This document shows positions 1 to 64,000 of a DNA stretch of 64,000 bases, piece by piece (the stretch's first letter is position 1; each line of letters opens with the position of its first letter). Made by a program: the position numbers and the translations under genes. The stretch comes from an uncultured Lachnospiraceae bacterium (GTDB taxonomy: Bacteria; Bacillota; Clostridia; Lachnospirales; Lachnospiraceae). The notes under the pieces are model-generated. The model was not told the origin of the DNA, did no database searches, and worked only from the letters and a program-made list of their open reading frames with translations. The stretch is taken from the NCBI GenBank assembly GCA_944384025.1, contig CALWRS010000002.1:62001-126000 (forward strand). Reading direction: 5' to 3'.

Positions 1-321
1 TTTTACGGGGAGCTTTTAAATCCCCGGCATCGGCAGATTTTTGAAGACTACGTCTTAAACGACCTTTCTTTGGGCGAAATTTCCGAAGAAACGGGTCTTA
101 GCCGTCAAGGTGTATACGACATTGTAAAACGTTCCAGCCGAAAGCTTCACGAGTACGAAGAAAAGCTGCGCCTTGTGGAACGGTTTGAAGCAACGCGCGC
201 GCAAGTAACGGCGATTCGCGACGGTGCGCTTAAGCTAACGCACGCAAAGTCGGCGGAAGAAATAAAAAAACTGGCAGATCAAATCCGGGAAGCCTCGGAA
301 CAGGTGATGAAGGAGTTGTAA
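1..321 (+). CDS. ylxM: YlxM-type putative DNA-binding protein, 5' end cut by window
   Basis: The frame is open from base 1 and gives 106 visible residues, close to the usual length of YlxM (about 110), so only a few N-terminal residues are missing. The segment LSLGEISEETGLSRQGVYD is a helix-turn-helix like that of sigma-70 region 4, followed by a charged coiled-coil-like tail. In Firmicutes YlxM is encoded just upstream of ffh and is thought to associate with the signal recognition particle system. Here its stop lies 8 bases before ffh, and the AAGGAG near its 3' end probably serves as the ffh ribosome binding site. Its molecular role is not settled. Confidence 0.85.
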   Translation, partial: FYGELLNPRHRQIFEDYVLNDLSLGEISEETGLSRQGVYDIVKRSSRKLHEYEEKLRLVERFEATRAQVTAIRDGALKLTHAKSAEEIKKLADQIREASEQVMKEL

Positions 322-329
322 CGGGTTTT

Positions 330-1670
330 ATGGCGTTTGAAAGTTTATCGGAAAAATTACAAAATGTGTTTAAGAATCTTCGAGGAAAAGGCCGGCTAAG
401 CGAAGCAGACGTAAAAGCAGCGCTTCGCGAAGTGAAGCTTGCCCTGCTGGAAGCGGACGTTAACTTTAAAGTTGTAAAGCAGTTTATTTCTGCTGTGCAG
501 GAACGAGCCGTGGGGCAGGACGTGCTTACCAGTCTGACCCCCGGACAGATGGTTATTAAAATTGTTAACGAGGAAATGACGCGCCTTATGGGCGACCAGA
601 CGACGGAAGTGACGTTTGTCGGAGGCATTACCCTTGTTATGATGTGCGGTCTTCAGGGCGCCGGAAAAACGACGATGGCCGCTAAGCTTGCCGGAAAGTG
701 GAAGTCGGAAGGGAAAAAGCCGCTTTTAGCCGCTTGCGATATTTATCGTCCCGCTGCGATTGAGCAGCTTAAAATCAACGGTCAAAAACAGGGAATTCCT
801 GTTTTTGCTATGGGAACCGGACACAGCCCGGTAAATATTGCAAAGGCTGCGCTCGAACATGCAAAAAAAGAAGGCTGCAACGTTGTTATTTTGGATACGG
901 CAGGCCGGCTGCAAATTGACGAAGATTTGATGAAAGAGCTTCGGGATATTAAAGACGCTGTTGAAGTACACAACACAATCTTAACCGTAGACTCCATGAC
1001 CGGTCAGGACGTTTTAAACGTAGCGACGACGTTTGATCAGGAAATCGGAATTACCGGCGTTATTTTGACAAAGTTAGACAGCGACACCCGAGGCGGCGCC
1101 GCTTTGTCGATTCGCGCTGTAACCGGAAAACCTATTTTGTATGTGGGAACCGGTGAAAAACTGACGGATCTTGAGCAGTTTTATCCGGATCGAATGGCTT
1201 CGCGAATTCTTGGAATGGGCGACGTGCTTACCCTGATAGAAAAAGTTCAAGCGGAAGTTGACGAGCAAAAAGCGCGGGAGATGGAAAAGAAGCTTCGCAA
1301 AGCGGAGTTTGACTTTAACGACTTCTACGACCAGATTCAGCAGATGAAAAAAATGGGCGGCATTCAAAGCATTCTTGGTATGATGCCGGGCATGGGAAGT
1401 CAATTAAAGGGTGTGGAGATTGACGACAATGCATTTAAGCCAACGGAAGCGATGATTTGCTCTATGACAAAGCAGGAGCGGCTGCATCCGGAAATTATAA
1501 CGCCGCCGCGAAAACGGCGTATTGCTGCGGGAGCGGGCGTGGATATCGCAGACGTTAACCGGCTGATGAAGCAGTTTGAGCAGTCCCGAAAGATGATGAA
1601 GCAGATGTCCGGGATGATGGGAGGAAAAGGCAAACGCCGCGGAGGTTTTAAGCTTCCGTTCGGATTATAA
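330..1670 (+). CDS. ffh: Signal recognition particle protein Ffh (SRP54 GTPase)
   Basis: Ffh binds signal sequences of nascent membrane and secreted proteins together with the SRP RNA and delivers ribosomes to FtsY at the membrane. The 446 residues show the N domain (about 1-95), the G domain with GLQGAGKT (107-114), DTAGR and TKLDSDTRGG motifs, and a methionine-rich M domain (about 300-446) with MMPGMG and the RNA-binding RRKRIAAG-like stretch RKRRIAAGAGV. Length is typical. It follows ylxM directly and precedes rpsP, the standard Firmicute order. Start ATG follows an AAGGAG about 14 bases upstream. Confidence 0.98.
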   Translation: MAFESLSEKLQNVFKNLRGKGRLSEADVKAALREVKLALLEADVNFKVVKQFISAVQERAVGQDVLTSLTPGQMVIKIVNEEMTRLMGDQTTEVTFVGGITLVMMCGLQGAGKTTMAAKLAGKWKSEGKKPLLAACDIYRPAAIEQLKINGQKQGIPVFAMGTGHSPVNIAKAALEHAKKEGCNVVILDTAGRLQIDEDLMKELRDIKDAVEVHNTILTVDSMTGQDVLNVATTFDQEIGITGVILTKLDSDTRGGAALSIRAVTGKPILYVGTGEKLTDLEQFYPDRMASRILGMGDVLTLIEKVQAEVDEQKAREMEKKLRKAEFDFNDFYDQIQQMKKMGGIQSILGMMPGMGSQLKGVEIDDNAFKPTEAMICSMTKQERLHPEIITPPRKRRIAAGAGVDIADVNRLMKQFEQSRKMMKQMSGMMGGKGKRRGGFKLPFGL

Positions 1671-1673
1671 CGA

Positions 1674-1703
1674 TATATCGCAGTAATTACTGATAGATAT
1701 ATA
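1674..1703 (+). other. AT-rich inverted repeat between ffh and rpsP
   Basis: ATATATC and GATATAT flank the palindrome CAGTAATTACTG, giving a two-part hairpin with a small internal loop. It is followed by an A-rich tract, not T, so it is not a good terminator for the + strand. It may be a processing or stability element. Nothing else is apparent in the 91-base gap apart from the rpsP ribosome binding site AAGGAGG. Confidence 0.35.
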
Positions 1704-1761
1704 AAATAAGCATTGCACTTTGAAGGGCAGGAAATGGAAAGGATTAAGGAGGTGAAATAAA

Positions 1762-2007
1762 ATGGCAGTAAAAATTCGCTTGAGAAGAATGGGACAGAAG
1801 AAGGCTCCGTTTTACCGTGTAATCGTAGCCGATGAAAGAGCTCCGAGAGATGGTAGATTTATTGAAGAAATCGGTATTTACGATCCGACGAAGGAGCCTA
1901 CCGTATTCAAAGTAGACGAAGAAGCGGCTAAGAAGTGGCTTTCCAATGGTGCGAAGCCTACGGAGACCGTTGCCAGATTGTTTAAACAGGCTGGAATTGA
2001 AAAGTAA
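1762..2007 (+). CDS. rpsP: Small ribosomal subunit protein bS16
   Basis: Component of the 30S subunit needed for its assembly. The 81-residue product begins [20 protein letters not shown] and contains [12 protein letters not shown], both hallmarks of bS16; length is typical. A strong AAGGAGGTGA site lies a few bases before the ATG. It is followed after 14 bases by khpA, as in most Firmicutes. Confidence 0.98.
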
Positions 2008-2021
2008 TCGGAGGTGAGAGC

Positions 2022-2252
2022 ATGAAGGAGTTAGTTGAAGTTATCGCTAAATCGCTGGTTACGCATCCGGATCAGGTTGTTGTCACGGAGACGGAAAAGG
2101 AGAACACGCTTGTTTTGGAGCTTCGGGTAGCGCCCGACGATATGGGCAAAATTATTGGAAAACAGGGACGGATCGCTAAGGCGCTTCGTACCATTGTAAA
2201 AGTTGCGGCAACGAAAACAGAAAAGAAAGTTGTTGTAGATATTTTACAGTAA
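2022..2252 (+). CDS. khpA: KhpA, KH-domain RNA-binding protein
   Basis: A 76-residue single KH-domain protein (YlqC/KhpA family) with the GXXG RNA-binding loop in [16 protein letters not shown]. In Gram-positive bacteria KhpA pairs with KhpB/EloR and binds many small RNAs and mRNAs, affecting cell elongation and division. It sits in its usual place between rpsP and rimM, except that two ABC transporter genes and a terminator now separate it from rimM. Ribosome binding site GGAGGTGAG. Confidence 0.93.
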
Positions 2253-2258
2253 CAGTTG

Positions 2259-2296
2259 GGGGCTGTGGGCCGTGATTGCGGCGAACAGCCTCTTTT
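2259..2296 (+). terminator. Rho-independent terminator after khpA
   Basis: GGGGCTGT pairs with ACAGCCTC (one G-T pair), with an inner GCCG/CGGC stem, followed by TTTT. It would end or attenuate the ffh-rpsP-khpA transcript before the inserted ABC genes. Confidence 0.75.
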
Positions 2297-2339
2297 GCGC
2301 CTTTGATAGAATCAGAGAAGAGATAAATGAGGTTAAGAA

Positions 2340-4112
2340 ATGTTAAAGACACTGGGAAAACAAGTGAAGGAATTCCGTAAGGCGTCGATTGTAACGCCGC
2401 TTTTTATGGTTTTGGAAGTAATTATGGAAACACTAATCCCGGTTCTGATGGCTTCGATTATCGACAACGGAGTGAAAGAGGGCGATATGAAGCACATCGT
2501 GACAATGGGGATTGGCATGATTGGTCTTGCGCTGATTGGCCTTTTTGCCGGAATTATGGGTGGAGTATATGGTTCTAGAGCGTCGACAGGTTTTGCAAGA
2601 AATTTAAGAGAAGCGATGTACAACAATATACAGACGTTTTCTTTTTCAAATATCGATAAATTTTCCACGGCAGGTCTGGTGACCCGTTTGACAACGGATG
2701 TCAGCAACATACAAAACGCTTATCAAATGCTTTTGCGCATGTGCTTTCGCGCACCGGCAAGCCTTTTGCTTGCGATGATTATGGCGTTTACGATTAGCCC
2801 GCGCTTAACGGGCGTGTACATGATCGCTGTTGTTATCCTTGGCTGCATTCTTGCGGTTATTATTCGTTTTGCGACGCGTTATTTTACGCAGGTGTTCCAA
2901 AAATACGACGACATGAACGCAAGCGTACAGGAAAACGTATCGGCAATTCGCGTTGTTAAAGCATATGTTCGGGAAGAGTACGAGAAAGAGAAGTTCCACA
3001 CCGCAAGCAACAACATAATGAATATGTTTATCAAGGCGGAGAAAATTATCGCGTTTAACAGCCCGGTTATGCAATTTACGGTTTACGGCTGTATCTTAGC
3101 GATTAGCTGGATTGGCGCGCATATGATTATCAGCGAGACGTTAACGACCGGTGCGCTGATGAGCCTGCTTACGTATTGCATGAACATATTGATGAGCCTG
3201 ATGATGCTTTCGATGATTTTTGTAATGATGTCTATGAGCACGGCAAGTATGCGGCGTGTCGCGGAAGTTTTAGAGGAAAAGGCGGACATTGTGAATCCGG
3301 AAAATCCTATTTACGATGTGCCGGACGGAAGCATTGTATTTCGCGGCGTAAATTTCCGCTACAAAAAAAGCTCGGAAAACGTTTCAGACGGGGAGAACCG
3401 TCCGGTTTTGGAAGACATTAATTTAAGCATTAAAAGCGGAGAGACGATCGGCATTCTTGGAGGAACCGGAAGTTCTAAGTCCAGCTTGGTAAATTTGATT
3501 AGCCGCTTGTACGACGTAACCGATGGAGAAATTTTGGTTGGAGGAAACAACGTAAAGCAGTACGACCTTGAGACGCTTCGAAATCAGGTGGCGGTCGTTT
3601 TGCAAAAAAACGTCTTGTTTAGAGGGACGATTTACGAAAATCTTCGCTGGGGCGATCCAAACGCTACGGAGGAGGAATGCCAAAGAGCCTGCCGCCTTGC
3701 CTGTGCGGACGACTTTATCCGCTCCTTCCCGGATGGCTATCATACGATGATTGAGCAGGGAGGAACGAACGTCTCCGGCGGACAGCGCCAGCGTCTATGC
3801 ATCGCCAGAGCGCTTTTGAAAAAACCGAAGATTCTCATCCTTGACGACAGCACCAGTGCGGTTGATACGGCAACTGACGCGAAAATTCGCCAAGCGTTCC
3901 GGGAAGAAATTCCGGGAACGACGAAGTTAATTATTGCGCAGCGTGTGAACAGTATTGCGCATGCCGACCGAATTATCGTTATGGAAAACGGGCGGATTGA
4001 CGGCATCGGAACGCACGAAGAGCTTCTGGAAGGGAACGCAATTTACCGAGAAGTTTACGAATCCCAAATGAGCGGAAGCGGTGATTTTGACGAGGCGGGA
4101 GGTGAACTTTAA
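2340..4112 (+). CDS. ABC exporter half-transporter, degenerate-site subunit
   Basis: A 590-residue type IV ABC exporter half: six-helix membrane domain (about 15-300) fused to a nucleotide-binding domain (about 330-575). Walker A is GGTGSSKS (374-381), the signature is canonical NVSGGQ (about 477-482), but the catalytic Glu after Walker B is Asp (D503) and the switch His is Gln (Q534). The stop overlaps the start of the next gene (TAATG), so the two halves are surely made together as a heterodimer with one catalytically weak site, as in BmrCD or TM287/288. Substrate (drug, lipid or peptide) cannot be told from sequence. Confidence 0.93.
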   Translation: MLKTLGKQVKEFRKASIVTPLFMVLEVIMETLIPVLMASIIDNGVKEGDMKHIVTMGIGMIGLALIGLFAGIMGGVYGSRASTGFARNLREAMYNNIQTFSFSNIDKFSTAGLVTRLTTDVSNIQNAYQMLLRMCFRAPASLLLAMIMAFTISPRLTGVYMIAVVILGCILAVIIRFATRYFTQVFQKYDDMNASVQENVSAIRVVKAYVREEYEKEKFHTASNNIMNMFIKAEKIIAFNSPVMQFTVYGCILAISWIGAHMIISETLTTGALMSLLTYCMNILMSLMMLSMIFVMMSMSTASMRRVAEVLEEKADIVNPENPIYDVPDGSIVFRGVNFRYKKSSENVSDGENRPVLEDINLSIKSGETIGILGGTGSSKSSLVNLISRLYDVTDGEILVGGNNVKQYDLETLRNQVAVVLQKNVLFRGTIYENLRWGDPNATEEECQRACRLACADDFIRSFPDGYHTMIEQGGTNVSGGQRQRLCIARALLKKPKILILDDSTSAVDTATDAKIRQAFREEIPGTTKLIIAQRVNSIAHADRIIVMENGRIDGIGTHEELLEGNAIYREVYESQMSGSGDFDEAGGEL

Positions 4113-6046
4113 TGGCACAGGGAAATGCAAGAGAAGTAAAAGGCCCGATGAGGCGCGGAATGGGCGGTCCAAAACCTAAGGTGAAAAATCCGGGAAAACT
4201 GCTTATGCGGCTGCTTGGCTATGTCGGAAAAACTTATAAAATCCAGTGCATCGCTGTTTTTATCTGTATTATTATAAGCACGCTTTCAAACGTTCAGGGA
4301 ACGCTGTTTATGCGGGAGCTGATTGACAAATATATCGAGCCTATGATCGGAAAGCAAAATCCGGACTACTCCGAATTGCTGCGCGCTATTTTGCGCGTAG
4401 GAGGCTTTTACCTTTGCGGAATTGGCGCGGCGTACTTGCAGTCGCTGCTGATGGTTTTTATTACGCAGGGAACGCTTGCACGGCTTAGACAGGATATGTT
4501 TAACCACATGGAAGGGCTGCCGATTCGCTATTTTGACACGCATTCGCACGGAGATATTATGTCGCTTTACACAAACGACATCGATACGCTTCGGCAGATG
4601 ATCAGCCAGAGCATTCCGCAGATTGTAAGCAGTGCATTTACGGTTATTTCTGTTTTGGTCAGCATGGTAGTGCTGAATGTACCGCTAACAATTTTAACGC
4701 TTTGCATGGTTGCTGTTATGCTTAAAGCAAGCGGAACGGTCGCTTCTCGAAGCAGCCGGTATTTCGTGGCGCAGCAGCGCGACCTTGGCGAAGTGAACGG
4801 CTACATCGAGGAGATGATGCAAGGTCAAAAAGTAGTAAAAGTCTTCAGCCATGAGGAAATCAGCAAAGAGGAATTCAAAAAACTAAACGACAGACTCTTT
4901 GAGAGCGCGGACCATGCAAACAAATTTGCCAACCTTTTGGGTCCGGTTAACGCGCAGCTTGGAAACTTAAGCTACGTCCTTTGTGCGATTTGCGGCGGCG
5001 TTTTGGCGACCAATGGAATTGGAGGCTTTACGCTTGGCGGACTGGCGAGCTTTTTGACCTTTAACAAAAGCTTCAGTATGCCAATAAACCAAGTGAGCCA
5101 GCAGATGAACGCTATTGTAATGGCGCTTGCCGGTGCGGAGCGGATTTTTCAGCTGCTGGATGAGGAGCCGGAAGTTGACAACGGCTACGTAACGCTTGTA
5201 AATGCAAAGGAAGAGAATGGGCAGCTTGTAGAGAGCGCTGAGCGCACTGGAAAGTGGGCTTGGAAGCATACGCATCAGGCGGACGGTTCCGTAACGTATG
5301 TAGAGCTGAAAGGAGACGTTGTCTTTGACGATGTGGACTTTGGCTACGTACCGGATAAAATCGTACTTCATAACGTAAAACTCTACGCGACGCCGGGACA
5401 AAAAATTGCGTTCGTAGGTTCTACCGGAGCCGGAAAAACGACGATTACGAACTTGATTAATCGGTTTTACGATATCCAAGACGGAAAGATTCGCTACGAC
5501 GGAATTAATATCAACAAAATTAAAAAAGACGATTTGCGTCGCTCTCTGGGCATGGTTTTGCAAGATACGCACTTATTTACCGGAACCGTTAGAGAAAACA
5601 TCCGCTACGGACGCTTAGAAGCAAGCGACGCGGACGTTGTGGCAGCGGCAAAGCTTGCGAATGCAGACGGGTTTATCCGTCGGCTTCCGGATGGATACGA
5701 TACGATGCTAACCGGCGACGGCGCAAACCTCAGCCAGGGACAGCGCCAGCTGCTTGCCATTGCACGAGCCGCCATCGCCAATCCTCCGGTGCTTATTCTT
5801 GATGAGGCGACCAGCTCGATTGACACGCGTACAGAAAAGATTGTTCAAGAAGGCATGGATAAGCTGATGCAAGGCAGGACGACTTTCGTTATTGCGCATC
5901 GGCTGTCTACAGTAAAGAACAGCGACTGTATTATGGTATTGGAGCAGGGCCGGATTATTGAACGCGGACGACACGAGGAACTGCTTGCCGAAGAGGGCCG
6001 GTATTATCAGCTGTATACCGGAAATCAAGCAAAGAAGGGAGCATAA
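4112..6046 (+). CDS. ABC exporter half-transporter, catalytic-site subunit
   Basis: Partner of the preceding gene, 644 residues. The membrane domain is followed by a linker with an extra stretch of about 45 residues (about 350-400) before the nucleotide-binding domain. Walker A GSTGAGKT (436-443), Walker B with intact Glu (E565) and switch His (H596) are canonical, while the signature is degenerate, LSQGQ (540-544). Combined with the partner, this predicts one consensus ATP site (this Walker A/B with the partner's VSGGQ) and one degenerate site. Its stop abuts the rimM start codon, and the rimM ribosome binding site lies inside its last codons, so rimM is translationally tied to it. Confidence 0.93.
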   Translation: MAQGNAREVKGPMRRGMGGPKPKVKNPGKLLMRLLGYVGKTYKIQCIAVFICIIISTLSNVQGTLFMRELIDKYIEPMIGKQNPDYSELLRAILRVGGFYLCGIGAAYLQSLLMVFITQGTLARLRQDMFNHMEGLPIRYFDTHSHGDIMSLYTNDIDTLRQMISQSIPQIVSSAFTVISVLVSMVVLNVPLTILTLCMVAVMLKASGTVASRSSRYFVAQQRDLGEVNGYIEEMMQGQKVVKVFSHEEISKEEFKKLNDRLFESADHANKFANLLGPVNAQLGNLSYVLCAICGGVLATNGIGGFTLGGLASFLTFNKSFSMPINQVSQQMNAIVMALAGAERIFQLLDEEPEVDNGYVTLVNAKEENGQLVESAERTGKWAWKHTHQADGSVTYVELKGDVVFDDVDFGYVPDKIVLHNVKLYATPGQKIAFVGSTGAGKTTITNLINRFYDIQDGKIRYDGININKIKKDDLRRSLGMVLQDTHLFTGTVRENIRYGRLEASDADVVAAAKLANADGFIRRLPDGYDTMLTGDGANLSQGQRQLLAIARAAIANPPVLILDEATSSIDTRTEKIVQEGMDKLMQGRTTFVIAHRLSTVKNSDCIMVLEQGRIIERGRHEELLAEEGRYYQLYTGNQAKKGA

Positions 6047-6556
6047 ATGGAACCGTTTTTGCGTGTAGGCGTTTTTGCCAACACCCACGGAATTCATGGA
6101 GAAATCAAACTGTTTCCGACAACGGAAGATAAGGGGCGCTTTGTTAAGGGGCTGCCCCTTTGGTTCGATACCGGCAAAGAAAAGAAGCAGTTTGTCGTTT
6201 CCGGGGTGAAATACTTCAAAAACCTTGTCATTCTACGCTTTGAAGGGATAACGAACATTAACGAAATCGAGCCGTACAAAGGCTGCGACGTTTTGGTGGA
6301 TCGGGAACATGCGCTTTCATTAGAGGAAGACGAATATTTTATTTGCGATATTCTTGGCGCAGAAGTCGTTACACAGGAAGGCGAAACGCTTGGACGGCTG
6401 CGGGAAGTTATGCAGACCGGCGCAAACGACGTTTATGTAATTGATTTAAAAAACGGCAAGGAAGCGCTTTTTCCGGTAATTCCGGAGTGTGTAAAGGATG
6501 TTGACGTTTTAAACCGGAAGATTACGGTACATGTGATGCCGGGGTTAATGGAATAA
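6047..6556 (+). CDS. rimM: Ribosome maturation factor RimM
   Basis: RimM assists late 30S assembly, in particular maturation of the 16S rRNA head near bS16/uS19. The 169-residue product has the N-terminal RimM barrel starting LRVGVFANTHGIHGEIK and the C-terminal PRC barrel with DVYVIDLKNGKEALFPVI. Length is typical. The ATG directly follows the stop of the upstream ABC gene; a GGGA site lies in that gene's end. trmD follows 24 bases later by the start chosen here. Confidence 0.96.
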   Translation: MEPFLRVGVFANTHGIHGEIKLFPTTEDKGRFVKGLPLWFDTGKEKKQFVVSGVKYFKNLVILRFEGITNINEIEPYKGCDVLVDREHALSLEEDEYFICDILGAEVVTQEGETLGRLREVMQTGANDVYVIDLKNGKEALFPVIPECVKDVDVLNRKITVHVMPGLME

Positions 6557-6580
6557 GACAACGGATGGGTGGAGGCTACA

Positions 6581-7324
6581 GTGAATTTCTATGTTATGAC
6601 GCTGTTTCCGGAAATGATCTTAGAAGGGCTTTCCTACAGTATTTTAGGCCGCGCAAGAAGGGCGGGGCAGATTTCTGTGGAAGCGGTAAACATTCGAGAT
6701 TTTTCCGAAGATAAGCATAAGCATGTAGACGATTATCCTTATGGCGGCGGCGCCGGGATGGTAATGTCCTGCGAACCGATTGAAAAAACATACCGCTATC
6801 TTTGCGACAAGCGAAAACTGCGCTCGCGGCCAAGAGTTGTTTATCTGACGCCGCAGGGCAAAGTGTTTGACCAGCAGATGGCAAAGGAATTTGCGCAGGA
6901 AGAGGATTTGTTTTTTCTGTGCGGGCACTACGAAGGCGTGGATGAGCGCGTGCTGGACGCGATTGTAACGGATCGGGTCTCTATTGGCGACTATGTATTA
7001 TCCGGAGGAGAACTCGCCAGTATGGTTATGATTGATGCGATTTCCCGAATGGTGCCGGGCGTGTTGACAAACGAGGAAAGCAAGGATACGGAAAGTTTTG
7101 AAGGAAATCTTTTGGAATATCCGCAGTATACACGCCCGGAAGAATGGCAGGGGCGTCGCGTGCCGGAAGTGCTTTTAAGCGGGCATCACGCGAAGATTGA
7201 GCAGTGGCGGCGCGAGCAGTCCATTTTGCGGACATGGGAAACCCGCCCCGAACTGTTGGAAAAGGCTGCACTTAGCCAAAAGGAGCAGGAGTTCTTAGAA
7301 GGACGCAAGAAGCAACAGTCATGA
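6581..7324 (+). CDS. trmD: tRNA (guanine37-N1)-methyltransferase TrmD
   Basis: Transfers methyl from S-adenosylmethionine to G37 of tRNAs reading CNN and some GGN codons, preventing frameshifting. SPOUT-fold motifs are clear: MTLFPEM near the N terminus, YLTPQG, LCGHYEGVDERV and the knot loop GDYVLSGGELA. I chose the GTG at 6581 because it gives the family's usual N terminus (MNFYVMTLFPEM) and sits 5 bases after GGAGG; an in-frame GTG at 6569 would overlap that site. 247 residues. Confidence 0.97.
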   Translation: MNFYVMTLFPEMILEGLSYSILGRARRAGQISVEAVNIRDFSEDKHKHVDDYPYGGGAGMVMSCEPIEKTYRYLCDKRKLRSRPRVVYLTPQGKVFDQQMAKEFAQEEDLFFLCGHYEGVDERVLDAIVTDRVSIGDYVLSGGELASMVMIDAISRMVPGVLTNEESKDTESFEGNLLEYPQYTRPEEWQGRRVPEVLLSGHHAKIEQWRREQSILRTWETRPELLEKAALSQKEQEFLEGRKKQQS

Positions 7325-7372
7325 AAAAGAAACTCCACCAGACCAATCGCCCCTTTTTCCTGAAAAAAATCC

Positions 7373-7401
7373 TTGCATTTTGAAGTCGCTCATGGTACAA
7401 T
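7373..7401 (+). promoter_or_regulatory. SigA-type promoter for rplS
   Basis: TTGCAT, a 17-base spacer, then TACAAT. Transcription would start near 7408 and leave a leader of about 70 bases before rplS. Confidence 0.75.
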
Positions 7402-7408
7402 ATACATC

Positions 7409-7465
7409 CGTGAGACGCGGTGTTCCTCTGTACATTGGAGTAGTATGAATGCCGAGAATAGTTTT
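7409..7465 (+). ncRNA. Candidate L19 autoregulatory leader
   Basis: The rplS leader can form small stems: CCG/CGG around 7409-7421 and TCCTC/GGAGTA-like pairing around 7430-7445. Firmicute rplS genes are known to carry an L19 leader motif (Rfam family L19_leader). The position fits, but the match to the consensus was not tested. Confidence 0.35.
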
Positions 7466-7479
7466 AGGAGGTCTGTTTA

Positions 7480-7830
7480 ATGGCAAATGTAGATTACATT
7501 GCAAAGCTGGAGAAGGAACAGCTGAAAGAAGTAAATTCCTTCAACGTAGGAGACACGGTTCGTGTACTCGCAAAAGTAAAGGAAGGAAACCGTGAAAGAA
7601 CGCAGGCGTTTGAAGGCGTTTGCATTAAAAGACAAAACGGCGGAATTCAGGAAACCTTTACGGTTCGGAAAAACTCCAACGGTTGTGGAGTAGAAAAGAC
7701 TTGGCCGCTGCATTCTCCGATTATCGAAAGCATTACCGTAGTAAGACGCGGTAAAGTTCGCAGAGCAAAACTCACATATCTGCGTGACAGAGTCGGCAAA
7801 GCGGCAAAAGTAAAGGAACTGGTAAAATAA
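7480..7830 (+). CDS. rplS: Large ribosomal subunit protein bL19
   Basis: Component of the 50S subunit at the interface with 30S. The 116 residues show family motifs [19 protein letters not shown], and [21 protein letters not shown]. It has its own promoter and leader, separate from trmD upstream, and a terminator right after the stop. Ribosome binding site AGGAGG at about 7466-7471. Confidence 0.98.
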
Positions 7831-7836
7831 GAATTG

Positions 7837-7864
7837 AAAGAGGCTGTGTAAACAGCCTCTTTTT
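7837..7864 (+). terminator. Rho-independent terminator after rplS
   Basis: AAAGAGGCTGT and ACAGCCTCTTT form an 11-bp stem with a GTAA loop, followed by a short T run. lepB starts only 15 bases later, so it depends on read-through or incomplete termination. Confidence 0.85.
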
Positions 7865-7878
7865 CGCAGGAGGAAGTC

Positions 7879-8469
7879 ATGGCGGGAAGATACGATTACA
7901 CGCATGCGGAGCGGAAAGAAAAAATCCTGCATTTTCTAAAGCAGTTTCTGTTTTGGACAATTTCGTTAAGCGCAGTTGTTTTTTTTGCTTATGCGCTTGT
8001 TTTTTTTACTCTGGAAAAAACGACGGTGGCGGATGCGTCTATGGAACCAACCCTCTCGTTGGAAGACGAGATTTTAATTAATACGCTTGTGTACCGAATT
8101 CGTAGTCCTCGCCGCTATGAAGTGATCGTATTTGAGCAAGGCGACGAGGAGCACAGTTTTTACAACATAAAGCGCGTCATTGGTCTGCCGGGAGAAAGCG
8201 TGCAAATTCGCGAAGGAAAGGTTTATATTAACGGCGAGGAACTTAACGAGCGGATCTATGTGGACGACATGCTCTTGCCGGGTCTTGCAAATTACGAGCT
8301 GACGCTGGCGGAGGATGAGTATTTCGTTCTTGGGGATGCTAGGAACAATTCCGAGGACAGCCGCTATGCGACAGTTGGAAACGTAAAGCGGGATGAAATT
8401 GTCGGAAAAGCGTGGATTCGTCTGAACAAGTTTGGCTTCGTAAATCAGATGAATCAGAAGGAAGAGTAA
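7879..8469 (+). CDS. lepB: Type I signal peptidase
   Basis: Membrane-anchored serine protease that removes signal peptides from exported proteins. The 196-residue product has one N-terminal membrane helix (about 15-45), the catalytic serine motif ASMEPTL, the catalytic lysine motif IKRVIGLPGE and the box VLGDARNNSEDSR. This length and single membrane span match Gram-positive SipS-type enzymes. It lies between rplS and rbgA, a common Clostridia order. Confidence 0.96.
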   Translation: MAGRYDYTHAERKEKILHFLKQFLFWTISLSAVVFFAYALVFFTLEKTTVADASMEPTLSLEDEILINTLVYRIRSPRRYEVIVFEQGDEEHSFYNIKRVIGLPGESVQIREGKVYINGEELNERIYVDDMLLPGLANYELTLAEDEYFVLGDARNNSEDSRYATVGNVKRDEIVGKAWIRLNKFGFVNQMNQKEE

Positions 8470-8479
8470 GGAGGCGCGT

Positions 8480-9337
8480 ATGCAATATCAATGGTATCCG
8501 GGGCATATGGCAAGAGCAAGGCGTCAGATGCAGGAAGATATGAAGCTGATTGACGTTGTGGTGGAACTGGTGGATGCGCGGATTCCGTATTCCAGCAAAA
8601 ACCCGGACGTTGACCGGATTGCCGGAGGCAAATCCAGGGTACTTCTTCTAAACAAGGCAGATATGGCGGACGTAGGCGCTACCGCCTTATGGAAAGAATA
8701 CTACGAGAAAAAGGGATTTTACGTTGTGGCAATCAATTCCCGCACCGGTGCAGGGATTCGGACAGTGACCGAAAAGATTGTAGAAGCCTGCAAAGAAAAG
8801 CTGGAGCGGGATAAAAAAAAGGGAATTCAAAATCGTCCGCTGCGCGCGATGATTGTAGGCATTCCAAACGTGGGGAAATCTACGTTTATTAACAGCTTCG
8901 CCGGAAAAGCGTGCGCAAAGACCGGAAATCGGCCGGGCGTAACAAAAGGAAAACAGTGGATTCGTCTAAACCGTCAGGTGGAACTTCTGGATACTCCCGG
9001 TATTTTATGGCCGAGGTTTGAAGACGAGCGGGTCGGAAAGCGAATTGGCTGGATTGGCTCTATGAACGACGAAATTTTAGTTTCTACCGAAATGGCGTTA
9101 GACTTAATTTCCTACCTGCTCTTTAGATATCCGGATGCGCTTTTAAACCGTTACGGTTACGAACCTTTGCAGGAGGAAGGAGCACTTCCCGTTTTTGCAG
9201 CGATCGCAAAGAAACGCGGCTGCCTGAAAAAAGGCGGCGAGCTGGATTACGAGCGGGCAGGCAGAATGATCGTAGATGAAATTCGTTCCTGTAAGCTAGG
9301 CAACTTAAGCTTTGAGCTGCCGCAGGACGTTTCGTAA
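8480..9337 (+). CDS. rbgA: Ribosome biogenesis GTPase RbgA (YlqF)
   Basis: Circularly permuted GTPase required for a late step of 50S assembly. Motifs occur in the permuted order: G4 LLNKADM, then G1 GIPNVGKST, then G3 DTPG in LLDTPGILWP. Begins MQYQWYPGHMARARRQM, typical of the family. 285 residues, normal length. AGGAGG site 10 bases after the lepB stop. Confidence 0.96.
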   Translation: MQYQWYPGHMARARRQMQEDMKLIDVVVELVDARIPYSSKNPDVDRIAGGKSRVLLLNKADMADVGATALWKEYYEKKGFYVVAINSRTGAGIRTVTEKIVEACKEKLERDKKKGIQNRPLRAMIVGIPNVGKSTFINSFAGKACAKTGNRPGVTKGKQWIRLNRQVELLDTPGILWPRFEDERVGKRIGWIGSMNDEILVSTEMALDLISYLLFRYPDALLNRYGYEPLQEEGALPVFAAIAKKRGCLKKGGELDYERAGRMIVDEIRSCKLGNLSFELPQDVS

Positions 9338-9355
9338 AAAACAAGGGAGAAAAAC

Positions 9356-10012
9356 GTGAAAAAACAGGAAAAAGACCGGGCAGAAGCGCTGGCAAAGGAG
9401 CGGGCGCGGCTTGAAGAAATGAGAAGTTTTGAGCGGCTTTATCCGGAATGTCAATGGATTGGCGGCGTGGATGAGGTTGGAAGAGGCCCACTGGCAGGAC
9501 CGGTAGTGGCTGCGTGCGTCATTTTGCCGCAGGACTGTGAGATCTTGTATTTGAACGATTCCAAAAAGCTTTCGGAAAAAAAGAGAGAAATGCTGTATGA
9601 GGAAATTATGGAAAAAGCAGTCTGCGTCGGGATTGGCCGCGTAGAGCATACGGTGATCGATGAAATTAACATTTTGCAGGCAACTTACGAAGCCATGCGG
9701 CAGGCGATTGCGCAAATGAAAGTGCAGCCGCAGAAGCTTCTCGTTGACGCGGTAACGATTCCGGACGTTTCAATTTCGCAGCGGGGGATTGTGCATGGAG
9801 ATGCCAGAAGCGTTTCTATTGCCGCTGCGAGCATTATCGCTAAAGTTACGAGAGATCGGCTGATGCAGGAGTATGATTTGCAATATCCGGGCTACGACTT
9901 TGCGTCCAACAAAGGCTACGGTACGGCAAAGCATATGGAGGCGCTTAAAAAGCTTGGCCCCTGCCCGATTCACCGCAGATCGTTTTTGCATTTGCCGGAG
10001 GAAGAACAGTGA
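9356..10012 (+). CDS. rnhB: Ribonuclease HII
   Basis: Removes ribonucleotides from DNA. The active-site signature GGVDEVGRGPLAGPV (around residues 36-50) is intact, with downstream DSKKLSEKKRE and the DAVTIP segment. GTG start after GGGAGA. 218 residues, with a charged N-terminal extension of about 30 residues before the catalytic domain. The end overlaps the yraN start by 4 bases. Confidence 0.95.
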   Translation: MKKQEKDRAEALAKERARLEEMRSFERLYPECQWIGGVDEVGRGPLAGPVVAACVILPQDCEILYLNDSKKLSEKKREMLYEEIMEKAVCVGIGRVEHTVIDEINILQATYEAMRQAIAQMKVQPQKLLVDAVTIPDVSISQRGIVHGDARSVSIAAASIIAKVTRDRLMQEYDLQYPGYDFASNKGYGTAKHMEALKKLGPCPIHRRSFLHLPEEEQ

Positions 10013-10377
10013 GCGGGGAGAACCGGCGCGCCATAGGAGCGCTGGCGGAAGGCGCAGCTGCCGACTACTTAGAGCAAAAAGGATATGTAATTCGGGAGCG
10101 AAATTTCCGGTGCCGCTTAGGAGAAATCGATTTAATTGCAGAAAAAGACGGGCTTTTGGTGTTTGTTGAGGTAAAATACCGGCGAACTGCGATTTGCGGG
10201 TTGCCGTACGACGCGGTAGACGAGCGCAAGCAGCGCCGGATTTGCCATGCGGCGCTTGCGTATTATGGGCGGCACGGATATGCTGCCGGACGTATGTGCC
10301 GGTTTGACGTGATTGCCGTTTATGCGGACGGCAGGATTGAACATTTGGAAAATGCGTTTGATTATTGCCCGGGTTAA
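10009..10377 (+). CDS. yraN: UPF0102 (YraN) endonuclease-like protein
   Basis: A 122-residue member of the restriction-endonuclease-fold UPF0102 family: AIGALAEGAAADYLEQKGY, then RNFRCRLGEIDLIAEKDG and VFVEVKYRR, giving the conserved E-I-D-L and E-V-K active-site-like residues. Its physiological substrate is unknown. GTG start at 10009 overlaps the rnhB stop (GTGA), the usual Firmicute pairing. Confidence 0.92.
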   Translation: MSGENRRAIGALAEGAAADYLEQKGYVIRERNFRCRLGEIDLIAEKDGLLVFVEVKYRRTAICGLPYDAVDERKQRRICHAALAYYGRHGYAAGRMCRFDVIAVYADGRIEHLENAFDYCPG

Positions 10378-10394
10378 CGGGAAAAGGTATTGCT

Positions 10395-12182
10395 ATGATA
10401 TTTGGAAAGTACATTAACAGATATTATCTCAAATACAGTTGGGCGCTACTGCTTGGCGTAGCGGCGCTGATTTTGGTTGACTATTTTCAGCTCCTTTTGC
10501 CGGAGCTCTACCGAACGGTCGTAAATGGAATGAATGGCAGTCTCGTCCTTGTTGACGGAAAAATGGTTCCGTTTACGCTTGACGTGCTGCTAGATGAAGT
10601 CTGCCTGACGCTTGTTCTTATTATAGCGGTGATGGTCGTTGGCCGCTTTTTGTGGCGCGTATGCTTTTTTGGCGCTGCGGTAGGCGTAGAGACGAACTTG
10701 CGCAATCGGATGTTTTCGCATTGTAAGGAATTATCGCGAGACTACTTTCAAGTAAATAAAGTCGGCAGTTTAATGAGCCTGTTTACAAACGATTTGGATA
10801 CAATCCAGGAGTGCTTTGGCGACGGTGTTTTGATGTTTTGCGACGCACTTTTTTTGGGTGTTTTGGCGTTTGTAAAAATGTGGAAAATGGATCGTTTGCT
10901 GACAGCGCTGTCTTTAATTCCTTTGGCGCTTTTGCTTGTCATCGGTACGTTTGTCGGAAAGTCCATGACGAAAAAATGGGAGCGCCGACAGGAAGCGTTT
11001 TCTGAACTTTCTGACTTTTCGCAGGAAAATTTTTCCGGAATTGCTGTAATTAAAGCATTTGTCAAAGAACTTTCCGAGCTGGCGCAGTTTCGGAAGCTAA
11101 ATAAGAAAAACGAGGACACAAACGTTGCGTACACGAAAGTGTCTACCTTGCTTAACGTTTTGATTACGCTGCTTGTAGAGTCAGTTATTTGCGTAATTCT
11201 TGGCTACGGAAGCTATTTGGTGTATAGCGACCGGTTTGATGCAGGACAGCTTGTGGAGTACATCGTCTATTTCACATCGATTGTATGGCCGGTTATGGCA
11301 GTGGCAATGCTTATCGAAAAAACGTCCCGCGGCAAGGCGTCGTTAAATCGTGTCAGCGAGCTTTTGGATGCGGAAATTACGGTAAAAGACCGAGAAAATG
11401 TACACGACCTTACAAATATTCGCGGAGAAATCGAATTTCGCAACTTGTCTTTTCGCTATCCGGACGGAGAGCACGACGCGCTGCATAACGTGTCGTTTCA
11501 TATTCAAGCCGGAGAGTGCGTAGGAATTGTAGGCCGGACGGGATCCGGAAAAACTATTTTGGTAGATTTGATTTTGCGCATGTATAACGTTGAGGACGGG
11601 ACGCTGTTTGTGGACGGAAAAGACGTAAATACGGTGTCGATTCGCTCCGTTCGCGAAGGCTGTTCGTACGTTCCGCAGGACAACTTTCTCTTTTCCGATA
11701 CGATTGCAAACAACATCGCCTTTTCCATGGAGGAGGCAAACGAAGCGCTCATTGAGCGGGCAGCCAAGCTTTCCGACGTACACGAAGACATATCCGCCTT
11801 TACCGGAGGGTACCGGACGGTGCTTGGAGAACGCGGCGTAACAGTTTCGGGCGGGCAAAAGCAGCGGATTTCCATTGCCCGGGCGCTTTTAAAAGAGGCG
11901 CCGGTTCTTATTTTGGACGACTCGGTTTCAGCAGTTGATACGCGAACCGAAAAAGTCATTCTGGAAAATTTGCGCAAGGAGCGCAAAGGCCGGACAACTA
12001 TTTTGATTGCGCACCGGATTTCTACGGTGGAAGGAATGGACAAAATTATTTTTATCGACGAAGGACATGTTACGGCAGTTGGGACGCACGCCGAGTTGTT
12101 AGAGACTTGCGACGATTATCGGAAGATGGTCGCCTTACAAAAACTGGAAGACGAGACGACGGGAGGTGTGGAAAATGCATGA
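10395..12182 (+). CDS. ABC exporter half-transporter, degenerate-site subunit (second pair)
   Basis: Type IV ABC exporter half of 595 residues. Start ATG at 10395 was chosen because it follows AAAGG and begins with the membrane domain; an upstream TTG lies inside yraN. Walker A GRTGSGKT (about 380-387) and signature VSGGQ (about 484-488) are canonical, but the catalytic Glu is Asp (D509); the switch His (H540) is kept. The next gene starts inside its 3' end (ATGCATGA). The pair therefore resembles the first exporter pair: first gene weak at the catalytic carboxylate, second gene weak in the signature. Substrate unknown. Confidence 0.92.
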   Translation: MIFGKYINRYYLKYSWALLLGVAALILVDYFQLLLPELYRTVVNGMNGSLVLVDGKMVPFTLDVLLDEVCLTLVLIIAVMVVGRFLWRVCFFGAAVGVETNLRNRMFSHCKELSRDYFQVNKVGSLMSLFTNDLDTIQECFGDGVLMFCDALFLGVLAFVKMWKMDRLLTALSLIPLALLLVIGTFVGKSMTKKWERRQEAFSELSDFSQENFSGIAVIKAFVKELSELAQFRKLNKKNEDTNVAYTKVSTLLNVLITLLVESVICVILGYGSYLVYSDRFDAGQLVEYIVYFTSIVWPVMAVAMLIEKTSRGKASLNRVSELLDAEITVKDRENVHDLTNIRGEIEFRNLSFRYPDGEHDALHNVSFHIQAGECVGIVGRTGSGKTILVDLILRMYNVEDGTLFVDGKDVNTVSIRSVREGCSYVPQDNFLFSDTIANNIAFSMEEANEALIERAAKLSDVHEDISAFTGGYRTVLGERGVTVSGGQKQRISIARALLKEAPVLILDDSVSAVDTRTEKVILENLRKERKGRTTILIAHRISTVEGMDKIIFIDEGHVTAVGTHAELLETCDDYRKMVALQKLEDETTGGVENA

Positions 12183-14061
12183 GTATTACCCGCTTTTGCT
12201 TGCCGGTGCGCTTGTTGGAACCTTTACGATTGTGCTTACCGTTGCGTTTGCACTTGTGAAAGACAAAAAACAGACGATGGGGTTTGAGCGCACGATGCCC
12301 GACGGAGAAATTTTCCGCCGTTTGCTTTCTTACGCGCGGCCGTACCGAAAACAGTTCGCAGCCGTAGGCGCATTGATGCTTTTTTCCATTGCTTACGATA
12401 TTGTTTCGCCGCTTATTATCGGCTGGATTGAGAAAGAAATTGTAAAAGAGTTTCGGATGGAGCCGATTCTTTTTGCCGTTGGCGCGTATGTTATGATTTT
12501 GCTCGTTTCCATGCTGTGCACTTACGTGCAGGCAATTGTGCTGCAAAGAACCGGGCAGAAAATTGTCTCAAAAATGCGCGAAGACTTGTTTGTGCATATT
12601 GAGCGGCTCTCACACGAGCAATTAAACGCGATTCCCGTTGGCAAGCTGGTGACGCGCGTAACCAACGATACAAACGCGATTTCGATGATGTTTACGAACC
12701 TCTTCGTGAACCTTGCGAAAAATGTTTTTGTAATTTTGGGCGTCTTTACTGCGATGCTTTGCCTGAATTACGAGCTGACGCTGATGGTGCTTTGCTTTGT
12801 ACCGTTTATCGTCCTTTTTACGGTAATTTTCCGTAAGTTTTCTCGAAGAGCGTATCGAAAAGTAAAAGACGGTACAACCGACATTAACACGTACCTTTCG
12901 GAAAACCTTTCCGGGATTAAGATCACGCAGATTTTTAACCAGGAAGAGCGAAAATTTCAGGATTTTCAAAAGAAGAGTTTTGCGCTTGGAAGAGCAAAGC
13001 GGGAGCAAATTTTTGTCTTTGGCATTTTCCGCCCGCTTGTTTACATGCTCTATATTAGTTCGGTGCTGTGCCTTTTGTACTTGGGCGGGAAGGGCTACTT
13101 AGAAGGAACGGTCTTTTTGGGACAGACGCTTACAAGCGCCACCATCGTTTCATTTTACATGTATATATCTAAGTTTTATAATCCTATCCAAAATCTTGCA
13201 GAGCAGTTTAACTGGCTGCAATCTGCGTTTGCTTCTGCCGAAAAAGTGTTTACTATTTTAGACCTTGCGCCGTCGCTTACCGACGCGCCGGATGCGATAG
13301 ACCCGGGAGAAATACAAGGAGAGATTGAATTTCGCGACGTTTGGTTTTCCTATGTGCCGGACGAATGGGTTTTAAAAGGCGTTTCGTTTCACGTTATGCC
13401 AAAGCAGACCGTTGCTTTTGTCGGCTCGACCGGCTCCGGAAAAACGACGATCCTTTCTTTGCTTTGCAGAAATTACGAATTTCAGAAAGGGGAAATTCGG
13501 ATTGACGGGATCGACATAAGAAAAATAAAGATTTCTGCGCTTCGAGGGCAATTCGGGCAAATGTTGCAAGACGTCTTCCTCTTTTCTGGAACGATAAGAA
13601 GCAATTTGCTGCTTCGAAAGGAAGGCATTACGGATGCGGAGGTTATGGATGCCTGCCGCTACGTCAATGCGCATCATTTTATTGAAAAGCTGGAGCATGG
13701 GCTTGATGAAGTCGTGCGAGAACGCGGAAACAACTTCTCCGCTGGACAAAGGCAGCTTTTGTCGTTTGCAAGAACAATTCTGCACAAGCCTGCCGTTATT
13801 ATTTTGGATGAGGCGACGGCAAACATCGACACAGAAACGGAGCTTTTGATTCAGGATTCGCTTGAGAAAATGCAAAATATCGGCACGATGCTTGTGGTAG
13901 CGCATCGGCTTTCCACGATTCAGCACGCAGATCGAATTATTGTACTTTCTCACGGACAGATCATGGAGCAGGGAAATCACCAGGAGCTTCTTGCAAAGCG
14001 CGGGATGTATTACAAGCTCTATACGCTGCAGTCGCGCAGAGAGGAAGTTAGAAGGAGATAA
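12175..14061 (+). CDS. ABC exporter half-transporter, catalytic-site subunit (second pair)
   Basis: Partner of the preceding gene, 628 residues. ATG at 12175 sits 8 bases after GGGAGG and overlaps the upstream stop; a GTG 9 bases earlier would bury that site. An extra N-terminal membrane helix (about 5-30) precedes the usual six-helix domain. Walker A GSTGSGKT (417-424), intact catalytic Glu (E546) and switch His (H577), but signature FSAGQ (521-525) is degenerate. Together with its partner this gives one good and one degenerate ATP site. pgeF follows 25 bases after the stop. Confidence 0.92.
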   Translation: MHEYYPLLLAGALVGTFTIVLTVAFALVKDKKQTMGFERTMPDGEIFRRLLSYARPYRKQFAAVGALMLFSIAYDIVSPLIIGWIEKEIVKEFRMEPILFAVGAYVMILLVSMLCTYVQAIVLQRTGQKIVSKMREDLFVHIERLSHEQLNAIPVGKLVTRVTNDTNAISMMFTNLFVNLAKNVFVILGVFTAMLCLNYELTLMVLCFVPFIVLFTVIFRKFSRRAYRKVKDGTTDINTYLSENLSGIKITQIFNQEERKFQDFQKKSFALGRAKREQIFVFGIFRPLVYMLYISSVLCLLYLGGKGYLEGTVFLGQTLTSATIVSFYMYISKFYNPIQNLAEQFNWLQSAFASAEKVFTILDLAPSLTDAPDAIDPGEIQGEIEFRDVWFSYVPDEWVLKGVSFHVMPKQTVAFVGSTGSGKTTILSLLCRNYEFQKGEIRIDGIDIRKIKISALRGQFGQMLQDVFLFSGTIRSNLLLRKEGITDAEVMDACRYVNAHHFIEKLEHGLDEVVRERGNNFSAGQRQLLSFARTILHKPAVIILDEATANIDTETELLIQDSLEKMQNIGTMLVVAHRLSTIQHADRIIVLSHGQIMEQGNHQELLAKRGMYYKLYTLQSRREEVRRR

Positions 14062-14086
14062 GCAAACTACGCAGGGAGGCAGCGAT

Positions 14087-14926
14087 ATGTGGACAAAAAT
14101 CAGTGAGCAGGCTGCGCTTGATTTATCCGGAGGTGTTCCGGTTTTAAAATTTCCGGCGTGGATAGACGAGCCCGGAATCCGGCACGGGTTTTCCACCCGC
14201 TTAGGCGGTGTCAGCAAGGGCGTGTTTGCTTCGATGAATTTAGGGTTTTCACGCGGCGACGCGGACGAAAATGTTCGGGAAAACTTTCGCAGAATTTGCG
14301 GTGCGCTTGAAATGGATGCAAATCGCCTTGTTTTTTCCAAACAGACGCATAAGAATTTCGTTCGAAAAGTGACGGCAGACGATTGCGGAACCGGCATCCT
14401 TCGGCCTATTTTTTACGACGATGTGGACGCGCATATGACAAACGAACCGAACGTTCCGCTGCTGATTTTTGGCGCGGACTGCGTCCCCCTTTTTTTCTAC
14501 GACAAGGAAAACGAGGCGATTGCGCTTGCGCACGCCGGCTGGCGGGGAACCGTAAAGAAAATAGCAAAAAAAACGGTAGACGCGATGCAAAAGGAATATA
14601 AAACAAAACCGGAGAATCTGCGCGTAGGGATTGGTCCATCCATTTGCGAAGACTGCTTTGAAATTGGGCAGGAAGTGATGGATGCGTTTCTTGCTGTGTG
14701 GCCGGATGCGAGAGAACGGGGCATTTTAAAACCCGGAAGACTGGGACACGGCTTTGCAAATTTGTGGGAAGCAAACCGGCAGACGCTTTTAGAGGCAGGC
14801 GTTAGAAACGAGTATATTTTTGTATCCGGCGTCTGCACGATGTGCCGGCAGGACTTATTTTTCTCGCACCGGGGAAGCGGCGGACGGCGGGGAAGCAATG
14901 CCGGGTTTCTTATGTTGAAAGGATAA
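14087..14926 (+). CDS. pgeF: PgeF/YfiH-LACC1 family peptidoglycan editing / purine nucleoside enzyme
   Basis: Family members (YfiH, LACC1) act on purine nucleosides (phosphorylase/deaminase) and in E. coli PgeF removes L-Ser-UDP-MurNAc errors. Zinc-site and active-site motifs are present: HGFSTRLGG, SKQTH, ADCVPLFFYD, AHAGWRGTVK, GPSICEDCFEIG and a C-terminal CTMCR..FFSHRGSGG. Start ATG 14087 follows GGGAGG; the frame is open farther upstream only inside the ABC gene. 279 residues, typical. Confidence 0.93.
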   Translation: MWTKISEQAALDLSGGVPVLKFPAWIDEPGIRHGFSTRLGGVSKGVFASMNLGFSRGDADENVRENFRRICGALEMDANRLVFSKQTHKNFVRKVTADDCGTGILRPIFYDDVDAHMTNEPNVPLLIFGADCVPLFFYDKENEAIALAHAGWRGTVKKIAKKTVDAMQKEYKTKPENLRVGIGPSICEDCFEIGQEVMDAFLAVWPDARERGILKPGRLGHGFANLWEANRQTLLEAGVRNEYIFVSGVCTMCRQDLFFSHRGSGGRRGSNAGFLMLKG

Positions 14927-14933
14927 AAAGACG

Positions 14934-16241
14934 ATGCATCAACACAAAATATTAGAAGTTCTCCCTTTTAGCCCCTGCAAGGACGCGGGAATTATGCCGG
15001 GCGACACGCTGCTTGCAATGGATCAAAAACCTGTGCGTGATATTTTGGATTATCGCTTTTTTGAAGAATGCGAGAAGCTTACTTTAACGGTGGAGCACCC
15101 GGGCGGTGAAAGAGAAGATGTCGTTATCGAAAAGGGCGAAGACGAGGAGCTGGGACTTGTGTTTGCAGAATCGCTTATGGACGACTACCAGTCGTGCCGA
15201 AACAAATGCATCTTCTGCTTTATTGACCAGATGCCTCCGGGGATGCGAAGGACGCTGTACTTTAAAGACGACGACACAAGGCTTTCCTTTTTGCAGGGCA
15301 ATTACGTGACGCTGACGAATTTAAGCGACGCCGAAATTGAGCGGATTTGCTATTATAAGCTGTCGCCGATGAATATCAGCGTGCATACGACCAATCCGGC
15401 GCTTCGCTGCGAAATGTTAAAAAACCGTTTCGCGGGCAACGTTCTTGACTGCCTGCAGCGATTTTTTGACGCAGGGATTACGATGAATGGACAAATCGTT
15501 TTAGTAAAAGGGAAAAACGACGGGGAGGAGCTAGAGCGCACCATTCACGATTTGACCGCTTTTTTGCCGCAGATGCAAAGCCTCAGCGTTGTTCCGGTTG
15601 GGCTTACAAAATACCGCGAGGGGCTGCCGGAAATTTCGCCTTTTTCAAAGGAAGATGCGAAAGAAGTCCTTGCGCAAATTCATAAATGGCAGGGAATTTG
15701 TATGCAGCATTTTGGCACGCGCTTTGTATTTGCAAGCGACGAGTGGTACGTTTTGGCAGGCGAAGCGCTTCCAAACGGCGAGAGCTACGAAGGATATCCG
15801 CAATTAGAAAACGGCGTGGGAATGCTGCGCTCTTTGCAGGACGAAGTGCACGAAGCGCTCCTCTTTGCAAAAGGCGACGGACGCGTTCGGACGGGAACGA
15901 TTGCTACCGGCGTTTTGGCGGCGCCTTATATTCGCCGACTTCTTTTGCAAGTTGCAGAAAAATTCCCCGGCGTTTGCATGGAAGTTGTAGCGATTGAAAA
16001 TCGCTTCTTTGGTGAAACCGTTACGGTATCGGGGCTTTTAACCGGCGGCGATATCATAAGCCAGCTTACGGGACGTGCGCTTGGCGCAAGACTTTTATTG
16101 CCGGAAAATTTACTGCGCGACGGAGAAGATGTGCTTTTGGATGATGTGACGGTAGGGGATATCGAAAAAACTTTACAAACCAAGGTGACTATTGTACAAT
16201 CAAATGGTCAAGCGTTTCTTAACGCGCTTTTGGATGAGTAG
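14934..16241 (+). CDS. PDZ / radical SAM / DUF512 protein
   Basis: A 435-residue Clostridia-type DUF512 protein. An N-terminal PDZ-like domain (about 1-75, with MPGDTLLAMD) precedes the radical-SAM-like cluster motif CRNKCIFCFIDQMP (about 90-103) and the C-terminal DUF512 region (about 290-420). It is regularly found beside der in Clostridia, as here, which suggests a link to ribosome or translation functions, but the reaction is unknown. Only 7 bases separate it from pgeF. A promoter for der appears inside its last codons. Confidence 0.88.
   Translation: MHQHKILEVLPFSPCKDAGIMPGDTLLAMDQKPVRDILDYRFFEECEKLTLTVEHPGGEREDVVIEKGEDEELGLVFAESLMDDYQSCRNKCIFCFIDQMPPGMRRTLYFKDDDTRLSFLQGNYVTLTNLSDAEIERICYYKLSPMNISVHTTNPALRCEMLKNRFAGNVLDCLQRFFDAGITMNGQIVLVKGKNDGEELERTIHDLTAFLPQMQSLSVVPVGLTKYREGLPEISPFSKEDAKEVLAQIHKWQGICMQHFGTRFVFASDEWYVLAGEALPNGESYEGYPQLENGVGMLRSLQDEVHEALLFAKGDGRVRTGTIATGVLAAPYIRRLLLQVAEKFPGVCMEVVAIENRFFGETVTVSGLLTGGDIISQLTGRALGARLLLPENLLRDGEDVLLDDVTVGDIEKTLQTKVTIVQSNGQAFLNALLDE
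16172..16200 (+). promoter_or_regulatory. SigA-type promoter for der, inside the DUF512 gene
   Basis: TTTACA, 17 bases, then TACAAT. Predicted start near 16207, about 50 bases before the der ATG. Confidence 0.6.
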
Positions 16242-16256
16242 GGAAACGAGGTATTT

Positions 16257-17582
16257 ATGAGGAAACCGATTGTTGCGATTGTAGGACGCCCGAACGTGGG
16301 AAAGTCTACACTCTTTAATGCGCTGGCGGGCGAACGAATCAGCATAGTAAAAGACACTCCCGGCGTTACCAGAGACCGTATTTATGCGGACGTTACGTGG
16401 CTTGACCGCTCGTTTACCATGATTGATACCGGCGGAATTGAGCCGGAGAGCAAAGACCTTATGCTGCGCCACATGCGCGAGCAGGCGGAAATTGCCATTG
16501 CTACGGCAGACGTTATTTTATTTCTGGTGGATGTTCGGCAGGGGCTTGTGGATGCGGACACGAAAGTGGCGGATCTTCTTAGACGTTCCGGAAAGCCGAT
16601 TGTCCTTACGGTAAATAAAGTGGACAGCTTTGAAAAATTCATGCCGGACGTATATGAATTTTACAACCTAGGACTTGGAGACCCTATCCCGGTATCCGGC
16701 GCTTCCATGCTTGGCTTTGGCGACTTGTGCGAGGAACTCGTTCGGCATTTTCCGGAGCAAACGGCGCAGGAAGAAGAAGACACGCGCCCAAGAATTGCGG
16801 TAGTCGGAAAGCCAAACGTAGGGAAATCTTCGCTGATTAACCGCCTTTTGGGAGAAAATCGCGTAATCGTATCGGATATTGCCGGAACAACAAGAGATGC
16901 TATCGATACGACAGTGAAATACGACGGAAAAGAATATATCTTTATTGACACGGCGGGACTTCGAAGAAAAAGCAAAGTCAAAGAAGAATTGGAGCGCTAC
17001 AGCATTATCCGTACTGTAAGCGCGGTGGAACGTGCAGACGTCGTAGTCGTCGTCATTGACGCCGGAGAAGGCGTGACCGAACAGGACGCAAAAATTGCCG
17101 GTATAGCGCACGACGCAGGCAAAGGGATTTTGGTTGCGGTCAACAAATGGGACTCCATTGAAAAGGACGATAAAACCATTTACCGTCAGCAGGAAAAAAT
17201 ACGCGAAGTGCTTTCCTTTATGCCCTACGCCGACATTTTATTTATTTCTGCCGTAACGGGACAGCGGGTGAACAAACTTTTTGACTCTATCGAAAAGATT
17301 ATCGAGAACCAGAACCGGCGCATTGGAACCGGTGTGCTAAACGAAATTATGATGGAAGCTACCGCTATGCATCAGCCTCCGTCGGATAAAGGCAGAAGGC
17401 TTAAGCTGTTTTATATTACGCAGGTAGCGGTTAAGCCGCCTACGTTTGTGATTTTTGTTAATGATAAAGAATTGATGCATTATTCCTATACCCGTTATCT
17501 GGAAAATAAAATTCGGGAAGCGTTCGGGTTTGAAGGCACATCCCTGAAATTTATTATTCGGGAGCGGAACGAAGAAAAATAA
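16257..17582 (+). CDS. der: Ribosome biogenesis GTPase Der (EngA)
   Basis: Essential GTPase for 50S assembly, with two tandem G domains and a C-terminal KH-like domain. First domain GRPNVGKST (10-18), DTGG and NKVD; second domain GKPNVGKSS (about 182-190), DTAG and NKWD; KH-like tail with HQPPSDKGRRLKLFY. 441 residues, typical length. Followed by plsY and gpsA. Confidence 0.98.
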   Translation: MRKPIVAIVGRPNVGKSTLFNALAGERISIVKDTPGVTRDRIYADVTWLDRSFTMIDTGGIEPESKDLMLRHMREQAEIAIATADVILFLVDVRQGLVDADTKVADLLRRSGKPIVLTVNKVDSFEKFMPDVYEFYNLGLGDPIPVSGASMLGFGDLCEELVRHFPEQTAQEEEDTRPRIAVVGKPNVGKSSLINRLLGENRVIVSDIAGTTRDAIDTTVKYDGKEYIFIDTAGLRRKSKVKEELERYSIIRTVSAVERADVVVVVIDAGEGVTEQDAKIAGIAHDAGKGILVAVNKWDSIEKDDKTIYRQQEKIREVLSFMPYADILFISAVTGQRVNKLFDSIEKIIENQNRRIGTGVLNEIMMEATAMHQPPSDKGRRLKLFYITQVAVKPPTFVIFVNDKELMHYSYTRYLENKIREAFGFEGTSLKFIIRERNEEK

Positions 17583-17605
17583 GTATTGGAAACTGGGAGG
17601 AAGCT

Positions 17606-18244
17606 ATGGCTGGAAAGATTATTCTCTGCCTTTTGGCAGGATATCTGTTTGGAAATTTTTCTACGGCCTATGTGATTGGAAAGCTACATCATGTTGACAT
17701 CCGAAACTACGGGAGCGGAAACGCAGGTACGACCAACGCTATCCGTACGCTTGGGAAAAAAGCAGGCTACCTTGTTTTTTGGGGGGATTTTTTTAAGGTG
17801 CTTTTGCCTGCGCTTTTTGTGCGCTTTGTTGTATTTCGCGGAATGGACGTTGCGCCGCTTATGTGTCAAATTACCGGACTGGGGGCAGTGCTTGGGCATT
17901 GTTATCCGTTCTGGCTGCACTTTAAAGGCGGAAAGGGAATTGCGACAACGTCCGGAGCGATGCTTTGCAGCGACTGGACTTGCATTTTCTTTTTGCCGGT
18001 ATTCGCGCTGATTGTCGCCGTTACGAAATACGTTTCGCTTGGCTCTTTGTTTATTGTTTTTTTGTTCCCTGTGTGGACGGCGATTCGCTATGCGGACAAT
18101 CCTTACTATTTCGCGATGATTGGCGTATGCTGCCTGTATACGCTTTCCGGCGTTTTTATGCATCGTGGAAATTTGCGCCGTTTGCTAAACGGGACAGAAA
18201 ACAAAATCGGGCATCATGTGCAGATCCCGGAAGAAAAAAAGTAA
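17606..18244 (+). CDS. plsY: Glycerol-3-phosphate acyltransferase PlsY
   Basis: Membrane enzyme that acylates glycerol 3-phosphate from acyl-phosphate in phospholipid synthesis. 212 residues, several membrane helices, with conserved motifs GNFSTAYVIGK, DIRNYGSGNAGTTNAIRTLGK, and FKGGKGIATTSG. Paired with gpsA, which makes its substrate. Ribosome binding site GGGAGG. Confidence 0.97.
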   Translation: MAGKIILCLLAGYLFGNFSTAYVIGKLHHVDIRNYGSGNAGTTNAIRTLGKKAGYLVFWGDFFKVLLPALFVRFVVFRGMDVAPLMCQITGLGAVLGHCYPFWLHFKGGKGIATTSGAMLCSDWTCIFFLPVFALIVAVTKYVSLGSLFIVFLFPVWTAIRYADNPYYFAMIGVCCLYTLSGVFMHRGNLRRLLNGTENKIGHHVQIPEEKK

Positions 18245-18256
18245 TTGGAGGTGCTT

Positions 18257-19258
18257 ATGAGAGTAGGTGTTTTGGGCGCTGGTACTTGGGGAACCGCGCT
18301 TGTAATACAGCTTGCGGCAAACGGACACGACGTTACGCTGTGGTCGGCGCTTGCGAAGGAAATTGACGCATTGGCGGCAAATCGGGAGCAGGTTCCGAAT
18401 CTGCCTGGAGCAAAGCTTCCGGAATCCGTGAAGCTTACAACAGACTTGCAAACGGTATGTACCGAGATGGATTTGCTTGTGTTTGCCGTATCATCCAAGT
18501 GGGTGCGCGCAGTTGCGCAGCAAGCAAAGCCGTACATTGCACAAGGGCAGAAAATTGTTAACGTTGGAAAAGGAATCGAAGAAGAGACGCTTCTTACGCT
18601 TACGCAAGTTATCGCAGAAGAAATTCCGCAAACAAGCGTAGCCGTGCTTTCCGGTCCAAGCCACGCAGAAGAAGTTAGCCGCAAAATTCCGACGGCGGTT
18701 GTCGTAGGTTCGGAGGATCCCGAAACAGCGCTGTTTGTACAGGATGCTTTTATGAACCAGTTTTTCCGCATTTATACAAGTTCGGACGTGATTGGCATTG
18801 AATTGGGCGGATCGCTGAAAAATGTTATTGCCCTTGCGGCGGGCGTAGTGGACGGACTTGGCTACGGAGATAATACAAAAGCGGCGCTTATGACGCGCGG
18901 CATCACCGAAATTACTAGGCTTGGCCTTAAAATGGGCGGGAAGCAGGAGACGTTTTCCGGACTTTCCGGCGTAGGCGACTTGATTGTCACGTGCACCAGC
19001 ACGCACAGCAGAAATCACAACGCCGGTTACCTGATTGGAAAAGGATATACTGTAGAGGAAGCTATGGCGGAAGTAAAGCAGGTTGTTGAGGGCGTGTATT
19101 GTGCAAGAGCAGCAAAAAAACTTGCGGAAAAATACGAAGTTAGTATGCCGATAGTCGAACAGGTCAACGAAGTCCTTTTTGAAGGAAAGAGCGCAAAAGA
19201 CGCGCTGGTTTATTTGTTCCATCGCGACCGGACGTGGGAATATACTGGCCAAAAGTAA
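18257..19258 (+). CDS. gpsA: NAD(P)-dependent glycerol-3-phosphate dehydrogenase
   Basis: Reduces dihydroxyacetone phosphate to sn-glycerol 3-phosphate for PlsY. N-terminal nucleotide-binding GVLGAGTWGTA, GKGIEEETL, LSGPSHAEEV and the catalytic lysine region GGSLKNVIALAAG, then GLGYGDNTKAALMTRG. ATG 18257 follows GGAGG by 5 bases; an in-frame TTG just after the plsY stop would overlap that site. 333 residues. Confidence 0.97.
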   Translation: MRVGVLGAGTWGTALVIQLAANGHDVTLWSALAKEIDALAANREQVPNLPGAKLPESVKLTTDLQTVCTEMDLLVFAVSSKWVRAVAQQAKPYIAQGQKIVNVGKGIEEETLLTLTQVIAEEIPQTSVAVLSGPSHAEEVSRKIPTAVVVGSEDPETALFVQDAFMNQFFRIYTSSDVIGIELGGSLKNVIALAAGVVDGLGYGDNTKAALMTRGITEITRLGLKMGGKQETFSGLSGVGDLIVTCTSTHSRNHNAGYLIGKGYTVEEAMAEVKQVVEGVYCARAAKKLAEKYEVSMPIVEQVNEVLFEGKSAKDALVYLFHRDRTWEYTGQK

Positions 19259-19278
19259 AAAAACAGTATGAATGGTAG

Positions 19279-19320
19279 CCCCTTCGCATATACATGAAGT
19301 GTATTGCGAGGGGGTTTTTT
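19279..19320 (+). terminator. Terminator-like hairpin that also holds the spoIVA ribosome binding site
   Basis: CCCCTTCGCA pairs with TGCGAGGGGG (10 bp, one T-G pair), with an inner ATACA/TGTAT stem, followed by six T. The spoIVA ATG comes immediately after the T run, and the only good Shine-Dalgarno (GAGGGGG) is the 3' arm of the stem. This would both terminate gpsA transcripts and hide the ribosome binding site in full-length transcripts. Confidence 0.75.
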
Positions 19321-20799
19321 ATGAATTCATTTCAATTGTATCAGGATATACAAGCCAGAACCGGCGGGGAAGTTTATATGGCGGTTGTAGGACCGGTGCG
19401 AACCGGAAAATCCACGTTTATCCGACGGATGATGGAAATGCTTGTAATTCCAAAGGTTACGGAACAGGAAGCGGCGGAAATTACGGATCAGCTTCCGCTT
19501 AGCGGCTCCGGCAAGACAATTACGACCGTGGAGCCAAAGTTCATCCCGAAAAAAGGGATCTCCATCCCGCTTTCGGAAAACGGAGGAAAAGAATTGAAAA
19601 TCCGTCTGATTGACTGCGTTGGGTATATGGTGGAAGGGGCGGGCGGCCATACGGAAAACGGAGAGGAGCGCATGGTGCGGACGCCTTGGAGCGAAGAACC
19701 GATTCCGTTTTCTGCCGCTGGCGATATTGGGACAAAGAAAGTCATTTATGACCACTCAACCATAGGCGTTGTTATGACGACAGACGGCAGCTTTTTGGAG
19801 ATTCCAAGAGAAAATTATTTGCCCGCCGAGGAACGCACGATAAACGAGTTAAAGGAAATCGGGAAACCATTTTTGATTCTTTTAAATACGACCAAACCTG
19901 TCAGCAGAGAAACAAGGCAGTTGGCGGAGGCTATGACGGAGAAATACGGCGTGCCTGTGCTGCCGATGAACTGCGACCAGCTAAGACAGGAAGACGTAGA
20001 GATGTTGTTCCGGCGACTGCTGGAAGTGTTCCCGATTTCCGAGGTATCTTTTTTCCTTCCGAAATGGCTGGAGCTTTTGCCGGAAAATTCGCCGCTTTTT
20101 CAAGAAATCATACAGGAAATACGACGCTTTACCGAGCCGATGCAGCGAATGCGGGATGTGCCGCAGGGACTTACGGAATGTGCGCATCCCAAAATGCAGG
20201 GAATGCGCGTGGATAGCTGCTCGCTTGAGAACGGAAACGTCCGCGTCTTTGTGCAGATGCGCGAAGAATGCTACTACGAAATCCTCAGTAGCGTAATCGG
20301 GGAGACGATTGAAAACGAGCGGCAGTTTATGAAAGTATTGACCGAGCTTTCCGAAATGAAAAAAGAGTATGGGAAGCTTGGCGCTGCGTGGAATGGCGTG
20401 CGGCAGACTGGCTACGGCGTTGTGCATCCAAGTTTTGAAGAAATTTCTTTAGAAGAGCCGGAACTGATTCGGCAAGGAAATCGGTTTGGAATCAAAATAC
20501 GCGCCGTTGCGCCAAGCGTACAAATGATTCGCGCGGAAATTACAACGGAAGTTGCGCCGATTGTCGGAAGCGAAGAGCAGGCAAAGGATTTGATTGGCTA
20601 TATGCAGGGAATCAGCAAGGATAAAAAAAGCGAAGCGTGGGAGACGAACGTCTTTGGAAAGACAATGGGACAGATGGTGGAAGAAGGCATTTCCATGAAG
20701 ATTGCAAGGCTTACGGAAGAGAGCCAGCGCAAAATTCAGGAGTCGATGCAAAAGATTGTCAACGAGAGCAACGGCGGGCTGGTGTGCTTTATCATTTGA
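19321..20799 (+). CDS. spoIVA: Stage IV sporulation protein A, spore coat morphogenetic ATPase
   Basis: SpoIVA polymerises on the forespore surface with ATP hydrolysis to form the coat basement layer. From ATG 19321 the product is 492 residues, the same length as the B. subtilis protein, and begins MNSFQLYQDIQARTGGEVYM, followed by the Walker A-like GPVRTGKST. The C terminus (GGLVCFII) matches the conserved hydrophobic tail used for anchoring to SpoVM-marked membrane. This marks the host as an endospore former. No convincing sigma-E promoter was found in the short gap upstream. Confidence 0.97.
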   Translation: MNSFQLYQDIQARTGGEVYMAVVGPVRTGKSTFIRRMMEMLVIPKVTEQEAAEITDQLPLSGSGKTITTVEPKFIPKKGISIPLSENGGKELKIRLIDCVGYMVEGAGGHTENGEERMVRTPWSEEPIPFSAAGDIGTKKVIYDHSTIGVVMTTDGSFLEIPRENYLPAEERTINELKEIGKPFLILLNTTKPVSRETRQLAEAMTEKYGVPVLPMNCDQLRQEDVEMLFRRLLEVFPISEVSFFLPKWLELLPENSPLFQEIIQEIRRFTEPMQRMRDVPQGLTECAHPKMQGMRVDSCSLENGNVRVFVQMREECYYEILSSVIGETIENERQFMKVLTELSEMKKEYGKLGAAWNGVRQTGYGVVHPSFEEISLEEPELIRQGNRFGIKIRAVAPSVQMIRAEITTEVAPIVGSEEQAKDLIGYMQGISKDKKSEAWETNVFGKTMGQMVEEGISMKIARLTEESQRKIQESMQKIVNESNGGLVCFII

Positions 20800-20805
20800 G
20801 ACGTC

Positions 20806-20834
20806 TTGACAAAATGCGCCGGAAATGGTATGGT
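20806..20834 (+). promoter_or_regulatory. Strong SigA-type promoter with extended -10
   Basis: TTGACA, 17 bases, TATGGT, with TGG directly before the -10. It drives the SH3-domain gene at 20887; predicted start is near 20841. Confidence 0.8.
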
Positions 20835-20849
20835 AAGGGCGAATAACCT

Positions 20850-20871
20850 GTAACAATTTTGTAACAATTTC
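20850..20871 (+). repeat. Tandem 11-base direct repeat in a 5' leader
   Basis: GTAACAATTTT is followed at once by GTAACAATTTC. It lies just downstream of the predicted start of transcription, where a regulator could bind; this role is speculative. Confidence 0.5.
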
Positions 20872-20886
20872 AACAAATGAGGAACT

Positions 20887-21672
20887 ATGAGACGCTATTA
20901 CGGGAAAATTGAGCTGGGGCTAATTGCCGTGCTTTTGCTTTTGCTGAGTCTGAATTTTGGCGAGAAGAGTAAACCGGCGGCGTATGTGCTGGCAGCGGAA
21001 CATACGGCGTCGGAATATACGCAAAACGGTTATGTTCTTGACGGAAACCTCCTTCAGGAATCGACGCAAACCGCCGTGCCGGAAGAGGAAGCAAAAGACG
21101 AAGAGGAAGAAAAAGAAGATATAACGTCGTCTTTCGAAGAAGATATGTTTGCCGGTTATGAGGAAGAAGTCGTTTTGGCGTACCAGGAAGCGACGGCGCT
21201 AACGATTCCGGAAGGGCTTGCCTTTGCGAACGTGGAAGAGTCGTTAAGCGTGCGCGAATGGCCGGACGGCGAAAGCAGGCAGATCGGGATTATGTATCCA
21301 AACAACGCTTGTACTGTGCATGCGGTAGAAGGCGAGTGGGCGCAGATTACGACCGGCGATGTCAGCGGATATTGCCGCGTTAAATATCTGATACAAGGAG
21401 AAGAAGCTGCGCAGCTGGCAAAACAGCTTGTCGTTCGCACAGCAAAGACGACGGCAAACGTAAATCTTCGCACGTCGCCTACGACACAGGCGAATAACAT
21501 CCTTCGGACAGCCACGCCGGGAGAGAATTTTTTGGTGTTAACTCCTGCCATACTTACGGATGACCCGCAAGCGCCTTTATTTGTAGAAGCAAAAGAAGGA
21601 GAGCAGATTGTTTATATTGCAATTGGAAAAGTAGCTCTTACATGCAGCTGGGAGACCGGGATTGCAAAATAA
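20887..21672 (+). CDS. Secreted or anchored protein with two SH3b-like domains
   Basis: Not recognised as a named gene. The 261-residue product has an N-terminal membrane segment (about 8-25) that may be a signal anchor, then a strongly acidic linker (about 60-90, rich in Glu), then two bacterial SH3-like modules, about 115-170 (SLSVREWPDG ... GYCRVKYLI) and about 185-225 (VNLRTSPTT). Such modules usually bind cell wall peptides. It has its own strong promoter and a terminator, so it is a single-gene unit. A link with neighbouring spoIVA is only positional. Confidence 0.7.
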   Translation: MRRYYGKIELGLIAVLLLLLSLNFGEKSKPAAYVLAAEHTASEYTQNGYVLDGNLLQESTQTAVPEEEAKDEEEEKEDITSSFEEDMFAGYEEEVVLAYQEATALTIPEGLAFANVEESLSVREWPDGESRQIGIMYPNNACTVHAVEGEWAQITTGDVSGYCRVKYLIQGEEAAQLAKQLVVRTAKTTANVNLRTSPTTQANNILRTATPGENFLVLTPAILTDDPQAPLFVEAKEGEQIVYIAIGKVALTCSWETGIAK

Positions 21673-21695
21673 GAAAAATATCCGGCGCAAGCCAC

Positions 21696-21725
21696 AAAAA
21701 CCCTTGCTTGTCAAGGGTTTTTTTT
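21696..21725 (+). terminator. Rho-independent terminator of the SH3 gene
   Basis: AAAACCCTTG and CAAGGGTTTT pair over 10 bp with a 5-base loop, followed by eight T. The promoter for the GH67 operon overlaps it. Confidence 0.88.
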
Positions 21726-21732
21726 GTATAAT
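21704..21732 (+). promoter_or_regulatory. Promoter of the glucuronoxylan operon
   Basis: Perfect TATAAT at 21727-21732 with TTGCTT 17 bases upstream; the -35 lies inside the terminator stem. TTGTCA at 21708 looks better as a -35 but is only 13 bases away. Confidence 0.65.
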
Positions 21733-21768
21733 AAAAACGTTTCCGCGAAGGAAAAACAGACGGGAACG
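21733..21768 (+). promoter_or_regulatory. Candidate operator at the GH67 start site
   Basis: AAAACGTTTCC overlaps the predicted start of transcription and has the AAACGTTT core of LacI/CcpA-type sites. CGTTTCCG (21738-21745) and CGGGAACG (21761-21768) also form an imperfect inverted repeat. No regulator gene is encoded in this window. Confidence 0.35.
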
Positions 21769-21793
21769 CATTACATAATCAAAGGGGAAAATT

Positions 21794-23737
21794 ATGATGC
21801 AAACAGGATGGGAACAGGCGTGGCTTTCGTATGCAGAGCCGAAAGACGCTTGTGAAGTTCCGGTTACCTGTTGCCCGGAGGAGGACGCTGTTTTAGGCCG
21901 TGCAAAAGAAGAGTTGGCGCTTGCTGCAAAAGAATTGCCGCAAGGGAAGATGATTTGGCTTAAGCAGTCGGAAGAGTGGGACAAGGAAGCGTATCAAATT
22001 TGTGTTGGCGCCTCGGATATTACGATTACTGGCGGTTCTTCAGTCGGCATTCTATACGGCGTATTTGGGCTTCTTAGACGACTTCGGACAAAAGGGCTTA
22101 CGGACGGAAGTTGGAGCGAATCTCCGAAAAATCCGCTTCGGATGCTTAACCACTGGGACAACATAGACGGCTCTATCGAGCGGGGGTATTCGGGTCGTTC
22201 GTTCTTCTTTTCCAATGACAAAGTGTTGTTTGGAGAGCGTACGAAGATGTATGCGCGTCTTTGTGCAAGCGTAGGAATTAACGGCGTAGTTTTAAACAAC
22301 GTAAACGTTCGGCAAAAGGCGACGAATTTGATTACGCAGGAGTACCTACCTGCGGTAAGAGAAATCTCGGAGCTTTTGGCTTCGTACGGAATCCGGACGT
22401 TTTTAAGCGTTAATTTCGCTGCGCCGATAGAGCTTGGCGGACTTTCGGTTTCCGACCCGCTTGATCCGGACGTAATACAGTATTGGCGCAGGCAAACACA
22501 GATTCTTTACCGGGAGATTCCTAATTTCGGTGGATTTCTCGTAAAAGCAGACTCGGAAGGCCGCCCGGGCCCGTTTACTTACGGGCGGACACATGCGGAT
22601 GGCGCAAACATGCTTGCAAAGTGCCTTGAGCCTTACGGCGGACTCGTTATTTGGCGCTGTTTTGTTTATAATTGCTCGCAGGATTGGCGCGATACGAAAA
22701 CAGACCGGGCGCGGGCAGGATACGATCATTTTGCTCCGCTTGACGGCTTGTTTTTGCCAAATGTAATCCTGCAAATTAAAAATGGACCGATGGATTTTCA
22801 AGTGCGCGAGCCGGTATCTCCTTTGTTTGGCGGATTGACAAAAACAAACCAGATGCTTGAAGTGCAGGCAGCGCAGGAATATACCGGACAGCAAATCCAT
22901 GTCTGCTACCTGATCCCGATGTGGAAAGAAATTCTCTCCTTCCGAACTTACGTAACCGAAGAGAACGATACGGTTGCGGATATTATTTCTGGAAAGACCT
23001 TCGGGCAGACAAACTGCGGCATATGCGCCGTGGCAAATACCGGAGACGACCAAAACTGGACAGGGCACGACCTTGCAGCGGCAAACTGGTACGGCTTTGG
23101 AAGACTTGCCTGGGATCCGGAGCTTTCTTCGGAAGAAATTGCACAGGAATGGATTGTCTTAACGTTTGGAGCGCAGGAAAAGCTAAAAAAAGTGCTTGGC
23201 GACATTTTGCTGAACTCTTGGAAGGCTTACGAAAATTACACATCGCCGCTTGGCATTGGCTGGATGGTAAATCCAAGCCACCACTACGGCCCGAATGTGG
23301 AAGGCTATGAATACGACCGCTGGGGAACGTATCACCGGGCGACACGTACGGCAATCGGCGTGGAGCGTGGAAGTGCGGGAACGGGCTTTGCGGCGCAGTA
23401 CCGGGAGCCGAATGCATCCATGTACGAGCACGTGGAGACGACGCCGGAAGAGCTTTTGCTGTTTTTTCACAGAATTCCTTATGACTATCGTCTAAAAGAC
23501 GGCAGAACACTTTTGCAATACATTTACGATACGCACTTTGCCGGTGTGGAGCAGGTAGAACATATGATAGAAGCCTTTTGCACTTGCAAAGAGCTTATCG
23601 ATGAAAAGCGCTTTGCTCGTATTTTGTCCCGGCTTACCGCGCAGCTGCAAAGCGCGACCGAGTGGAGAGATCGCATTAACACATATTTTTACCGGTTTAC
23701 GGAACAGCCGGACGAACACGGAAGATGTATTTATTAA
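21794..23737 (+). CDS. aguA: GH67 alpha-glucuronidase
   Basis: Removes (4-O-methyl-)glucuronic acid from the non-reducing end of glucuronoxylo-oligosaccharides. The 647 residues include the family hallmark LNHWDNIDGSIERGYSGRS (about 119-136). The three catalytic carboxylates align with a constant offset of 30 to the Geobacillus enzyme (E285, D364, E392): E255 in KADSEGRPGP, D334 in GPMDF and E362 in QEY. No signal peptide, so it works in the cytoplasm on imported oligosaccharides. First gene of the operon with uxuA, uxuB and GH43. Ribosome binding site AAAGGGGA. Confidence 0.95.
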   Translation: MMQTGWEQAWLSYAEPKDACEVPVTCCPEEDAVLGRAKEELALAAKELPQGKMIWLKQSEEWDKEAYQICVGASDITITGGSSVGILYGVFGLLRRLRTKGLTDGSWSESPKNPLRMLNHWDNIDGSIERGYSGRSFFFSNDKVLFGERTKMYARLCASVGINGVVLNNVNVRQKATNLITQEYLPAVREISELLASYGIRTFLSVNFAAPIELGGLSVSDPLDPDVIQYWRRQTQILYREIPNFGGFLVKADSEGRPGPFTYGRTHADGANMLAKCLEPYGGLVIWRCFVYNCSQDWRDTKTDRARAGYDHFAPLDGLFLPNVILQIKNGPMDFQVREPVSPLFGGLTKTNQMLEVQAAQEYTGQQIHVCYLIPMWKEILSFRTYVTEENDTVADIISGKTFGQTNCGICAVANTGDDQNWTGHDLAAANWYGFGRLAWDPELSSEEIAQEWIVLTFGAQEKLKKVLGDILLNSWKAYENYTSPLGIGWMVNPSHHYGPNVEGYEYDRWGTYHRATRTAIGVERGSAGTGFAAQYREPNASMYEHVETTPEELLLFFHRIPYDYRLKDGRTLLQYIYDTHFAGVEQVEHMIEAFCTCKELIDEKRFARILSRLTAQLQSATEWRDRINTYFYRFTEQPDEHGRCIY

Positions 23738-23779
23738 AATAAAAAAATGCGGCCGGGCCGCAGAATGGAGGACTTAATT

Positions 23780-24853
23780 ATGGATATGACGTTACGGTGG
23801 TACGGAAAGGACATGGACAGCGTCACGCTTGAACAGATTCGCCAAATCCCGGGTGTGACCGGCGTTATCAGCTCGCTGCACAAGGTGCCTGCGGGAGAAG
23901 CGTGGACGTACGAGCAAGTCAAAGAACTGAAGGAGGAAGTGGAAGCCGCAGGCCTTAAGCTGATTGGAATCGAAAGCATTAACGTGCACGAAGACATAAA
24001 GCTTGGCGCACCGACGAAAGACATGTACATCGAAAACTATTGCAAGTCTTTGGAGGCAGTAGGCAAGAACGATATTCATCTTGTATGCTACAACTTCATG
24101 CCTATCTTTGACTGGACGAGAACGGAGCTCGCGCTGCCGCTTTCGGACGGCTCGACCGCTTTGGCGTACGATTCCAACATCATCGACGGAATTGACCCGA
24201 ACGACATGTTCCAGCGTATGGAAGAAGCCAGCGGCGGATTTGTTCTGCCGGGCTGGGAGCCAAACCGCAAGGATGAAATTCGGGATCTGTTTGCGCGTTA
24301 TAAAGGCGTGACGGCGGACGACTTAATGACAAACTTCAAGTACTTCCTTGACGGCATCATGCCGACTTGCGAGAAGTACCAGATTAAAATGGCCGTGCAT
24401 CCGGACGACCCCGCATGGCCGGTGTTTGGACTTCCGAGAATTGTAACGAGCGAGAAGGCGTTAGAGAAAATTGCTTCGTTAAACGACAGCATTTACAACG
24501 GCTTTACGCTTTGTACCGGCTCACTTGGCTCGAATCTGGAAAACGACCTTCCGAAAGTGATTCGCAATCCGAAAATCGCGCCCCGTATTCACTTTGCGCA
24601 CCTGCGCAACATTAAGTTTGAAGCGCCCGGCGTGTTCCATGAGAGCAGCCATCTCTCCAGCGACGGAAACTTCGATATGTACGAAATTACAAAAGCGTTA
24701 ATCGACGTAGGTTTTGACGGCGTTATCCGTCCCGACCACGGACGTATGATTTGGGGCGAGCAGGCAAGACCGGGCTACGGACTTTACGACCGTGCGCTTG
24801 GCGTTGCTTACTTAAACGGCCTGTGGGAAGCTATCCATAAAAACGAGCGGTAA
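23780..24853 (+). CDS. uxuA: Mannonate dehydratase
   Basis: Dehydrates D-mannonate to 2-keto-3-deoxygluconate in glucuronate breakdown. Start ATG 23780 lies 8 bases after GGAGG and gives the family's start MDMTLRWYG; the frame is open upstream without a good site. The product (357 residues) contains VNVHEDIKLG, the metal-site region KMAVHPDDPAWP, and IRPDHGRMIWGE. Together with uxuB next to it and the GH67 upstream it processes the released uronic acid. Confidence 0.95.
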   Translation: MDMTLRWYGKDMDSVTLEQIRQIPGVTGVISSLHKVPAGEAWTYEQVKELKEEVEAAGLKLIGIESINVHEDIKLGAPTKDMYIENYCKSLEAVGKNDIHLVCYNFMPIFDWTRTELALPLSDGSTALAYDSNIIDGIDPNDMFQRMEEASGGFVLPGWEPNRKDEIRDLFARYKGVTADDLMTNFKYFLDGIMPTCEKYQIKMAVHPDDPAWPVFGLPRIVTSEKALEKIASLNDSIYNGFTLCTGSLGSNLENDLPKVIRNPKIAPRIHFAHLRNIKFEAPGVFHESSHLSSDGNFDMYEITKALIDVGFDGVIRPDHGRMIWGEQARPGYGLYDRALGVAYLNGLWEAIHKNER

Positions 24854-24868
24854 AGGAGAACAGAAGCG

Positions 24869-26458
24869 ATGCGATTGCTGGATTTAAAGAAAAACGCGGA
24901 CCTTTCGGAGTGGGAACAGAAAGGGTATCAGGTTCCTACCTACGACCGGGAGGCTATGGTAAAAAAAACAAAGGAACAGCCGACGTGGATTCATTTCGGA
25001 GCAGGCAATATTTTCCGCGCATTTCCTGCGGCAATTTTAGAGCAGATGCTTTGCGACAAAAAGGCCGATACCGGCGTGATTGTAGCAGAAGGATTTGACT
25101 ATGAAATTATCGAGAAGGCTTACAAGCCTTACGACAATCTTAGCCTGCTTGTCGTTTTAAAATCCGACGGACAGATTGAAAAAAGAGTGGTAGGAAGCGT
25201 AGCGGAGTCGCTTTGCGCCGATACAAACAGCGCGGACTGGAACCGGCTTGTGGAAATTTTTGCAAACCCGTCTTTGCAAATGGTAACGTTTACTATCACC
25301 GAAAAAGGCTACTCGATCAGAGGCGCGCTTGCGGAGCGCGACCTCTTAGAAGGAGGCCTTTCGCCGATTTTAATTATGGGAAAAGTTACGGCGCTTTTAT
25401 ATGAGCGGTTTAAAGCGTGTGCTGCGCCGATTACGATTTCCAGCATGGACAACTGCTCCCATAACGGCGACAAAGTGCGGGATGCCGTGCTTGCTTATGC
25501 AAAAGCATGGGTGGAGCATGGACTTGTTCCGGAAGCATTTTACGAATACCTGACCGATGCTTCAAAAGTTTCTTATCCGTGGAGCATGATTGATAAGATT
25601 ACGCCGCGTCCGGACGACACCGTAAAGCAGATGCTTGTGGCAGACGGCTTTTTGGATACAGATCTTATCATCACCGGAAAGAATACGTATACGGCTCCGT
25701 TTGTCAATGCAGAGCAGACAGAGTATCTAGTTGTGGAAGATACGTTCCCGAACGGCCGTCCTGCGCTTGAGTGCGGCGGCGTGCTTTATACCGACCGTGA
25801 GACAGTAGATAAAGTAGAGCGGATGAAAGTTTGCACATGCTTAAATCCTTTGCATACGGCGCTGGCAATTTACGGATGCCTGCTTGGATATACGAAGATT
25901 TCGGAAGAAATGAAAGATAAAGAGCTTGTGGAATTGATTACCCGCATGGGCTACAAAGAGGCAATGCCGGTCGTAGTAAATCCCGGCGTTATTAAGCCGG
26001 AAGAGTTTATTGACGCCGTGCTTACGAAGCGGCTTGTAAACCCGTTTATGCCGGATGCGCCGCAGCGTATTGCAACCGATACGTCGCAAAAGCTGCCGAT
26101 TCGCTTTGGAGAGACGTTAAAAGCGTACGCTGCTAAGGGGCTTGCAGTAAAGGAACTGAAGATGATTCCGCTTGTGCTTGCAGGCTACGCAAGATATTTG
26201 TGCGGAGTGGACGACAACGCACAGCCGTTTGAGCAAAGCAGCGACCCGATGCTCTCGGAACTAAAGGAAATTGTTTCCGGACTTACGGTAGGAGGCGAAA
26301 ACGATTATACCTGCCTGCAGGCGCTGTACAGCAGAAAGGATATTTTTGGCGTTGACTTGTACGAAATCGGGTTAGGCGAAACAATCTCCGGCATGGTTGC
26401 GGAATTGTATGCCGGTAAGGGAGCGATTCGCCGTACGCTGCAAAAATACACAAATTAA
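24869..26458 (+). CDS. uxuB: Fructuronate reductase / mannitol dehydrogenase family
   Basis: NADH-dependent reduction of D-fructuronate to D-mannonate, the substrate of UxuA. A 529-residue long-chain polyol dehydrogenase with IHFGAGNIFRAF (about 41-52), TFTITEKGY, ISSMDNCSHNGDKVR and YPWSMIDKITPRP motifs. Context (uxuA, GH67) favours UxuB over mannitol or tagaturonate enzymes. A uronate isomerase (UxaC) would be needed to feed it and is not in this window. AAAGGAG site before the ATG. Confidence 0.9.
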   Translation: MRLLDLKKNADLSEWEQKGYQVPTYDREAMVKKTKEQPTWIHFGAGNIFRAFPAAILEQMLCDKKADTGVIVAEGFDYEIIEKAYKPYDNLSLLVVLKSDGQIEKRVVGSVAESLCADTNSADWNRLVEIFANPSLQMVTFTITEKGYSIRGALAERDLLEGGLSPILIMGKVTALLYERFKACAAPITISSMDNCSHNGDKVRDAVLAYAKAWVEHGLVPEAFYEYLTDASKVSYPWSMIDKITPRPDDTVKQMLVADGFLDTDLIITGKNTYTAPFVNAEQTEYLVVEDTFPNGRPALECGGVLYTDRETVDKVERMKVCTCLNPLHTALAIYGCLLGYTKISEEMKDKELVELITRMGYKEAMPVVVNPGVIKPEEFIDAVLTKRLVNPFMPDAPQRIATDTSQKLPIRFGETLKAYAAKGLAVKELKMIPLVLAGYARYLCGVDDNAQPFEQSSDPMLSELKEIVSGLTVGGENDYTCLQALYSRKDIFGVDLYEIGLGETISGMVAELYAGKGAIRRTLQKYTN

Positions 26459-26470
26459 AGGAGACAGACA

Positions 26471-28009
26471 ATGGTACAATATAAAAACCCGATTTTACCG
26501 GGCTTTCATCCGGACCCTTCGGTAATTCGGGTGGAAGATAAATTTTACCTTGTAAATTCTACGTTTTGTTACTTTCCGGGCGTTCCGATTTACGAAAGCC
26601 GCGATCTGGTTAACTGGACGCAAATCGGAAACGTTTTGTCGCGCAACGAAAATCTTCCGCTTGGAACTTGTGCGCACTCAAACGGAATTTACGCGCCGAC
26701 GATCCGCTATTATAAAGGCGTGTATTACATGATTACAACGAACATCGAAAACGGCGGAAACTTTATCGTAACGGCCAATCATCCGGAAGGACCGTGGAGC
26801 GACCCGCATTGGCTGCCGGAAGCGGACGGCATTGATCCCAGCCTGTTTTTCGATGAAGACGGAACGTGTTATTACTGCGGCACAAAAGGAGACCCGAACG
26901 GAGCTTACTACGGCGACAACGTCATTTATGTCCGTGAGCTTGACACAAACACGTTTTCTTTTGTCGGCGAAGAACATGTTGTTTGGAAAGGTGCGCTGCG
27001 CGACGCGGTATGGCCGGAAGGACCGCATATTTATAAAAGAAACGGATATTATTACGTAATGATTGCCGAGGGCGGCACCGGCCCGGATCACGCGATCGTA
27101 GTTGCAAGAAGCAAAAGCATTTACGGCCCTTACGAAGGCTACCGTTCTAATCCGGTACTAACGCATCGGCATCTTGGCTTCCAGTCGCCAGTCGTAGCCG
27201 TAGGACATGCAGATTTAGTCGACGATACCGAAGGCAACTGGTATGCGGTTATGCTTGCTATGCGTCCTATGGAAGGCTGCTCCAATCTGGGCAGAGAAAC
27301 GTTTTTGGCAAAAGTAGAATGGCAAAACGACTGGCCGGTATTTAATCCCGGAGAAGGGAAGCTTTTAGAGAGCGGAACGCTTCCGTTTACCGCTTGCAAG
27401 TCTTATACGGACGGAACTTCGTATCACTTTTACGAAAATCGGCTTCCTTTTGAAATGCTGATGCTTCGTAATCCGGATCCGGACATGTATTCGCTTACGG
27501 AAAAATACGGCTGGCTGCGTCTTTCGGTTCGCAAGCCTTCGATTCGGGAGACGTCCAATCCTTCGTACATCGGCGTTCGCCAGACCTCTATGGAATTTAC
27601 GGCGGAGACGATGTTGCGGTTTGTGCCGGAGCAGGGCGAAGAAGCTGGGCTTGCGCTTGTGCAAAGCAACGAAGCGAATTTGCGTCTGACGTATACAAAG
27701 AGCGCGGAAACAACCGAGCTGCACGTTGTTCGCTGTGAAAAAGGGCAGGAGACGATCGTTGCCAATCTCCCCGTTAAGTCGGAGCGGATTAAGCTGCGTC
27801 TTTGCCAAAGAGGACAGCAGGTGCGTTTCTTTGCGGCGCTTGACGATCAGCCGGAGCAGGAACTTCCGGCAGTTGTAGACGCGCATTACCTTTGTACGGA
27901 GCGTGCCGGAGGCTTTGTCGGCTGTACGGTCGGCATGTATGCGTCGGCAAACGGTCGCGACAACGGAAATAAAGCGTATTTCGCTTGGTTTGAGTATCAA
28001 AATCTGTAA
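26471..28009 (+). CDS. GH43 beta-xylosidase (intracellular)
   Basis: Five-bladed propeller hydrolase with C-terminal beta-sandwich (about 325-512), the architecture of xylan 1,4-beta-xylosidases such as XynB3. Catalytic residues are visible: general base D15 in FHPDPSV, pKa-modulating D122 in GIDPSLF, and general acid E183 in WPEGPH; the Geobacillus XynB3 equivalents are D15, D128 and E187. No signal peptide, so it hydrolyses imported xylo-oligosaccharides after GH67 has removed glucuronic acid. An arabinofuranosidase side activity cannot be excluded. AAAGGAGAC site 12 bases after uxuB. Confidence 0.92.
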   Translation: MVQYKNPILPGFHPDPSVIRVEDKFYLVNSTFCYFPGVPIYESRDLVNWTQIGNVLSRNENLPLGTCAHSNGIYAPTIRYYKGVYYMITTNIENGGNFIVTANHPEGPWSDPHWLPEADGIDPSLFFDEDGTCYYCGTKGDPNGAYYGDNVIYVRELDTNTFSFVGEEHVVWKGALRDAVWPEGPHIYKRNGYYYVMIAEGGTGPDHAIVVARSKSIYGPYEGYRSNPVLTHRHLGFQSPVVAVGHADLVDDTEGNWYAVMLAMRPMEGCSNLGRETFLAKVEWQNDWPVFNPGEGKLLESGTLPFTACKSYTDGTSYHFYENRLPFEMLMLRNPDPDMYSLTEKYGWLRLSVRKPSIRETSNPSYIGVRQTSMEFTAETMLRFVPEQGEEAGLALVQSNEANLRLTYTKSAETTELHVVRCEKGQETIVANLPVKSERIKLRLCQRGQQVRFFAALDDQPEQELPAVVDAHYLCTERAGGFVGCTVGMYASANGRDNGNKAYFAWFEYQNL

Positions 28010-28013
28010 TATC

Positions 28014-28030
28014 TCCGGAGCTGCTCCGGA
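28014..28030 (+). other. Small perfect hairpin between GH43 and the MutS-like gene
   Basis: TCCGGAG, CTG loop, CTCCGGA. There is no T run, so it is unlikely to terminate; it may stabilise the 3' end of upstream mRNA. Confidence 0.45.
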
Positions 28031-28048
28031 AAGAAAGGAAGCGTTTCA

Positions 28049-29737
28049 TTGGAAGGAATTTTGCTCTGTGCGGCGATAGCCGTTGGAATGGTTTTACTGG
28101 CGGTTGTAGACCGTCGGCGGGAGAAAAAGAGACTGCTTTTGCAGGTACGAAAGCAATGGGGGAACCCCGGAAATACAAGCCCGCAGGAAGAGCGTCTGCG
28201 CACAATCGGAGCATATCTTTCCTCGCTTCCAAAACGAGAGAACGATATAGACAATATTACGTGGGACGATCTGGATATGGGCCGGGTCTTTACGGAACTC
28301 AATACGACGTTTTCGGCGGTTGGGGAGGAGTATTTGTTTGCCTTGCTGCATCGGCCGGAAGTATCGGAAACAATGCTTGCAGAGTTTTCCGAGCGCGTCC
28401 GCTTCTTTTCGGAAAAAACAACAAAAAGAGAAGAACTGGCGGTTGCGTTTGCGCGCATGGGAAAATTGCGGGCAATTAGCTTGTACGGCTATTTGTCCCG
28501 AATTTCCGATGTGCGTCCGGAAAAAAATGCGAGGCATTACGCTGCGTTTTTGTTTTACGCGGCAGGCCTTCTTTGTTTTTTTCTGGGGCAAAATTACGTA
28601 GGCATTGGCGTTGGCGTGCTGCTTTTTACCGCGCTTTACAGCATTTTGTCTTATTACAAGCGAAAAGGAGAAATAGAACCTTATTTGCTTGTCTTTTCTT
28701 ATCTGGTTCGCTGGCTGCAGGAAACGAAGAAACTTACAAAAACAGAAGCCGCATGGGAGATGCCTATAGCAAAAGACCGCGAGCGCATGAAGGCGGCTGT
28801 AGCGACGTTTGCTAATTTTCGGCGCGCCTCGTCGCTTCTTACGCCTGCGTCTCCTACAGGGAGTTTGCTTGACATGCTGATGGATTATGTTCGCATGCTC
28901 TTTCATGTGGATTTGATTAAATTTAACAGCATGTATCGATTTTTCCGAGAACACCAAAAAGAAATAGACGAGCTGTTTTTTGTGACAGGCAGGCTGGATG
29001 CGGCGATCGCGGTCGCTTCGTACCGCTGTTTGAAAAAAGAGTGGTGCGAACCGGTTTTGCATGAAAAGGGCAGCGTTTATCTTCGGACAAAGGAGATGGC
29101 GCATCCGCTTTTGTCAAATCCGGTAAAAAATTCCATTGACGCTAGGCGGCCAGTGCTTTTAACCGGCTCGAATGCTTCCGGAAAATCCACTTTTCTTAAG
29201 ATGGTTGCCATCAACGCAATTTTCGCGCAAACTATTTACACAGTTTTGGCACAGTCTTACGAAAGCCGCTACGTGCATGTTCTTTCGTCTATGGCGCTTC
29301 GCGACGATCTTTTGCATGGAGAGAGCTATTTTATTGTTGAGATTAAGTCGCTAAAGCGAATCTTGGACGCTACAAGCGGGGAGACGCCTGTTCTTTGTTT
29401 TATTGACGAAGTGCTTCGAGGAACGAATACGGCGGAGCGCATAGCGGCGTCTTCGCGGATTTTAGCGGATATGGCGCGCAGAAATGCTTTGGTTTTTGCA
29501 GCCACGCACGATTTGGAACTGACCGATATTCTTTCGGCATATTATGAAAATTATCATTTCAGTGAGCAGATTGCAAATGGAGACGTTGTTTTTGATTACT
29601 GCCTGCATCCGGGCAAGGCAATGTCTCGAAATGCGATTCGCCTGCTTGGAATGCTTTCGTATCCGGAAACGATTATTCGGGAGTCCGAACGCATGGTGCA
29701 GCGCTTTTTGAATACGGGAGACTGGGAAAAATTATGA
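28049..29737 (+). CDS. Membrane-associated MutS-like ATPase
   Basis: A 562-residue MutS-family protein lacking the mismatch-recognition domain. An N-terminal membrane helix (about 4-20) and a hydrophobic pair of helices (about 172-210) flank a region resembling MutS core and lever; the C-terminal ATPase (about 360-562) has [10 protein letters not shown] (about 372-381), [15 protein letters not shown] and THDLEL. The first methionine is a TTG 9 bases after AAAGGA. Such membrane MutS-like proteins are common in Clostridia but uncharacterised; a role at the membrane rather than in mismatch repair is likely. It overlaps rnhA by 4 bases and is followed by true mutS. Confidence 0.8.
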
Positions 29738-30213
29738 AAGTAACAATTTATACAGACGGCTCCGCACGGGGAAATCCAGAAGGCCCGGGAGGTTATGGCG
29801 TTGTGCTGCAATACCTTGACCGTGCGGGCGTGCTTCATGAAAGAGAACTGTCCGGCGGATTTGTAAAGACGACAAACAATCGAATGGAGCTGCTTGCCGC
29901 GATTGTCGGACTTGAGGCGCTGACGCGTCCTTGCGAAGTGGATCTGTATTCCGACTCGCAGTATCTGGTTCACGCTTTTACAAAGCAATGGATTGCAGGC
30001 TGGGAAAAAAACGGCTGGAAAAACAGCAAACGTGAGCCGGTGAAAAACAAAGATCTCTGGCTTCGCCTTTTAGCGGCGGCTAAGCCGCATCAAGTTTCTT
30101 ACAACTGGGTAAAAGGACACGACGGACACCCGGAGAACGAGCGCTGCGACAGGTTAGCTACGGCTGCGGCGGATGCAGATGCATCTTTGCTGCAGATAGA
30201 CGAAGGAATATGA
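29734..30213 (+). CDS. rnhA: Ribonuclease HI
   Basis: Cuts RNA in RNA-DNA hybrids. The four catalytic carboxylates are recognisable: D8 (IYTDGS), E52 (NNRMELLA), D74 (YSDSQY) and D139 (ERCDRLA), with the [13 protein letters not shown] loop. 159 residues, typical. The ATG overlaps the previous stop (ATGA) and mutS begins 7 bases after this stop, so the three genes form a tight unit. Confidence 0.96.
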
Positions 30214-30220
30214 GGGAACT

Positions 30221-32803
30221 ATGGCACAACTTTCACCAATGATGCAGCATTATCTGGAAACGAAAGAAAAATATCCGGACTGCATTTTATTTTACCGCCT
30301 CGGCGACTTTTACGAGATGTTTTTTGAAGACGCGCAGTTGGTAGCAAAGGAGCTTGAGCTGACGTTAACCGGAAAAAGCTGCGGGCTTGAAGAAAGAGCG
30401 CCGATGTGCGGCGTGCCGTATCATGCGGTAGATACGTATTTGTCCCGCCTTGTGGAAAAAGGGTATCGCGTTGCGATTTGCGAGCAGATAGAAGATCCCA
30501 AACAGGCAAAAGGGATTGTCAAGCGGGAGGTCACAAGGATTGTAACGCCCGGAACCAATACGTCGGATCAGAAAATGGAAGACGCTAGGAATCACTTCCT
30601 GATGGGAATTGTTCGGGCAGGCGAGATTTTTGGCGTTGCAACAGCGGACGTATCGACCGGCGATTACTTTGTAACGGAAGTGGACAGTGCGCGCAAAGTG
30701 CAGGATGAAATCGTCAAGTTTTCTCCTGTGGAAATTGTGTGCAACCCTGCGGCTCTTATGTCGGAACTGAACTTAGACGACTTAAAGGAGCGTCTTGGCA
30801 TTACGCTTTCGCCTCTTGCCGACTGGCAATACGAAAGCGAGAACTGCACGCGTATTTTATGCGAGCATTTTCATGTAAAGACGCTTTTGGGGCTTGGCCT
30901 TGGAGAAATGGGAAGCGGCGTTAACGCTGCCGGTGCAGTGCTTGCGTATCTTTATGAAACGCAGAAAATCGCCTTAGAGCATATCACAACCATTCGTCCT
31001 TATTCGACCGGAAAATACATGGTGCTTGACGGTGCGACAAGAAGGAATCTGGAACTTTGCGAAACGCTTAGAGAAAAACAGAAAAAAGGCTCGCTTTTGT
31101 GGGTGCTTGACAAAACGAAAACGGCGATGGGCGCTCGTTTGCTCCGGCTGTTTTTAGAGCAGCCGCTTGTCGATATCAAGGAGATGAAAAGGCGTCAGCA
31201 GGCGATTGCCGCGCTTAATGAAAACCGGACAAACCGAGAGGAACTTCGGGAGTATTTAAACGCTATTTACGACTTGGAGCGGCTTCTTTGCCGCGTGAGT
31301 TATCAAAGTGCGAATCCGCGCGATTTGATTGCATTTCAATCGTCCATCGCCATGATTGCGCCGATTAAGATGCTTTTAAAAGATGTCTCTTCGGAACTGC
31401 TTAGCGAACTTGAGCAGCAGCTCGATCCGCTGGATGATTTGTCGGATTTGATTCTTAAAAGTATTGAGGAAGAACCGCCGGTTTCGGTAAAGGAAGGCGG
31501 TATTATCCGCGGCGGTTACTCAGAAGAAGTGGATCGGCTTCGGGCGGCAAAGACCGACGGAAAACAATGGCTGGCAGATTTGGAAGCAAGAGAGCGGGAA
31601 GCTTCTGGAATTAAGAATTTAAAAATTAAGTTTAACCGGGTTTTTGGCTACTATCTGGAAGTGACCAACTCTTTTAAGGAGCTTGTGCCAGAGAGATGGA
31701 TTCGAAAGCAGACGCTTGTGAACGCAGAACGCTATACAACGCCTGAGTTAAGAGAACTGGAGGAAACCATCCTTGGCGCGCAAGACCGGCTGTATGCGCT
31801 TGAGTACGAGCTGTTTGCAGATATTAGAAGCCGGATTGCCGCTGAAGTTACGCGTATTCAAAGGACGGCCAAGGCAATTGCGGCGATTGACGTATTTGCT
31901 TCTTTGGCGTACGTTGCCGAGCGCAATCGTTACGTGCGGCCGGAAGTTACGAACGAAGACGTGATTCGGATTACGGATGGCAGACATCCGGTCGTAGAGC
32001 AAATGATTTCATCGGATTTGTTTGTTGCAAACGACACGTATCTGGACGGCGAAGATTCGCGCGTCGGGATTATTACAGGGCCGAATATGGCGGGAAAGTC
32101 TACGTATATGCGGCAGACAGCGCTTATTGTTTTGATGGCGCAAATTGGCAGCTTTGTACCTGCAAAGGCCGCGCAAATTGGCATTGTGGATCGGATCTTT
32201 ACACGCGTTGGAGCGTCGGACGATTTGGCAAGCGGGCAAAGCACGTTTATGGTTGAGATGAACGAAGTTGCGAATATCCTTCGAAACGCTACCAAAGACA
32301 GCCTTTTGATTCTTGACGAAATCGGCAGAGGAACGAGCACGTTTGACGGCCTGGCAATTGCCTGGGCGGTAATTGAGCATGTGGCGGATCCGCGGCTAAT
32401 TGGCGCAAAAACGCTGTTTGCAACGCATTACCACGAGCTTACGGAACTGGAAGGGAAGCTTCCCGGTGTGAAAAATTACTGCATTGCGGTCAAGGAAAAG
32501 GGCGACGACATTGTCTTTTTGAGAAAGATCGTTCGCGGCGGAGCAGATAAAAGCTACGGCATTCAAGTTGCAAGGCTGGCGGGCGTGCCCGAGGCGGTGC
32601 TTTTAAGAGCAAAAGAAATCGTAGCCGAGCTTGTCAGCAACGATTTGGCAGGACGCGCCAGAGAAATTGCCGGACAGATGCGTTTATTTGCCGAAGAAGA
32701 GGAGCATCCGGTATTAAAGGAGCTTAGAAATTGTTCGGTAGAGACAATGACGCCGATGGAGGCGCTTAATTTTCTCTATCGCCTTCAGCAGGAACTGGAC
32801 TAA
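30221..32803 (+). CDS. mutS: DNA mismatch repair protein MutS
   Basis: Recognises mismatches and small loops and recruits MutL. 860 residues with the mismatch-binding F-x-E motif in GDFYEMFF near residue 30, connector, lever and clamp domains, Walker A GPNMAGKST around residue 620, and LILDEIGRGTSTFDG. No mutL follows; instead there is a 450-base gap with a terminator, then GH31. Confidence 0.98.
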   Translation: MAQLSPMMQHYLETKEKYPDCILFYRLGDFYEMFFEDAQLVAKELELTLTGKSCGLEERAPMCGVPYHAVDTYLSRLVEKGYRVAICEQIEDPKQAKGIVKREVTRIVTPGTNTSDQKMEDARNHFLMGIVRAGEIFGVATADVSTGDYFVTEVDSARKVQDEIVKFSPVEIVCNPAALMSELNLDDLKERLGITLSPLADWQYESENCTRILCEHFHVKTLLGLGLGEMGSGVNAAGAVLAYLYETQKIALEHITTIRPYSTGKYMVLDGATRRNLELCETLREKQKKGSLLWVLDKTKTAMGARLLRLFLEQPLVDIKEMKRRQQAIAALNENRTNREELREYLNAIYDLERLLCRVSYQSANPRDLIAFQSSIAMIAPIKMLLKDVSSELLSELEQQLDPLDDLSDLILKSIEEEPPVSVKEGGIIRGGYSEEVDRLRAAKTDGKQWLADLEAREREASGIKNLKIKFNRVFGYYLEVTNSFKELVPERWIRKQTLVNAERYTTPELRELEETILGAQDRLYALEYELFADIRSRIAAEVTRIQRTAKAIAAIDVFASLAYVAERNRYVRPEVTNEDVIRITDGRHPVVEQMISSDLFVANDTYLDGEDSRVGIITGPNMAGKSTYMRQTALIVLMAQIGSFVPAKAAQIGIVDRIFTRVGASDDLASGQSTFMVEMNEVANILRNATKDSLLILDEIGRGTSTFDGLAIAWAVIEHVADPRLIGAKTLFATHYHELTELEGKLPGVKNYCIAVKEKGDDIVFLRKIVRGGADKSYGIQVARLAGVPEAVLLRAKEIVAELVSNDLAGRAREIAGQMRLFAEEEEHPVLKELRNCSVETMTPMEALNFLYRLQQELD

Positions 32804-32846
32804 AAAAGATTTCCTACAGATCCCACTTTTTTTTCGAGCGAAACTG

Positions 32847-32855
32847 TGGTATGCT
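32847..32855 (+). promoter_or_regulatory. Weak extended -10 promoter candidate
   Basis: TGG followed by TATGCT, with only a T-rich -35 region (TTTTTT at 32827). If active it would make a short RNA of about 70 bases ending at the terminator at 32901-32931. Confidence 0.25.
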
Positions 32856-32900
32856 AGCTTTGCACGAAAGAAAAAAAGAAAATGTACAAAAGAGGAAGAG

Positions 32901-32931
32901 GCAGTCGCATGCGTATGCGGCTGCTTTTTTT
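32901..32931 (+). terminator. Rho-independent terminator after mutS
   Basis: GCAGTCGCAT and ATGCGGCTGC form a 10-bp stem (one T-G pair) with a GCGT loop, followed by seven T. It closes the GH67-to-mutS transcript. Confidence 0.88.
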
Positions 32932-32991
32932 GCGCCTTTCGGGGAGTTGTACGATTTTACTGCTTTTTGCAAAAAAAGAAGAGAATATGCA

Positions 32992-33020
32992 TTGAAGCTG
33001 ATGCAATTATATTATATCAT
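32992..33020 (+). promoter_or_regulatory. Promoter for the GH31 unit
   Basis: TTGAAG, 17 bases, TATCAT. Transcription would start near 33027 and produce a leader of about 226 bases before GH31. Confidence 0.6.
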
Positions 33021-33026
33021 ATGGGA

Positions 33027-33200
33027 GATGACCCCCGCCTCTATGGGCGGTGGGTAGCAAATTTGTATCAGTGGCGGGTGTCGATCCCCCATCTGATATA
33101 TGCTCCGCGAGGGATGCGCAGGGATTCGGATAGGAATTATGTCGGCAAGAGCCGACCCGAATCCCGCGCCAAGACTCGCGAGCGAGTCTTGAAACTCGGA
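33027..33200 (+). ncRNA. Candidate structured leader RNA upstream of GH31
   Basis: Four strong hairpins in a row: 33035-33050 (CCGCC/GGCGG); 33056-33104 (AGCA/TGCT, TATCAG/CTGATA, TGG/CCA, GGG/CCC with a 7-base loop TGTCGAT); 33121-33165 (GGGATTCGG/CCGAATCCC enclosing an 11-base one-sided bulge and GTCGGC-AAGA-GCCGAC); 33170-33191 (CAAGACTCGC/GCGAGTCTTG, 10 bp, GA loop). The GC-rich composition differs from the flanking AT-rich DNA. It could be a riboswitch, another cis-acting leader, a small RNA, or a repeated intergenic element. No known class was matched with confidence. Confidence 0.5.
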
Positions 33201-33252
33201 AAAAAGCTGAAATTTGATCCTCGATTTTTATGGGGAATTTTAGGAGGTAAAC

Positions 33253-35544
33253 ATGAAGTTTAGCAACGGTTGCTGGCTGCAAAAGCAGGGGACGGCCTGT
33301 TTTTCACCGGCGGAAATCTATTTTTCCAAAAAAGAAAAAAATGCTTTGACACTTTGCGCGCCCACACAGCACATTGGCCACCGCGGCGACACGCTTGGCG
33401 GGGTAAACCTCACCATCCGCATTAGTGCGCCCGCACCGGAGGTTTTGCGTATACAGGCAGCGCATTATTTGGGTGTGAAAAAAAAAGAGCCTTCCTTTTC
33501 GCTTTGCATTGACGAGGAAGCGGCGGTTCAGGTAAAAGAAGACGAACAGTCGCTTACGGTCATTAACGGCAGTCTGCGCCTTGTAATTGATAAAAAAAGC
33601 GCTGCCATGACTTATTACCGGGGAGAGGAAAAGCTGACTTCTTCTACGGGACGCGACTTAGGCTATATGAAGACTGCATGGCAGGGACATGCTTACGACG
33701 ATGGCAGCGAGAGGAACACTTACATGCGTCAGATGCTCTCTATTGGCGTAGACGAGCATATTTACGGCTTGGGAGAGCGCTTTACCCCGTGGGTGAAAAA
33801 CGGGCAGAGCGTTGTTATCTGGAACGAAGACGGCGGCACTTCTACGGAGCAGTCTTATAAAAACATTCCGTTTTATGTTTCCGACCGTGGCTACGGCGTT
33901 TTCGTAAATCATCCGGAGAAAGTAGAGTTTGAAGTCTGCACCGAAATGGTTACGAGAGTAGAATTCTCCGTTCCAGGAGAATCGCTGGATTATTTTATTA
34001 TTAACGGCCTGTCGATGAAAGACGTTTTGGGTCGTTATACTGACATGACCGGAAAACCTGCACTCCCCGCGCCGTGGACATTTGGTCTTTGGCTTTCTAC
34101 GTCCTTTACGACGAATTACGACGAAGAAACGGTTAATTCGTTTGTGGACGGAATGCTGCAAAGAGATATTCCGCTTCAGGTTTTCCATTTTGACTGCTTT
34201 TGGATGAAGGAATTTTCCTGGTCCGATTTCCTCTGGGACAGCCGTGTGTTTCCCGACCCGGAAGGAATGCTAAAACGCCTGAAGGCAAAAGGACTTAAGA
34301 TTTGCGTCTGGATTAACAGCTACATCGGACAGGAATCGGTTCTATTTGAAGAAGGAAAGAAGAACGGATATTTTATTAAGCGCAAAAACGGCGACGTTTG
34401 GCAATGGGACATGTGGCAGCCCGGAATGGCGATTGTGGACTTTACCAACCCGGATGCATACCACTGGTACCAAAAGAAGCTGGAGCGCCTGCTGGATATG
34501 GGTGTTGACTGCTTTAAGACCGACTTTGGCGAGCGGATTCCTACTGACTGCGCTTACTTTGACGGCTCGGATCCGATGCGGATGCATAACTACTACACCT
34601 ACCTTTACAACAAGTGCGTATTTGAGCTGTTAGAAAGAAAGCTCGGTAAAAACGAAGCCGTTTTGTTTGCGCGCTCCGCTACTGTTGGCGGGCAGAAGTT
34701 CCCGGTTCACTGGGGCGGCGACTGCTGGAGCGATTACGAATCTATGGAAGAGAGCCTGCGCGGAGGACTATCGCTTTGCATGAGCGGCTTTGGATATTGG
34801 AGTCATGACATTGGCGGCTTTGAGAGCACGTCTACACCGGACGTATACAAACGCTGGTGTGCGTTTGGGCTTCTTTCCTCGCATTCCCGGCTGCACGGCA
34901 GCAGTTCTTACCGCGTGCCGTGGGCATACGACGAAGAGTCGGTTGTCGTTGTTCGAACGTTTGCAAAATTAAAAGGAAAGCTTATGCCGTATTTGTTCCG
35001 CAATGCTGTCGAAACGCATAAAAGCGGCATCCCGATGATGCGGAGCATGGTTTTGGAATACACCGAGGATCCGACTTGCGCATACTTAGACAAGCAGTAC
35101 CTTCTTGGCGATTCGCTTTTGGTTGCTCCTATCTTTAACGACAAGAGTCTTGCAAAATTCTATCTGCCGGAAGGAAGATGGACCAACTATTTTACAGGTG
35201 TAGTAAAAGAGGGAGGCAAGTGGTACACGGAGACTGTGCCTTACACAGAAATTCCTCTTTATGTAAAATCGAACACGCTGCTGGCGATTGGCGCAAAAGA
35301 GCAGGCGGTCTATGATTACGAGGACAATGTCACGCTTAAGCTGTACGAACTTGCAGACGGAAAGAGCGCTTCTACAGTTGTCTACGGAAAAGATTATGTA
35401 AAGCGTTTGGAAGCAACCGTACATAGAACCGGCGATCAATACCACGTTAGCGTAAGCGGCTCCGCAATGGGTGAGATCGTTATTGGAGAAAAGCGAATCG
35501 GCTTTGTTGGCGATTTGGATGAAACGCATACAATTGTAGAATAA
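33253..35544 (+). CDS. GH31 alpha-xylosidase (YicI type)
   Basis: Retaining glycosidase that removes alpha-xylosyl units, for example from xyloglucan oligosaccharides or isoprimeverose. The 763 residues match the YicI pattern: nucleophile D424 in KTDFGERIP and acid/base D490 in HWGGDCWSDYES, the same 66-residue spacing as D416 and D482 of E. coli YicI; also GFGYWSHDIGGFE. The KTDFGERIP loop favours alpha-xylosidase over alpha-glucosidase. No signal peptide. AGGAGG site before the ATG; it shares a transcript with the next gene and has a structured leader. Confidence 0.9.
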   Translation: MKFSNGCWLQKQGTACFSPAEIYFSKKEKNALTLCAPTQHIGHRGDTLGGVNLTIRISAPAPEVLRIQAAHYLGVKKKEPSFSLCIDEEAAVQVKEDEQSLTVINGSLRLVIDKKSAAMTYYRGEEKLTSSTGRDLGYMKTAWQGHAYDDGSERNTYMRQMLSIGVDEHIYGLGERFTPWVKNGQSVVIWNEDGGTSTEQSYKNIPFYVSDRGYGVFVNHPEKVEFEVCTEMVTRVEFSVPGESLDYFIINGLSMKDVLGRYTDMTGKPALPAPWTFGLWLSTSFTTNYDEETVNSFVDGMLQRDIPLQVFHFDCFWMKEFSWSDFLWDSRVFPDPEGMLKRLKAKGLKICVWINSYIGQESVLFEEGKKNGYFIKRKNGDVWQWDMWQPGMAIVDFTNPDAYHWYQKKLERLLDMGVDCFKTDFGERIPTDCAYFDGSDPMRMHNYYTYLYNKCVFELLERKLGKNEAVLFARSATVGGQKFPVHWGGDCWSDYESMEESLRGGLSLCMSGFGYWSHDIGGFESTSTPDVYKRWCAFGLLSSHSRLHGSSSYRVPWAYDEESVVVVRTFAKLKGKLMPYLFRNAVETHKSGIPMMRSMVLEYTEDPTCAYLDKQYLLGDSLLVAPIFNDKSLAKFYLPEGRWTNYFTGVVKEGGKWYTETVPYTEIPLYVKSNTLLAIGAKEQAVYDYEDNVTLKLYELADGKSASTVVYGKDYVKRLEATVHRTGDQYHVSVSGSAMGEIVIGEKRIGFVGDLDETHTIVE

Positions 35545-35563
35545 AAGGAGACAATAGTAGAAT

Positions 35564-37003
35564 ATGAGCGAAGTGCGAAAAATTCATCTTGGACCCGCGC
35601 CTTGCGCCGTAGATTTGGGCGACGGAAGCGAGCGCGGCGAATACGTAAATCAGGATTACATTTTGGAACGCCTTGGGCGGCCGCATCGGGCCATTAATCT
35701 GATGTATTGTTATTACCCTCTGGATAAAGGGTGGCCGCAGCGTGCAAGCAAAGCGCACGCGCACGACAACTTAACCGACGTTTGGGATTATCCTTACGAC
35801 GACTACTTCCCTTATGGAGGCGGAATTGGCGGGAGCCTTGCGGGAGAACCGTTTACCTTTATGCGGGATGTGCGCCGACACGGACAGGACGTTTGTTTGA
35901 CGCTGACGATTGACCCGTTTGTAGACGACGAGCATATTGTTGCCATAGCAAAAGACATGGCGAAGTTTGGACGCGTAACGCTTCGTATTAACCACGAGGC
36001 AACCGGCAATTGGTTTTCCTTTAACAAACGCGCTTCCTACGAGCAGGTGGCGGCCTTTTTCGTACGCTGCTGTGAGATTATTCACAGAGAGGCGAAAAAT
36101 TGTCAAGTTGTCCTTTGCTTAGACGGCTGCAAGGACGCTTCGGAAGAGAAGATGCTGATGGAGGATATTTTCACTGAGGCGGCGAAGGCGGCGGACATTG
36201 TATCGGTTGACCGCTATATGGCGCTTCACTGGGGATGGCCGGTAGATATTGCCGAGCCGGGCGGAACTACGTTTAGCAGAAGCAAGGTAACGGACATTTA
36301 CGAAATGGCAAAAAAATCGTACCAGCGCTACATCGTTATGAACGACGGTGTGATTAAGCCGATGGTGATGTCGGAGCTGAATGCAGACGGCGACGTAACC
36401 GGCCCGTACGACCAAGCGGATATGTTTTACGAGTTTTGCGAGCTGCTTAAAAATGATTCGCAGCGCTGGCTCTCCGGCTTTACGATGTATCAGTTCCGAG
36501 ACAGGGGCAGACTCGGACTGGAAATCGAGAGCCCAAATAATCCGGAAGTCGGGATCGAGCAGCCGCTTATGGCTACGTACAAGAAAATCATCTCGGACGA
36601 ATTTTTCTCGCCCGTGCAGACCGAAGGCGAGAGCGTAGCGCTCCCGCAGACGCTTCGCTGGGGCGGCGCGGAAGATGCGGACGGTCTTGCGATTCCTTTG
36701 CATCTTACGTCTACGCCGGTCTTCTTTGAAGCTTATTTTGACGGCGAACTGGCAGAGGAAAATTTGATGCTGTGCGTAAACAACCGCTGGTTTTACAAAG
36801 CTCCCGGCGTAACCTGCGTAGACCTTTCCGGTGCATTTTTTAACGCGCCGCTTTTAGCGCCGACGGATATGCTTCTTACGATTTACGCGCCTCCGGCAAC
36901 AGGAGAGAACGATCCGTCGCAGGGCGAAGACTGGCAAATAAATTATTACCGGACCATTTCTTCGCTTCCAAGAATCCGCATTCATTACAAACCAATTCTA
37001 TAA
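35564..37003 (+). CDS. Unclassified glycoside-hydrolase-like barrel protein
   Basis: Not recognised as a defined family. The 479 residues look like a clan GH-A type barrel (about 40-350) plus a C-terminal beta-sandwich (about 370-479). RINHEATGNWFSF places a Glu (E145) where GH26 enzymes have their acid/base (usual form HE-x-x-G-x-WFWW), and VMSELN places E271 where the nucleophile would be. No signal peptide, so cytoplasmic. It follows GH31 by 19 bases with AAAGGAGAC and is closed by a terminator, which suggests action on the same imported oligosaccharide. Substrate unknown. Confidence 0.6.
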   Translation: MSEVRKIHLGPAPCAVDLGDGSERGEYVNQDYILERLGRPHRAINLMYCYYPLDKGWPQRASKAHAHDNLTDVWDYPYDDYFPYGGGIGGSLAGEPFTFMRDVRRHGQDVCLTLTIDPFVDDEHIVAIAKDMAKFGRVTLRINHEATGNWFSFNKRASYEQVAAFFVRCCEIIHREAKNCQVVLCLDGCKDASEEKMLMEDIFTEAAKAADIVSVDRYMALHWGWPVDIAEPGGTTFSRSKVTDIYEMAKKSYQRYIVMNDGVIKPMVMSELNADGDVTGPYDQADMFYEFCELLKNDSQRWLSGFTMYQFRDRGRLGLEIESPNNPEVGIEQPLMATYKKIISDEFFSPVQTEGESVALPQTLRWGGAEDADGLAIPLHLTSTPVFFEAYFDGELAEENLMLCVNNRWFYKAPGVTCVDLSGAFFNAPLLAPTDMLLTIYAPPATGENDPSQGEDWQINYYRTISSLPRIRIHYKPIL

Positions 37004-37011
37004 CACATAAG

Positions 37012-37050
37012 AAACCCTCTCTAACGGACTTTTCCCTTGGAGAGGGTTTT
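37012..37050 (+). terminator. Rho-independent terminator after the GH31 unit
   Basis: AAACCCTCTC and GAGAGGGTTT form a 10-bp stem with an 18-base loop, followed by T. The rest of the gap to 37240 is A-rich with no gene seen. Confidence 0.82.
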
Positions 37051-37243
37051 ACAAAAAAACTCACTTTTTTTCAGAAAAAAAGGCGAGAAAAAACGGGCAA
37101 AAAGCTCTATGTAGGTACAATTATACAAGAGGTTCGTAACAAAACACTCTGATTTTGTGGAAGGATGAGGAAAAAACAATAGATTTGCATAAAAATCCCC
37201 CCGAAAACAGAGCGATTATTCGTCAACAGCTACAAAAAAACAA

Positions 37244-37272
37244 TTGCGCATTCTCGCATTCTGTGCTATTAT
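37244..37272 (+). promoter_or_regulatory. Promoter of the mannan operon
   Basis: TTGCGC, 17 bases, TATTAT, with TGC before the -10 (extended -10). Predicted start near 37279, leader about 100 bases. The leader holds an 8-bp hairpin (GAAAACAG at 37294, CTGTTTTC at 37319). Confidence 0.7.
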
Positions 37273-37378
37273 ACTTAAAACGACGTGTGCTAAGAAAACA
37301 GAGAATAGAAAAATTCGGCTGTTTTCCTACTTTTTGGATATTGTCATACGATTTTTTTGCAAGGAGACAAAAGCCAAA

Positions 37379-38053
37379 ATGAAACAGTTTTTTTCGTGGG
37401 ACGGACCGCTGCTTCGGTTCTTTGATCAAGTCGGGAAAGTGGTCATTGCCTCTTTGTTGTGGCTTTTAAGCTCCGTTCCCGTCGTTACCATGGGACTTGC
37501 GAGCACAGCGCTGTATTACGCAGTTGTGAAATCCATCCGAAATGACAGAGATTATGTTTTGAGCCAGTTTTACGGTGCTTTGCGAAGAGAGTGGAAACAA
37601 GGGCTCCTTTTTGGCTGCCTGTACCTACTTGCCTTTGCCTTGCTGCTTTTCGATATGATTGCGTGGCGTGAGGAAGGGACGAAGAAAGGCATGTTCTTTT
37701 GCCTGCTGTGCGCAGCAGCCATTCTGCTTTTAGCAATTTCCGCCGTATACGTCTTTTCCCTGCTGTCCAGATTTGAAATGCAGTTTAAAGACGTTTTAAA
37801 AACAGCTTTTTTTCTAGAGTTCCGTTACCTGCCGTCTTCCATCGGCATCGGACTGATTTTGGGAGCTGTCTGCGGACTTTTATATATTTCTTCCTACACG
37901 GTGCTGTTTGCTCCCGGTGCCGCGTGTTTTCTCATCTCGTTTCTAACAGAAAAGATATATCAGAGTATCACGCCGACTCCCGAGGATGGTCAGCAGCAGT
38001 GGTATGACAAAAAAAGTAAGGAGGAGAACGATGCATATCAAGAAACTGTTTAA
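37379..38053 (+). CDS. YesL-like (DUF624) membrane protein
   Basis: A 224-residue integral membrane protein with about five hydrophobic segments, beginning MKQFFSWDGPLLRFFDQVG, the usual start of DUF624/YesL proteins (SWDGPLxR). Such proteins are encoded with carbohydrate ABC importers in Firmicutes and their role is unknown. First gene of the mannan run. ATG 37379 was chosen on this match and an AAGGAG 12 bases upstream; the frame is open farther back only in AT-rich leader. Its 3' end overlaps the next gene by 23 bases. Confidence 0.82.
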   Translation: MKQFFSWDGPLLRFFDQVGKVVIASLLWLLSSVPVVTMGLASTALYYAVVKSIRNDRDYVLSQFYGALRREWKQGLLFGCLYLLAFALLLFDMIAWREEGTKKGMFFCLLCAAAILLLAISAVYVFSLLSRFEMQFKDVLKTAFFLEFRYLPSSIGIGLILGAVCGLLYISSYTVLFAPGAACFLISFLTEKIYQSITPTPEDGQQQWYDKKSKEENDAYQETV

Positions 38054-41000
38054 AAAAGGAATCGTAATGCTTCTGGCGCTTTCCATGTTTTTGGAAACGG
38101 CTTCTCTTTGTTTTGCAGAAGGAGAGACCGCAGAAAACCCAACGGAAAATACGGAATCGTCCGAGACGGTTGTCGAGGAGGATGCGCCGTCTGCGCAAGA
38201 AGATACGCAAACGAGCGAGCCGTCCGAGCAGAAGACTCCTGTAGAAGATATGACCCTGGAGATGTACAAGGACATTCTTGGAACGTACAACATTGACGAG
38301 AACGTTTTGACTTACAAGGAATATTGCGAACGTTTCCCGGAAACTAAGACGGATGCGGTCATCACCATTCCTGCCAAAGACTATTACGCTGAAGCGACGG
38401 ACATGGAAGTTTCCGTTCAGGAAAACAGCGCATATACGCCGGTAGACGAAGACATGGCGCTTACAGGCTTAGACGAATCGCTTCTGACTGCGGACGACGG
38501 ATTCGTATCTTGGAAATTTACAGCCGAGCAAAGCGGATATTATTACATTTCCCTTACTTACTTCCCTGCACAAGGAAAAAATGCGGACATTGAGCGCGCG
38601 TTTTTTGTGGACGGGGAATTGCCATATGCGGAAATGACTGCGATTAAATTTTCCCGTATCTGGGTAAACGACATTACGTATAACAGTACAAACAAAGCTT
38701 GGGAGTGGAGCTCGGACAATCAGGGCAACCACCTAAAGCCTTCCCAGACAGAAGCGCCTGCATGGATTCATTCGTACCTGTACGACAGTAACGGTTACAT
38801 TTCGCATTGTCTTCCTGTCTACATAGAAGAAGGCGAGCACGTTCTGACGATGGTTTCCATCAAGGAACCGATGCTTCTTTACGGTATCCAAATGGATTAC
38901 GTCGGCTCGACAATCTCTTACGAAGAATACAAAAAACAGCACGACGCAGCCGGAGCGCAAAAGCTCTCCAATACGCGGATTGAAATTCAGGCGGAACAGG
39001 CCGTACGCAAATCTTCGCAGATGCTTTACCCGCAGCAGGATCAGTCCTCGCCGGCAATTTCTCCATACAGCCCGCGTTACCTTTTGAATAACGCAATCGG
39101 CGGAAATTCTTGGAGACTGGTTGGTCAGTGGATTGAGTGGGACATTTCCGTACCGGAAAGCGGATATTATAATCTGGCGCTTGCCGTTCGGCAAAACTTT
39201 AGCAAAGGTATTTACGTTTCAAGAAAAATATCGATTGACGGCGTAGTTCCTTTTGATGAATTTAATGCTTACGGATTCCAGTACGAATCCAACTGGCGGC
39301 AGGAAGTGCTTGGCGACGAAAACGGCGCTTTTGACATTTATCTGGAAGCCGGAGAGCATACGATTCGCATGGAAGTTGTATTGGGTGAATTTTCTACCAT
39401 TGTATCCGACGTGCAGCTGGCAGTAACGCAGTTAAATGCCATCTACCGCGAAATTATATGTATCACCAGTACCACGCCGGACAGCTGGAAAGACTACCAG
39501 ATCCGTCGCAACCTTCCGGAACTTCAGGAGCAGTGCATTGAAGTAAGAGACTTGCTTGACGATACGATCAAGCGGCTTCGCGCGTTAGTTGGCTCCGGAA
39601 GCGACAAAGAAACCGTGCTAATTACGATGCGGGATCAATTAAACGATATTATCGACGATCCCGAATATGTTGTTAAAATTGTTTCCTCTTTCCGCACGAA
39701 CATCCGTGCATGTGGAACGTGGATCACACAAGTAATCGAGCAGCCGCTGGCGTTAGATGCAATTTACCTTGTATCCGAAGAGTCGCAGCTTCCGGAAATG
39801 AAAGATTCTTGGTGGCAGAAGCTGCTGCATGAAATTAAACGGCTTTTCTACTCGTTTATTATTGACTACAACATGATCGGCGACGTATCCGAAGGCGGAA
39901 ACCAGACGCTAATTACGCTTTGGGTCGGTACCGGACGCGACCAGGCGAACGTTATTAAATCTATGCTGGATGAGACGTTTTCCACGCAGGCATATCTGGA
40001 CGAAAACGGAAAAGAGTATTATATCGGCGTTAACGTTATGCTTGTAGATATGAGCACGCTGCTTCAGGCAACGCTTGCCGGTTCCGGACCGGATGTGGCA
40101 ATCCAAGTTGGAAACGATGTGCCGATGAATTACGGACTGCGAAACGCTGTAGCGGATTTGTCGCAGTTTGAAGATTGTGAAGAAGTAATTGCTAACCGGT
40201 TCCGCGACAGCGCTATGGAAGCGTTCCGATTTACAGCAAACGGCCATACAGCAGTTTACGGACTGCCGGAGACGCAGACGTTTTCCATGATGTTCTACCG
40301 CAAAGACATTCTTAAAGAACTTGGTCTGGAGCTTCCTACAACGTGGGAAGAGATGAAAGTCGTTCTTACGCAGCTTAGTCAGAACAACATGGACCTTGGT
40401 ATGATGCCTACGGAAGCCAACTTCGCCATGATTCTCTACCAAAACGGCGGCGAATATTACAACACAGACGGATCGCAGTCCGCGCTTGATTCCGAAGAAG
40501 CGGTAACGGCATTCCGGAAGTTCACCGAGTTTTATACCGACTACAAGATGGATACGGTCACGTCCGTAGAAGAGCGGTTCCGTACCGGTGAAGCTCCGAT
40601 TATTATTACTGATTACACGTACTATAACACGCTTCAGGTATCTGCTCCGGACATTCAGGGACTTTGGGGAATGGCGGTCGTACCCGGAGAAGTACGAGTA
40701 GACGAGTACGGAAACGAATACATCGACAATACGGTAGCAAGCAGCGGTTCCGCCTGCGTTATTATGGAAGCCGCTAAGAACAAGCTGGCATGCTGGGAAT
40801 TTTTGAAATGGTGGACCAGTGCTGAGACGCAATACTTATACAGCAGCGAGATGGAATCGCTCATGGGAGCTTCCGCGCGTGTAGCTACCGCGAATATCCA
40901 AGCATTTAGCCTGATTCCATGGCCTACCGAAATTGCGGAAGTTTTGGAAGCACAGTTTGAAAACGTCCGCGGAATTCGGCAAGTGCCGGGAGGCTATTTC

Positions 41001-41141
41001 TCTTGGCGAAACGTAAACAATGCTTTCTACGCCGTTACGACGAAAACCGATTCGGCAACGCCTCGTGAGGAGCTGATGGATCGCGTTATCTACATCAACG
41101 ACGAGATAGCGTACAAGAGAAAAGAGTTTGGATTGGATTAG
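38031..41141 (+). CDS. Giant secreted CBM-like / extracellular solute-binding fusion protein
   Basis: 1036 residues from ATG 38031 (AAGGAGGAG upstream). Signal peptide 1-29, an acidic Ser/Glu/Thr linker to about 75, two beta-sandwich modules resembling carbohydrate-binding domains (about 110-290 and 312-470), a helical region (about 475-615), and a type 1 ABC solute-binding domain (about 624-1036, GSGPDVAIQVGNDVP, YGLPETQTF). The Cys at the signal peptide end is preceded by Ser-Leu, not a good lipobox, so anchoring is unclear. Permease genes follow directly, so it is probably the sugar receptor of that importer. Ordinary receptors have about 430 residues; the extra 600 suggest capture of polysaccharide at the surface. 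Confidence 0.85.
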   Translation: MHIKKLFKKGIVMLLALSMFLETASLCFAEGETAENPTENTESSETVVEEDAPSAQEDTQTSEPSEQKTPVEDMTLEMYKDILGTYNIDENVLTYKEYCERFPETKTDAVITIPAKDYYAEATDMEVSVQENSAYTPVDEDMALTGLDESLLTADDGFVSWKFTAEQSGYYYISLTYFPAQGKNADIERAFFVDGELPYAEMTAIKFSRIWVNDITYNSTNKAWEWSSDNQGNHLKPSQTEAPAWIHSYLYDSNGYISHCLPVYIEEGEHVLTMVSIKEPMLLYGIQMDYVGSTISYEEYKKQHDAAGAQKLSNTRIEIQAEQAVRKSSQMLYPQQDQSSPAISPYSPRYLLNNAIGGNSWRLVGQWIEWDISVPESGYYNLALAVRQNFSKGIYVSRKISIDGVVPFDEFNAYGFQYESNWRQEVLGDENGAFDIYLEAGEHTIRMEVVLGEFSTIVSDVQLAVTQLNAIYREIICITSTTPDSWKDYQIRRNLPELQEQCIEVRDLLDDTIKRLRALVGSGSDKETVLITMRDQLNDIIDDPEYVVKIVSSFRTNIRACGTWITQVIEQPLALDAIYLVSEESQLPEMKDSWWQKLLHEIKRLFYSFIIDYNMIGDVSEGGNQTLITLWVGTGRDQANVIKSMLDETFSTQAYLDENGKEYYIGVNVMLVDMSTLLQATLAGSGPDVAIQVGNDVPMNYGLRNAVADLSQFEDCEEVIANRFRDSAMEAFRFTANGHTAVYGLPETQTFSMMFYRKDILKELGLELPTTWEEMKVVLTQLSQNNMDLGMMPTEANFAMILYQNGGEYYNTDGSQSALDSEEAVTAFRKFTEFYTDYKMDTVTSVEERFRTGEAPIIITDYTYYNTLQVSAPDIQGLWGMAVVPGEVRVDEYGNEYIDNTVASSGSACVIMEAAKNKLACWEFLKWWTSAETQYLYSSEMESLMGASARVATANIQAFSLIPWPTEIAEVLEAQFENVRGIRQVPGGYFSWRNVNNAFYAVTTKTDSATPREELMDRVIYINDEIAYKRKEFGLD

Positions 41142-41157
41142 AGAGGAGGAGAGTGCA

Positions 41158-42078
41158 TTGGATAACTTAGAAAAAGCGAAGCATGAGTGGACGCTGAAAA
41201 AAAGAATTTACCGTGCTAGATATTCCTACATAATGCTGGCTCCTTACTTTATTCTTTTCTTCCTCTTTACCATTTTGCCGGTTTTGGCGTCCATTGTGTT
41301 GAGTTTTACTTACTTTAACATGTTGGAAGCGCCGCAGTTTATCGGCTGGGATAACTACGTAAAGCTGTTTTTGCAAGACGATATATTCCTGATTGCCTTG
41401 AAAAACACTTTGCTGTTTGCAGTAATTACTGGACCAATCAGCTACTTGATGTGTTTGCTGTTTGCATGGATTATCAACGAGTTTAAAGGAAAAGTCAGAG
41501 CGTTTTTGACCTTGATCTTTTACGCGCCTTCCATTTGCGGTCAGGCATACCTTGTTTGGAGCTTGATTTTAAGCTCCGACCGTTACGGTTATTTGAACGG
41601 CTTTTTAATCCGCTGGGGCATTATCGACGAACCAATACTTTGGTTCCAGACCGAAGCGTACGTGCTTCCGTGTCTGATGATTGTGCAGCTGTGGCTGAGT
41701 CTTGGTACCGGCTTCCTGTCCTTTATCGCCGGTCTTCAGACGGTTGACAAATCTCTGTACGAAGCGGCAGCGATGGACGGCGTAAAAAACCGTTGGCAGG
41801 AACTGTGGTACGTAACTTTGCCCGCGATGAAGCCGCAGCTGATGTTCGGTGCGGTTATGCAGATTACGAACTCCTTTGCGGTTTCGGACGTATCGATTCA
41901 GCTTGCGGGAAACCCGAGTGTAAACTACGCCGGCGCCACCATCGTAACACACTTGCTCGACTACGGTACGTACCGTTTTGAAATGGGTTATGCGTCGGCC
42001 ATTGCCACCGTACTGTTTTTGCTGATGGTCGTATCCAACAAGCTGGTACAGAGACTGCTTAGAAGGGTGGGTGAATAG
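41158..42078 (+). CDS. Carbohydrate ABC importer permease (MalF/UgpA type)
   Basis: 306 residues, six membrane helices, with the ATPase-contact loop EAAAMDGVKNRWQELWYVTLP. Start TTG 41158 was chosen because AGGAGGAG lies 6-8 bases upstream; an earlier in-frame TTG lies within the upstream gene and would put that site in the coding region. First permease of the pair associated with the giant binding protein. Confidence 0.88.
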   Translation: MDNLEKAKHEWTLKKRIYRARYSYIMLAPYFILFFLFTILPVLASIVLSFTYFNMLEAPQFIGWDNYVKLFLQDDIFLIALKNTLLFAVITGPISYLMCLLFAWIINEFKGKVRAFLTLIFYAPSICGQAYLVWSLILSSDRYGYLNGFLIRWGIIDEPILWFQTEAYVLPCLMIVQLWLSLGTGFLSFIAGLQTVDKSLYEAAAMDGVKNRWQELWYVTLPAMKPQLMFGAVMQITNSFAVSDVSIQLAGNPSVNYAGATIVTHLLDYGTYRFEMGYASAIATVLFLLMVVSNKLVQRLLRRVGE

Positions 42079-42082
42079 ATAT

Positions 42083-42973
42083 ATGGCAAAAGAAAAACTG
42101 AAAAAGCCGAGAAGAAAACTCTTTCACCGTCACAAGCAGTTAAACCGTTCGACGGCGGGCAATACGTTGATTTTCACTTTTATGATTATTTGCGGGTGCT
42201 TTATGGCGCTTCCGCTTGTTATGATTGTAAACAACGCTCTAAAGCCTTTGGATGAAATTTTCCAGTATCCGCCGAAAATATTCGTAAGAAATCCTTCGCT
42301 TGACAACTTTACGGATTTGTTTGTCAGCATGAACGATACGTGGGTACCGTTTTCCCGCTACATAGCAAATACGATTATTATTACTGGCGGCGGTACCATC
42401 GGACACGTTTTGATTGCTTCCCTGGCGGCTTATCCGCTGGCAAAGCATAACTTTCCGGGCAAAAAGACGCTGTTTAGCATGGTAGTTTTGTCCTTGATGT
42501 TTTCTTGGACGGTTACGCAGATACCGATTTACATGATCGTTTCTTATCTGCACATTAACAACACTTACTGGGCGCTTATTTTAACTGCATGGCAGTACGG
42601 ACTCGGTCTGTATTTAATGAAGCAGTTTATGGAACAGCTGCCGAATTCTTTAATGGAATCGGCAAGACTTGACGGCGCTTCGGAGTTTCGCGTGTTCTGG
42701 AGCATTGTAATGCCAAACGTTAAGCCGGCGTGGCTGACGCTTGCAATTTTCCAGTTCCAGTCCATGTGGGGCAATACAGGCGCGACGTATCTGCGAAGCG
42801 AGCAGCTTAAACCAATGCAGTATGCGCTTTTGCAAATTCAGGGCGGCGGCGCGGCAAGAGCGGGCGCAGCGCAGGCCGTAACTTTCGTTTTGGCGGCTGT
42901 GCCGGTTATCTTCTTCCTGATTTGCCAGAGTAACATTTTGGAAACTATGACGTCATCCGGTATGAAGGATTAA
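42083..42973 (+). CDS. Carbohydrate ABC importer permease (MalG/UgpE type)
   Basis: 296 residues, six membrane helices, with contact loop ESARLDGASEFRVFWSIVMP and the usual basic N terminus. ATG 42083 follows GGGTGG by 12 bases; a GTG at 42071 directly abuts that site and overlaps the previous stop. Partner of the preceding permease. No ABC ATPase gene follows. Confidence 0.88.
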   Translation: MAKEKLKKPRRKLFHRHKQLNRSTAGNTLIFTFMIICGCFMALPLVMIVNNALKPLDEIFQYPPKIFVRNPSLDNFTDLFVSMNDTWVPFSRYIANTIIITGGGTIGHVLIASLAAYPLAKHNFPGKKTLFSMVVLSLMFSWTVTQIPIYMIVSYLHINNTYWALILTAWQYGLGLYLMKQFMEQLPNSLMESARLDGASEFRVFWSIVMPNVKPAWLTLAIFQFQSMWGNTGATYLRSEQLKPMQYALLQIQGGGAARAGAAQAVTFVLAAVPVIFFLICQSNILETMTSSGMKD

Positions 42974-42985
42974 GGAGGAGAGGAA

Positions 42986-44503
42986 ATGATGAGTAATCTG
43001 AAGTCAAAACTTCAAAAAACAGTTCTCCTGACGCTGACAGCAATTATGCTTTTGACTTCCGTGTGTGTCGCAGACGATGTGCCATATGTTACTTACAACT
43101 ACGATTATTGGAAAAATATTGTATATACGCCGGCGGCATACATTCCGGACGGAAAAATTGAAGGAACTTCCATTTTGGATGAGGAAGGGAATTCGATTGG
43201 CGCTTTCAAAAGCCCGGCGGACGTTTATCTGGCATCGGATGAGAACATCTACATTGTAGACTCCGGCAATCATCGCATTGTTGTTCTTTCTGGTGAGGAT
43301 TATTCTTACGTAGCCGTAATTGACGGGTTCACAAACGAAAACGGCGAGTGGGAAACATTTACGGAGCCGCAGGGCATATGCCGCTCGGACGACCCGAACG
43401 GAAACATATATATAGCGGATTCGGGCAACAATCGGGTCGTTATTTTGGACGACAACTACGAGCTGGTGCACATTATTCAAAATCCAGAACAGGGCGACAA
43501 CGTTCTCGAGGACGGATTTATCTTTGCTCCGCAGAAAGTAATTGTCGATTACGCGGAACGGCTTTATGTCATCTCGAAAAACACGGAAGAAGGCATTATG
43601 ATATTCAACACAGATCATCAATTTGAAGCCTTCTACGGACAGATTCCGGTTGTTGTAACGACTTGGCAGCGTATTTGGTACCACCTTTCCACAAGAGAGC
43701 AAAAAGACCGGCAGACGCTCCGTATTTCCACGGAGTACAACGGTTTGGACGTTGACCCGAACGGATTTATTTACGCATCCTACTTAGATGAAAACGGTCT
43801 TCAGGCTGTTATGCGGCTGAATCCAAAAGGCAACGACGTTATCAAAAAAGGTGTAAACCAAAATATCGGCGGCGATATCGATATTCTTGAAACAAATTCC
43901 TACAGTGGAAAATCGACGGCGGTTGACGTTGTTTACCGCGATAACGGGATTTATTCTTTCCTAGATTCGAAGCGAGGAAGAATTTTCACTTACGACCACG
44001 AAGGAAACCTCTTATACATCTTCGGTGGTTTGGGCGCGCAGGAAGGATGCTTTAAGTCGCCGGTCGCTATTGAACAAAATACAAACGGACAAATTATGGT
44101 TGCGGATTTGGTACAAAACGTTGTCCTTTTGTTCCGCGCAACCGAGTACGGAGCTTTGATTAATACGGCCGTAGGACTTCGCTTTGACGGCGACGAAGAA
44201 CTTGCCGTTCCTCTTTGGGAAGAAGTTTTGAAGCTGGATGCGAACTTCGAGCTTGCGTACGTTGGTCTTGGCAAGTCGTATCTTTCCGCAGGGGAAAACG
44301 AAAAGGCAATGGATTATCTGGAAAAGGGCATGAGCCGGCAGTATTATTCCATTGCGTATCGTCGGTACCGAAACGAGTTCCTTGTAGAAAATTTGGAGTG
44401 GATGCTGACAGCGCTTGTGGTTTTGGTTGTTGCCGGTTTTGCGGTAACGAAATATCGAAATCGAAAGAAGTACCGCGACGACAGCGCCGATACACTGGAA
44501 TAA
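42986..44503 (+). CDS. Secreted NHL beta-propeller / TPR protein with C-terminal membrane anchor
   Basis: 505 residues: signal peptide (about 1-30), NHL-type propeller repeats (about 70-400; IYIVDSGNHRIVVL and IYIADSGNNRVVIL are clear blades), two TPR-like helices (about 410-455, YVGLGKSYLSAGENEKAMDYL), a C-terminal membrane helix (about 470-488) and a short basic cytoplasmic tail. Not recognised as a named gene. Placed between permeases and a YIP1 gene, it is likely an accessory of the importer at the outer face of the membrane, but a catalytic (lactonase-like) or a scaffolding role is equally possible. Confidence 0.75.
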   Translation: MMSNLKSKLQKTVLLTLTAIMLLTSVCVADDVPYVTYNYDYWKNIVYTPAAYIPDGKIEGTSILDEEGNSIGAFKSPADVYLASDENIYIVDSGNHRIVVLSGEDYSYVAVIDGFTNENGEWETFTEPQGICRSDDPNGNIYIADSGNNRVVILDDNYELVHIIQNPEQGDNVLEDGFIFAPQKVIVDYAERLYVISKNTEEGIMIFNTDHQFEAFYGQIPVVVTTWQRIWYHLSTREQKDRQTLRISTEYNGLDVDPNGFIYASYLDENGLQAVMRLNPKGNDVIKKGVNQNIGGDIDILETNSYSGKSTAVDVVYRDNGIYSFLDSKRGRIFTYDHEGNLLYIFGGLGAQEGCFKSPVAIEQNTNGQIMVADLVQNVVLLFRATEYGALINTAVGLRFDGDEELAVPLWEEVLKLDANFELAYVGLGKSYLSAGENEKAMDYLEKGMSRQYYSIAYRRYRNEFLVENLEWMLTALVVLVVAGFAVTKYRNRKKYRDDSADTLE

Positions 44504-44518
44504 CGGGAGGAGAGCAAT

Positions 44519-45148
44519 ATGAAAAAATATTTTTCCAGAGATAAATGGAAATACAGTTTTTATTGTCTGACTCATCCCGCGGACGGTTTTTACGAAATCA
44601 GACACCGGGATCGCGGCAGCGTGCCGATTGCACTTTTTTACGTTGTGTTTTACGCGCTTTGTTACTCTTGGAATCGCCTAGGAGCGAGTTTTATCGTAAA
44701 CGATACGAATCCAAGAAGCGTAGATGCAGTTTCCGAGCTGTTTGGCGTGCTGCTTTTGTTCCTTCTGCTTTGCATTGGCAATTGGTCGATTACGTGCTTG
44801 ATGTCCGGAGAGGGACGGCTTAAGGATATAGCCATTATTATCGGCTACTCCTTGCTTCCTATGATTCTTACGTTAATTCCGGCAACCGTGATTTCCCAAA
44901 TCGTTGCACAGAATGAGGAAGCGTTTTATTACATCATCGTTTTCCTTGGGACTGCATATTCGATGTTGTTAATGCTCATTGGCATTATGACGATCCATAA
45001 CTACACGCTGTTAAAGACGCTGATTACCGTTTTTCTTACGATTGTGGCGATGTTGATTATTATTTTCTGCGCCATGATGATCTTTAGCTTGGTAAGTCAG
45101 GTAATCGGATTCTTCGAAAGTGTTTATACCGAATTGCTGTTCAGATAG
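44519..45148 (+). CDS. YIP1-family integral membrane protein
   Basis: 209 residues with about five membrane helices and the Yip1-like N terminus (LTHPADGFYEIR). Function in bacteria is unknown. Its place between the NHL protein and the DUF5696 protein suggests it is part of the same membrane assembly. GGAGG site 15 bases after the previous stop. Confidence 0.75.
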   Translation: MKKYFSRDKWKYSFYCLTHPADGFYEIRHRDRGSVPIALFYVVFYALCYSWNRLGASFIVNDTNPRSVDAVSELFGVLLLFLLLCIGNWSITCLMSGEGRLKDIAIIIGYSLLPMILTLIPATVISQIVAQNEEAFYYIIVFLGTAYSMLLMLIGIMTIHNYTLLKTLITVFLTIVAMLIIIFCAMMIFSLVSQVIGFFESVYTELLFR

Positions 45149-45163
45149 GAGGGAGGATAAGAA

Positions 45164-47779
45164 ATGAAACGATACAGAAAAATTATCCTCGCGCTTGTTG
45201 CACTTGTTGTGGTTTGCGTAGCTGCGTACGTGATTCATTACCTTGTGAAGTACACGTTCTATGACGAGTACAAGAAGTACGTTAACGCCTACGACGAATA
45301 CGAGGAAGGAACAGAGTTTGTAGGGAAAACGGACGACTTAGCTCCGGCGGAAGGTTTTGTACTTGCGGCGCAAAACGAGTCTTTCGGCCTGTATGTCAAC
45401 GAGGAGACGTGTGTTGTTGTTTTGCATGACCGAAAGAACAACCAATATTTTAGTACCAATCCCTTGAACTTGGGCACGAAGGCGGAAGAGGGAACCAATT
45501 CCGATATGAATTACTACACCCTTCAGTCTCAGCTCATTGCGACGTATTATATTGAGGGAAACGCAGAGGCGGTTCAGACGTTTAACAGCTATGAGTTCTG
45601 CGTCAACGTAGACCTTCGGGACGGAGAGGCGCCGCGTTATAAGTTAGAGGGCTTAAAAGACGGTCTTCGGATCATCTACACGATGCAAAGCTCGTCAAAC
45701 GATACCGGCATGGTGCCGCTTTACTTAAGCAACGAGCGTTACGAAGAATTGCTGCAAAAAATGCAGGAGACCGATCAGAAGCTTGTAACCAACTTCCGTG
45801 GAAAGTATATTGACTCCGAAACACACGAAGGCTTTAAAGAACTTCCGGAAGTTACAAGAAAGTCGCTGTTCCAGATTAGCCGTTTGGAAGCGTGTCTGGA
45901 AGCGATTGGCTACACTTACGACGATTATAAGCGGGACATGGAAGAAGCAGGAGCCGAAGCGGTTGTGCCAAACGGACTGACGGTTCCGCTTGAGTACCGT
46001 TTAACGGCGGACGGTATGGAAGTATCTGTACCGACGACGAAGATTGAGGAGTCCGGAGACGCCCGCATTTACGAATTAACTGTTCTTCCGTTTTTCAATG
46101 CGGAAAGGAACGATGGTTCGGACGGCTATTTCCTAGTTCCTAACGGTTCGGGCGCCTTGATTAATTTTAACAACGGCTTGATGGCAAGCAACAGTACGTA
46201 TTCGGAATTCGTTTACGGACAGGATTTGCTGGATGTAGATCGGACACAGGAAGATATTACCGAAGACGTGAAGCTTCCGCTGTACGGAATTCAAAAAGAA
46301 GACAGTACGATGCTTATTACCATCGACGACGGCGAGACGCTAGCGCAGATCAACGCGATGGTATCGGGCGTTTTGAATTACTACAACTACATCTACACGA
46401 GATACCGCCTGCGCCATACGGAAAACGTAATGGTGGCAGGTTCCGCAGACCCGATGCCGGTTCTGGAAAAAGATATGTACGCTGCTTATCTTGTGCAGTC
46501 GTATCACATCCTGCCGGATACCGAAGAGTACGACGGTTACTCCGGAATGGCAAAGTACTACCGGGAAATGCTGTTTGACGACGAAGCGGATGCGAGGATT
46601 ACAAACGAGCCTGAGGATATTAAATTGTATCTGGATATTTTGGGCGCAGTGAAAAGAGAATCGTCTTTTATAGGCTTTAAGTACGACGAAGTCTTTGCAA
46701 TGACGACGTTTGAACAGGCGGAGGAGATGATTGCGAAGCTTCAGGAGCAGTCCGTTCACAACCTGATTGTTAATTATCAAGGCTGGATGAACGGAGGATA
46801 TTACCATGACCTGATTGACGACATTAAAGTTATTCGCAAGCTGGGCGGCAAAAAAGGTTTGGCATCTTTGAAAGAGAAGCTGGAAGCTTCCGGCGGCTTG
46901 CTCTACGGCGATATGTCGGTTCAGCAAGTAACCTTCGCCGAAGACGATTTTAATTACACGGCGGAATCTTCCCGCTATTACGGCAAAGGCTATTCCGTTT
47001 CCTTTGGAAAGCTTTCTCCGACGACTTACAGTCGTACGGCATCTCTTGGATATACCGAAAACCTCTACGACCTGCTTTCGCCGAAGTATCTTCCAAGATA
47101 CATTGAGCCGATGCTTGAAGAAATGCAAAAAGTAGAAGTTTCGGGAATCTCCTTCCGGGATCTTGGCAACGTCCTTTATTCCGACAAAAAGCGGAAGGAA
47201 TTTATTACAAGAGAAATGGCTAAAGACATTGTTTTAGCCATGATCGAAAAGGCGGACGAAGCGCAGGAGCACTTGATGTTTAACAACGCGCTTAGCTATA
47301 CGCTTCCTTACGCCGACGATATTTTAAACGTGACATTTTACAAGAATTCTTATGTATACGTCAACGAAGAAGTTCCGTTCTACCAGATGGTAATCCATGG
47401 CTATATCGACTACTGTGGAAAATCCTACAATCTGACCAAGAATCTTTCCATGGCGGAAGAGTGTCTGGAGATGATTGAAAATGGCGCCAACCCGCACTTT
47501 ACATTTACTTGGGAAGATTCTTCGGAACTGAAGTACACAGGTTTGAACAACTACTTCAGCACCACGTTTGATGTTTGGTACGAAGACGCCGTAGAGATGT
47601 ACACAAAAGTCAACGCCGTACTTTCTCCGGTTGCAAATGCGACGATGGACCGGCATGAAATTACGGAAACCGGCGCAATTGTAACGTATGGCAACGGCGT
47701 GGAAATTGCTATCGACAAAACAAGCGGTACGGTTACGGTAACCGGAAACGGCACAACGGAAACGTATGTGTTTCAGTAA
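45164..47779 (+). CDS. DUF5696-like membrane-anchored extracellular protein
   Basis: 871 residues with one N-terminal membrane helix (about 7-28); the rest is predicted extracellular. Segments such as YLVQSYHILP and LYGDMSVQQVTF fit the DUF5696 type of large proteins found beside carbohydrate importers in Firmicutes; the assignment is from memory of the family and its context. The middle part (about 300-760) could be a barrel-type hydrolase-like domain, but no catalytic signature is certain. Function unknown. Flanked by YIP1 and the second permease pair. Confidence 0.7.
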   Translation: MKRYRKIILALVALVVVCVAAYVIHYLVKYTFYDEYKKYVNAYDEYEEGTEFVGKTDDLAPAEGFVLAAQNESFGLYVNEETCVVVLHDRKNNQYFSTNPLNLGTKAEEGTNSDMNYYTLQSQLIATYYIEGNAEAVQTFNSYEFCVNVDLRDGEAPRYKLEGLKDGLRIIYTMQSSSNDTGMVPLYLSNERYEELLQKMQETDQKLVTNFRGKYIDSETHEGFKELPEVTRKSLFQISRLEACLEAIGYTYDDYKRDMEEAGAEAVVPNGLTVPLEYRLTADGMEVSVPTTKIEESGDARIYELTVLPFFNAERNDGSDGYFLVPNGSGALINFNNGLMASNSTYSEFVYGQDLLDVDRTQEDITEDVKLPLYGIQKEDSTMLITIDDGETLAQINAMVSGVLNYYNYIYTRYRLRHTENVMVAGSADPMPVLEKDMYAAYLVQSYHILPDTEEYDGYSGMAKYYREMLFDDEADARITNEPEDIKLYLDILGAVKRESSFIGFKYDEVFAMTTFEQAEEMIAKLQEQSVHNLIVNYQGWMNGGYYHDLIDDIKVIRKLGGKKGLASLKEKLEASGGLLYGDMSVQQVTFAEDDFNYTAESSRYYGKGYSVSFGKLSPTTYSRTASLGYTENLYDLLSPKYLPRYIEPMLEEMQKVEVSGISFRDLGNVLYSDKKRKEFITREMAKDIVLAMIEKADEAQEHLMFNNALSYTLPYADDILNVTFYKNSYVYVNEEVPFYQMVIHGYIDYCGKSYNLTKNLSMAEECLEMIENGANPHFTFTWEDSSELKYTGLNNYFSTTFDVWYEDAVEMYTKVNAVLSPVANATMDRHEITETGAIVTYGNGVEIAIDKTSGTVTVTGNGTTETYVFQ

Positions 47780-47794
47780 GGAGGGGAGAAGAGC

Positions 47795-48709
47795 ATGAAG
47801 AAAAAAAAGCGGAGATTATCTCTCGCGCAGAAACGTGCGATTACCGGCTTTGTCTTTATCAGCCCTTGGCTGATCGGCTTCCTGATTTATTACGTGCGAA
47901 GCATATACATGACGGTTCAGTTCTCGCTGAGCGAAGTATCCCCTGCGGTAGGCGGTTACGAAGCAAAATTCGTAGGTCTGAAAAATTTAAAGTACATTTT
48001 TTTGGAGCACCCGCAATTCAACCAGCAGCTTGTTATTTCCATGCGCGACGTATTTATTGACGTACCGTTAATTATAATTTTCAGTTTGCTGATGGCGATG
48101 CTTCTAAACCAGAAGTTCGTTGGAAGAACCATCGTTCGAGCCGTGTTCTTCCTGCCGGTTATTATGGGTTCTGCCGCAATTACAACGGCAATCGACAACG
48201 CGCGTTCCGCAATGGTAGGCGGCGTAAGTTCTACGGCTGCGGATATTGTAGACGCCTCTTCGTCCTCTGTAAACGTCGATTATTACTTGGCGCTGTTTAA
48301 GGACATCGGTTTGCCGTCGGGCATTCTGGATTACGTAGTCGGCGCAGTTGAGCGTCTTTCGGACGTTGTTTCGCTTTCCGGCGTGCAAATCGTTATCTTT
48401 ATCGCCGCCCTGCAGTCGATTTCTGGCTCGCTTTACGAAGTTGCCAAAATCGAGGGCGCTACCGGTTACGAGACATTTTGGAAAGTAACGTTCCCGATGG
48501 TAATGCCGCACATTATTACTTGCCTCGTTTACACGGTTGTGGATTCTTTTGCAAACAGTGAAGTTGTGTCGCTTTCCTACGACGAGATTTTCTCTAACAA
48601 CCACTACGATTACGGAAGCGCGATGAGTCTTGTCAGCACCATTGTCGTCTGCGCCGTACTGTTCGCAGTCGTCGCAGTCATACAAAAGCGAACGTTTTAC
48701 TACAACTAG
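47795..48709 (+). CDS. Carbohydrate ABC importer permease (MalF/UgpA type), second pair
   Basis: 304 residues with six membrane helices and an additional segment of about 70 residues (about 140-215, Ser-rich) between helices 3 and 4. The contact loop is EVAKIEGATGYETFWKVTFP. GGAGGGGAG site after the DUF5696 gene. It pairs with the next gene. Confidence 0.88.
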   Translation: MKKKKRRLSLAQKRAITGFVFISPWLIGFLIYYVRSIYMTVQFSLSEVSPAVGGYEAKFVGLKNLKYIFLEHPQFNQQLVISMRDVFIDVPLIIIFSLLMAMLLNQKFVGRTIVRAVFFLPVIMGSAAITTAIDNARSAMVGGVSSTAADIVDASSSSVNVDYYLALFKDIGLPSGILDYVVGAVERLSDVVSLSGVQIVIFIAALQSISGSLYEVAKIEGATGYETFWKVTFPMVMPHIITCLVYTVVDSFANSEVVSLSYDEIFSNNHYDYGSAMSLVSTIVVCAVLFAVVAVIQKRTFYYN

Positions 48710-48726
48710 GAAAGGAGGGCACAAAA

Positions 48727-49674
48727 ATGATTACGATTGCAAAAGCAAAGCTTCGTTACCAGGAACTGCAAAACGATCAGTTCTTCCAGAACGACAAAAG
48801 GCGTGCGCTCAAGTATTTCAAGAAATTTTTGTTCTTCCTGTTCCGGTTTTTTATCCTGCTGGGCGTGTCCTACATTATTTTGAGCCCGCTCATTCGAATG
48901 GTGGCGCAGTCCTTCTTTTCGGATACGGATTTGACAAACCCGATGGTATACATTATACCGACGCAGCCGACGCTTGAGAAATACGTTGCCGCATGGAAAG
49001 TTTTACCGTATCCAAAGACGATTCTGATGTCTCTTGGCAACGATATCGGGCTGATGCTGATTCAGATATTTATCTGTTCCATGGTAGGATACGGATTTGC
49101 GCGGTTTAATTTTCCGCTGAAAGGCTTTTTGTTTGGCTGCGTAGTTATAATGATCGTCATCCCGACGCATGCGATTATGCTGCCGTTATACTTGACGTTT
49201 ACGCAGACAGTTTCGCTCTACGGAACGGCTGGTCCTTTTTATCTGCTTACCATTTTCGGAAGCGGTCTTCGTTCCGGGTTGTACATTTACCTTTTCAACC
49301 AGTTCTTCCGAGGGCTGCCAAAGGAAATTGAAGAAGCGGCGTTTGTAGACGGAGCGGGAAGCTTTTATACGTACTTCCGCATCATGCTTGTTAACGCAAT
49401 GCCATCGGTTATTACCGTGGCGGTGTTCTCGCTTGTATGGCAGTACAACGACTTGTTTTACTCAAGACTTTTTGGTCTCTCAAGTGTTGTGTCCATGCGA
49501 ATTAGCGCCCTTTCTCAGGAGGTCGGAGCGATTTATGAAATTGAAAACCCTGCGTATCTGACCATGTACCTGTATGCCGGAGTCGTTTTAATCTTAATTC
49601 CGGTCATCTTGATCTACTGCGTATTGCAGAAGTTCTTCATCGAAGGTGTGGAACGAAGCGGTATTGTAGGTTAG
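48727..49674 (+). CDS. Carbohydrate ABC importer permease (MalG/UgpE type), second pair
   Basis: 315 residues, six membrane helices, contact loop EAAFVDGAGSFYTYFRIMLV. AAAGGAGG site 17 bases after its partner. The two lipoproteins downstream are its likely receptors. No ATPase gene is present. Confidence 0.88.
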   Translation: MITIAKAKLRYQELQNDQFFQNDKRRALKYFKKFLFFLFRFFILLGVSYIILSPLIRMVAQSFFSDTDLTNPMVYIIPTQPTLEKYVAAWKVLPYPKTILMSLGNDIGLMLIQIFICSMVGYGFARFNFPLKGFLFGCVVIMIVIPTHAIMLPLYLTFTQTVSLYGTAGPFYLLTIFGSGLRSGLYIYLFNQFFRGLPKEIEEAAFVDGAGSFYTYFRIMLVNAMPSVITVAVFSLVWQYNDLFYSRLFGLSSVVSMRISALSQEVGAIYEIENPAYLTMYLYAGVVLILIPVILIYCVLQKFFIEGVERSGIVG

Positions 49675-49704
49675 CACGGTAATAGGAGAGAAGCTCTCTC
49701 TTGT

Positions 49705-49710
49705 TATAAA
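49705..49710 (+). promoter_or_regulatory. Possible internal promoter before the lipoprotein genes
   Basis: TGT followed by TATAAA (extended -10) without a good -35. Two small hairpins flank it: GAGAG-AAG-CTCTC (49687-49699) and GGTCGC-TATT-GCGGCC (49712-49727). They may instead mark an mRNA processing site that raises lipoprotein output. Confidence 0.25.
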
Positions 49711-49754
49711 CGGTCGCTATTGCGGCCTGCTTCAAAAAAATAAGGAGGAATATC

Positions 49755-51032
49755 ATGTTCAAGAAATTTCTTTCATTATTTCTTGTCGGTGCGCTTTCGG
49801 TTGCTTTGATTGCGTGCGGCGAGAAAGACGAACCGAGCGGAAGCGACGCAACGTCTCCGTCGGCACAGCCGACTGCTTCCGCAACGAATACGCCGACGCC
49901 GACCCCGGCCGATCGGACGGACCTTCCGGAAGATACGTCGACGTATGTCAGCTTCGAAGATGGAAAGATGGACTTTGCTGCGATTGCATACAGCAATGCA
50001 TCCTGTGACCTTTCTTCGTCTTTGAGTTTAAAGGACTTTGCCGGATCGAAGGGGCTGGTTGCAACCTCGCCGGTCAGCGATAATATCTTTTCAGGCGTTC
50101 ATCCGTATGTTGCCATTGATATTGTTGCCCTGCTTGGCGATAAGGTAACGGAGGTTGCCACCATTCAGTACGACGTAGGAATTGATTTCAAGGGCGGCGC
50201 ATTCCAGGCCGTTTCCGGATCGATTTTGATGTACGCAGGGGAAGCAAACGTAGAAACATCGCAGTCCTGGTCTGTTTTCCTTGAGGAGCAGAATCCGAAG
50301 GTTTACACGGTAAACGTTCCGGAAGGTGGCTTTGTTACCGGTGCGAAAAACTACATCTGCTTTACCGTTATTGACGGCAACCCGATTGCATCGAGCGACT
50401 TTGACCTTGTTATCGACAATCTGATTTTCCGTGATAAGGACGGCAACGTTCTTGCTCCGGATACATCCGCTGGATTTACATCCGTGGAAGGCATTAACGA
50501 AAGCTTCTGGCTGAGTCTGGAATGGGACAACGCTACAGTACAGCCGGAAAACGAGAAAATTGTTTTAACAGGCGTTCAGACCGGCAGCGGCTGGTGGCCG
50601 GATCCAGGCAACACCATGAGCTTTGTAGAAGGCGTTGCTGAATCGAATGCTTACGGCGCACAGCTTACACCGGACGACTTTAAGCCGGGCATGGTTATGA
50701 CCATTTACTACGAGCAGCCGTTTGAGCATCTTCCGGAAAATGCTTACCAGATTCCTTATCTTCGTGCACAGGCTTGGGCAACAGAGGATGGAAGCTTTGC
50801 AGGCGGAAACGCGGATGTTTGGACGTTTACGGACGATTATCTGGAAACCGATCGCAGAAACAACGCGCGCACGATTGTACAGTACACGTACGAAGAAATT
50901 GCAGACGCGTTAAATACCGGCTTTGGCACAACGGGAGAAGACTGGAAGACGTATTGCAGCTTCCTTGGCGTTGCCGATCGCGGCGCTGTGATTAATATCT
51001 ACAAAGTAACCATTGGCGAATTGCCTGAGTAA
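49755..51032 (+). CDS. Lipoprotein with carbohydrate-binding-like beta-sandwich domains
   Basis: 425 residues: lipobox LIAC near residue 21, a Ser/Thr/Pro linker (about 25-55), then two beta-sandwich regions (about 60-220 and 240-420). Stretches such as VSFEDGKMDF, DLVIDNLIF and WWPDPGN resemble carbohydrate-binding modules of mannan-active enzymes, but no family is certain. No catalytic motif seen. Placed between permeases and the solute-binding lipoprotein, it probably captures mannan or manno-oligosaccharides at the cell surface. Confidence 0.7.
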   Translation: MFKKFLSLFLVGALSVALIACGEKDEPSGSDATSPSAQPTASATNTPTPTPADRTDLPEDTSTYVSFEDGKMDFAAIAYSNASCDLSSSLSLKDFAGSKGLVATSPVSDNIFSGVHPYVAIDIVALLGDKVTEVATIQYDVGIDFKGGAFQAVSGSILMYAGEANVETSQSWSVFLEEQNPKVYTVNVPEGGFVTGAKNYICFTVIDGNPIASSDFDLVIDNLIFRDKDGNVLAPDTSAGFTSVEGINESFWLSLEWDNATVQPENEKIVLTGVQTGSGWWPDPGNTMSFVEGVAESNAYGAQLTPDDFKPGMVMTIYYEQPFEHLPENAYQIPYLRAQAWATEDGSFAGGNADVWTFTDDYLETDRRNNARTIVQYTYEEIADALNTGFGTTGEDWKTYCSFLGVADRGAVINIYKVTIGELPE

Positions 51033-51046
51033 AAAGGAGAATGAAG

Positions 51047-52450
51047 ATGAAAAAACTTTTGGCTTTGATGTTGGTTCTCTCCATGGTATTTGCTATGGTA
51101 GCCTGCGGCGAGCAGAAAGATGGAGAAGCAACCGCAACACCGGGTGTGACTGTAGAGCCGACCAGCCCGCTTGCACACGCGGAAAAACGTACCATTAATA
51201 TTGGTACTTGGTATGAGCAGTATTATACTTCTGCGCATCAGTCGGTAAACGACAACCCGAACGTTAACAACTTGGAAGAAGCACAGATGATGCTTGACAA
51301 CATGAGAGCGATTGAGCGTCGCTACAACATTGAGCTGTACTTCAAGAACCTGACCTGGAACGGTGTTATTGAGTCGATTAACACCTCGATTATGGCGGGT
51401 TCCCCGAACTGCGAAATTTATCAGGTAGATTTCCAGTTTGGTCTCCCTGCAGTGCTTGCCGGATATGCAGAAGCACTGGAAGACTTCCTGACGGAAGAAG
51501 AAATGAACAACGAAGCATTCCAAGGTTTGCAGCTTCCTGGTTCCGATAAGACATATCTGTTCTACGGAAAAGCAAAGAACACAAACGGATACCCTCTGGG
51601 ATACAACAAAGCGCTCATTGAAGCAGCCAACCTTGAAGATCCGTACGAACTCTACCTTAGAGGCGAGTGGACTTGGTCGAAGTGGATGGAATACATGGAG
51701 CAGCTGACCGATACGCAGACCGGACAGTGGGGATACCGCGGCGCTTGGACGAACACCTTTACACAGCTTCTGTTCTCGAACGGCGCTTCCGTAGCATCTC
51801 CGGCTCCGAATGAAAACGGAGAAATCGTAGAAGGTCTGAGCTCTCAGGCAACGACGAACGTGCTAAACTTCATGAAGGAAATTTACGTTGACAAGGGTGT
51901 ATCCTTCTGGAATGCAGATTGTGACGCTGACTGGAACAGCAACGTATATGCATTTGGCGAAGGCAATGTAGCGTTCTTCCCGGCTGCATGCTGGATTATT
52001 CAGTCTGCTGACCCGAACCACCAGATTGACCTTGGAATCGTTCCTTGGCCGACCGGTCCGGACGTAGAAGAAGGACAGAAGGTTCCGCAGTACAACCAGA
52101 CGCTTGGTAACTTCTACATGATTCCGAAGGGAATTGACGATCCGAAGCAGATCTACTACGTAATCCGCGATTACACCGCATGGTACGGCGATGACCTTAC
52201 CCTTCGGGATAAGACGGAATGGGCAGAAGAGTGGATGGCAGGAAGCAAGAACAGCGAGACAAACTTCGACGTTCTTTGCTCGATGACCGACGAAACTTCT
52301 GACTTCACGGTTGAACTTTGGGATCAGGTAAAACTTTCGGATGAGTACAATATCCGTGGTCTGATTGAAGGTACTTGCGAAGTTGCACAGGTAATTGAAA
52401 CGAACAAACAGCTTGTTCAGGATTATCTGGACACGAACTTTGGAAATTAA
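51047..52450 (+). CDS. Extracellular solute-binding lipoprotein (family 1)
   Basis: 467 residues. Signal peptide with lipobox MVAC (Cys about residue 20), then a family 1 sugar-binding fold (INIGTWYEQYY, WTWSKWMEYMEQLTD, FFPAACWI). ATG 51047 gives 7 bases after GGAG; an ATG at 51041 is too close to it. Receptor for the second permease pair, most likely for manno-oligosaccharides given the GH26 and GH130 genes downstream. The codons here look highly optimised, and a strong hairpin follows the stop, both fitting high expression. Confidence 0.87.
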   Translation: MKKLLALMLVLSMVFAMVACGEQKDGEATATPGVTVEPTSPLAHAEKRTINIGTWYEQYYTSAHQSVNDNPNVNNLEEAQMMLDNMRAIERRYNIELYFKNLTWNGVIESINTSIMAGSPNCEIYQVDFQFGLPAVLAGYAEALEDFLTEEEMNNEAFQGLQLPGSDKTYLFYGKAKNTNGYPLGYNKALIEAANLEDPYELYLRGEWTWSKWMEYMEQLTDTQTGQWGYRGAWTNTFTQLLFSNGASVASPAPNENGEIVEGLSSQATTNVLNFMKEIYVDKGVSFWNADCDADWNSNVYAFGEGNVAFFPAACWIIQSADPNHQIDLGIVPWPTGPDVEEGQKVPQYNQTLGNFYMIPKGIDDPKQIYYVIRDYTAWYGDDLTLRDKTEWAEEWMAGSKNSETNFDVLCSMTDETSDFTVELWDQVKLSDEYNIRGLIEGTCEVAQVIETNKQLVQDYLDTNFGN

Positions 52451-52465
52451 TTTTTGGTTTTCTTT

Positions 52466-52494
52466 CGAAAGCCCGGTGGTTTGCCGGGCTTTCG
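52466..52494 (+). other. Strong hairpin after the binding-protein gene
   Basis: CGAAAGCCCGG and CCGGGCTTTCG form a perfect 11-bp stem with a 7-base loop, but no T run follows. It fits an mRNA 3'-end stabilising or processing element that keeps the binding-protein message more abundant than the downstream enzymes. Confidence 0.65.
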
Positions 52495-52519
52495 GAGTAT
52501 TGTGATGGAGAAAAAAACA

Positions 52520-54172
52520 ATGAAAAAGTCTTTTTGGCTTTTTTGCCTGCTATTCATTTCGGTAGCGCTTGGGGGATGTAAGGAAGACGCACCGGAAACA
52601 CCGGCAGCGGAAATTAGCGTTTCCGTTACGCTGCAAGCAACGATGACGCCGTCGCCCACCGCTGCTTTGGATAAAGTCGAATACACGCCAAAGGAAGACC
52701 GGTTGGAAGGACTGACGTTATCCGCGGCTGAAGATAAATACGAGTATGTCCCTGACGAAAATTCGGGTTCTTACGATGTGAACTACTCCCTGACCGTACA
52801 GGCAGAGTCGGGCGAGCAGGCGGGAGCGGCGAGCGTGGAAAACAGCCTGCAGGGGTACGAAGGAAGCGGTTACGTCTTTTTGCGCGATGCGTCTACAAAC
52901 GACAGCGCTACCGTGCAAATTTCGGTTCCTGCGGACGGATTTTACTCTTTGAATTTCCGGATTGCCACGCCTATGGGAGAAAAATCTAACGCAATTTTAC
53001 TGGACGGTGTAAAAATTGGCGAAGTTTCCTGCCCGAACAACAACGCATACGCTTCGTATCCGTTAGAAGGTATTTATATTACCCACGGAGAGCATGATCT
53101 GACAATTTCGGCTGTATGGGGCTGGATTTATTGGGATTTGGTTACGATATCCGGTGAAGAACAGCCGGAAGCAGAAGAAAAAGAATTGACAACGGCAGTT
53201 TTGGTAGACCCGTATGCAACGCTTCGCACAAAGATGCTCTACCAGTTTATCTGCGACATTGACGGTCTTTACACGCTTTCCGGACAATACGCGCAGACAG
53301 GGCTTAGCAGCAACGAGTTTTCGGCGATTGAAGAGGCGACCGGGCGAACGCCTGCCATTTTAGGCGTAGACCTTATCGATTATTCGCCTTCCCGCGTCGT
53401 GCACGGAATGCCGGACAACGTTGTTCAGCGCGCGATTAATTTTTACAAAAAAGAAGGCGGGATTGTTACGGTATCCTGGCACTGGAACGCGCCTGCGCAG
53501 TACATCCTAGAAGGTGCCGAGTGGTGGGACGGATTCCGCAGTGAAGCAGTGGATATGGATTTGCCTGCAATTATGAACGGCAGCGACCCCGAAGGCTACG
53601 AAGCATTAATGACGGATATTGACTCAATTGCGTTTTATCTCAAGCAGATTGCCGATGAGGACGTGCCGATTTTATGGAGACCTCTGCACGAGGCCAGCGG
53701 CGGCTGGTTCTGGTGGGGGAACTACGGAGCGGATACATATTGCAAACTTTGGGTAGCGATGTACGACCGGTTAGTGAATTATCATGGCATCCACAATCTT
53801 ATCTGGGTATGGAACGGACAAGACGGTGACTGGTACCCGGGAGACGCTTATGTGGACATGATTGGCGAGGACATTTACCCGGGAAACCGTGTTTATTCAT
53901 CGCAGTCCATTAAGTACAACGAGGCGGCCGCTTATACGGAAAAGGAAATGCCAATCGTACTTTCGGAAAACGGCTGTTTGGCAGACCCTGATTTGATGAT
54001 TCGGGACAATGCCCGCTGGACGTGGTTTTGCGTATGGTCCGGCGAATTTGTCGTCGATGGCGCAGAACTGTCGGAAGAATACAACGAAGCGGTGATGTGG
54101 GACAAAGTTTATAATCACCGTTCGGTTATCACGCTTGACGAGCTGCCGGATTTGACGACGTATGGTCAATAA
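52520..54172 (+). CDS. Cell-surface GH26 beta-mannanase with CBM35-like module
   Basis: 550 residues: lipoprotein signal with LGGC (Cys20), a CBM35-like sandwich (about 78-212), and a GH26 catalytic barrel (about 225-545). Acid/base E391 in RPLHEASGGWFWWG and nucleophile E483 in VLSENG are both present. It cuts beta-1,4-mannan or glucomannan outside the cell to feed the importers. ATG 52520 has GGAG 9 bases upstream; an in-frame ATG at 52505 with GGAG 7 bases upstream is an alternative that adds five residues. Confidence 0.93.
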   Translation: MKKSFWLFCLLFISVALGGCKEDAPETPAAEISVSVTLQATMTPSPTAALDKVEYTPKEDRLEGLTLSAAEDKYEYVPDENSGSYDVNYSLTVQAESGEQAGAASVENSLQGYEGSGYVFLRDASTNDSATVQISVPADGFYSLNFRIATPMGEKSNAILLDGVKIGEVSCPNNNAYASYPLEGIYITHGEHDLTISAVWGWIYWDLVTISGEEQPEAEEKELTTAVLVDPYATLRTKMLYQFICDIDGLYTLSGQYAQTGLSSNEFSAIEEATGRTPAILGVDLIDYSPSRVVHGMPDNVVQRAINFYKKEGGIVTVSWHWNAPAQYILEGAEWWDGFRSEAVDMDLPAIMNGSDPEGYEALMTDIDSIAFYLKQIADEDVPILWRPLHEASGGWFWWGNYGADTYCKLWVAMYDRLVNYHGIHNLIWVWNGQDGDWYPGDAYVDMIGEDIYPGNRVYSSQSIKYNEAAAYTEKEMPIVLSENGCLADPDLMIRDNARWTWFCVWSGEFVVDGAELSEEYNEAVMWDKVYNHRSVITLDELPDLTTYGQ

Positions 54173-54202
54173 CTTTTAAATCCAGAAAGGAGAAAAAGCA
54201 CT

Positions 54203-55225
54203 ATGAGCAATGTAAAAATTTATGGTCAAGAGCTTGCGAACATGCCTTGGCAGGAAAAACCGGCGGATGCGGTTGGCCCGGTTTGGAGATACTCTAAAAA
54301 CCCTATTATTGACCGTAATCCGCTGCCGGGCGTAGCCCGTATTTTTAACAGCGCCGTTGTGCCGTGGGAAGACGGATTTATCGGCGTATTCCGCGGAGAA
54401 CAGGTGAACGGTGTGCCGCACATTTATTTGGGACGGAGCAAAGACGGAATTCATTGGACGTATGACACGCAGAAGATTCCGTTTGTCAACGAAAAAGGCG
54501 AGCCGTTTATGCCTCGTTACGCTTACGATCCGCGTCTTGTGCAGGTGGAAGATACATACTACATTATCTGGTGTACCGATTTTTATGGCGCGGCGCTTGG
54601 CTTAGCGAAGACAAAGGACTTTAAGACGTTTGTGCGCCTTGACAATCCGTTCCTTCCGTTTAACCGAAACGGCGTTCTTTTTCCAAGAAAACTAAACGGA
54701 AACTTCTGCCTGCTTTCCCGCCCGTCCGACAGCGGTCACACGCCTTTTGGAGACGTTTTCATCAGTGAGAGCCCGGATTTGGTTTATTGGGGCAAGCACA
54801 AGCATGTTATGACAAGAGGCTACAATCAATGGTGGCAGTCGCTGAAAATCGGCGGCGGCGCCGCTCCGATTGAGACAAGCGAAGGATGGCTTCTGTTTTA
54901 TCACGGCGTTACCGGTACATGCAACGGATACGTTTACAGTATGGGCGCTTGCATTTTGGATAAAGAGGAGCCAAGCCGCGTGAAGTATCGCTCCGAAAAC
55001 TTTGTGCTTACGCCGGAGACGTGGTACGAAGAGAGGGGCTTTGTAGCAAACGTTATCTTCCCGGTATCGACGCTTTGCGACGCAAAGACCGGAAGAATCG
55101 CTATTTACTACGGCGCAGCGGACAGCTACGTTGGACTAGCGTTTACAACGGTGGACGAGATTGTAGCGTACGTAAAAGAAAATCATGTAGAAAACGGAGA
55201 CGACGGACAAATTGGAATCATGTAA
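54203..55225 (+). CDS. GH130 beta-1,4-manno-oligosaccharide phosphorylase
   Basis: 340 residues, five-bladed propeller phosphorylase. YDPRL holds the single catalytic Asp (D109), and WRYSKNPII and ARIFNSAVVP are family features. Length and motifs resemble RaMP2-type enzymes that release mannose 1-phosphate from the non-reducing end of manno-oligosaccharides using phosphate. No signal peptide, so cytoplasmic. With the fusion protein downstream it completes intracellular phosphorolysis. AAAGGAG site. Confidence 0.9.
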   Translation: MSNVKIYGQELANMPWQEKPADAVGPVWRYSKNPIIDRNPLPGVARIFNSAVVPWEDGFIGVFRGEQVNGVPHIYLGRSKDGIHWTYDTQKIPFVNEKGEPFMPRYAYDPRLVQVEDTYYIIWCTDFYGAALGLAKTKDFKTFVRLDNPFLPFNRNGVLFPRKLNGNFCLLSRPSDSGHTPFGDVFISESPDLVYWGKHKHVMTRGYNQWWQSLKIGGGAAPIETSEGWLLFYHGVTGTCNGYVYSMGACILDKEEPSRVKYRSENFVLTPETWYEERGFVANVIFPVSTLCDAKTGRIAIYYGAADSYVGLAFTTVDEIVAYVKENHVENGDDGQIGIM

Positions 55226-56345
55226 TCCATATTTGCGGCAATGTGCGCTCGCGCGCGGCATTGTGCATTTGGGAAACTTGGAACGATTTTACAGAGTATT
55301 TCAGAAGGCGCAGCAGGGGAAGCCGATTACCGTCGGCTTCCTCGGCGGTTCTATTACGCAGGATTCTGCCGCCAGCCGGCACGAAAACTGCTACGCCTAT
55401 AGAACTTATCTTTGGTGGAAAAACAAGTTTCCGGAAAGTGAAATTCGTTACGTAAACGCCGGAATCGGCGCGACGACTTCGCAGTTTGGCGCAGCGCGGG
55501 TGGAAGAAGATTTGCTTTGCTACGAGCCGGACGTCGTATTTTGCGAATTTAGCGTCAACGATCCGAGCACGCCTTTTTTTCAGGAATGTTTTGAAGGCCT
55601 TGTGCGAAAAATTTTATACAGCCGGACGCAGCCGGCTCTGCTTGTTTTTCATAACGTTGTATACGACACTGGAGAAAATGCGCAGGACATTCACAGCGCT
55701 GTATCGATTCGCTACGATGTGCCAACCATCAGCATGAAAGACAGCATTTTTGAAGAAATTCGGCTGGGATACGTACAGCGGGAGAAGATTACGCAGGATA
55801 ACCTGCACCCAAACGACCTTGGACACAGCTACGTCGCGCAAGTTTTGACCCATGCGCTTACGCGTATTTACGAAACATGTGCGAAGACGCCACAGGAAGT
55901 TTGCAAACCGCTTGCAAAAATCTCCCCAATGACACAAAATCGATACGAGCAATCTTTCCGGGTACGCGGCCGGGACTGCTTGCAGCAGATGGAAGGATTT
56001 AGTGAAGATTTGCAGGAGCAAAACGGCGTAAGAGACGTGTTTCGGCGCGGATTTTTTAGCAGCTGTGAGGACGCGTTTTTAACGTTTCGTGTGACGGCCA
56101 AAAAGATAAGCGTTCAATACCGAAAGACCGTTCATCATCCGGCGCCAACGGCTGCCGTATTTGTGGACGGAAGGGAAGCGGCGCAGTTAAAAGCAGACTT
56201 TGAAGAAACGTGGGGCGATTGCTTATATTTACAGGATGTATGGGAGGAAGAAGAAGCGAAAGAGCATACGGTTACAATCCGCATCACGAACGTTTTTGCG
56301 CCTTCCTGCACGCCGTTTTATTTTGTTTCCCTAATTTGCTGCTAA
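55212..56345 (+). CDS. SGNH/GDSL esterase, probable acetyl-mannan esterase
   Basis: 377 residues. The four SGNH blocks are clear: S47 in GGSITQ, Gly block GIGATTS, N116 in SVNDPS, and D196/H199 in [10 protein letters not shown]-terminal beta-sandwich (about 270-377) may bind sugar. No signal peptide. Context suggests removal of acetyl groups from imported manno-oligosaccharides, similar in role to the CE17 enzyme of Roseburia mannan loci; this is inferred. The TTG start overlaps the GH130 gene by 14 bases; a TTG at 55233 would be a later alternative. Confidence 0.82.
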
Positions 56346-56376
56346 GCATAAGAAAAACGCAGAAGTGAGGATGATT

Positions 56377-58713
56377 ATGATTTCAATAAAAAAGCAGGCC
56401 GAAGACCAGCTGCGCAATGTAATTTTGCCCTTTTGGGAAAATTTAAAAGACGATGTTTACGGTGGATTCTACGGCTATATGGATTATGATTTGCGCCTTA
56501 ACAAACAGGCAGACAAAGGCTGTATTTTAAATAGCCGGATTCTTTGGTTTTTTAGTAACGCGGTCAAAGTGCTTTCGGATTCGTCGCTGCGGCCCTTTGC
56601 AGATCATGCGTATTATTTTTTGCGGGATTACTGCTTTGATAAAGAAAACGGGGGCGTTTACTGGTCCCTTACATACGACGGAAAGCCAAGCGATACGACA
56701 AAACACACGTACAACCAGGCGTTTGCCATTTATGCACTGTCGTCTTATTACGATTTAACCAAAGACGAAGAGGCGCTTTCGCTGGCACTTTCGCTTCACC
56801 GGACAATGGAAGAGCAAATGACGGACGAATACGGCTATATGGAGTCGTTTACGCAAAATTTTCAGCCGGAAGAAAACGACAAACTCTCGGAAAACGGCGT
56901 GATTGCACAAAAGACGATGAATACGCTTTTGCATGTGCTGGAAGCGTATACGGAGCTCTACCGCGTTGCGAAAATGAAAACCGTGCAGGAGCGGTTGCAA
57001 TTCATTTTGACGCAAATTGAGACGAAGGTATATAATCCGATTTTAAAGCGGCAGGAAGTATTTTTTGACGCGCAGATGCATTCGATTCTCGATTTGCATT
57101 CGTATGGGCACGATATAGAAACCGCGTGGCTTGTGGACCGCACGCTTGAAGTGCTAAACGACCCGATGATGACGGCGCGTATTTCGCCCATCACAAAGGC
57201 GCTTACGCAAAAAATTTATGAACGCGCTTACGAGAACCATTCGCTTTTAAACGAATGCGAAAAGGGGAAAGACGATAAGACGCGCATTTGGTGGGTGCAG
57301 GCGGAAGCCGTAATCGGCTTTTTAAACGGATACCAGAAAAATCCGGGAGCCGTGCATTATTTGGACGCTTCGCTTGACATTCTTCAAATGATTCAGGAAA
57401 AATTGACGGATCACAGAGAAGGCTCGGAATGGTTTATGTCCTTAGACGAAGAGCTTCGTCCGATTTCCGGAAAGCCGATTGTTGAGCCGTGGAAGTGCCC
57501 GTATCATAATGGCAGAATGTGCTTAGAGCTGCTTACAAGGGACGTCATCCATCCCAAATACTACGAAGAGCTGCAAAAACAGGAGACGCTCTTTACGCGA
57601 AGAAACGTCCCGCTTGACGACTACAACGGTATATACACGCGCTACCGGCATCCGGTTTTAACAAGAGAGATGGTCCCGCTGTTTTGGAAGTATGACCTGA
57701 ATTTAGAAACCAATCCATTTTTTATGGAGCGCCTTTCCGTAAACGCAACGATGAACTCGGGAGCCATTAAATTAAACGGCAAGTATTACCTTGTCGTGCG
57801 TACCGAAGGCAATGACCGCAAGTCGTTTTTTGCGGTAGCGCAAAGCGATAACGGGATAGACGGCTTCCGTTTTTGGGATTATCCGATTCTTTTGCCGGAT
57901 ACGAATCCCGAAGAAACTAATGTATACGATATGCGTCTGACGCAGCACGAAGACGGCTATATATACGGTGTCTTCTGCTCCGAAAGCAAAGATACGAGCG
58001 TGCAGGATTTGTCTGCGGCCGTAGCGGCAGCCGGCATTGTGCGCACAAAAGACTTAAAGACGTGGGAGCGTCTCCCGAATTTAAAGACGCTTCGTTCCCC
58101 GCAGCAAAGAAACGTTGTTTTGCACCCGGAGTTTGTAAACGGAAAGTATGCGTTTTATACCCGCCCGATGGACGATTTTATCGACACCGGTTCGGGCGGC
58201 GGCATCGGCTTTGGTCTGTGCGACGATATTACCAATGCGGTCATTGACGAGGAAGTCATTACAAGCAAGCGGAAATATCATACGATTACCGAAGCGAAAA
58301 ACGGCGCAGGCGCAGTGCCTATTAAGTCGGAAAGAGGGTGGCTGCACATTGCCCACGGCGTCCGCAATACGGCGGCGGGGCTTCGATATGTGCTGTATGC
58401 GTTCGCGACGGATTTGTCCGATCCAAGCAAAGTGATTGCGGAACCTTCCGGAATGCTTCTTGGGCCGCATGTAGGAGAGCGGGTAGGCGACGTTTCAAAC
58501 GTAGTTTTCACGAACGGAGCGATTGTTGACGACAACGGGGACGTGTTGATTTATTACGCATCTTCGGATACGCGAATGCACGTTGCGAAGACGACGCTGG
58601 CACGATTGGAGGATTATATTTTCAATACGCCGGAAGATCCGTTGCGTTCGGTCTTGTGTGTTCGGCAAAGATGTGCTTTAATAGAAGAGAATAAGAAGCT
58701 GCTGCAACAATAA
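56377..58713 (+). CDS. Fusion: mannobiose/cellobiose 2-epimerase + GH130 mannosylglucose phosphorylase
   Basis: 778 residues in one open frame. Residues 1 to about 400 are an AGE-type alpha/alpha barrel with the 2-epimerase residues R54, H186, H245 and E248 (GHDIE) and H377 (CPYHNG), matching R52, H184, H243, E246 and H374 of Ruminococcus albus cellobiose 2-epimerase. From about 410 to 778 it is a GH130 propeller with NVYDMRLT (catalytic D518), the 4-O-beta-mannosyl-glucose phosphorylase type. The pair turns mannobiose into mannosyl-glucose and then into mannose 1-phosphate plus glucose. ATG 56377 is 6 bases after GAGG. Elsewhere these are normally two genes. Cytoplasmic. Confidence 0.93.
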
Positions 58714-58737
58714 ACCGCTTCGGACAGGAGGATACTT

Positions 58738-60462
58738 ATGGATTATAAGGAAGCTTATCGCTTTTGGTGTACCGACCCCTATTTTGACGAAAAGACAAAA
58801 GAGGAGCTTAGAGCTATCGCACAGGAGGAAACGGAAATTCGCGAGCGCTTTTACCGCGACCTGGAATTTGGAACGGGCGGACTGCGCGGAATTATCGGCG
58901 CGGGCACAAACCGCATGAACCTTTATACCGTTCGAAAAGCGACGCAAGGGCTGGCCAACTTTATCATCAAAGAAGGAGGACAGGAGCGCGGGGTAGCAAT
59001 TGCCTATGACTCCCGCAACATGTCTGTGGAGTTTAGTGAGGAAGCTGCGCTTTGCCTTTGTGCAAACGGGATTAAAACGTACCGCTTTGAATCTCTTCGT
59101 CCTACGCCGGAACTTTCGTTTGCCCTGCGGGAACTTGGCTGTATTGCCGGAATTGTTGTAACGGCAAGCCATAACCCGGCGGAATACAACGGCTACAAAG
59201 TGTATTGGGAAGACGGCGCACAAGTTACGCCGCCAAAGGACAGCCAGATTATTGACGAAGTGAACGCCGTAACGGACTGGAACACGGTAAAGATTATGGA
59301 CCGAGCTGCTGCGGAGGCTGCAGGGCTGTATCACGTAATCGGAAAAGACATTGACGACCGGTATATGCAGGCGCTTAAAAAGCTCGTTCTTCAGCCGGAC
59401 GTTGTGCGCGAAGTTGGAAAGACCATGAAAGTCGTTTACACACCGCTTCACGGAACAGGAAACGTTCCAGTTCGCCGAATTTTAAAAGAAATCGGCTTAG
59501 AGCAGGTGTTCGTCGTTCCCGAGCAGGAACTTCCGGACGGAAATTTCCCAACGGTTGCGAGCCCGAACCCGGAAAACAAAAGCGCGTTTGAGATGGCGCT
59601 TGCGCTGGCACAAAAAGAAGGCGCGGAGCTTGTGCTTGCGACAGACCCGGATGCAGACCGGCTTGGCGTATACGCAAAAGACTCCAAAACCGGAGAATAT
59701 ATGCCGTTTACCGGAAATATGTCCGGAATGCTGATTTGCGAATACGTGCTGAGCCAGAAACAGGCGCTTGGAAAAATTGCGAAAGACGGATTTATCGTAA
59801 AAACCATCGTATCGACCAATATGGCGGACAAAGTCGCCGAAGCGTACGGCGTAGAGCTTAAAGAGTGTCTGACCGGCTTTAAGTTTATTGGAGAATTGAT
59901 CAAGCTGGCCGAAGAATCCGGCAAGGGAACGTTTGAATTTGGCTTTGAAGAAAGCTACGGCTGCTTAGTTGGCACACACGCCAGAGACAAAGACGCGGTT
60001 GTTGCCGTTATGATGCTTTGCGAAGCGGCGGCTTACTACAAGACCCAGGGACTGACGCTGTGGGATCAGATGATGCGCATTTACGAGAAGTACGGCTTCT
60101 TCCGCGAAGGTCTGGAAACGCTGACGCTTAAAGGTTACGAGGGAGCGCAAAAGATTAAGAGTATGATGGAAGACATCCGGAACAACCCGCCAAAGACGTT
60201 GGGCGGCTATCCGGTAACGATGTTCCGCGATTACGCAAAAGGCGTGATTACCGACCTTTCCGACGGCAGTACGCATCCGACCGGACTACGCACGTCAAAC
60301 GTGCTGTATTTTGACCTAAGCGACGACGCATGGGCATGTGTGCGTCCTTCCGGAACCGAACCAAAGATTAAGTTCTACATGGGCGTAAAGGGCAGCAGCT
60401 TTGAAGATGCAGACAAAAAGCTGAAGGAATTAAACGAAGCTTTAATGGAACTTGCAAAGTAA
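58738..60462 (+). CDS. Alpha-D-phosphohexomutase (phosphomannomutase/phosphoglucomutase)
   Basis: 574 residues with the phosphoserine loop TASHNPAEYNG, metal loop TDPDADRLG, sugar-binding GFEESYG and phosphate-binding RPSGTEPK. Length resembles PgcA/Pgm2-type enzymes. As last gene of the mannan run it most likely converts mannose 1-phosphate from the two GH130 units to mannose 6-phosphate; glucose 1-phosphate is also possible. AGGAGG site 24 bases after the fusion gene. Confidence 0.93.
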   Translation: MDYKEAYRFWCTDPYFDEKTKEELRAIAQEETEIRERFYRDLEFGTGGLRGIIGAGTNRMNLYTVRKATQGLANFIIKEGGQERGVAIAYDSRNMSVEFSEEAALCLCANGIKTYRFESLRPTPELSFALRELGCIAGIVVTASHNPAEYNGYKVYWEDGAQVTPPKDSQIIDEVNAVTDWNTVKIMDRAAAEAAGLYHVIGKDIDDRYMQALKKLVLQPDVVREVGKTMKVVYTPLHGTGNVPVRRILKEIGLEQVFVVPEQELPDGNFPTVASPNPENKSAFEMALALAQKEGAELVLATDPDADRLGVYAKDSKTGEYMPFTGNMSGMLICEYVLSQKQALGKIAKDGFIVKTIVSTNMADKVAEAYGVELKECLTGFKFIGELIKLAEESGKGTFEFGFEESYGCLVGTHARDKDAVVAVMMLCEAAAYYKTQGLTLWDQMMRIYEKYGFFREGLETLTLKGYEGAQKIKSMMEDIRNNPPKTLGGYPVTMFRDYAKGVITDLSDGSTHPTGLRTSNVLYFDLSDDAWACVRPSGTEPKIKFYMGVKGSSFEDADKKLKELNEALMELAK

Positions 60463-60475
60463 ATGAATGAAAAAT

Positions 60476-60521
60476 CGGCGGGCAAAGGAGTTGTTTTTAG
60501 ACTCTTTTGTCCGCCGGTTTT
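60476..60521. terminator. Bidirectional terminator between convergent genes
   Basis: A 16-bp stem (two G-T pairs) from 60476-60491 and 60501-60516, loop of 9, followed by GTTTT on the + strand and ATTTTT on the - strand. It ends both the mannan operon and the phosphatase gene. Confidence 0.88.
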
Positions 60522-60529
60522 GTACATTT

Positions 60530-61174
60530 TTAAACAAGAAGAGAAAAAAGCTCCTCCGGTGTGTCTGCGATAGCGGCAAGAGGAAGTGCTTCCAGAAATT
60601 TCCGCCCTCGGTATCCCCAAGAGACGCCAATGCAGGCAATGCCGGCGTTTCTTGCTGTCTCTTCGTCCACATCCGAGTCGCCGACGTAAACGGTGCGGCT
60701 TTTGTCTGCGCCAAGCAGCTTCATAGCTTGGTGCACGCTGTAAGGGTTGGGCTTTTTTTTATCCGGAGGCGCACCAATCGCGATGTGGTTGTATTCTTCA
60801 AAAAAACGATGGTTCATCTCTTTTGTGGCCTCGTCCAGTTTGTTGGATACGATAGCTGTTTGTATGCCCTTACGGTGCAGATTTTTTAAAAGAGGCAAAA
60901 TTCCGTCGTACGGAGCAGTGTGGTCGTACATATGCTGCAAGTAATGCTTCCGAAACACTGCGAGCAGTTCCTCCGCTTCAAAAGCGGAGACATTTGCGGG
61001 AGCGCTTCGCTTCATCAAAGTGGCAACGCCGTTTCCGATGAAATTTCGGACTTCTTCTATTGTGCGCGTAGGAAAGCTGCGTGCGCACAAAGCAGCGTTT
61101 ACGCTTGCATGCAAATCCGTAAGCGTATTTAATAGTGTGCCGTCTAAATCGAAGATGACGGTTTGGTATTTCAT
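60530..61174 (-). CDS. gph: HAD-family phosphoglycolate phosphatase-like protein
   Basis: 214 residues on the - strand. HAD motif I FDLDGTLLNT (D9, D11), motif II in IVSNK, and motif IV in YVGDSDVDEETA. The cap domain is of the small helical type. Most similar in pattern to Gph/PpaX phosphatases, acting on phosphoglycolate or other small phosphates; the substrate is uncertain. The only gene on this strand in the window, with its own promoter and the shared terminator. Confidence 0.88.
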   Translation of the reverse strand: MKYQTVIFDLDGTLLNTLTDLHASVNAALCARSFPTRTIEEVRNFIGNGVATLMKRSAPANVSAFEAEELLAVFRKHYLQHMYDHTAPYDGILPLLKNLHRKGIQTAIVSNKLDEATKEMNHRFFEEYNHIAIGAPPDKKKPNPYSVHQAMKLLGADKSRTVYVGDSDVDEETARNAGIACIGVSWGYRGRKFLEALPLAAIADTPEELFSLLV

Positions 61175-61210
61175 AGTTGGACGCCCTCCAGAGCATAAAA
61201 TATCAGTTTA

Positions 61211-61239
61211 ATTATACCACAAGGCAACAGAAATGTAAA
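61211..61239 (-). promoter_or_regulatory. Promoter of the HAD phosphatase gene
   Basis: Read on the - strand: TTTACA, 17 bases, TATAAT, with TGG before the -10. A GGAGG site precedes the ATG. Confidence 0.8.
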
Positions 61240-61298
61240 ATCTTATTCAAAAATCGCGAAAAAAAAGGAAATCAGCTGTTTCTTTTTTGTTCGTAATT

Positions 61299-61307
61299 TG
61301 CTATAAT
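61299..61307 (+). promoter_or_regulatory. Extended -10 promoter of fhs
   Basis: TGC followed by a perfect TATAAT at 61302-61307; the -35 region (TTTCTT at 61279) is weak. Predicted start near 61314. Confidence 0.6.
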
Positions 61308-61338
61308 AGCAAAAGGTGTTTCGTTTTTAAGCAGTAAA

Positions 61339-61367
61339 GGGAGTTCCTCGATAAGAGAAGAATTCCC
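61339..61367 (+). other. Hairpin in the fhs leader
   Basis: GGGAGTTC/GAATTCCC (8 bp, one G-T pair) with an inner CTC/GAG stem. It lies about 10 bases before the AGGAG site. Its role is unknown; no known riboswitch was matched. Confidence 0.4.
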
Positions 61368-61390
61368 CAAAAATCAGGAGAATACCATAA

Positions 61391-63061
61391 ATGAAATCAG
61401 ATATTGAGATTGCGCGGGAAGCGGTCATGCGTCCCATTACGGAAATCGGAGAGGCGCTCGGTATTGAACCGGACGAGCTGGAACTGTATGGAAAGTACAA
61501 AGCAAAGCTTTCCGATGCGCTTCTTGAGCGAATCAAGGATCGGCCGGACGGCAAGCTGGTGCTTGTTACCGCGATTAACCCTACGCCGGCGGGCGAAGGA
61601 AAGACGACAATTACCGTAGGGCTTGGAGAAGCTCTTGGACGGCTTGGAAAACGGGCGGTCATAACGCTTCGGGAACCGTCGCTTGGCCCGTGTTTTGGCG
61701 TAAAGGGAGGCGCTGCCGGAGGCGGCTATGCGCAGGTCGTTCCCATGGAGGAATTAAATCTTCATTTTACCGGAGATTTTCATGCGATTACTTCGGCGAA
61801 CAATCTTTTGGCGGCCATGCTTGACAACCACATACAGCAGGGAAACGAGCTGCAAATCGATCCAAAGCAGGTTGTTTGGAAGAGATGCCTTGATATGAAC
61901 GACCGTGCGCTTCGCAACATTGTCATTGGCATGGGGAAGAAAACGGACGGCGTTGTGCGGGAAGACCATTTTATTATTACCGTTGCGACGGAGATTATGG
62001 CCATTCTTTGTCTGGCGGAAGACGCGGCGGATTTAAAGGAACGCCTTTCTCGAATGATTGTTGCGTACCGGTACGACGCAACGCCGGTTTACGCGCAGGA
62101 TTTAGGCGCGGTCGGAGCGATGATGGCGCTTCTTCGCGATGCAATTCGTCCGAACCTTGTGCAGACGATCGAAAATACGCCTGCTATTGTACACGGCGGC
62201 CCGTTTGCAAATATCGCGCACGGCTGCAACAGTGTTCGCGCTACAAAAGCGGCGCGAAAGTTAGCGGATATTACGATTACCGAAGCCGGGTTTGGCGCGG
62301 ATTTAGGAGCTGAAAAATTCTTTCACATCAAGTGCCGCATGGCGGGCATTCGTCCGGACGCGGTTGTTCTTGTCGCTACTGTGCGCGCGCTTAAATATAA
62401 CGGCGGCGCGTCCAGATATGTACTCGCAAAAGAGAATATGGAAGCGTTAAAAAAAGGAATTTGCAATCTGGAAAAGCACATTGAAAATTTACAAAAATTC
62501 GGCGTTCCGGTTGTCGTTACTTTAAACCGGTTTTCGGGAGATACCGACGCAGAATTGCAATATGTTCGTGACTTTTGCTTGGAGCGAGGCTGCGATTTCG
62601 CTCTTTCGGAAGTTTGGGAAAAAGGCGGAGAGGGCGGCCTAGCGCTTGCAGCGCAGCTTGTAAAGACGCTTGAAACAAAGCCGTCGGATTTTCATCTTTT
62701 ATACGACGACGCCGCGCCCCTGAAGGAAAAAATCGAGACGGTGGCAAGAGAAATTTACGGAGCGGGCAGTATCAGCTTTGAACCGCAGGCAGAAGCAATG
62801 CTTGGACGCATTACGGAAATGGGCTACGGCTCTTATCCAGTGTGCATTGCAAAAAATCAATACTCCTTGTCCGACGATCCTACAAAACTGGGACGCCCGC
62901 AAGGCTTTCCGATTCACATTCGCGAAGTTTACGTTTCTGCCGGCGCAGGGTTTGTCGTAGCGTTAACAGGGACGATTCTTGCGATGCCCGGGCTTCCGAA
63001 GCACCCGGCGGCGGAGCGGATTGACGTAGATGCAAACGGAACAATATTGGGGCTGTTCTGA
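61391..63061 (+). CDS. fhs: Formate-tetrahydrofolate ligase
   Basis: Makes 10-formyl-tetrahydrofolate from formate with ATP, feeding one-carbon metabolism and, in acetogens, the methyl branch of the Wood-Ljungdahl pathway. 556 residues, typical length, with the ATP loop TPAGEGKTT (65-73) and family motifs [19 protein letters not shown] and [15 protein letters not shown] site before the ATG. It is a separate unit from the mannan operon. No other Wood-Ljungdahl genes are visible, so acetogenesis is not implied. Confidence 0.97.
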
Positions 63062-63092
63062 AATATAAATGTACTTATGGAGGGTTTAGTTT

Positions 63093-64000
63093 ATGAAACA
63101 AAGCAAAACAAAAACCTGCTGTCTGCTTCTTGCAGCAGCGCTTCTGTTTTGCGGCTGCGGCATCCTTCCGCAGGAGGAGGAGCTGCGCACAGCGCCGGTC
63201 GTTTCCTCTATGGAGGAGGATTACTTTAGCACCGAGGAAGTAAAATCGGGCGACGTCGTAGACCGTGTACAGGTTTATTGCTACTACCAGAAGCAAAATT
63301 CCGCAAACTACGGATTTGAAGTCGTAGAGGAAGGTATTACCCTGAAAGGAATTTACGTGCAGGAAGGAGACGTTGTAAAGGCGGGTACCGTTCTTGCAGA
63401 ACTCGAGCTTGGAAGCCTTGGCGAAGAGATCGAGCAAAAGCAGCAGGCTTACGACGAACTTAGCAAACAAGTCGATTACTGTGAGAACATGCTGGAGTTT
63501 GAGCGGCAAAGACAGGAGCTTGCGGATGACTACGGCAGAGATTATGACGACGCTGCGTTAACTTCGTACGAAGAACAGCTGGAAGGGCTAAACGACCGGC
63601 TTCATATTGCGCAGCTGGAATTAGACGAAGTTTCCGAAAAGCTCAGCGAAAGACAGCTTGTAGCAGAGTTTGACGGCGTCGTTTCTTTTGTTAAGCAGTT
63701 TAACCCTTGGGAGTGGCTTCGCGCGGGAGAAACGATGGTAAGCGTGGAGAGCGAAAACGCTGCCTTTATTGGGAATACGGATCAGGGCTCGTATTTTCCG
63801 GAAGGCATGGAAGTAAACGTAACGACGACTACAGGGATTTATCAGGCGACGGTTACGGAGACAAAAGTGCTGGAAAACGGAAATACCAGACTGGTTATGG
63901 AAGTGAAAAACCCGGACAATTCGCTTGTTATAAACCTTCGCGGAACGATTAGTGCAGTAACGGCTTCGGCAGAAAACGTCACGTACATCCCGTATGCCGC
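63093..64000 (+). CDS. Efflux-adaptor (HlyD-like) lipoprotein, 3' end cut by window
   Basis: Open to the window end with 302 codons visible. Signal peptide ending in FCGC (Cys22, atypical lipobox). A biotinyl-lipoyl-like half motif follows (about 70-110, IYVQEGDVVKAGTVLAEL), then a coiled-coil hairpin (about 115-190, Glu/Gln-rich), then the second lipoyl half (VAEFDGVVSFV) and a barrel region. This order is that of membrane-fusion/periplasmic adaptor proteins, which in Firmicutes accompany MacB-type ABC transporters. The partner would lie beyond the window. GGAGGG site before the ATG. Confidence 0.78.
   Translation, partial: MKQSKTKTCCLLLAAALLFCGCGILPQEEELRTAPVVSSMEEDYFSTEEVKSGDVVDRVQVYCYYQKQNSANYGFEVVEEGITLKGIYVQEGDVVKAGTVLAELELGSLGEEIEQKQQAYDELSKQVDYCENMLEFERQRQELADDYGRDYDDAALTSYEEQLEGLNDRLHIAQLELDEVSEKLSERQLVAEFDGVVSFVKQFNPWEWLRAGETMVSVESENAAFIGNTDQGSYFPEGMEVNVTTTTGIYQATVTETKVLENGNTRLVMEVKNPDNSLVINLRGTISAVTASAENVTYIPYA

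Follow-up and report, generated by a model that had tools for sequence, protein, structure and literature searches.

A predicted bifunctional mannobiose 2-epimerase and mannosylglucose phosphorylase encoded by a single gene in a β-mannan locus of an uncultured Lachnospiraceae bacterium

The stretch of DNA considered here (the window, 64,000 nucleotides of a contig of an uncultured Lachnospiraceae bacterium) contains between positions 47795 and 60462 a β-mannan utilisation locus of the Roseburia type, with a GH26 enzyme, an ABC transporter, two GH130 proteins, an esterase, a 2-epimerase and a phosphomutase (Table 1). The epimerase and one of the two GH130 proteins are encoded by a single gene, with which this work is concerned. 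In another part of the window, at 37986-41141, lies an ORF of 1051 residues, whose solute-binding-protein domain is confined to the C-terminal part (approximately residues 670-955) and whose long N-terminal part has no match in Pfam.

Table 1. Genes of the β-mannan locus and parts of the fused protein (positions in the window)
Feature	Position	Strand	Remarks
Two ABC permeases	47795..49674	+	Assigned by Pfam
Two ORFs with lipoprotein-like starts, putatively sugar-binding	49755-51032, 51041-52450		No Pfam match
GH26 β-mannanase with CBM35	52505..54172	+	N-terminus resembles a lipoprotein signal (by eye)
Second GH130 protein, GH130_2-like by context (predicted mannooligosaccharide phosphorylase, would yield mannobiose)	54203..55225	+
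GDSL esterase, probably a mannan deacetylase	55212..56345	+	31 bases 5' of the fusion
Fused mannobiose/cellobiose 2-epimerase – 4-O-β-D-mannosyl-D-glucose phosphorylase (predicted)	56377..58713	+	778 aa
Epimerase half (AGE family), residues 1-389	56377..57543	+	R54, H186, H245, E248, H377
Junction V390-I391, without linker	57544..57549	+	From structure-chain alignments and comparison with split relative L071
Phosphorylase half (GH130_1-like), residues 391-778	57547..58713	+	D518 in NVYDMRLT
Phosphoglucomutase/phosphomannomutase, probable mannose 1-phosphate to mannose 6-phosphate step	58738..60462	+	24 bases 3' of the fusion

According to the preliminary description of this DNA, one uninterrupted frame carries a full AGE-type 2-epimerase and a full GH130 phosphorylase, and our analysis bears this out: there is no stop between the two domains of the ORF, and a domain search finds both PF07221 (residues 30-362, 93 bits against a Pfam cut-off of 23.4) and PF04041 (residues 458-744, 78 bits against a cut-off of 26). 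The likely start is the ATG at 56377, with a GAGG that ends six bases upstream, and the stop codon occupies 58711-58713; a GTG at 56365 is an alternative start that would add four residues and give a protein of 782 aa. By eye, the N-terminus of the fusion carries no signal. It is the sole PF07221 protein found in its genome, and two more places in the genome that encode GH130 (one of them the second GH130 of the operon) score merely 74 and 67 bits against it.

The best solved relative of the fusion is 5ay9, a 4-O-β-mannosyl-glucose phosphorylase, which matches residues 391-776 with 623.9 bits, while 3was, the same phosphorylase from Bacteroides fragilis, scores 532.4 bits (aligned from residue 397 of the query) and the cellobiose 2-epimerase 3vw5 matches residues 9-390 with 407.5 bits. 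Since the epimerase match ends at residue 390 and the phosphorylase match begins at 391, the two proteins meet without a linker. The scores of 5ay9 and 3was, compared to 73.2 bits for RaMP2 (5ayd) from GH130_2, place the C-terminal half in GH130_1. The residues singled out in the preliminary description are all present, and R54, H186, H245, E248 and H377 are invariant across 25 aligned intact epimerases. H186, H245 and H377 align with positions 184, 243 and 374 of 3vw5, which we take to be the structure of RaCE, the cellobiose 2-epimerase of Ruminococcus albus; R54 and E248 presumably are the Arg and Glu catalytic partners of these histidines. D518 aligns with position 131 of 3was and is preceded by Y517. 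The catalytic histidines of RaCE are His184, His243 and His374 (PMC13281645), and Asp131 is the invariant catalytic Asp of the B. fragilis enzyme (PMC4599007), hence the histidines and the aspartate of the fusion match catalytic positions. A Tyr instead of Glu next to the catalytic Asp separates GH130 subfamilies 1 and 2 from other GH130 members (PMC4599007), and the fusion has the Tyr. The source organisms of 5ay9 and 3was are R. albus and B. fragilis, respectively (table in PMC8950772). Neither half reaches the cut-off of an NCBIfam equivalog: the fusion obtains 278.9 of 800 bits for celb_epim_EpiA (NF041848), which places it in the same broad family and outside that equivalog group, and 101.9 of 550 bits for BtaManbiosPhlase, so that the assignment of exact substrates is based on the nearest solved relatives and on the context.

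A fused gene in a single contig may have a trivial explanation, namely that an error of sequencing or assembly deleted a stop codon or a spacer, and the fact that the two genes are separate in most relatives would agree with it. Against it, the full-length fusion is found in four of the 22 genomes of the genus (the window's own, G014, G004 and G003), the latter three belonging to separately assembled species whose proteins share 86, 81 and 75% identity with that of the window, and all four have the same junction, R-D-(V/L)-(I/V)-H-P-K-Y-Y. Another genus, g321, comprises four species with the fusion, including one (G596) with a single-contig chromosome. The preliminary description had named read coverage as a guard against an assembly join; the same junction in three other separately assembled species excludes such a join, and we regard an artefact of this kind as practically impossible. 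As to the remaining genomes of the genus, one (G013) contains a decayed form, to which we return below, and 17 have no full-length match.

The frequency of AGE-GH130 fusions, which the preliminary description proposed to survey, was estimated from overlapping genome surveys of the family (397), order (392), class (391) and phylum (348), all at E 1e-100 or better. Among 117 phosphorylase-bearing loci (phosphorylase matches at E 1e-100 or better from the family and order surveys; 118 genomes counted by hand), 94 show a separate epimerase gene directly upstream and 8 carry the fusion, where neighbours are defined by less than 300 bases between the domain matches, the incomplete gene of G495, which lies at the edge of its contig, is left out, and G286, whose epimerase half is cut by a contig end, is scored as fused. 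A recount with slightly different limits gave 93 separate pairs instead of 94. Of the 103 loci with both enzymes inside the flank, 102 have the epimerase and the phosphorylase side by side. A separate set of 104 distinct phosphorylase loci, cleared of identical phosphorylases and restricted to matches above 400 bits and pieces of at least 330 residues, comprises 90 split loci (with more than 500 bases between the genes in three of them), 7 fused ones and 7 without an epimerase match.

Fusions in a single ORF were found in the surveys in the window's own genome and in G341, G596, G657, G712, G690, G286 and G462, the last of which comes from another family than the window's, and the named record L043 is fused as well. 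The fusions are found in five lineages, all from one bacterial order, and the view of the fusion as a one-off has to be abandoned. Around 35 relatives were considered as full-length fusions, most of which turned out on inspection to be separate genes; long open frames in G353 (821 aa), G208 (829 aa), G284 (844 aa), G229 (812 aa) and G108 (868 aa) and a frame of 880 aa in G643 were rejected as well, as they correspond to separate ORFs. Full-length matches from the class and phylum surveys that lie outside the order (G1021, G928, G866 and G1320) contain stops and are likewise separate ORFs. A plasmid search returned nine records with both parts, in which the genes are separate wherever they are annotated. 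One of them, a plasmid record of Treponema saccharophilum (NZ_AP025289.1:395604-397985), contains an adjoining epimerase and phosphorylase with 63.5% identity to the fusion from the window, annotated as two genes; a transfer is a possible explanation of its presence in a spirochaete.

Fusions that involve other partners were also encountered. A mannosylglucose phosphorylase is fused to a CE2-type esterase in a protein of 744 aa (L145/L225; L145:2546-4777 from G285, a single-contig chromosome) and to the phosphomutase that acts after it in a protein of 951 aa (L167/L295; L167:3213-6065 from G710). Epimerases with a C-terminal GH26 mannanase domain, of 710 and 733 aa, are encoded in L165:2099-4228 (G677) and L166:1237-3435 (G697), two genomes that have no phosphorylase match and are outside the 117-locus count. 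Finally, a DeoC/LacD-like aldolase domain precedes an epimerase in one frame of 718 aa (L164:3115-5268 from G433).

The evolutionary history of the fusion was inferred from two trees, on which the number of changes of the "fused" label cannot separate gain from loss. In the phosphorylase tree (124 rows) the label needs five changes, compared to a mean of 11.6 after shuffling, and the starred branches force two of them. In the tree of both halves (40 rows), which includes all but one of the 11 intact fused rows from the larger tree and 30 split rows picked by hand, and omits both the distant row L161 of G462 and the decayed row of G013, the label needs four changes, three of them forced by starred branches. 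If the 10 fusions from the window's family that entered the test are made to share one origin, the resulting tree is rejected (p-AU 5.3e-8); a joint origin for g321 and the genus of the window obtains a p-AU of 0.058 and hence is not rejected. According to these trees, the fusion arose more than once within one order, with five events as the simplest count, if the fusions represent gains.

The junctions differ between lineages: the distance from the Cys of NGRMC to the His of HP is 9 residues in the window, 10 in G341, 12 in L043 and 27 in G690. The linker of G690 still has an ATG after a GGAGGT that resembles an old ribosome-binding site, now translated, so that the phosphorylase alone might still be started from this codon; inspection of the junction in the window revealed no start of this type. 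In the split relative L071, the frame of the phosphorylase has its start at a TTG, and the residues after it (IHPKYYEEL) are identical to those that come after V390 in the fusion. The domain matches of 93 separate pairs are divided by a median of 22 bases. Fifteen of these pairs lie in one frame (5 abutting with a single stop, 10 otherwise) and 78 do not. Since few separate pairs share a frame, fusion usually needs a deletion in the spacer and a change of frame in addition to the loss of a stop. The idea that the usual route to fusion is "one stop away" was discarded, as the 29 of 90 split loci that suggested it reflect an effect of hit ranking, and only 5 of 93 pairs in the survey sample are of this type.

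Substitution rates were compared between fused relatives. For G341 and G712, dN/dS by the NG86 method is 0.125 for the epimerase and 0.064 for the phosphorylase, at dS of 0.23-0.24, and the YN00 method gives 0.160 and 0.075, respectively; for the window's own fusion and that of G014 the values are 0.062 and 0.027, at a saturated dS above 1.6. Altogether 14 comparisons were made, with YN00 values in 3 and NG86 dS in 8 of them. Judged by these ratios, both halves of the fusion are under constraint.

We propose, with a probability of about 0.85, that the fusion is real and works in the cytoplasm as a bifunctional enzyme of β-mannan breakdown, and that it arose by repeated loss of the spacer between back-to-back genes of an operon. 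The N-terminal half would convert the mannose at the reducing end of β-1,4-mannobiose to glucose, giving mannosylglucose, the C-terminal half would then split the latter by phosphorolysis into mannose 1-phosphate and glucose, and the adjoining mutase would take up mannose 1-phosphate. The short spacer, from the stop codon of one gene to the start codon of the other, would have been lost more than once within one order. The 1:1 stoichiometry stated in the preliminary description is a necessary consequence of the fusion and, together with co-localisation, would be its sure effect.

It is conceivable that the fusion is nearly neutral, i.e. that a spacer was lost in a tightly packed operon and each enzyme functions just as it did when separate, in which case channelling would be absent and any selected benefit would be limited to co-expression. 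The near-universal adjacency of the two genes (102 of 103 loci), the fusions that other neighbours (mutase, CE2 esterase, GH26 partners) undergo now and then, and the decay of the epimerase half in one congener all agree with such a scenario, while the recurrence in five lineages, the persistence across four species in each of two genera, and the fact that fusing takes more than a lost stop (78 of 93 split pairs are out of frame) argue against it. Fusions of the pair (8 of 102) may be more frequent than those of other neighbours, for which the count is 1 of 112 (p 0.015) or, once the CE2 fusion is included, 2 of 113 (p 0.050); if lineages are counted, the comparison is 5 versus 1 (p 0.10) or 5 versus 2 (p 0.26). 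We give the nearly neutral scenario a little less than an even chance.

The preliminary description suggested that the fusion channels the product of an unfavourable epimerisation to phosphorolysis. In such a scenario the tether would position the active sites so that mannosylglucose is handed directly to the phosphorylase. The direction of the equilibrium assumed in the preliminary description is probably reversed. In the conversion of lactose to epilactose by a cellobiose 2-epimerase, epilactose reaches only 30.6% at equilibrium (PMC12006067), which indicates that the disaccharide ending in glucose is favoured, and by analogy the conversion of mannobiose to mannosylglucose is probably downhill; in addition, RiMep is reported to work in both directions (PMC6385246). 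A reversible and probably downhill epimerisation has scant need of channelling, and the spacing at the junction, which varies from 9 to 27 residues among lineages, also speaks against it. Thus, even though the fused enzymes catalyse consecutive steps and the same pair is fused in several lineages, we consider channelling improbable.

For the bifunctional enzyme that we propose, the place of attachment may be of consequence. The phosphorylase of B. fragilis assembles into a hexamer through its N- and C-terminal helices (PMC4599007). In the fusion the epimerase would be tethered to the N-terminal segment of the phosphorylase, the counterpart of one of these hexamer-forming helices. In this context the decayed relative in G013 (L147:7237-9165; the same sequence in L068, approximately 5530-7455) deserves attention. 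Its phosphorylase is 82% identical to that of the window, retains the catalytic Asp, and shares its frame with 254 residues that represent a shrunken epimerase (hhalign probability of 97.2 and E of 3e-11 against 25 epimerases; 44.3 bits in BLASTP). This relic retains none of R54, H186, H245, E248 and H377 and is no longer matched by PF07221, and a search of the genome (one assembly, 98% complete) brought up no further PF07221 protein. The genome has no GH26 match either, compared to two such matches in each of the four congeners with an intact fusion; it retains the second GH130 (86%), the mutase (82%), the esterase (53%) and an adjoining mannose 6-phosphate isomerase. We infer that the supply of mannobiose was lost in this lineage and that the epimerase decayed as a result. 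Changes that break the frame would not have been tolerated during this decay, since the phosphorylase of G013 lacks an independent start. A bolder extension, which we find rather doubtful, is that fusion onto the oligomerisation helix would create a phosphorylase oligomer studded with epimerases and lock the two genes together; after loss of the mannobiose supply (no GH26, as in G013) the epimerase could not be dropped, and it would decay in frame to a non-catalytic cap, perhaps needed for folding or assembly.

The closest described counterparts of the fusion are two separate proteins of Roseburia intestinalis, RiMep and RiGH130_1, which are co-transcribed from the mannan utilisation locus MULL, catalyse the same two steps and have similar operon partners (PMC6385246); in this respect the preliminary description, according to which the described pathway uses separate enzymes, was correct. 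The mannan genes of R. intestinalis are split over two loci (PMC6385246), whereas in the window they form one stretch. Separate enzymes were described also for R. hominis and Faecalibacterium prausnitzii (PMC9784577, PMC8262883). The nearest relatives with a solved structure, the R. albus cellobiose 2-epimerase (3vw5) for the epimerase half and RaMP1 (5ay9, listed as a trimer in the table of PMC8950772) for the phosphorylase half, are likewise separate proteins, and BF0772 of B. fragilis (3was), in spite of belonging to the same phosphorylase family with Asp131 as the equivalent of D518, is a separate protein in which the N- and C-terminal helices are free (PMC4599007). On the other hand, the same bacterial family has a known two-enzyme fusion in one of its mannan loci, namely RhGH1-M6P of R. 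hominis, albeit one made of other domains, in which GH1 is joined to a mannose 6-phosphate isomerase (PMC9784577), and a bifunctional glucosidase/phosphomannose isomerase is in print (PMC7478625). In the accessible portions of the open-access literature, to which the search was confined, we found no description of the epimerase–phosphorylase fusion; what turned up as fused there were His tags, a cohesin fusion named in the title of a reference, and fused genes of the histidine pathway. As fusions of other enzymes of the mannan pathway are in print, it should be regarded as a variant of a known theme.

A natural fusion of consecutive enzymes of gut fibre degradation, accompanied by split relatives and by a decayed one, offers a ready test of what such a fusion changes, be it flux, stoichiometry or nothing. 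It may also serve as a catalyst that links mannobiose and mannose 1-phosphate within one protein. For the annotation of mannan loci, it means that gene counts can overlook one of the two enzymes.
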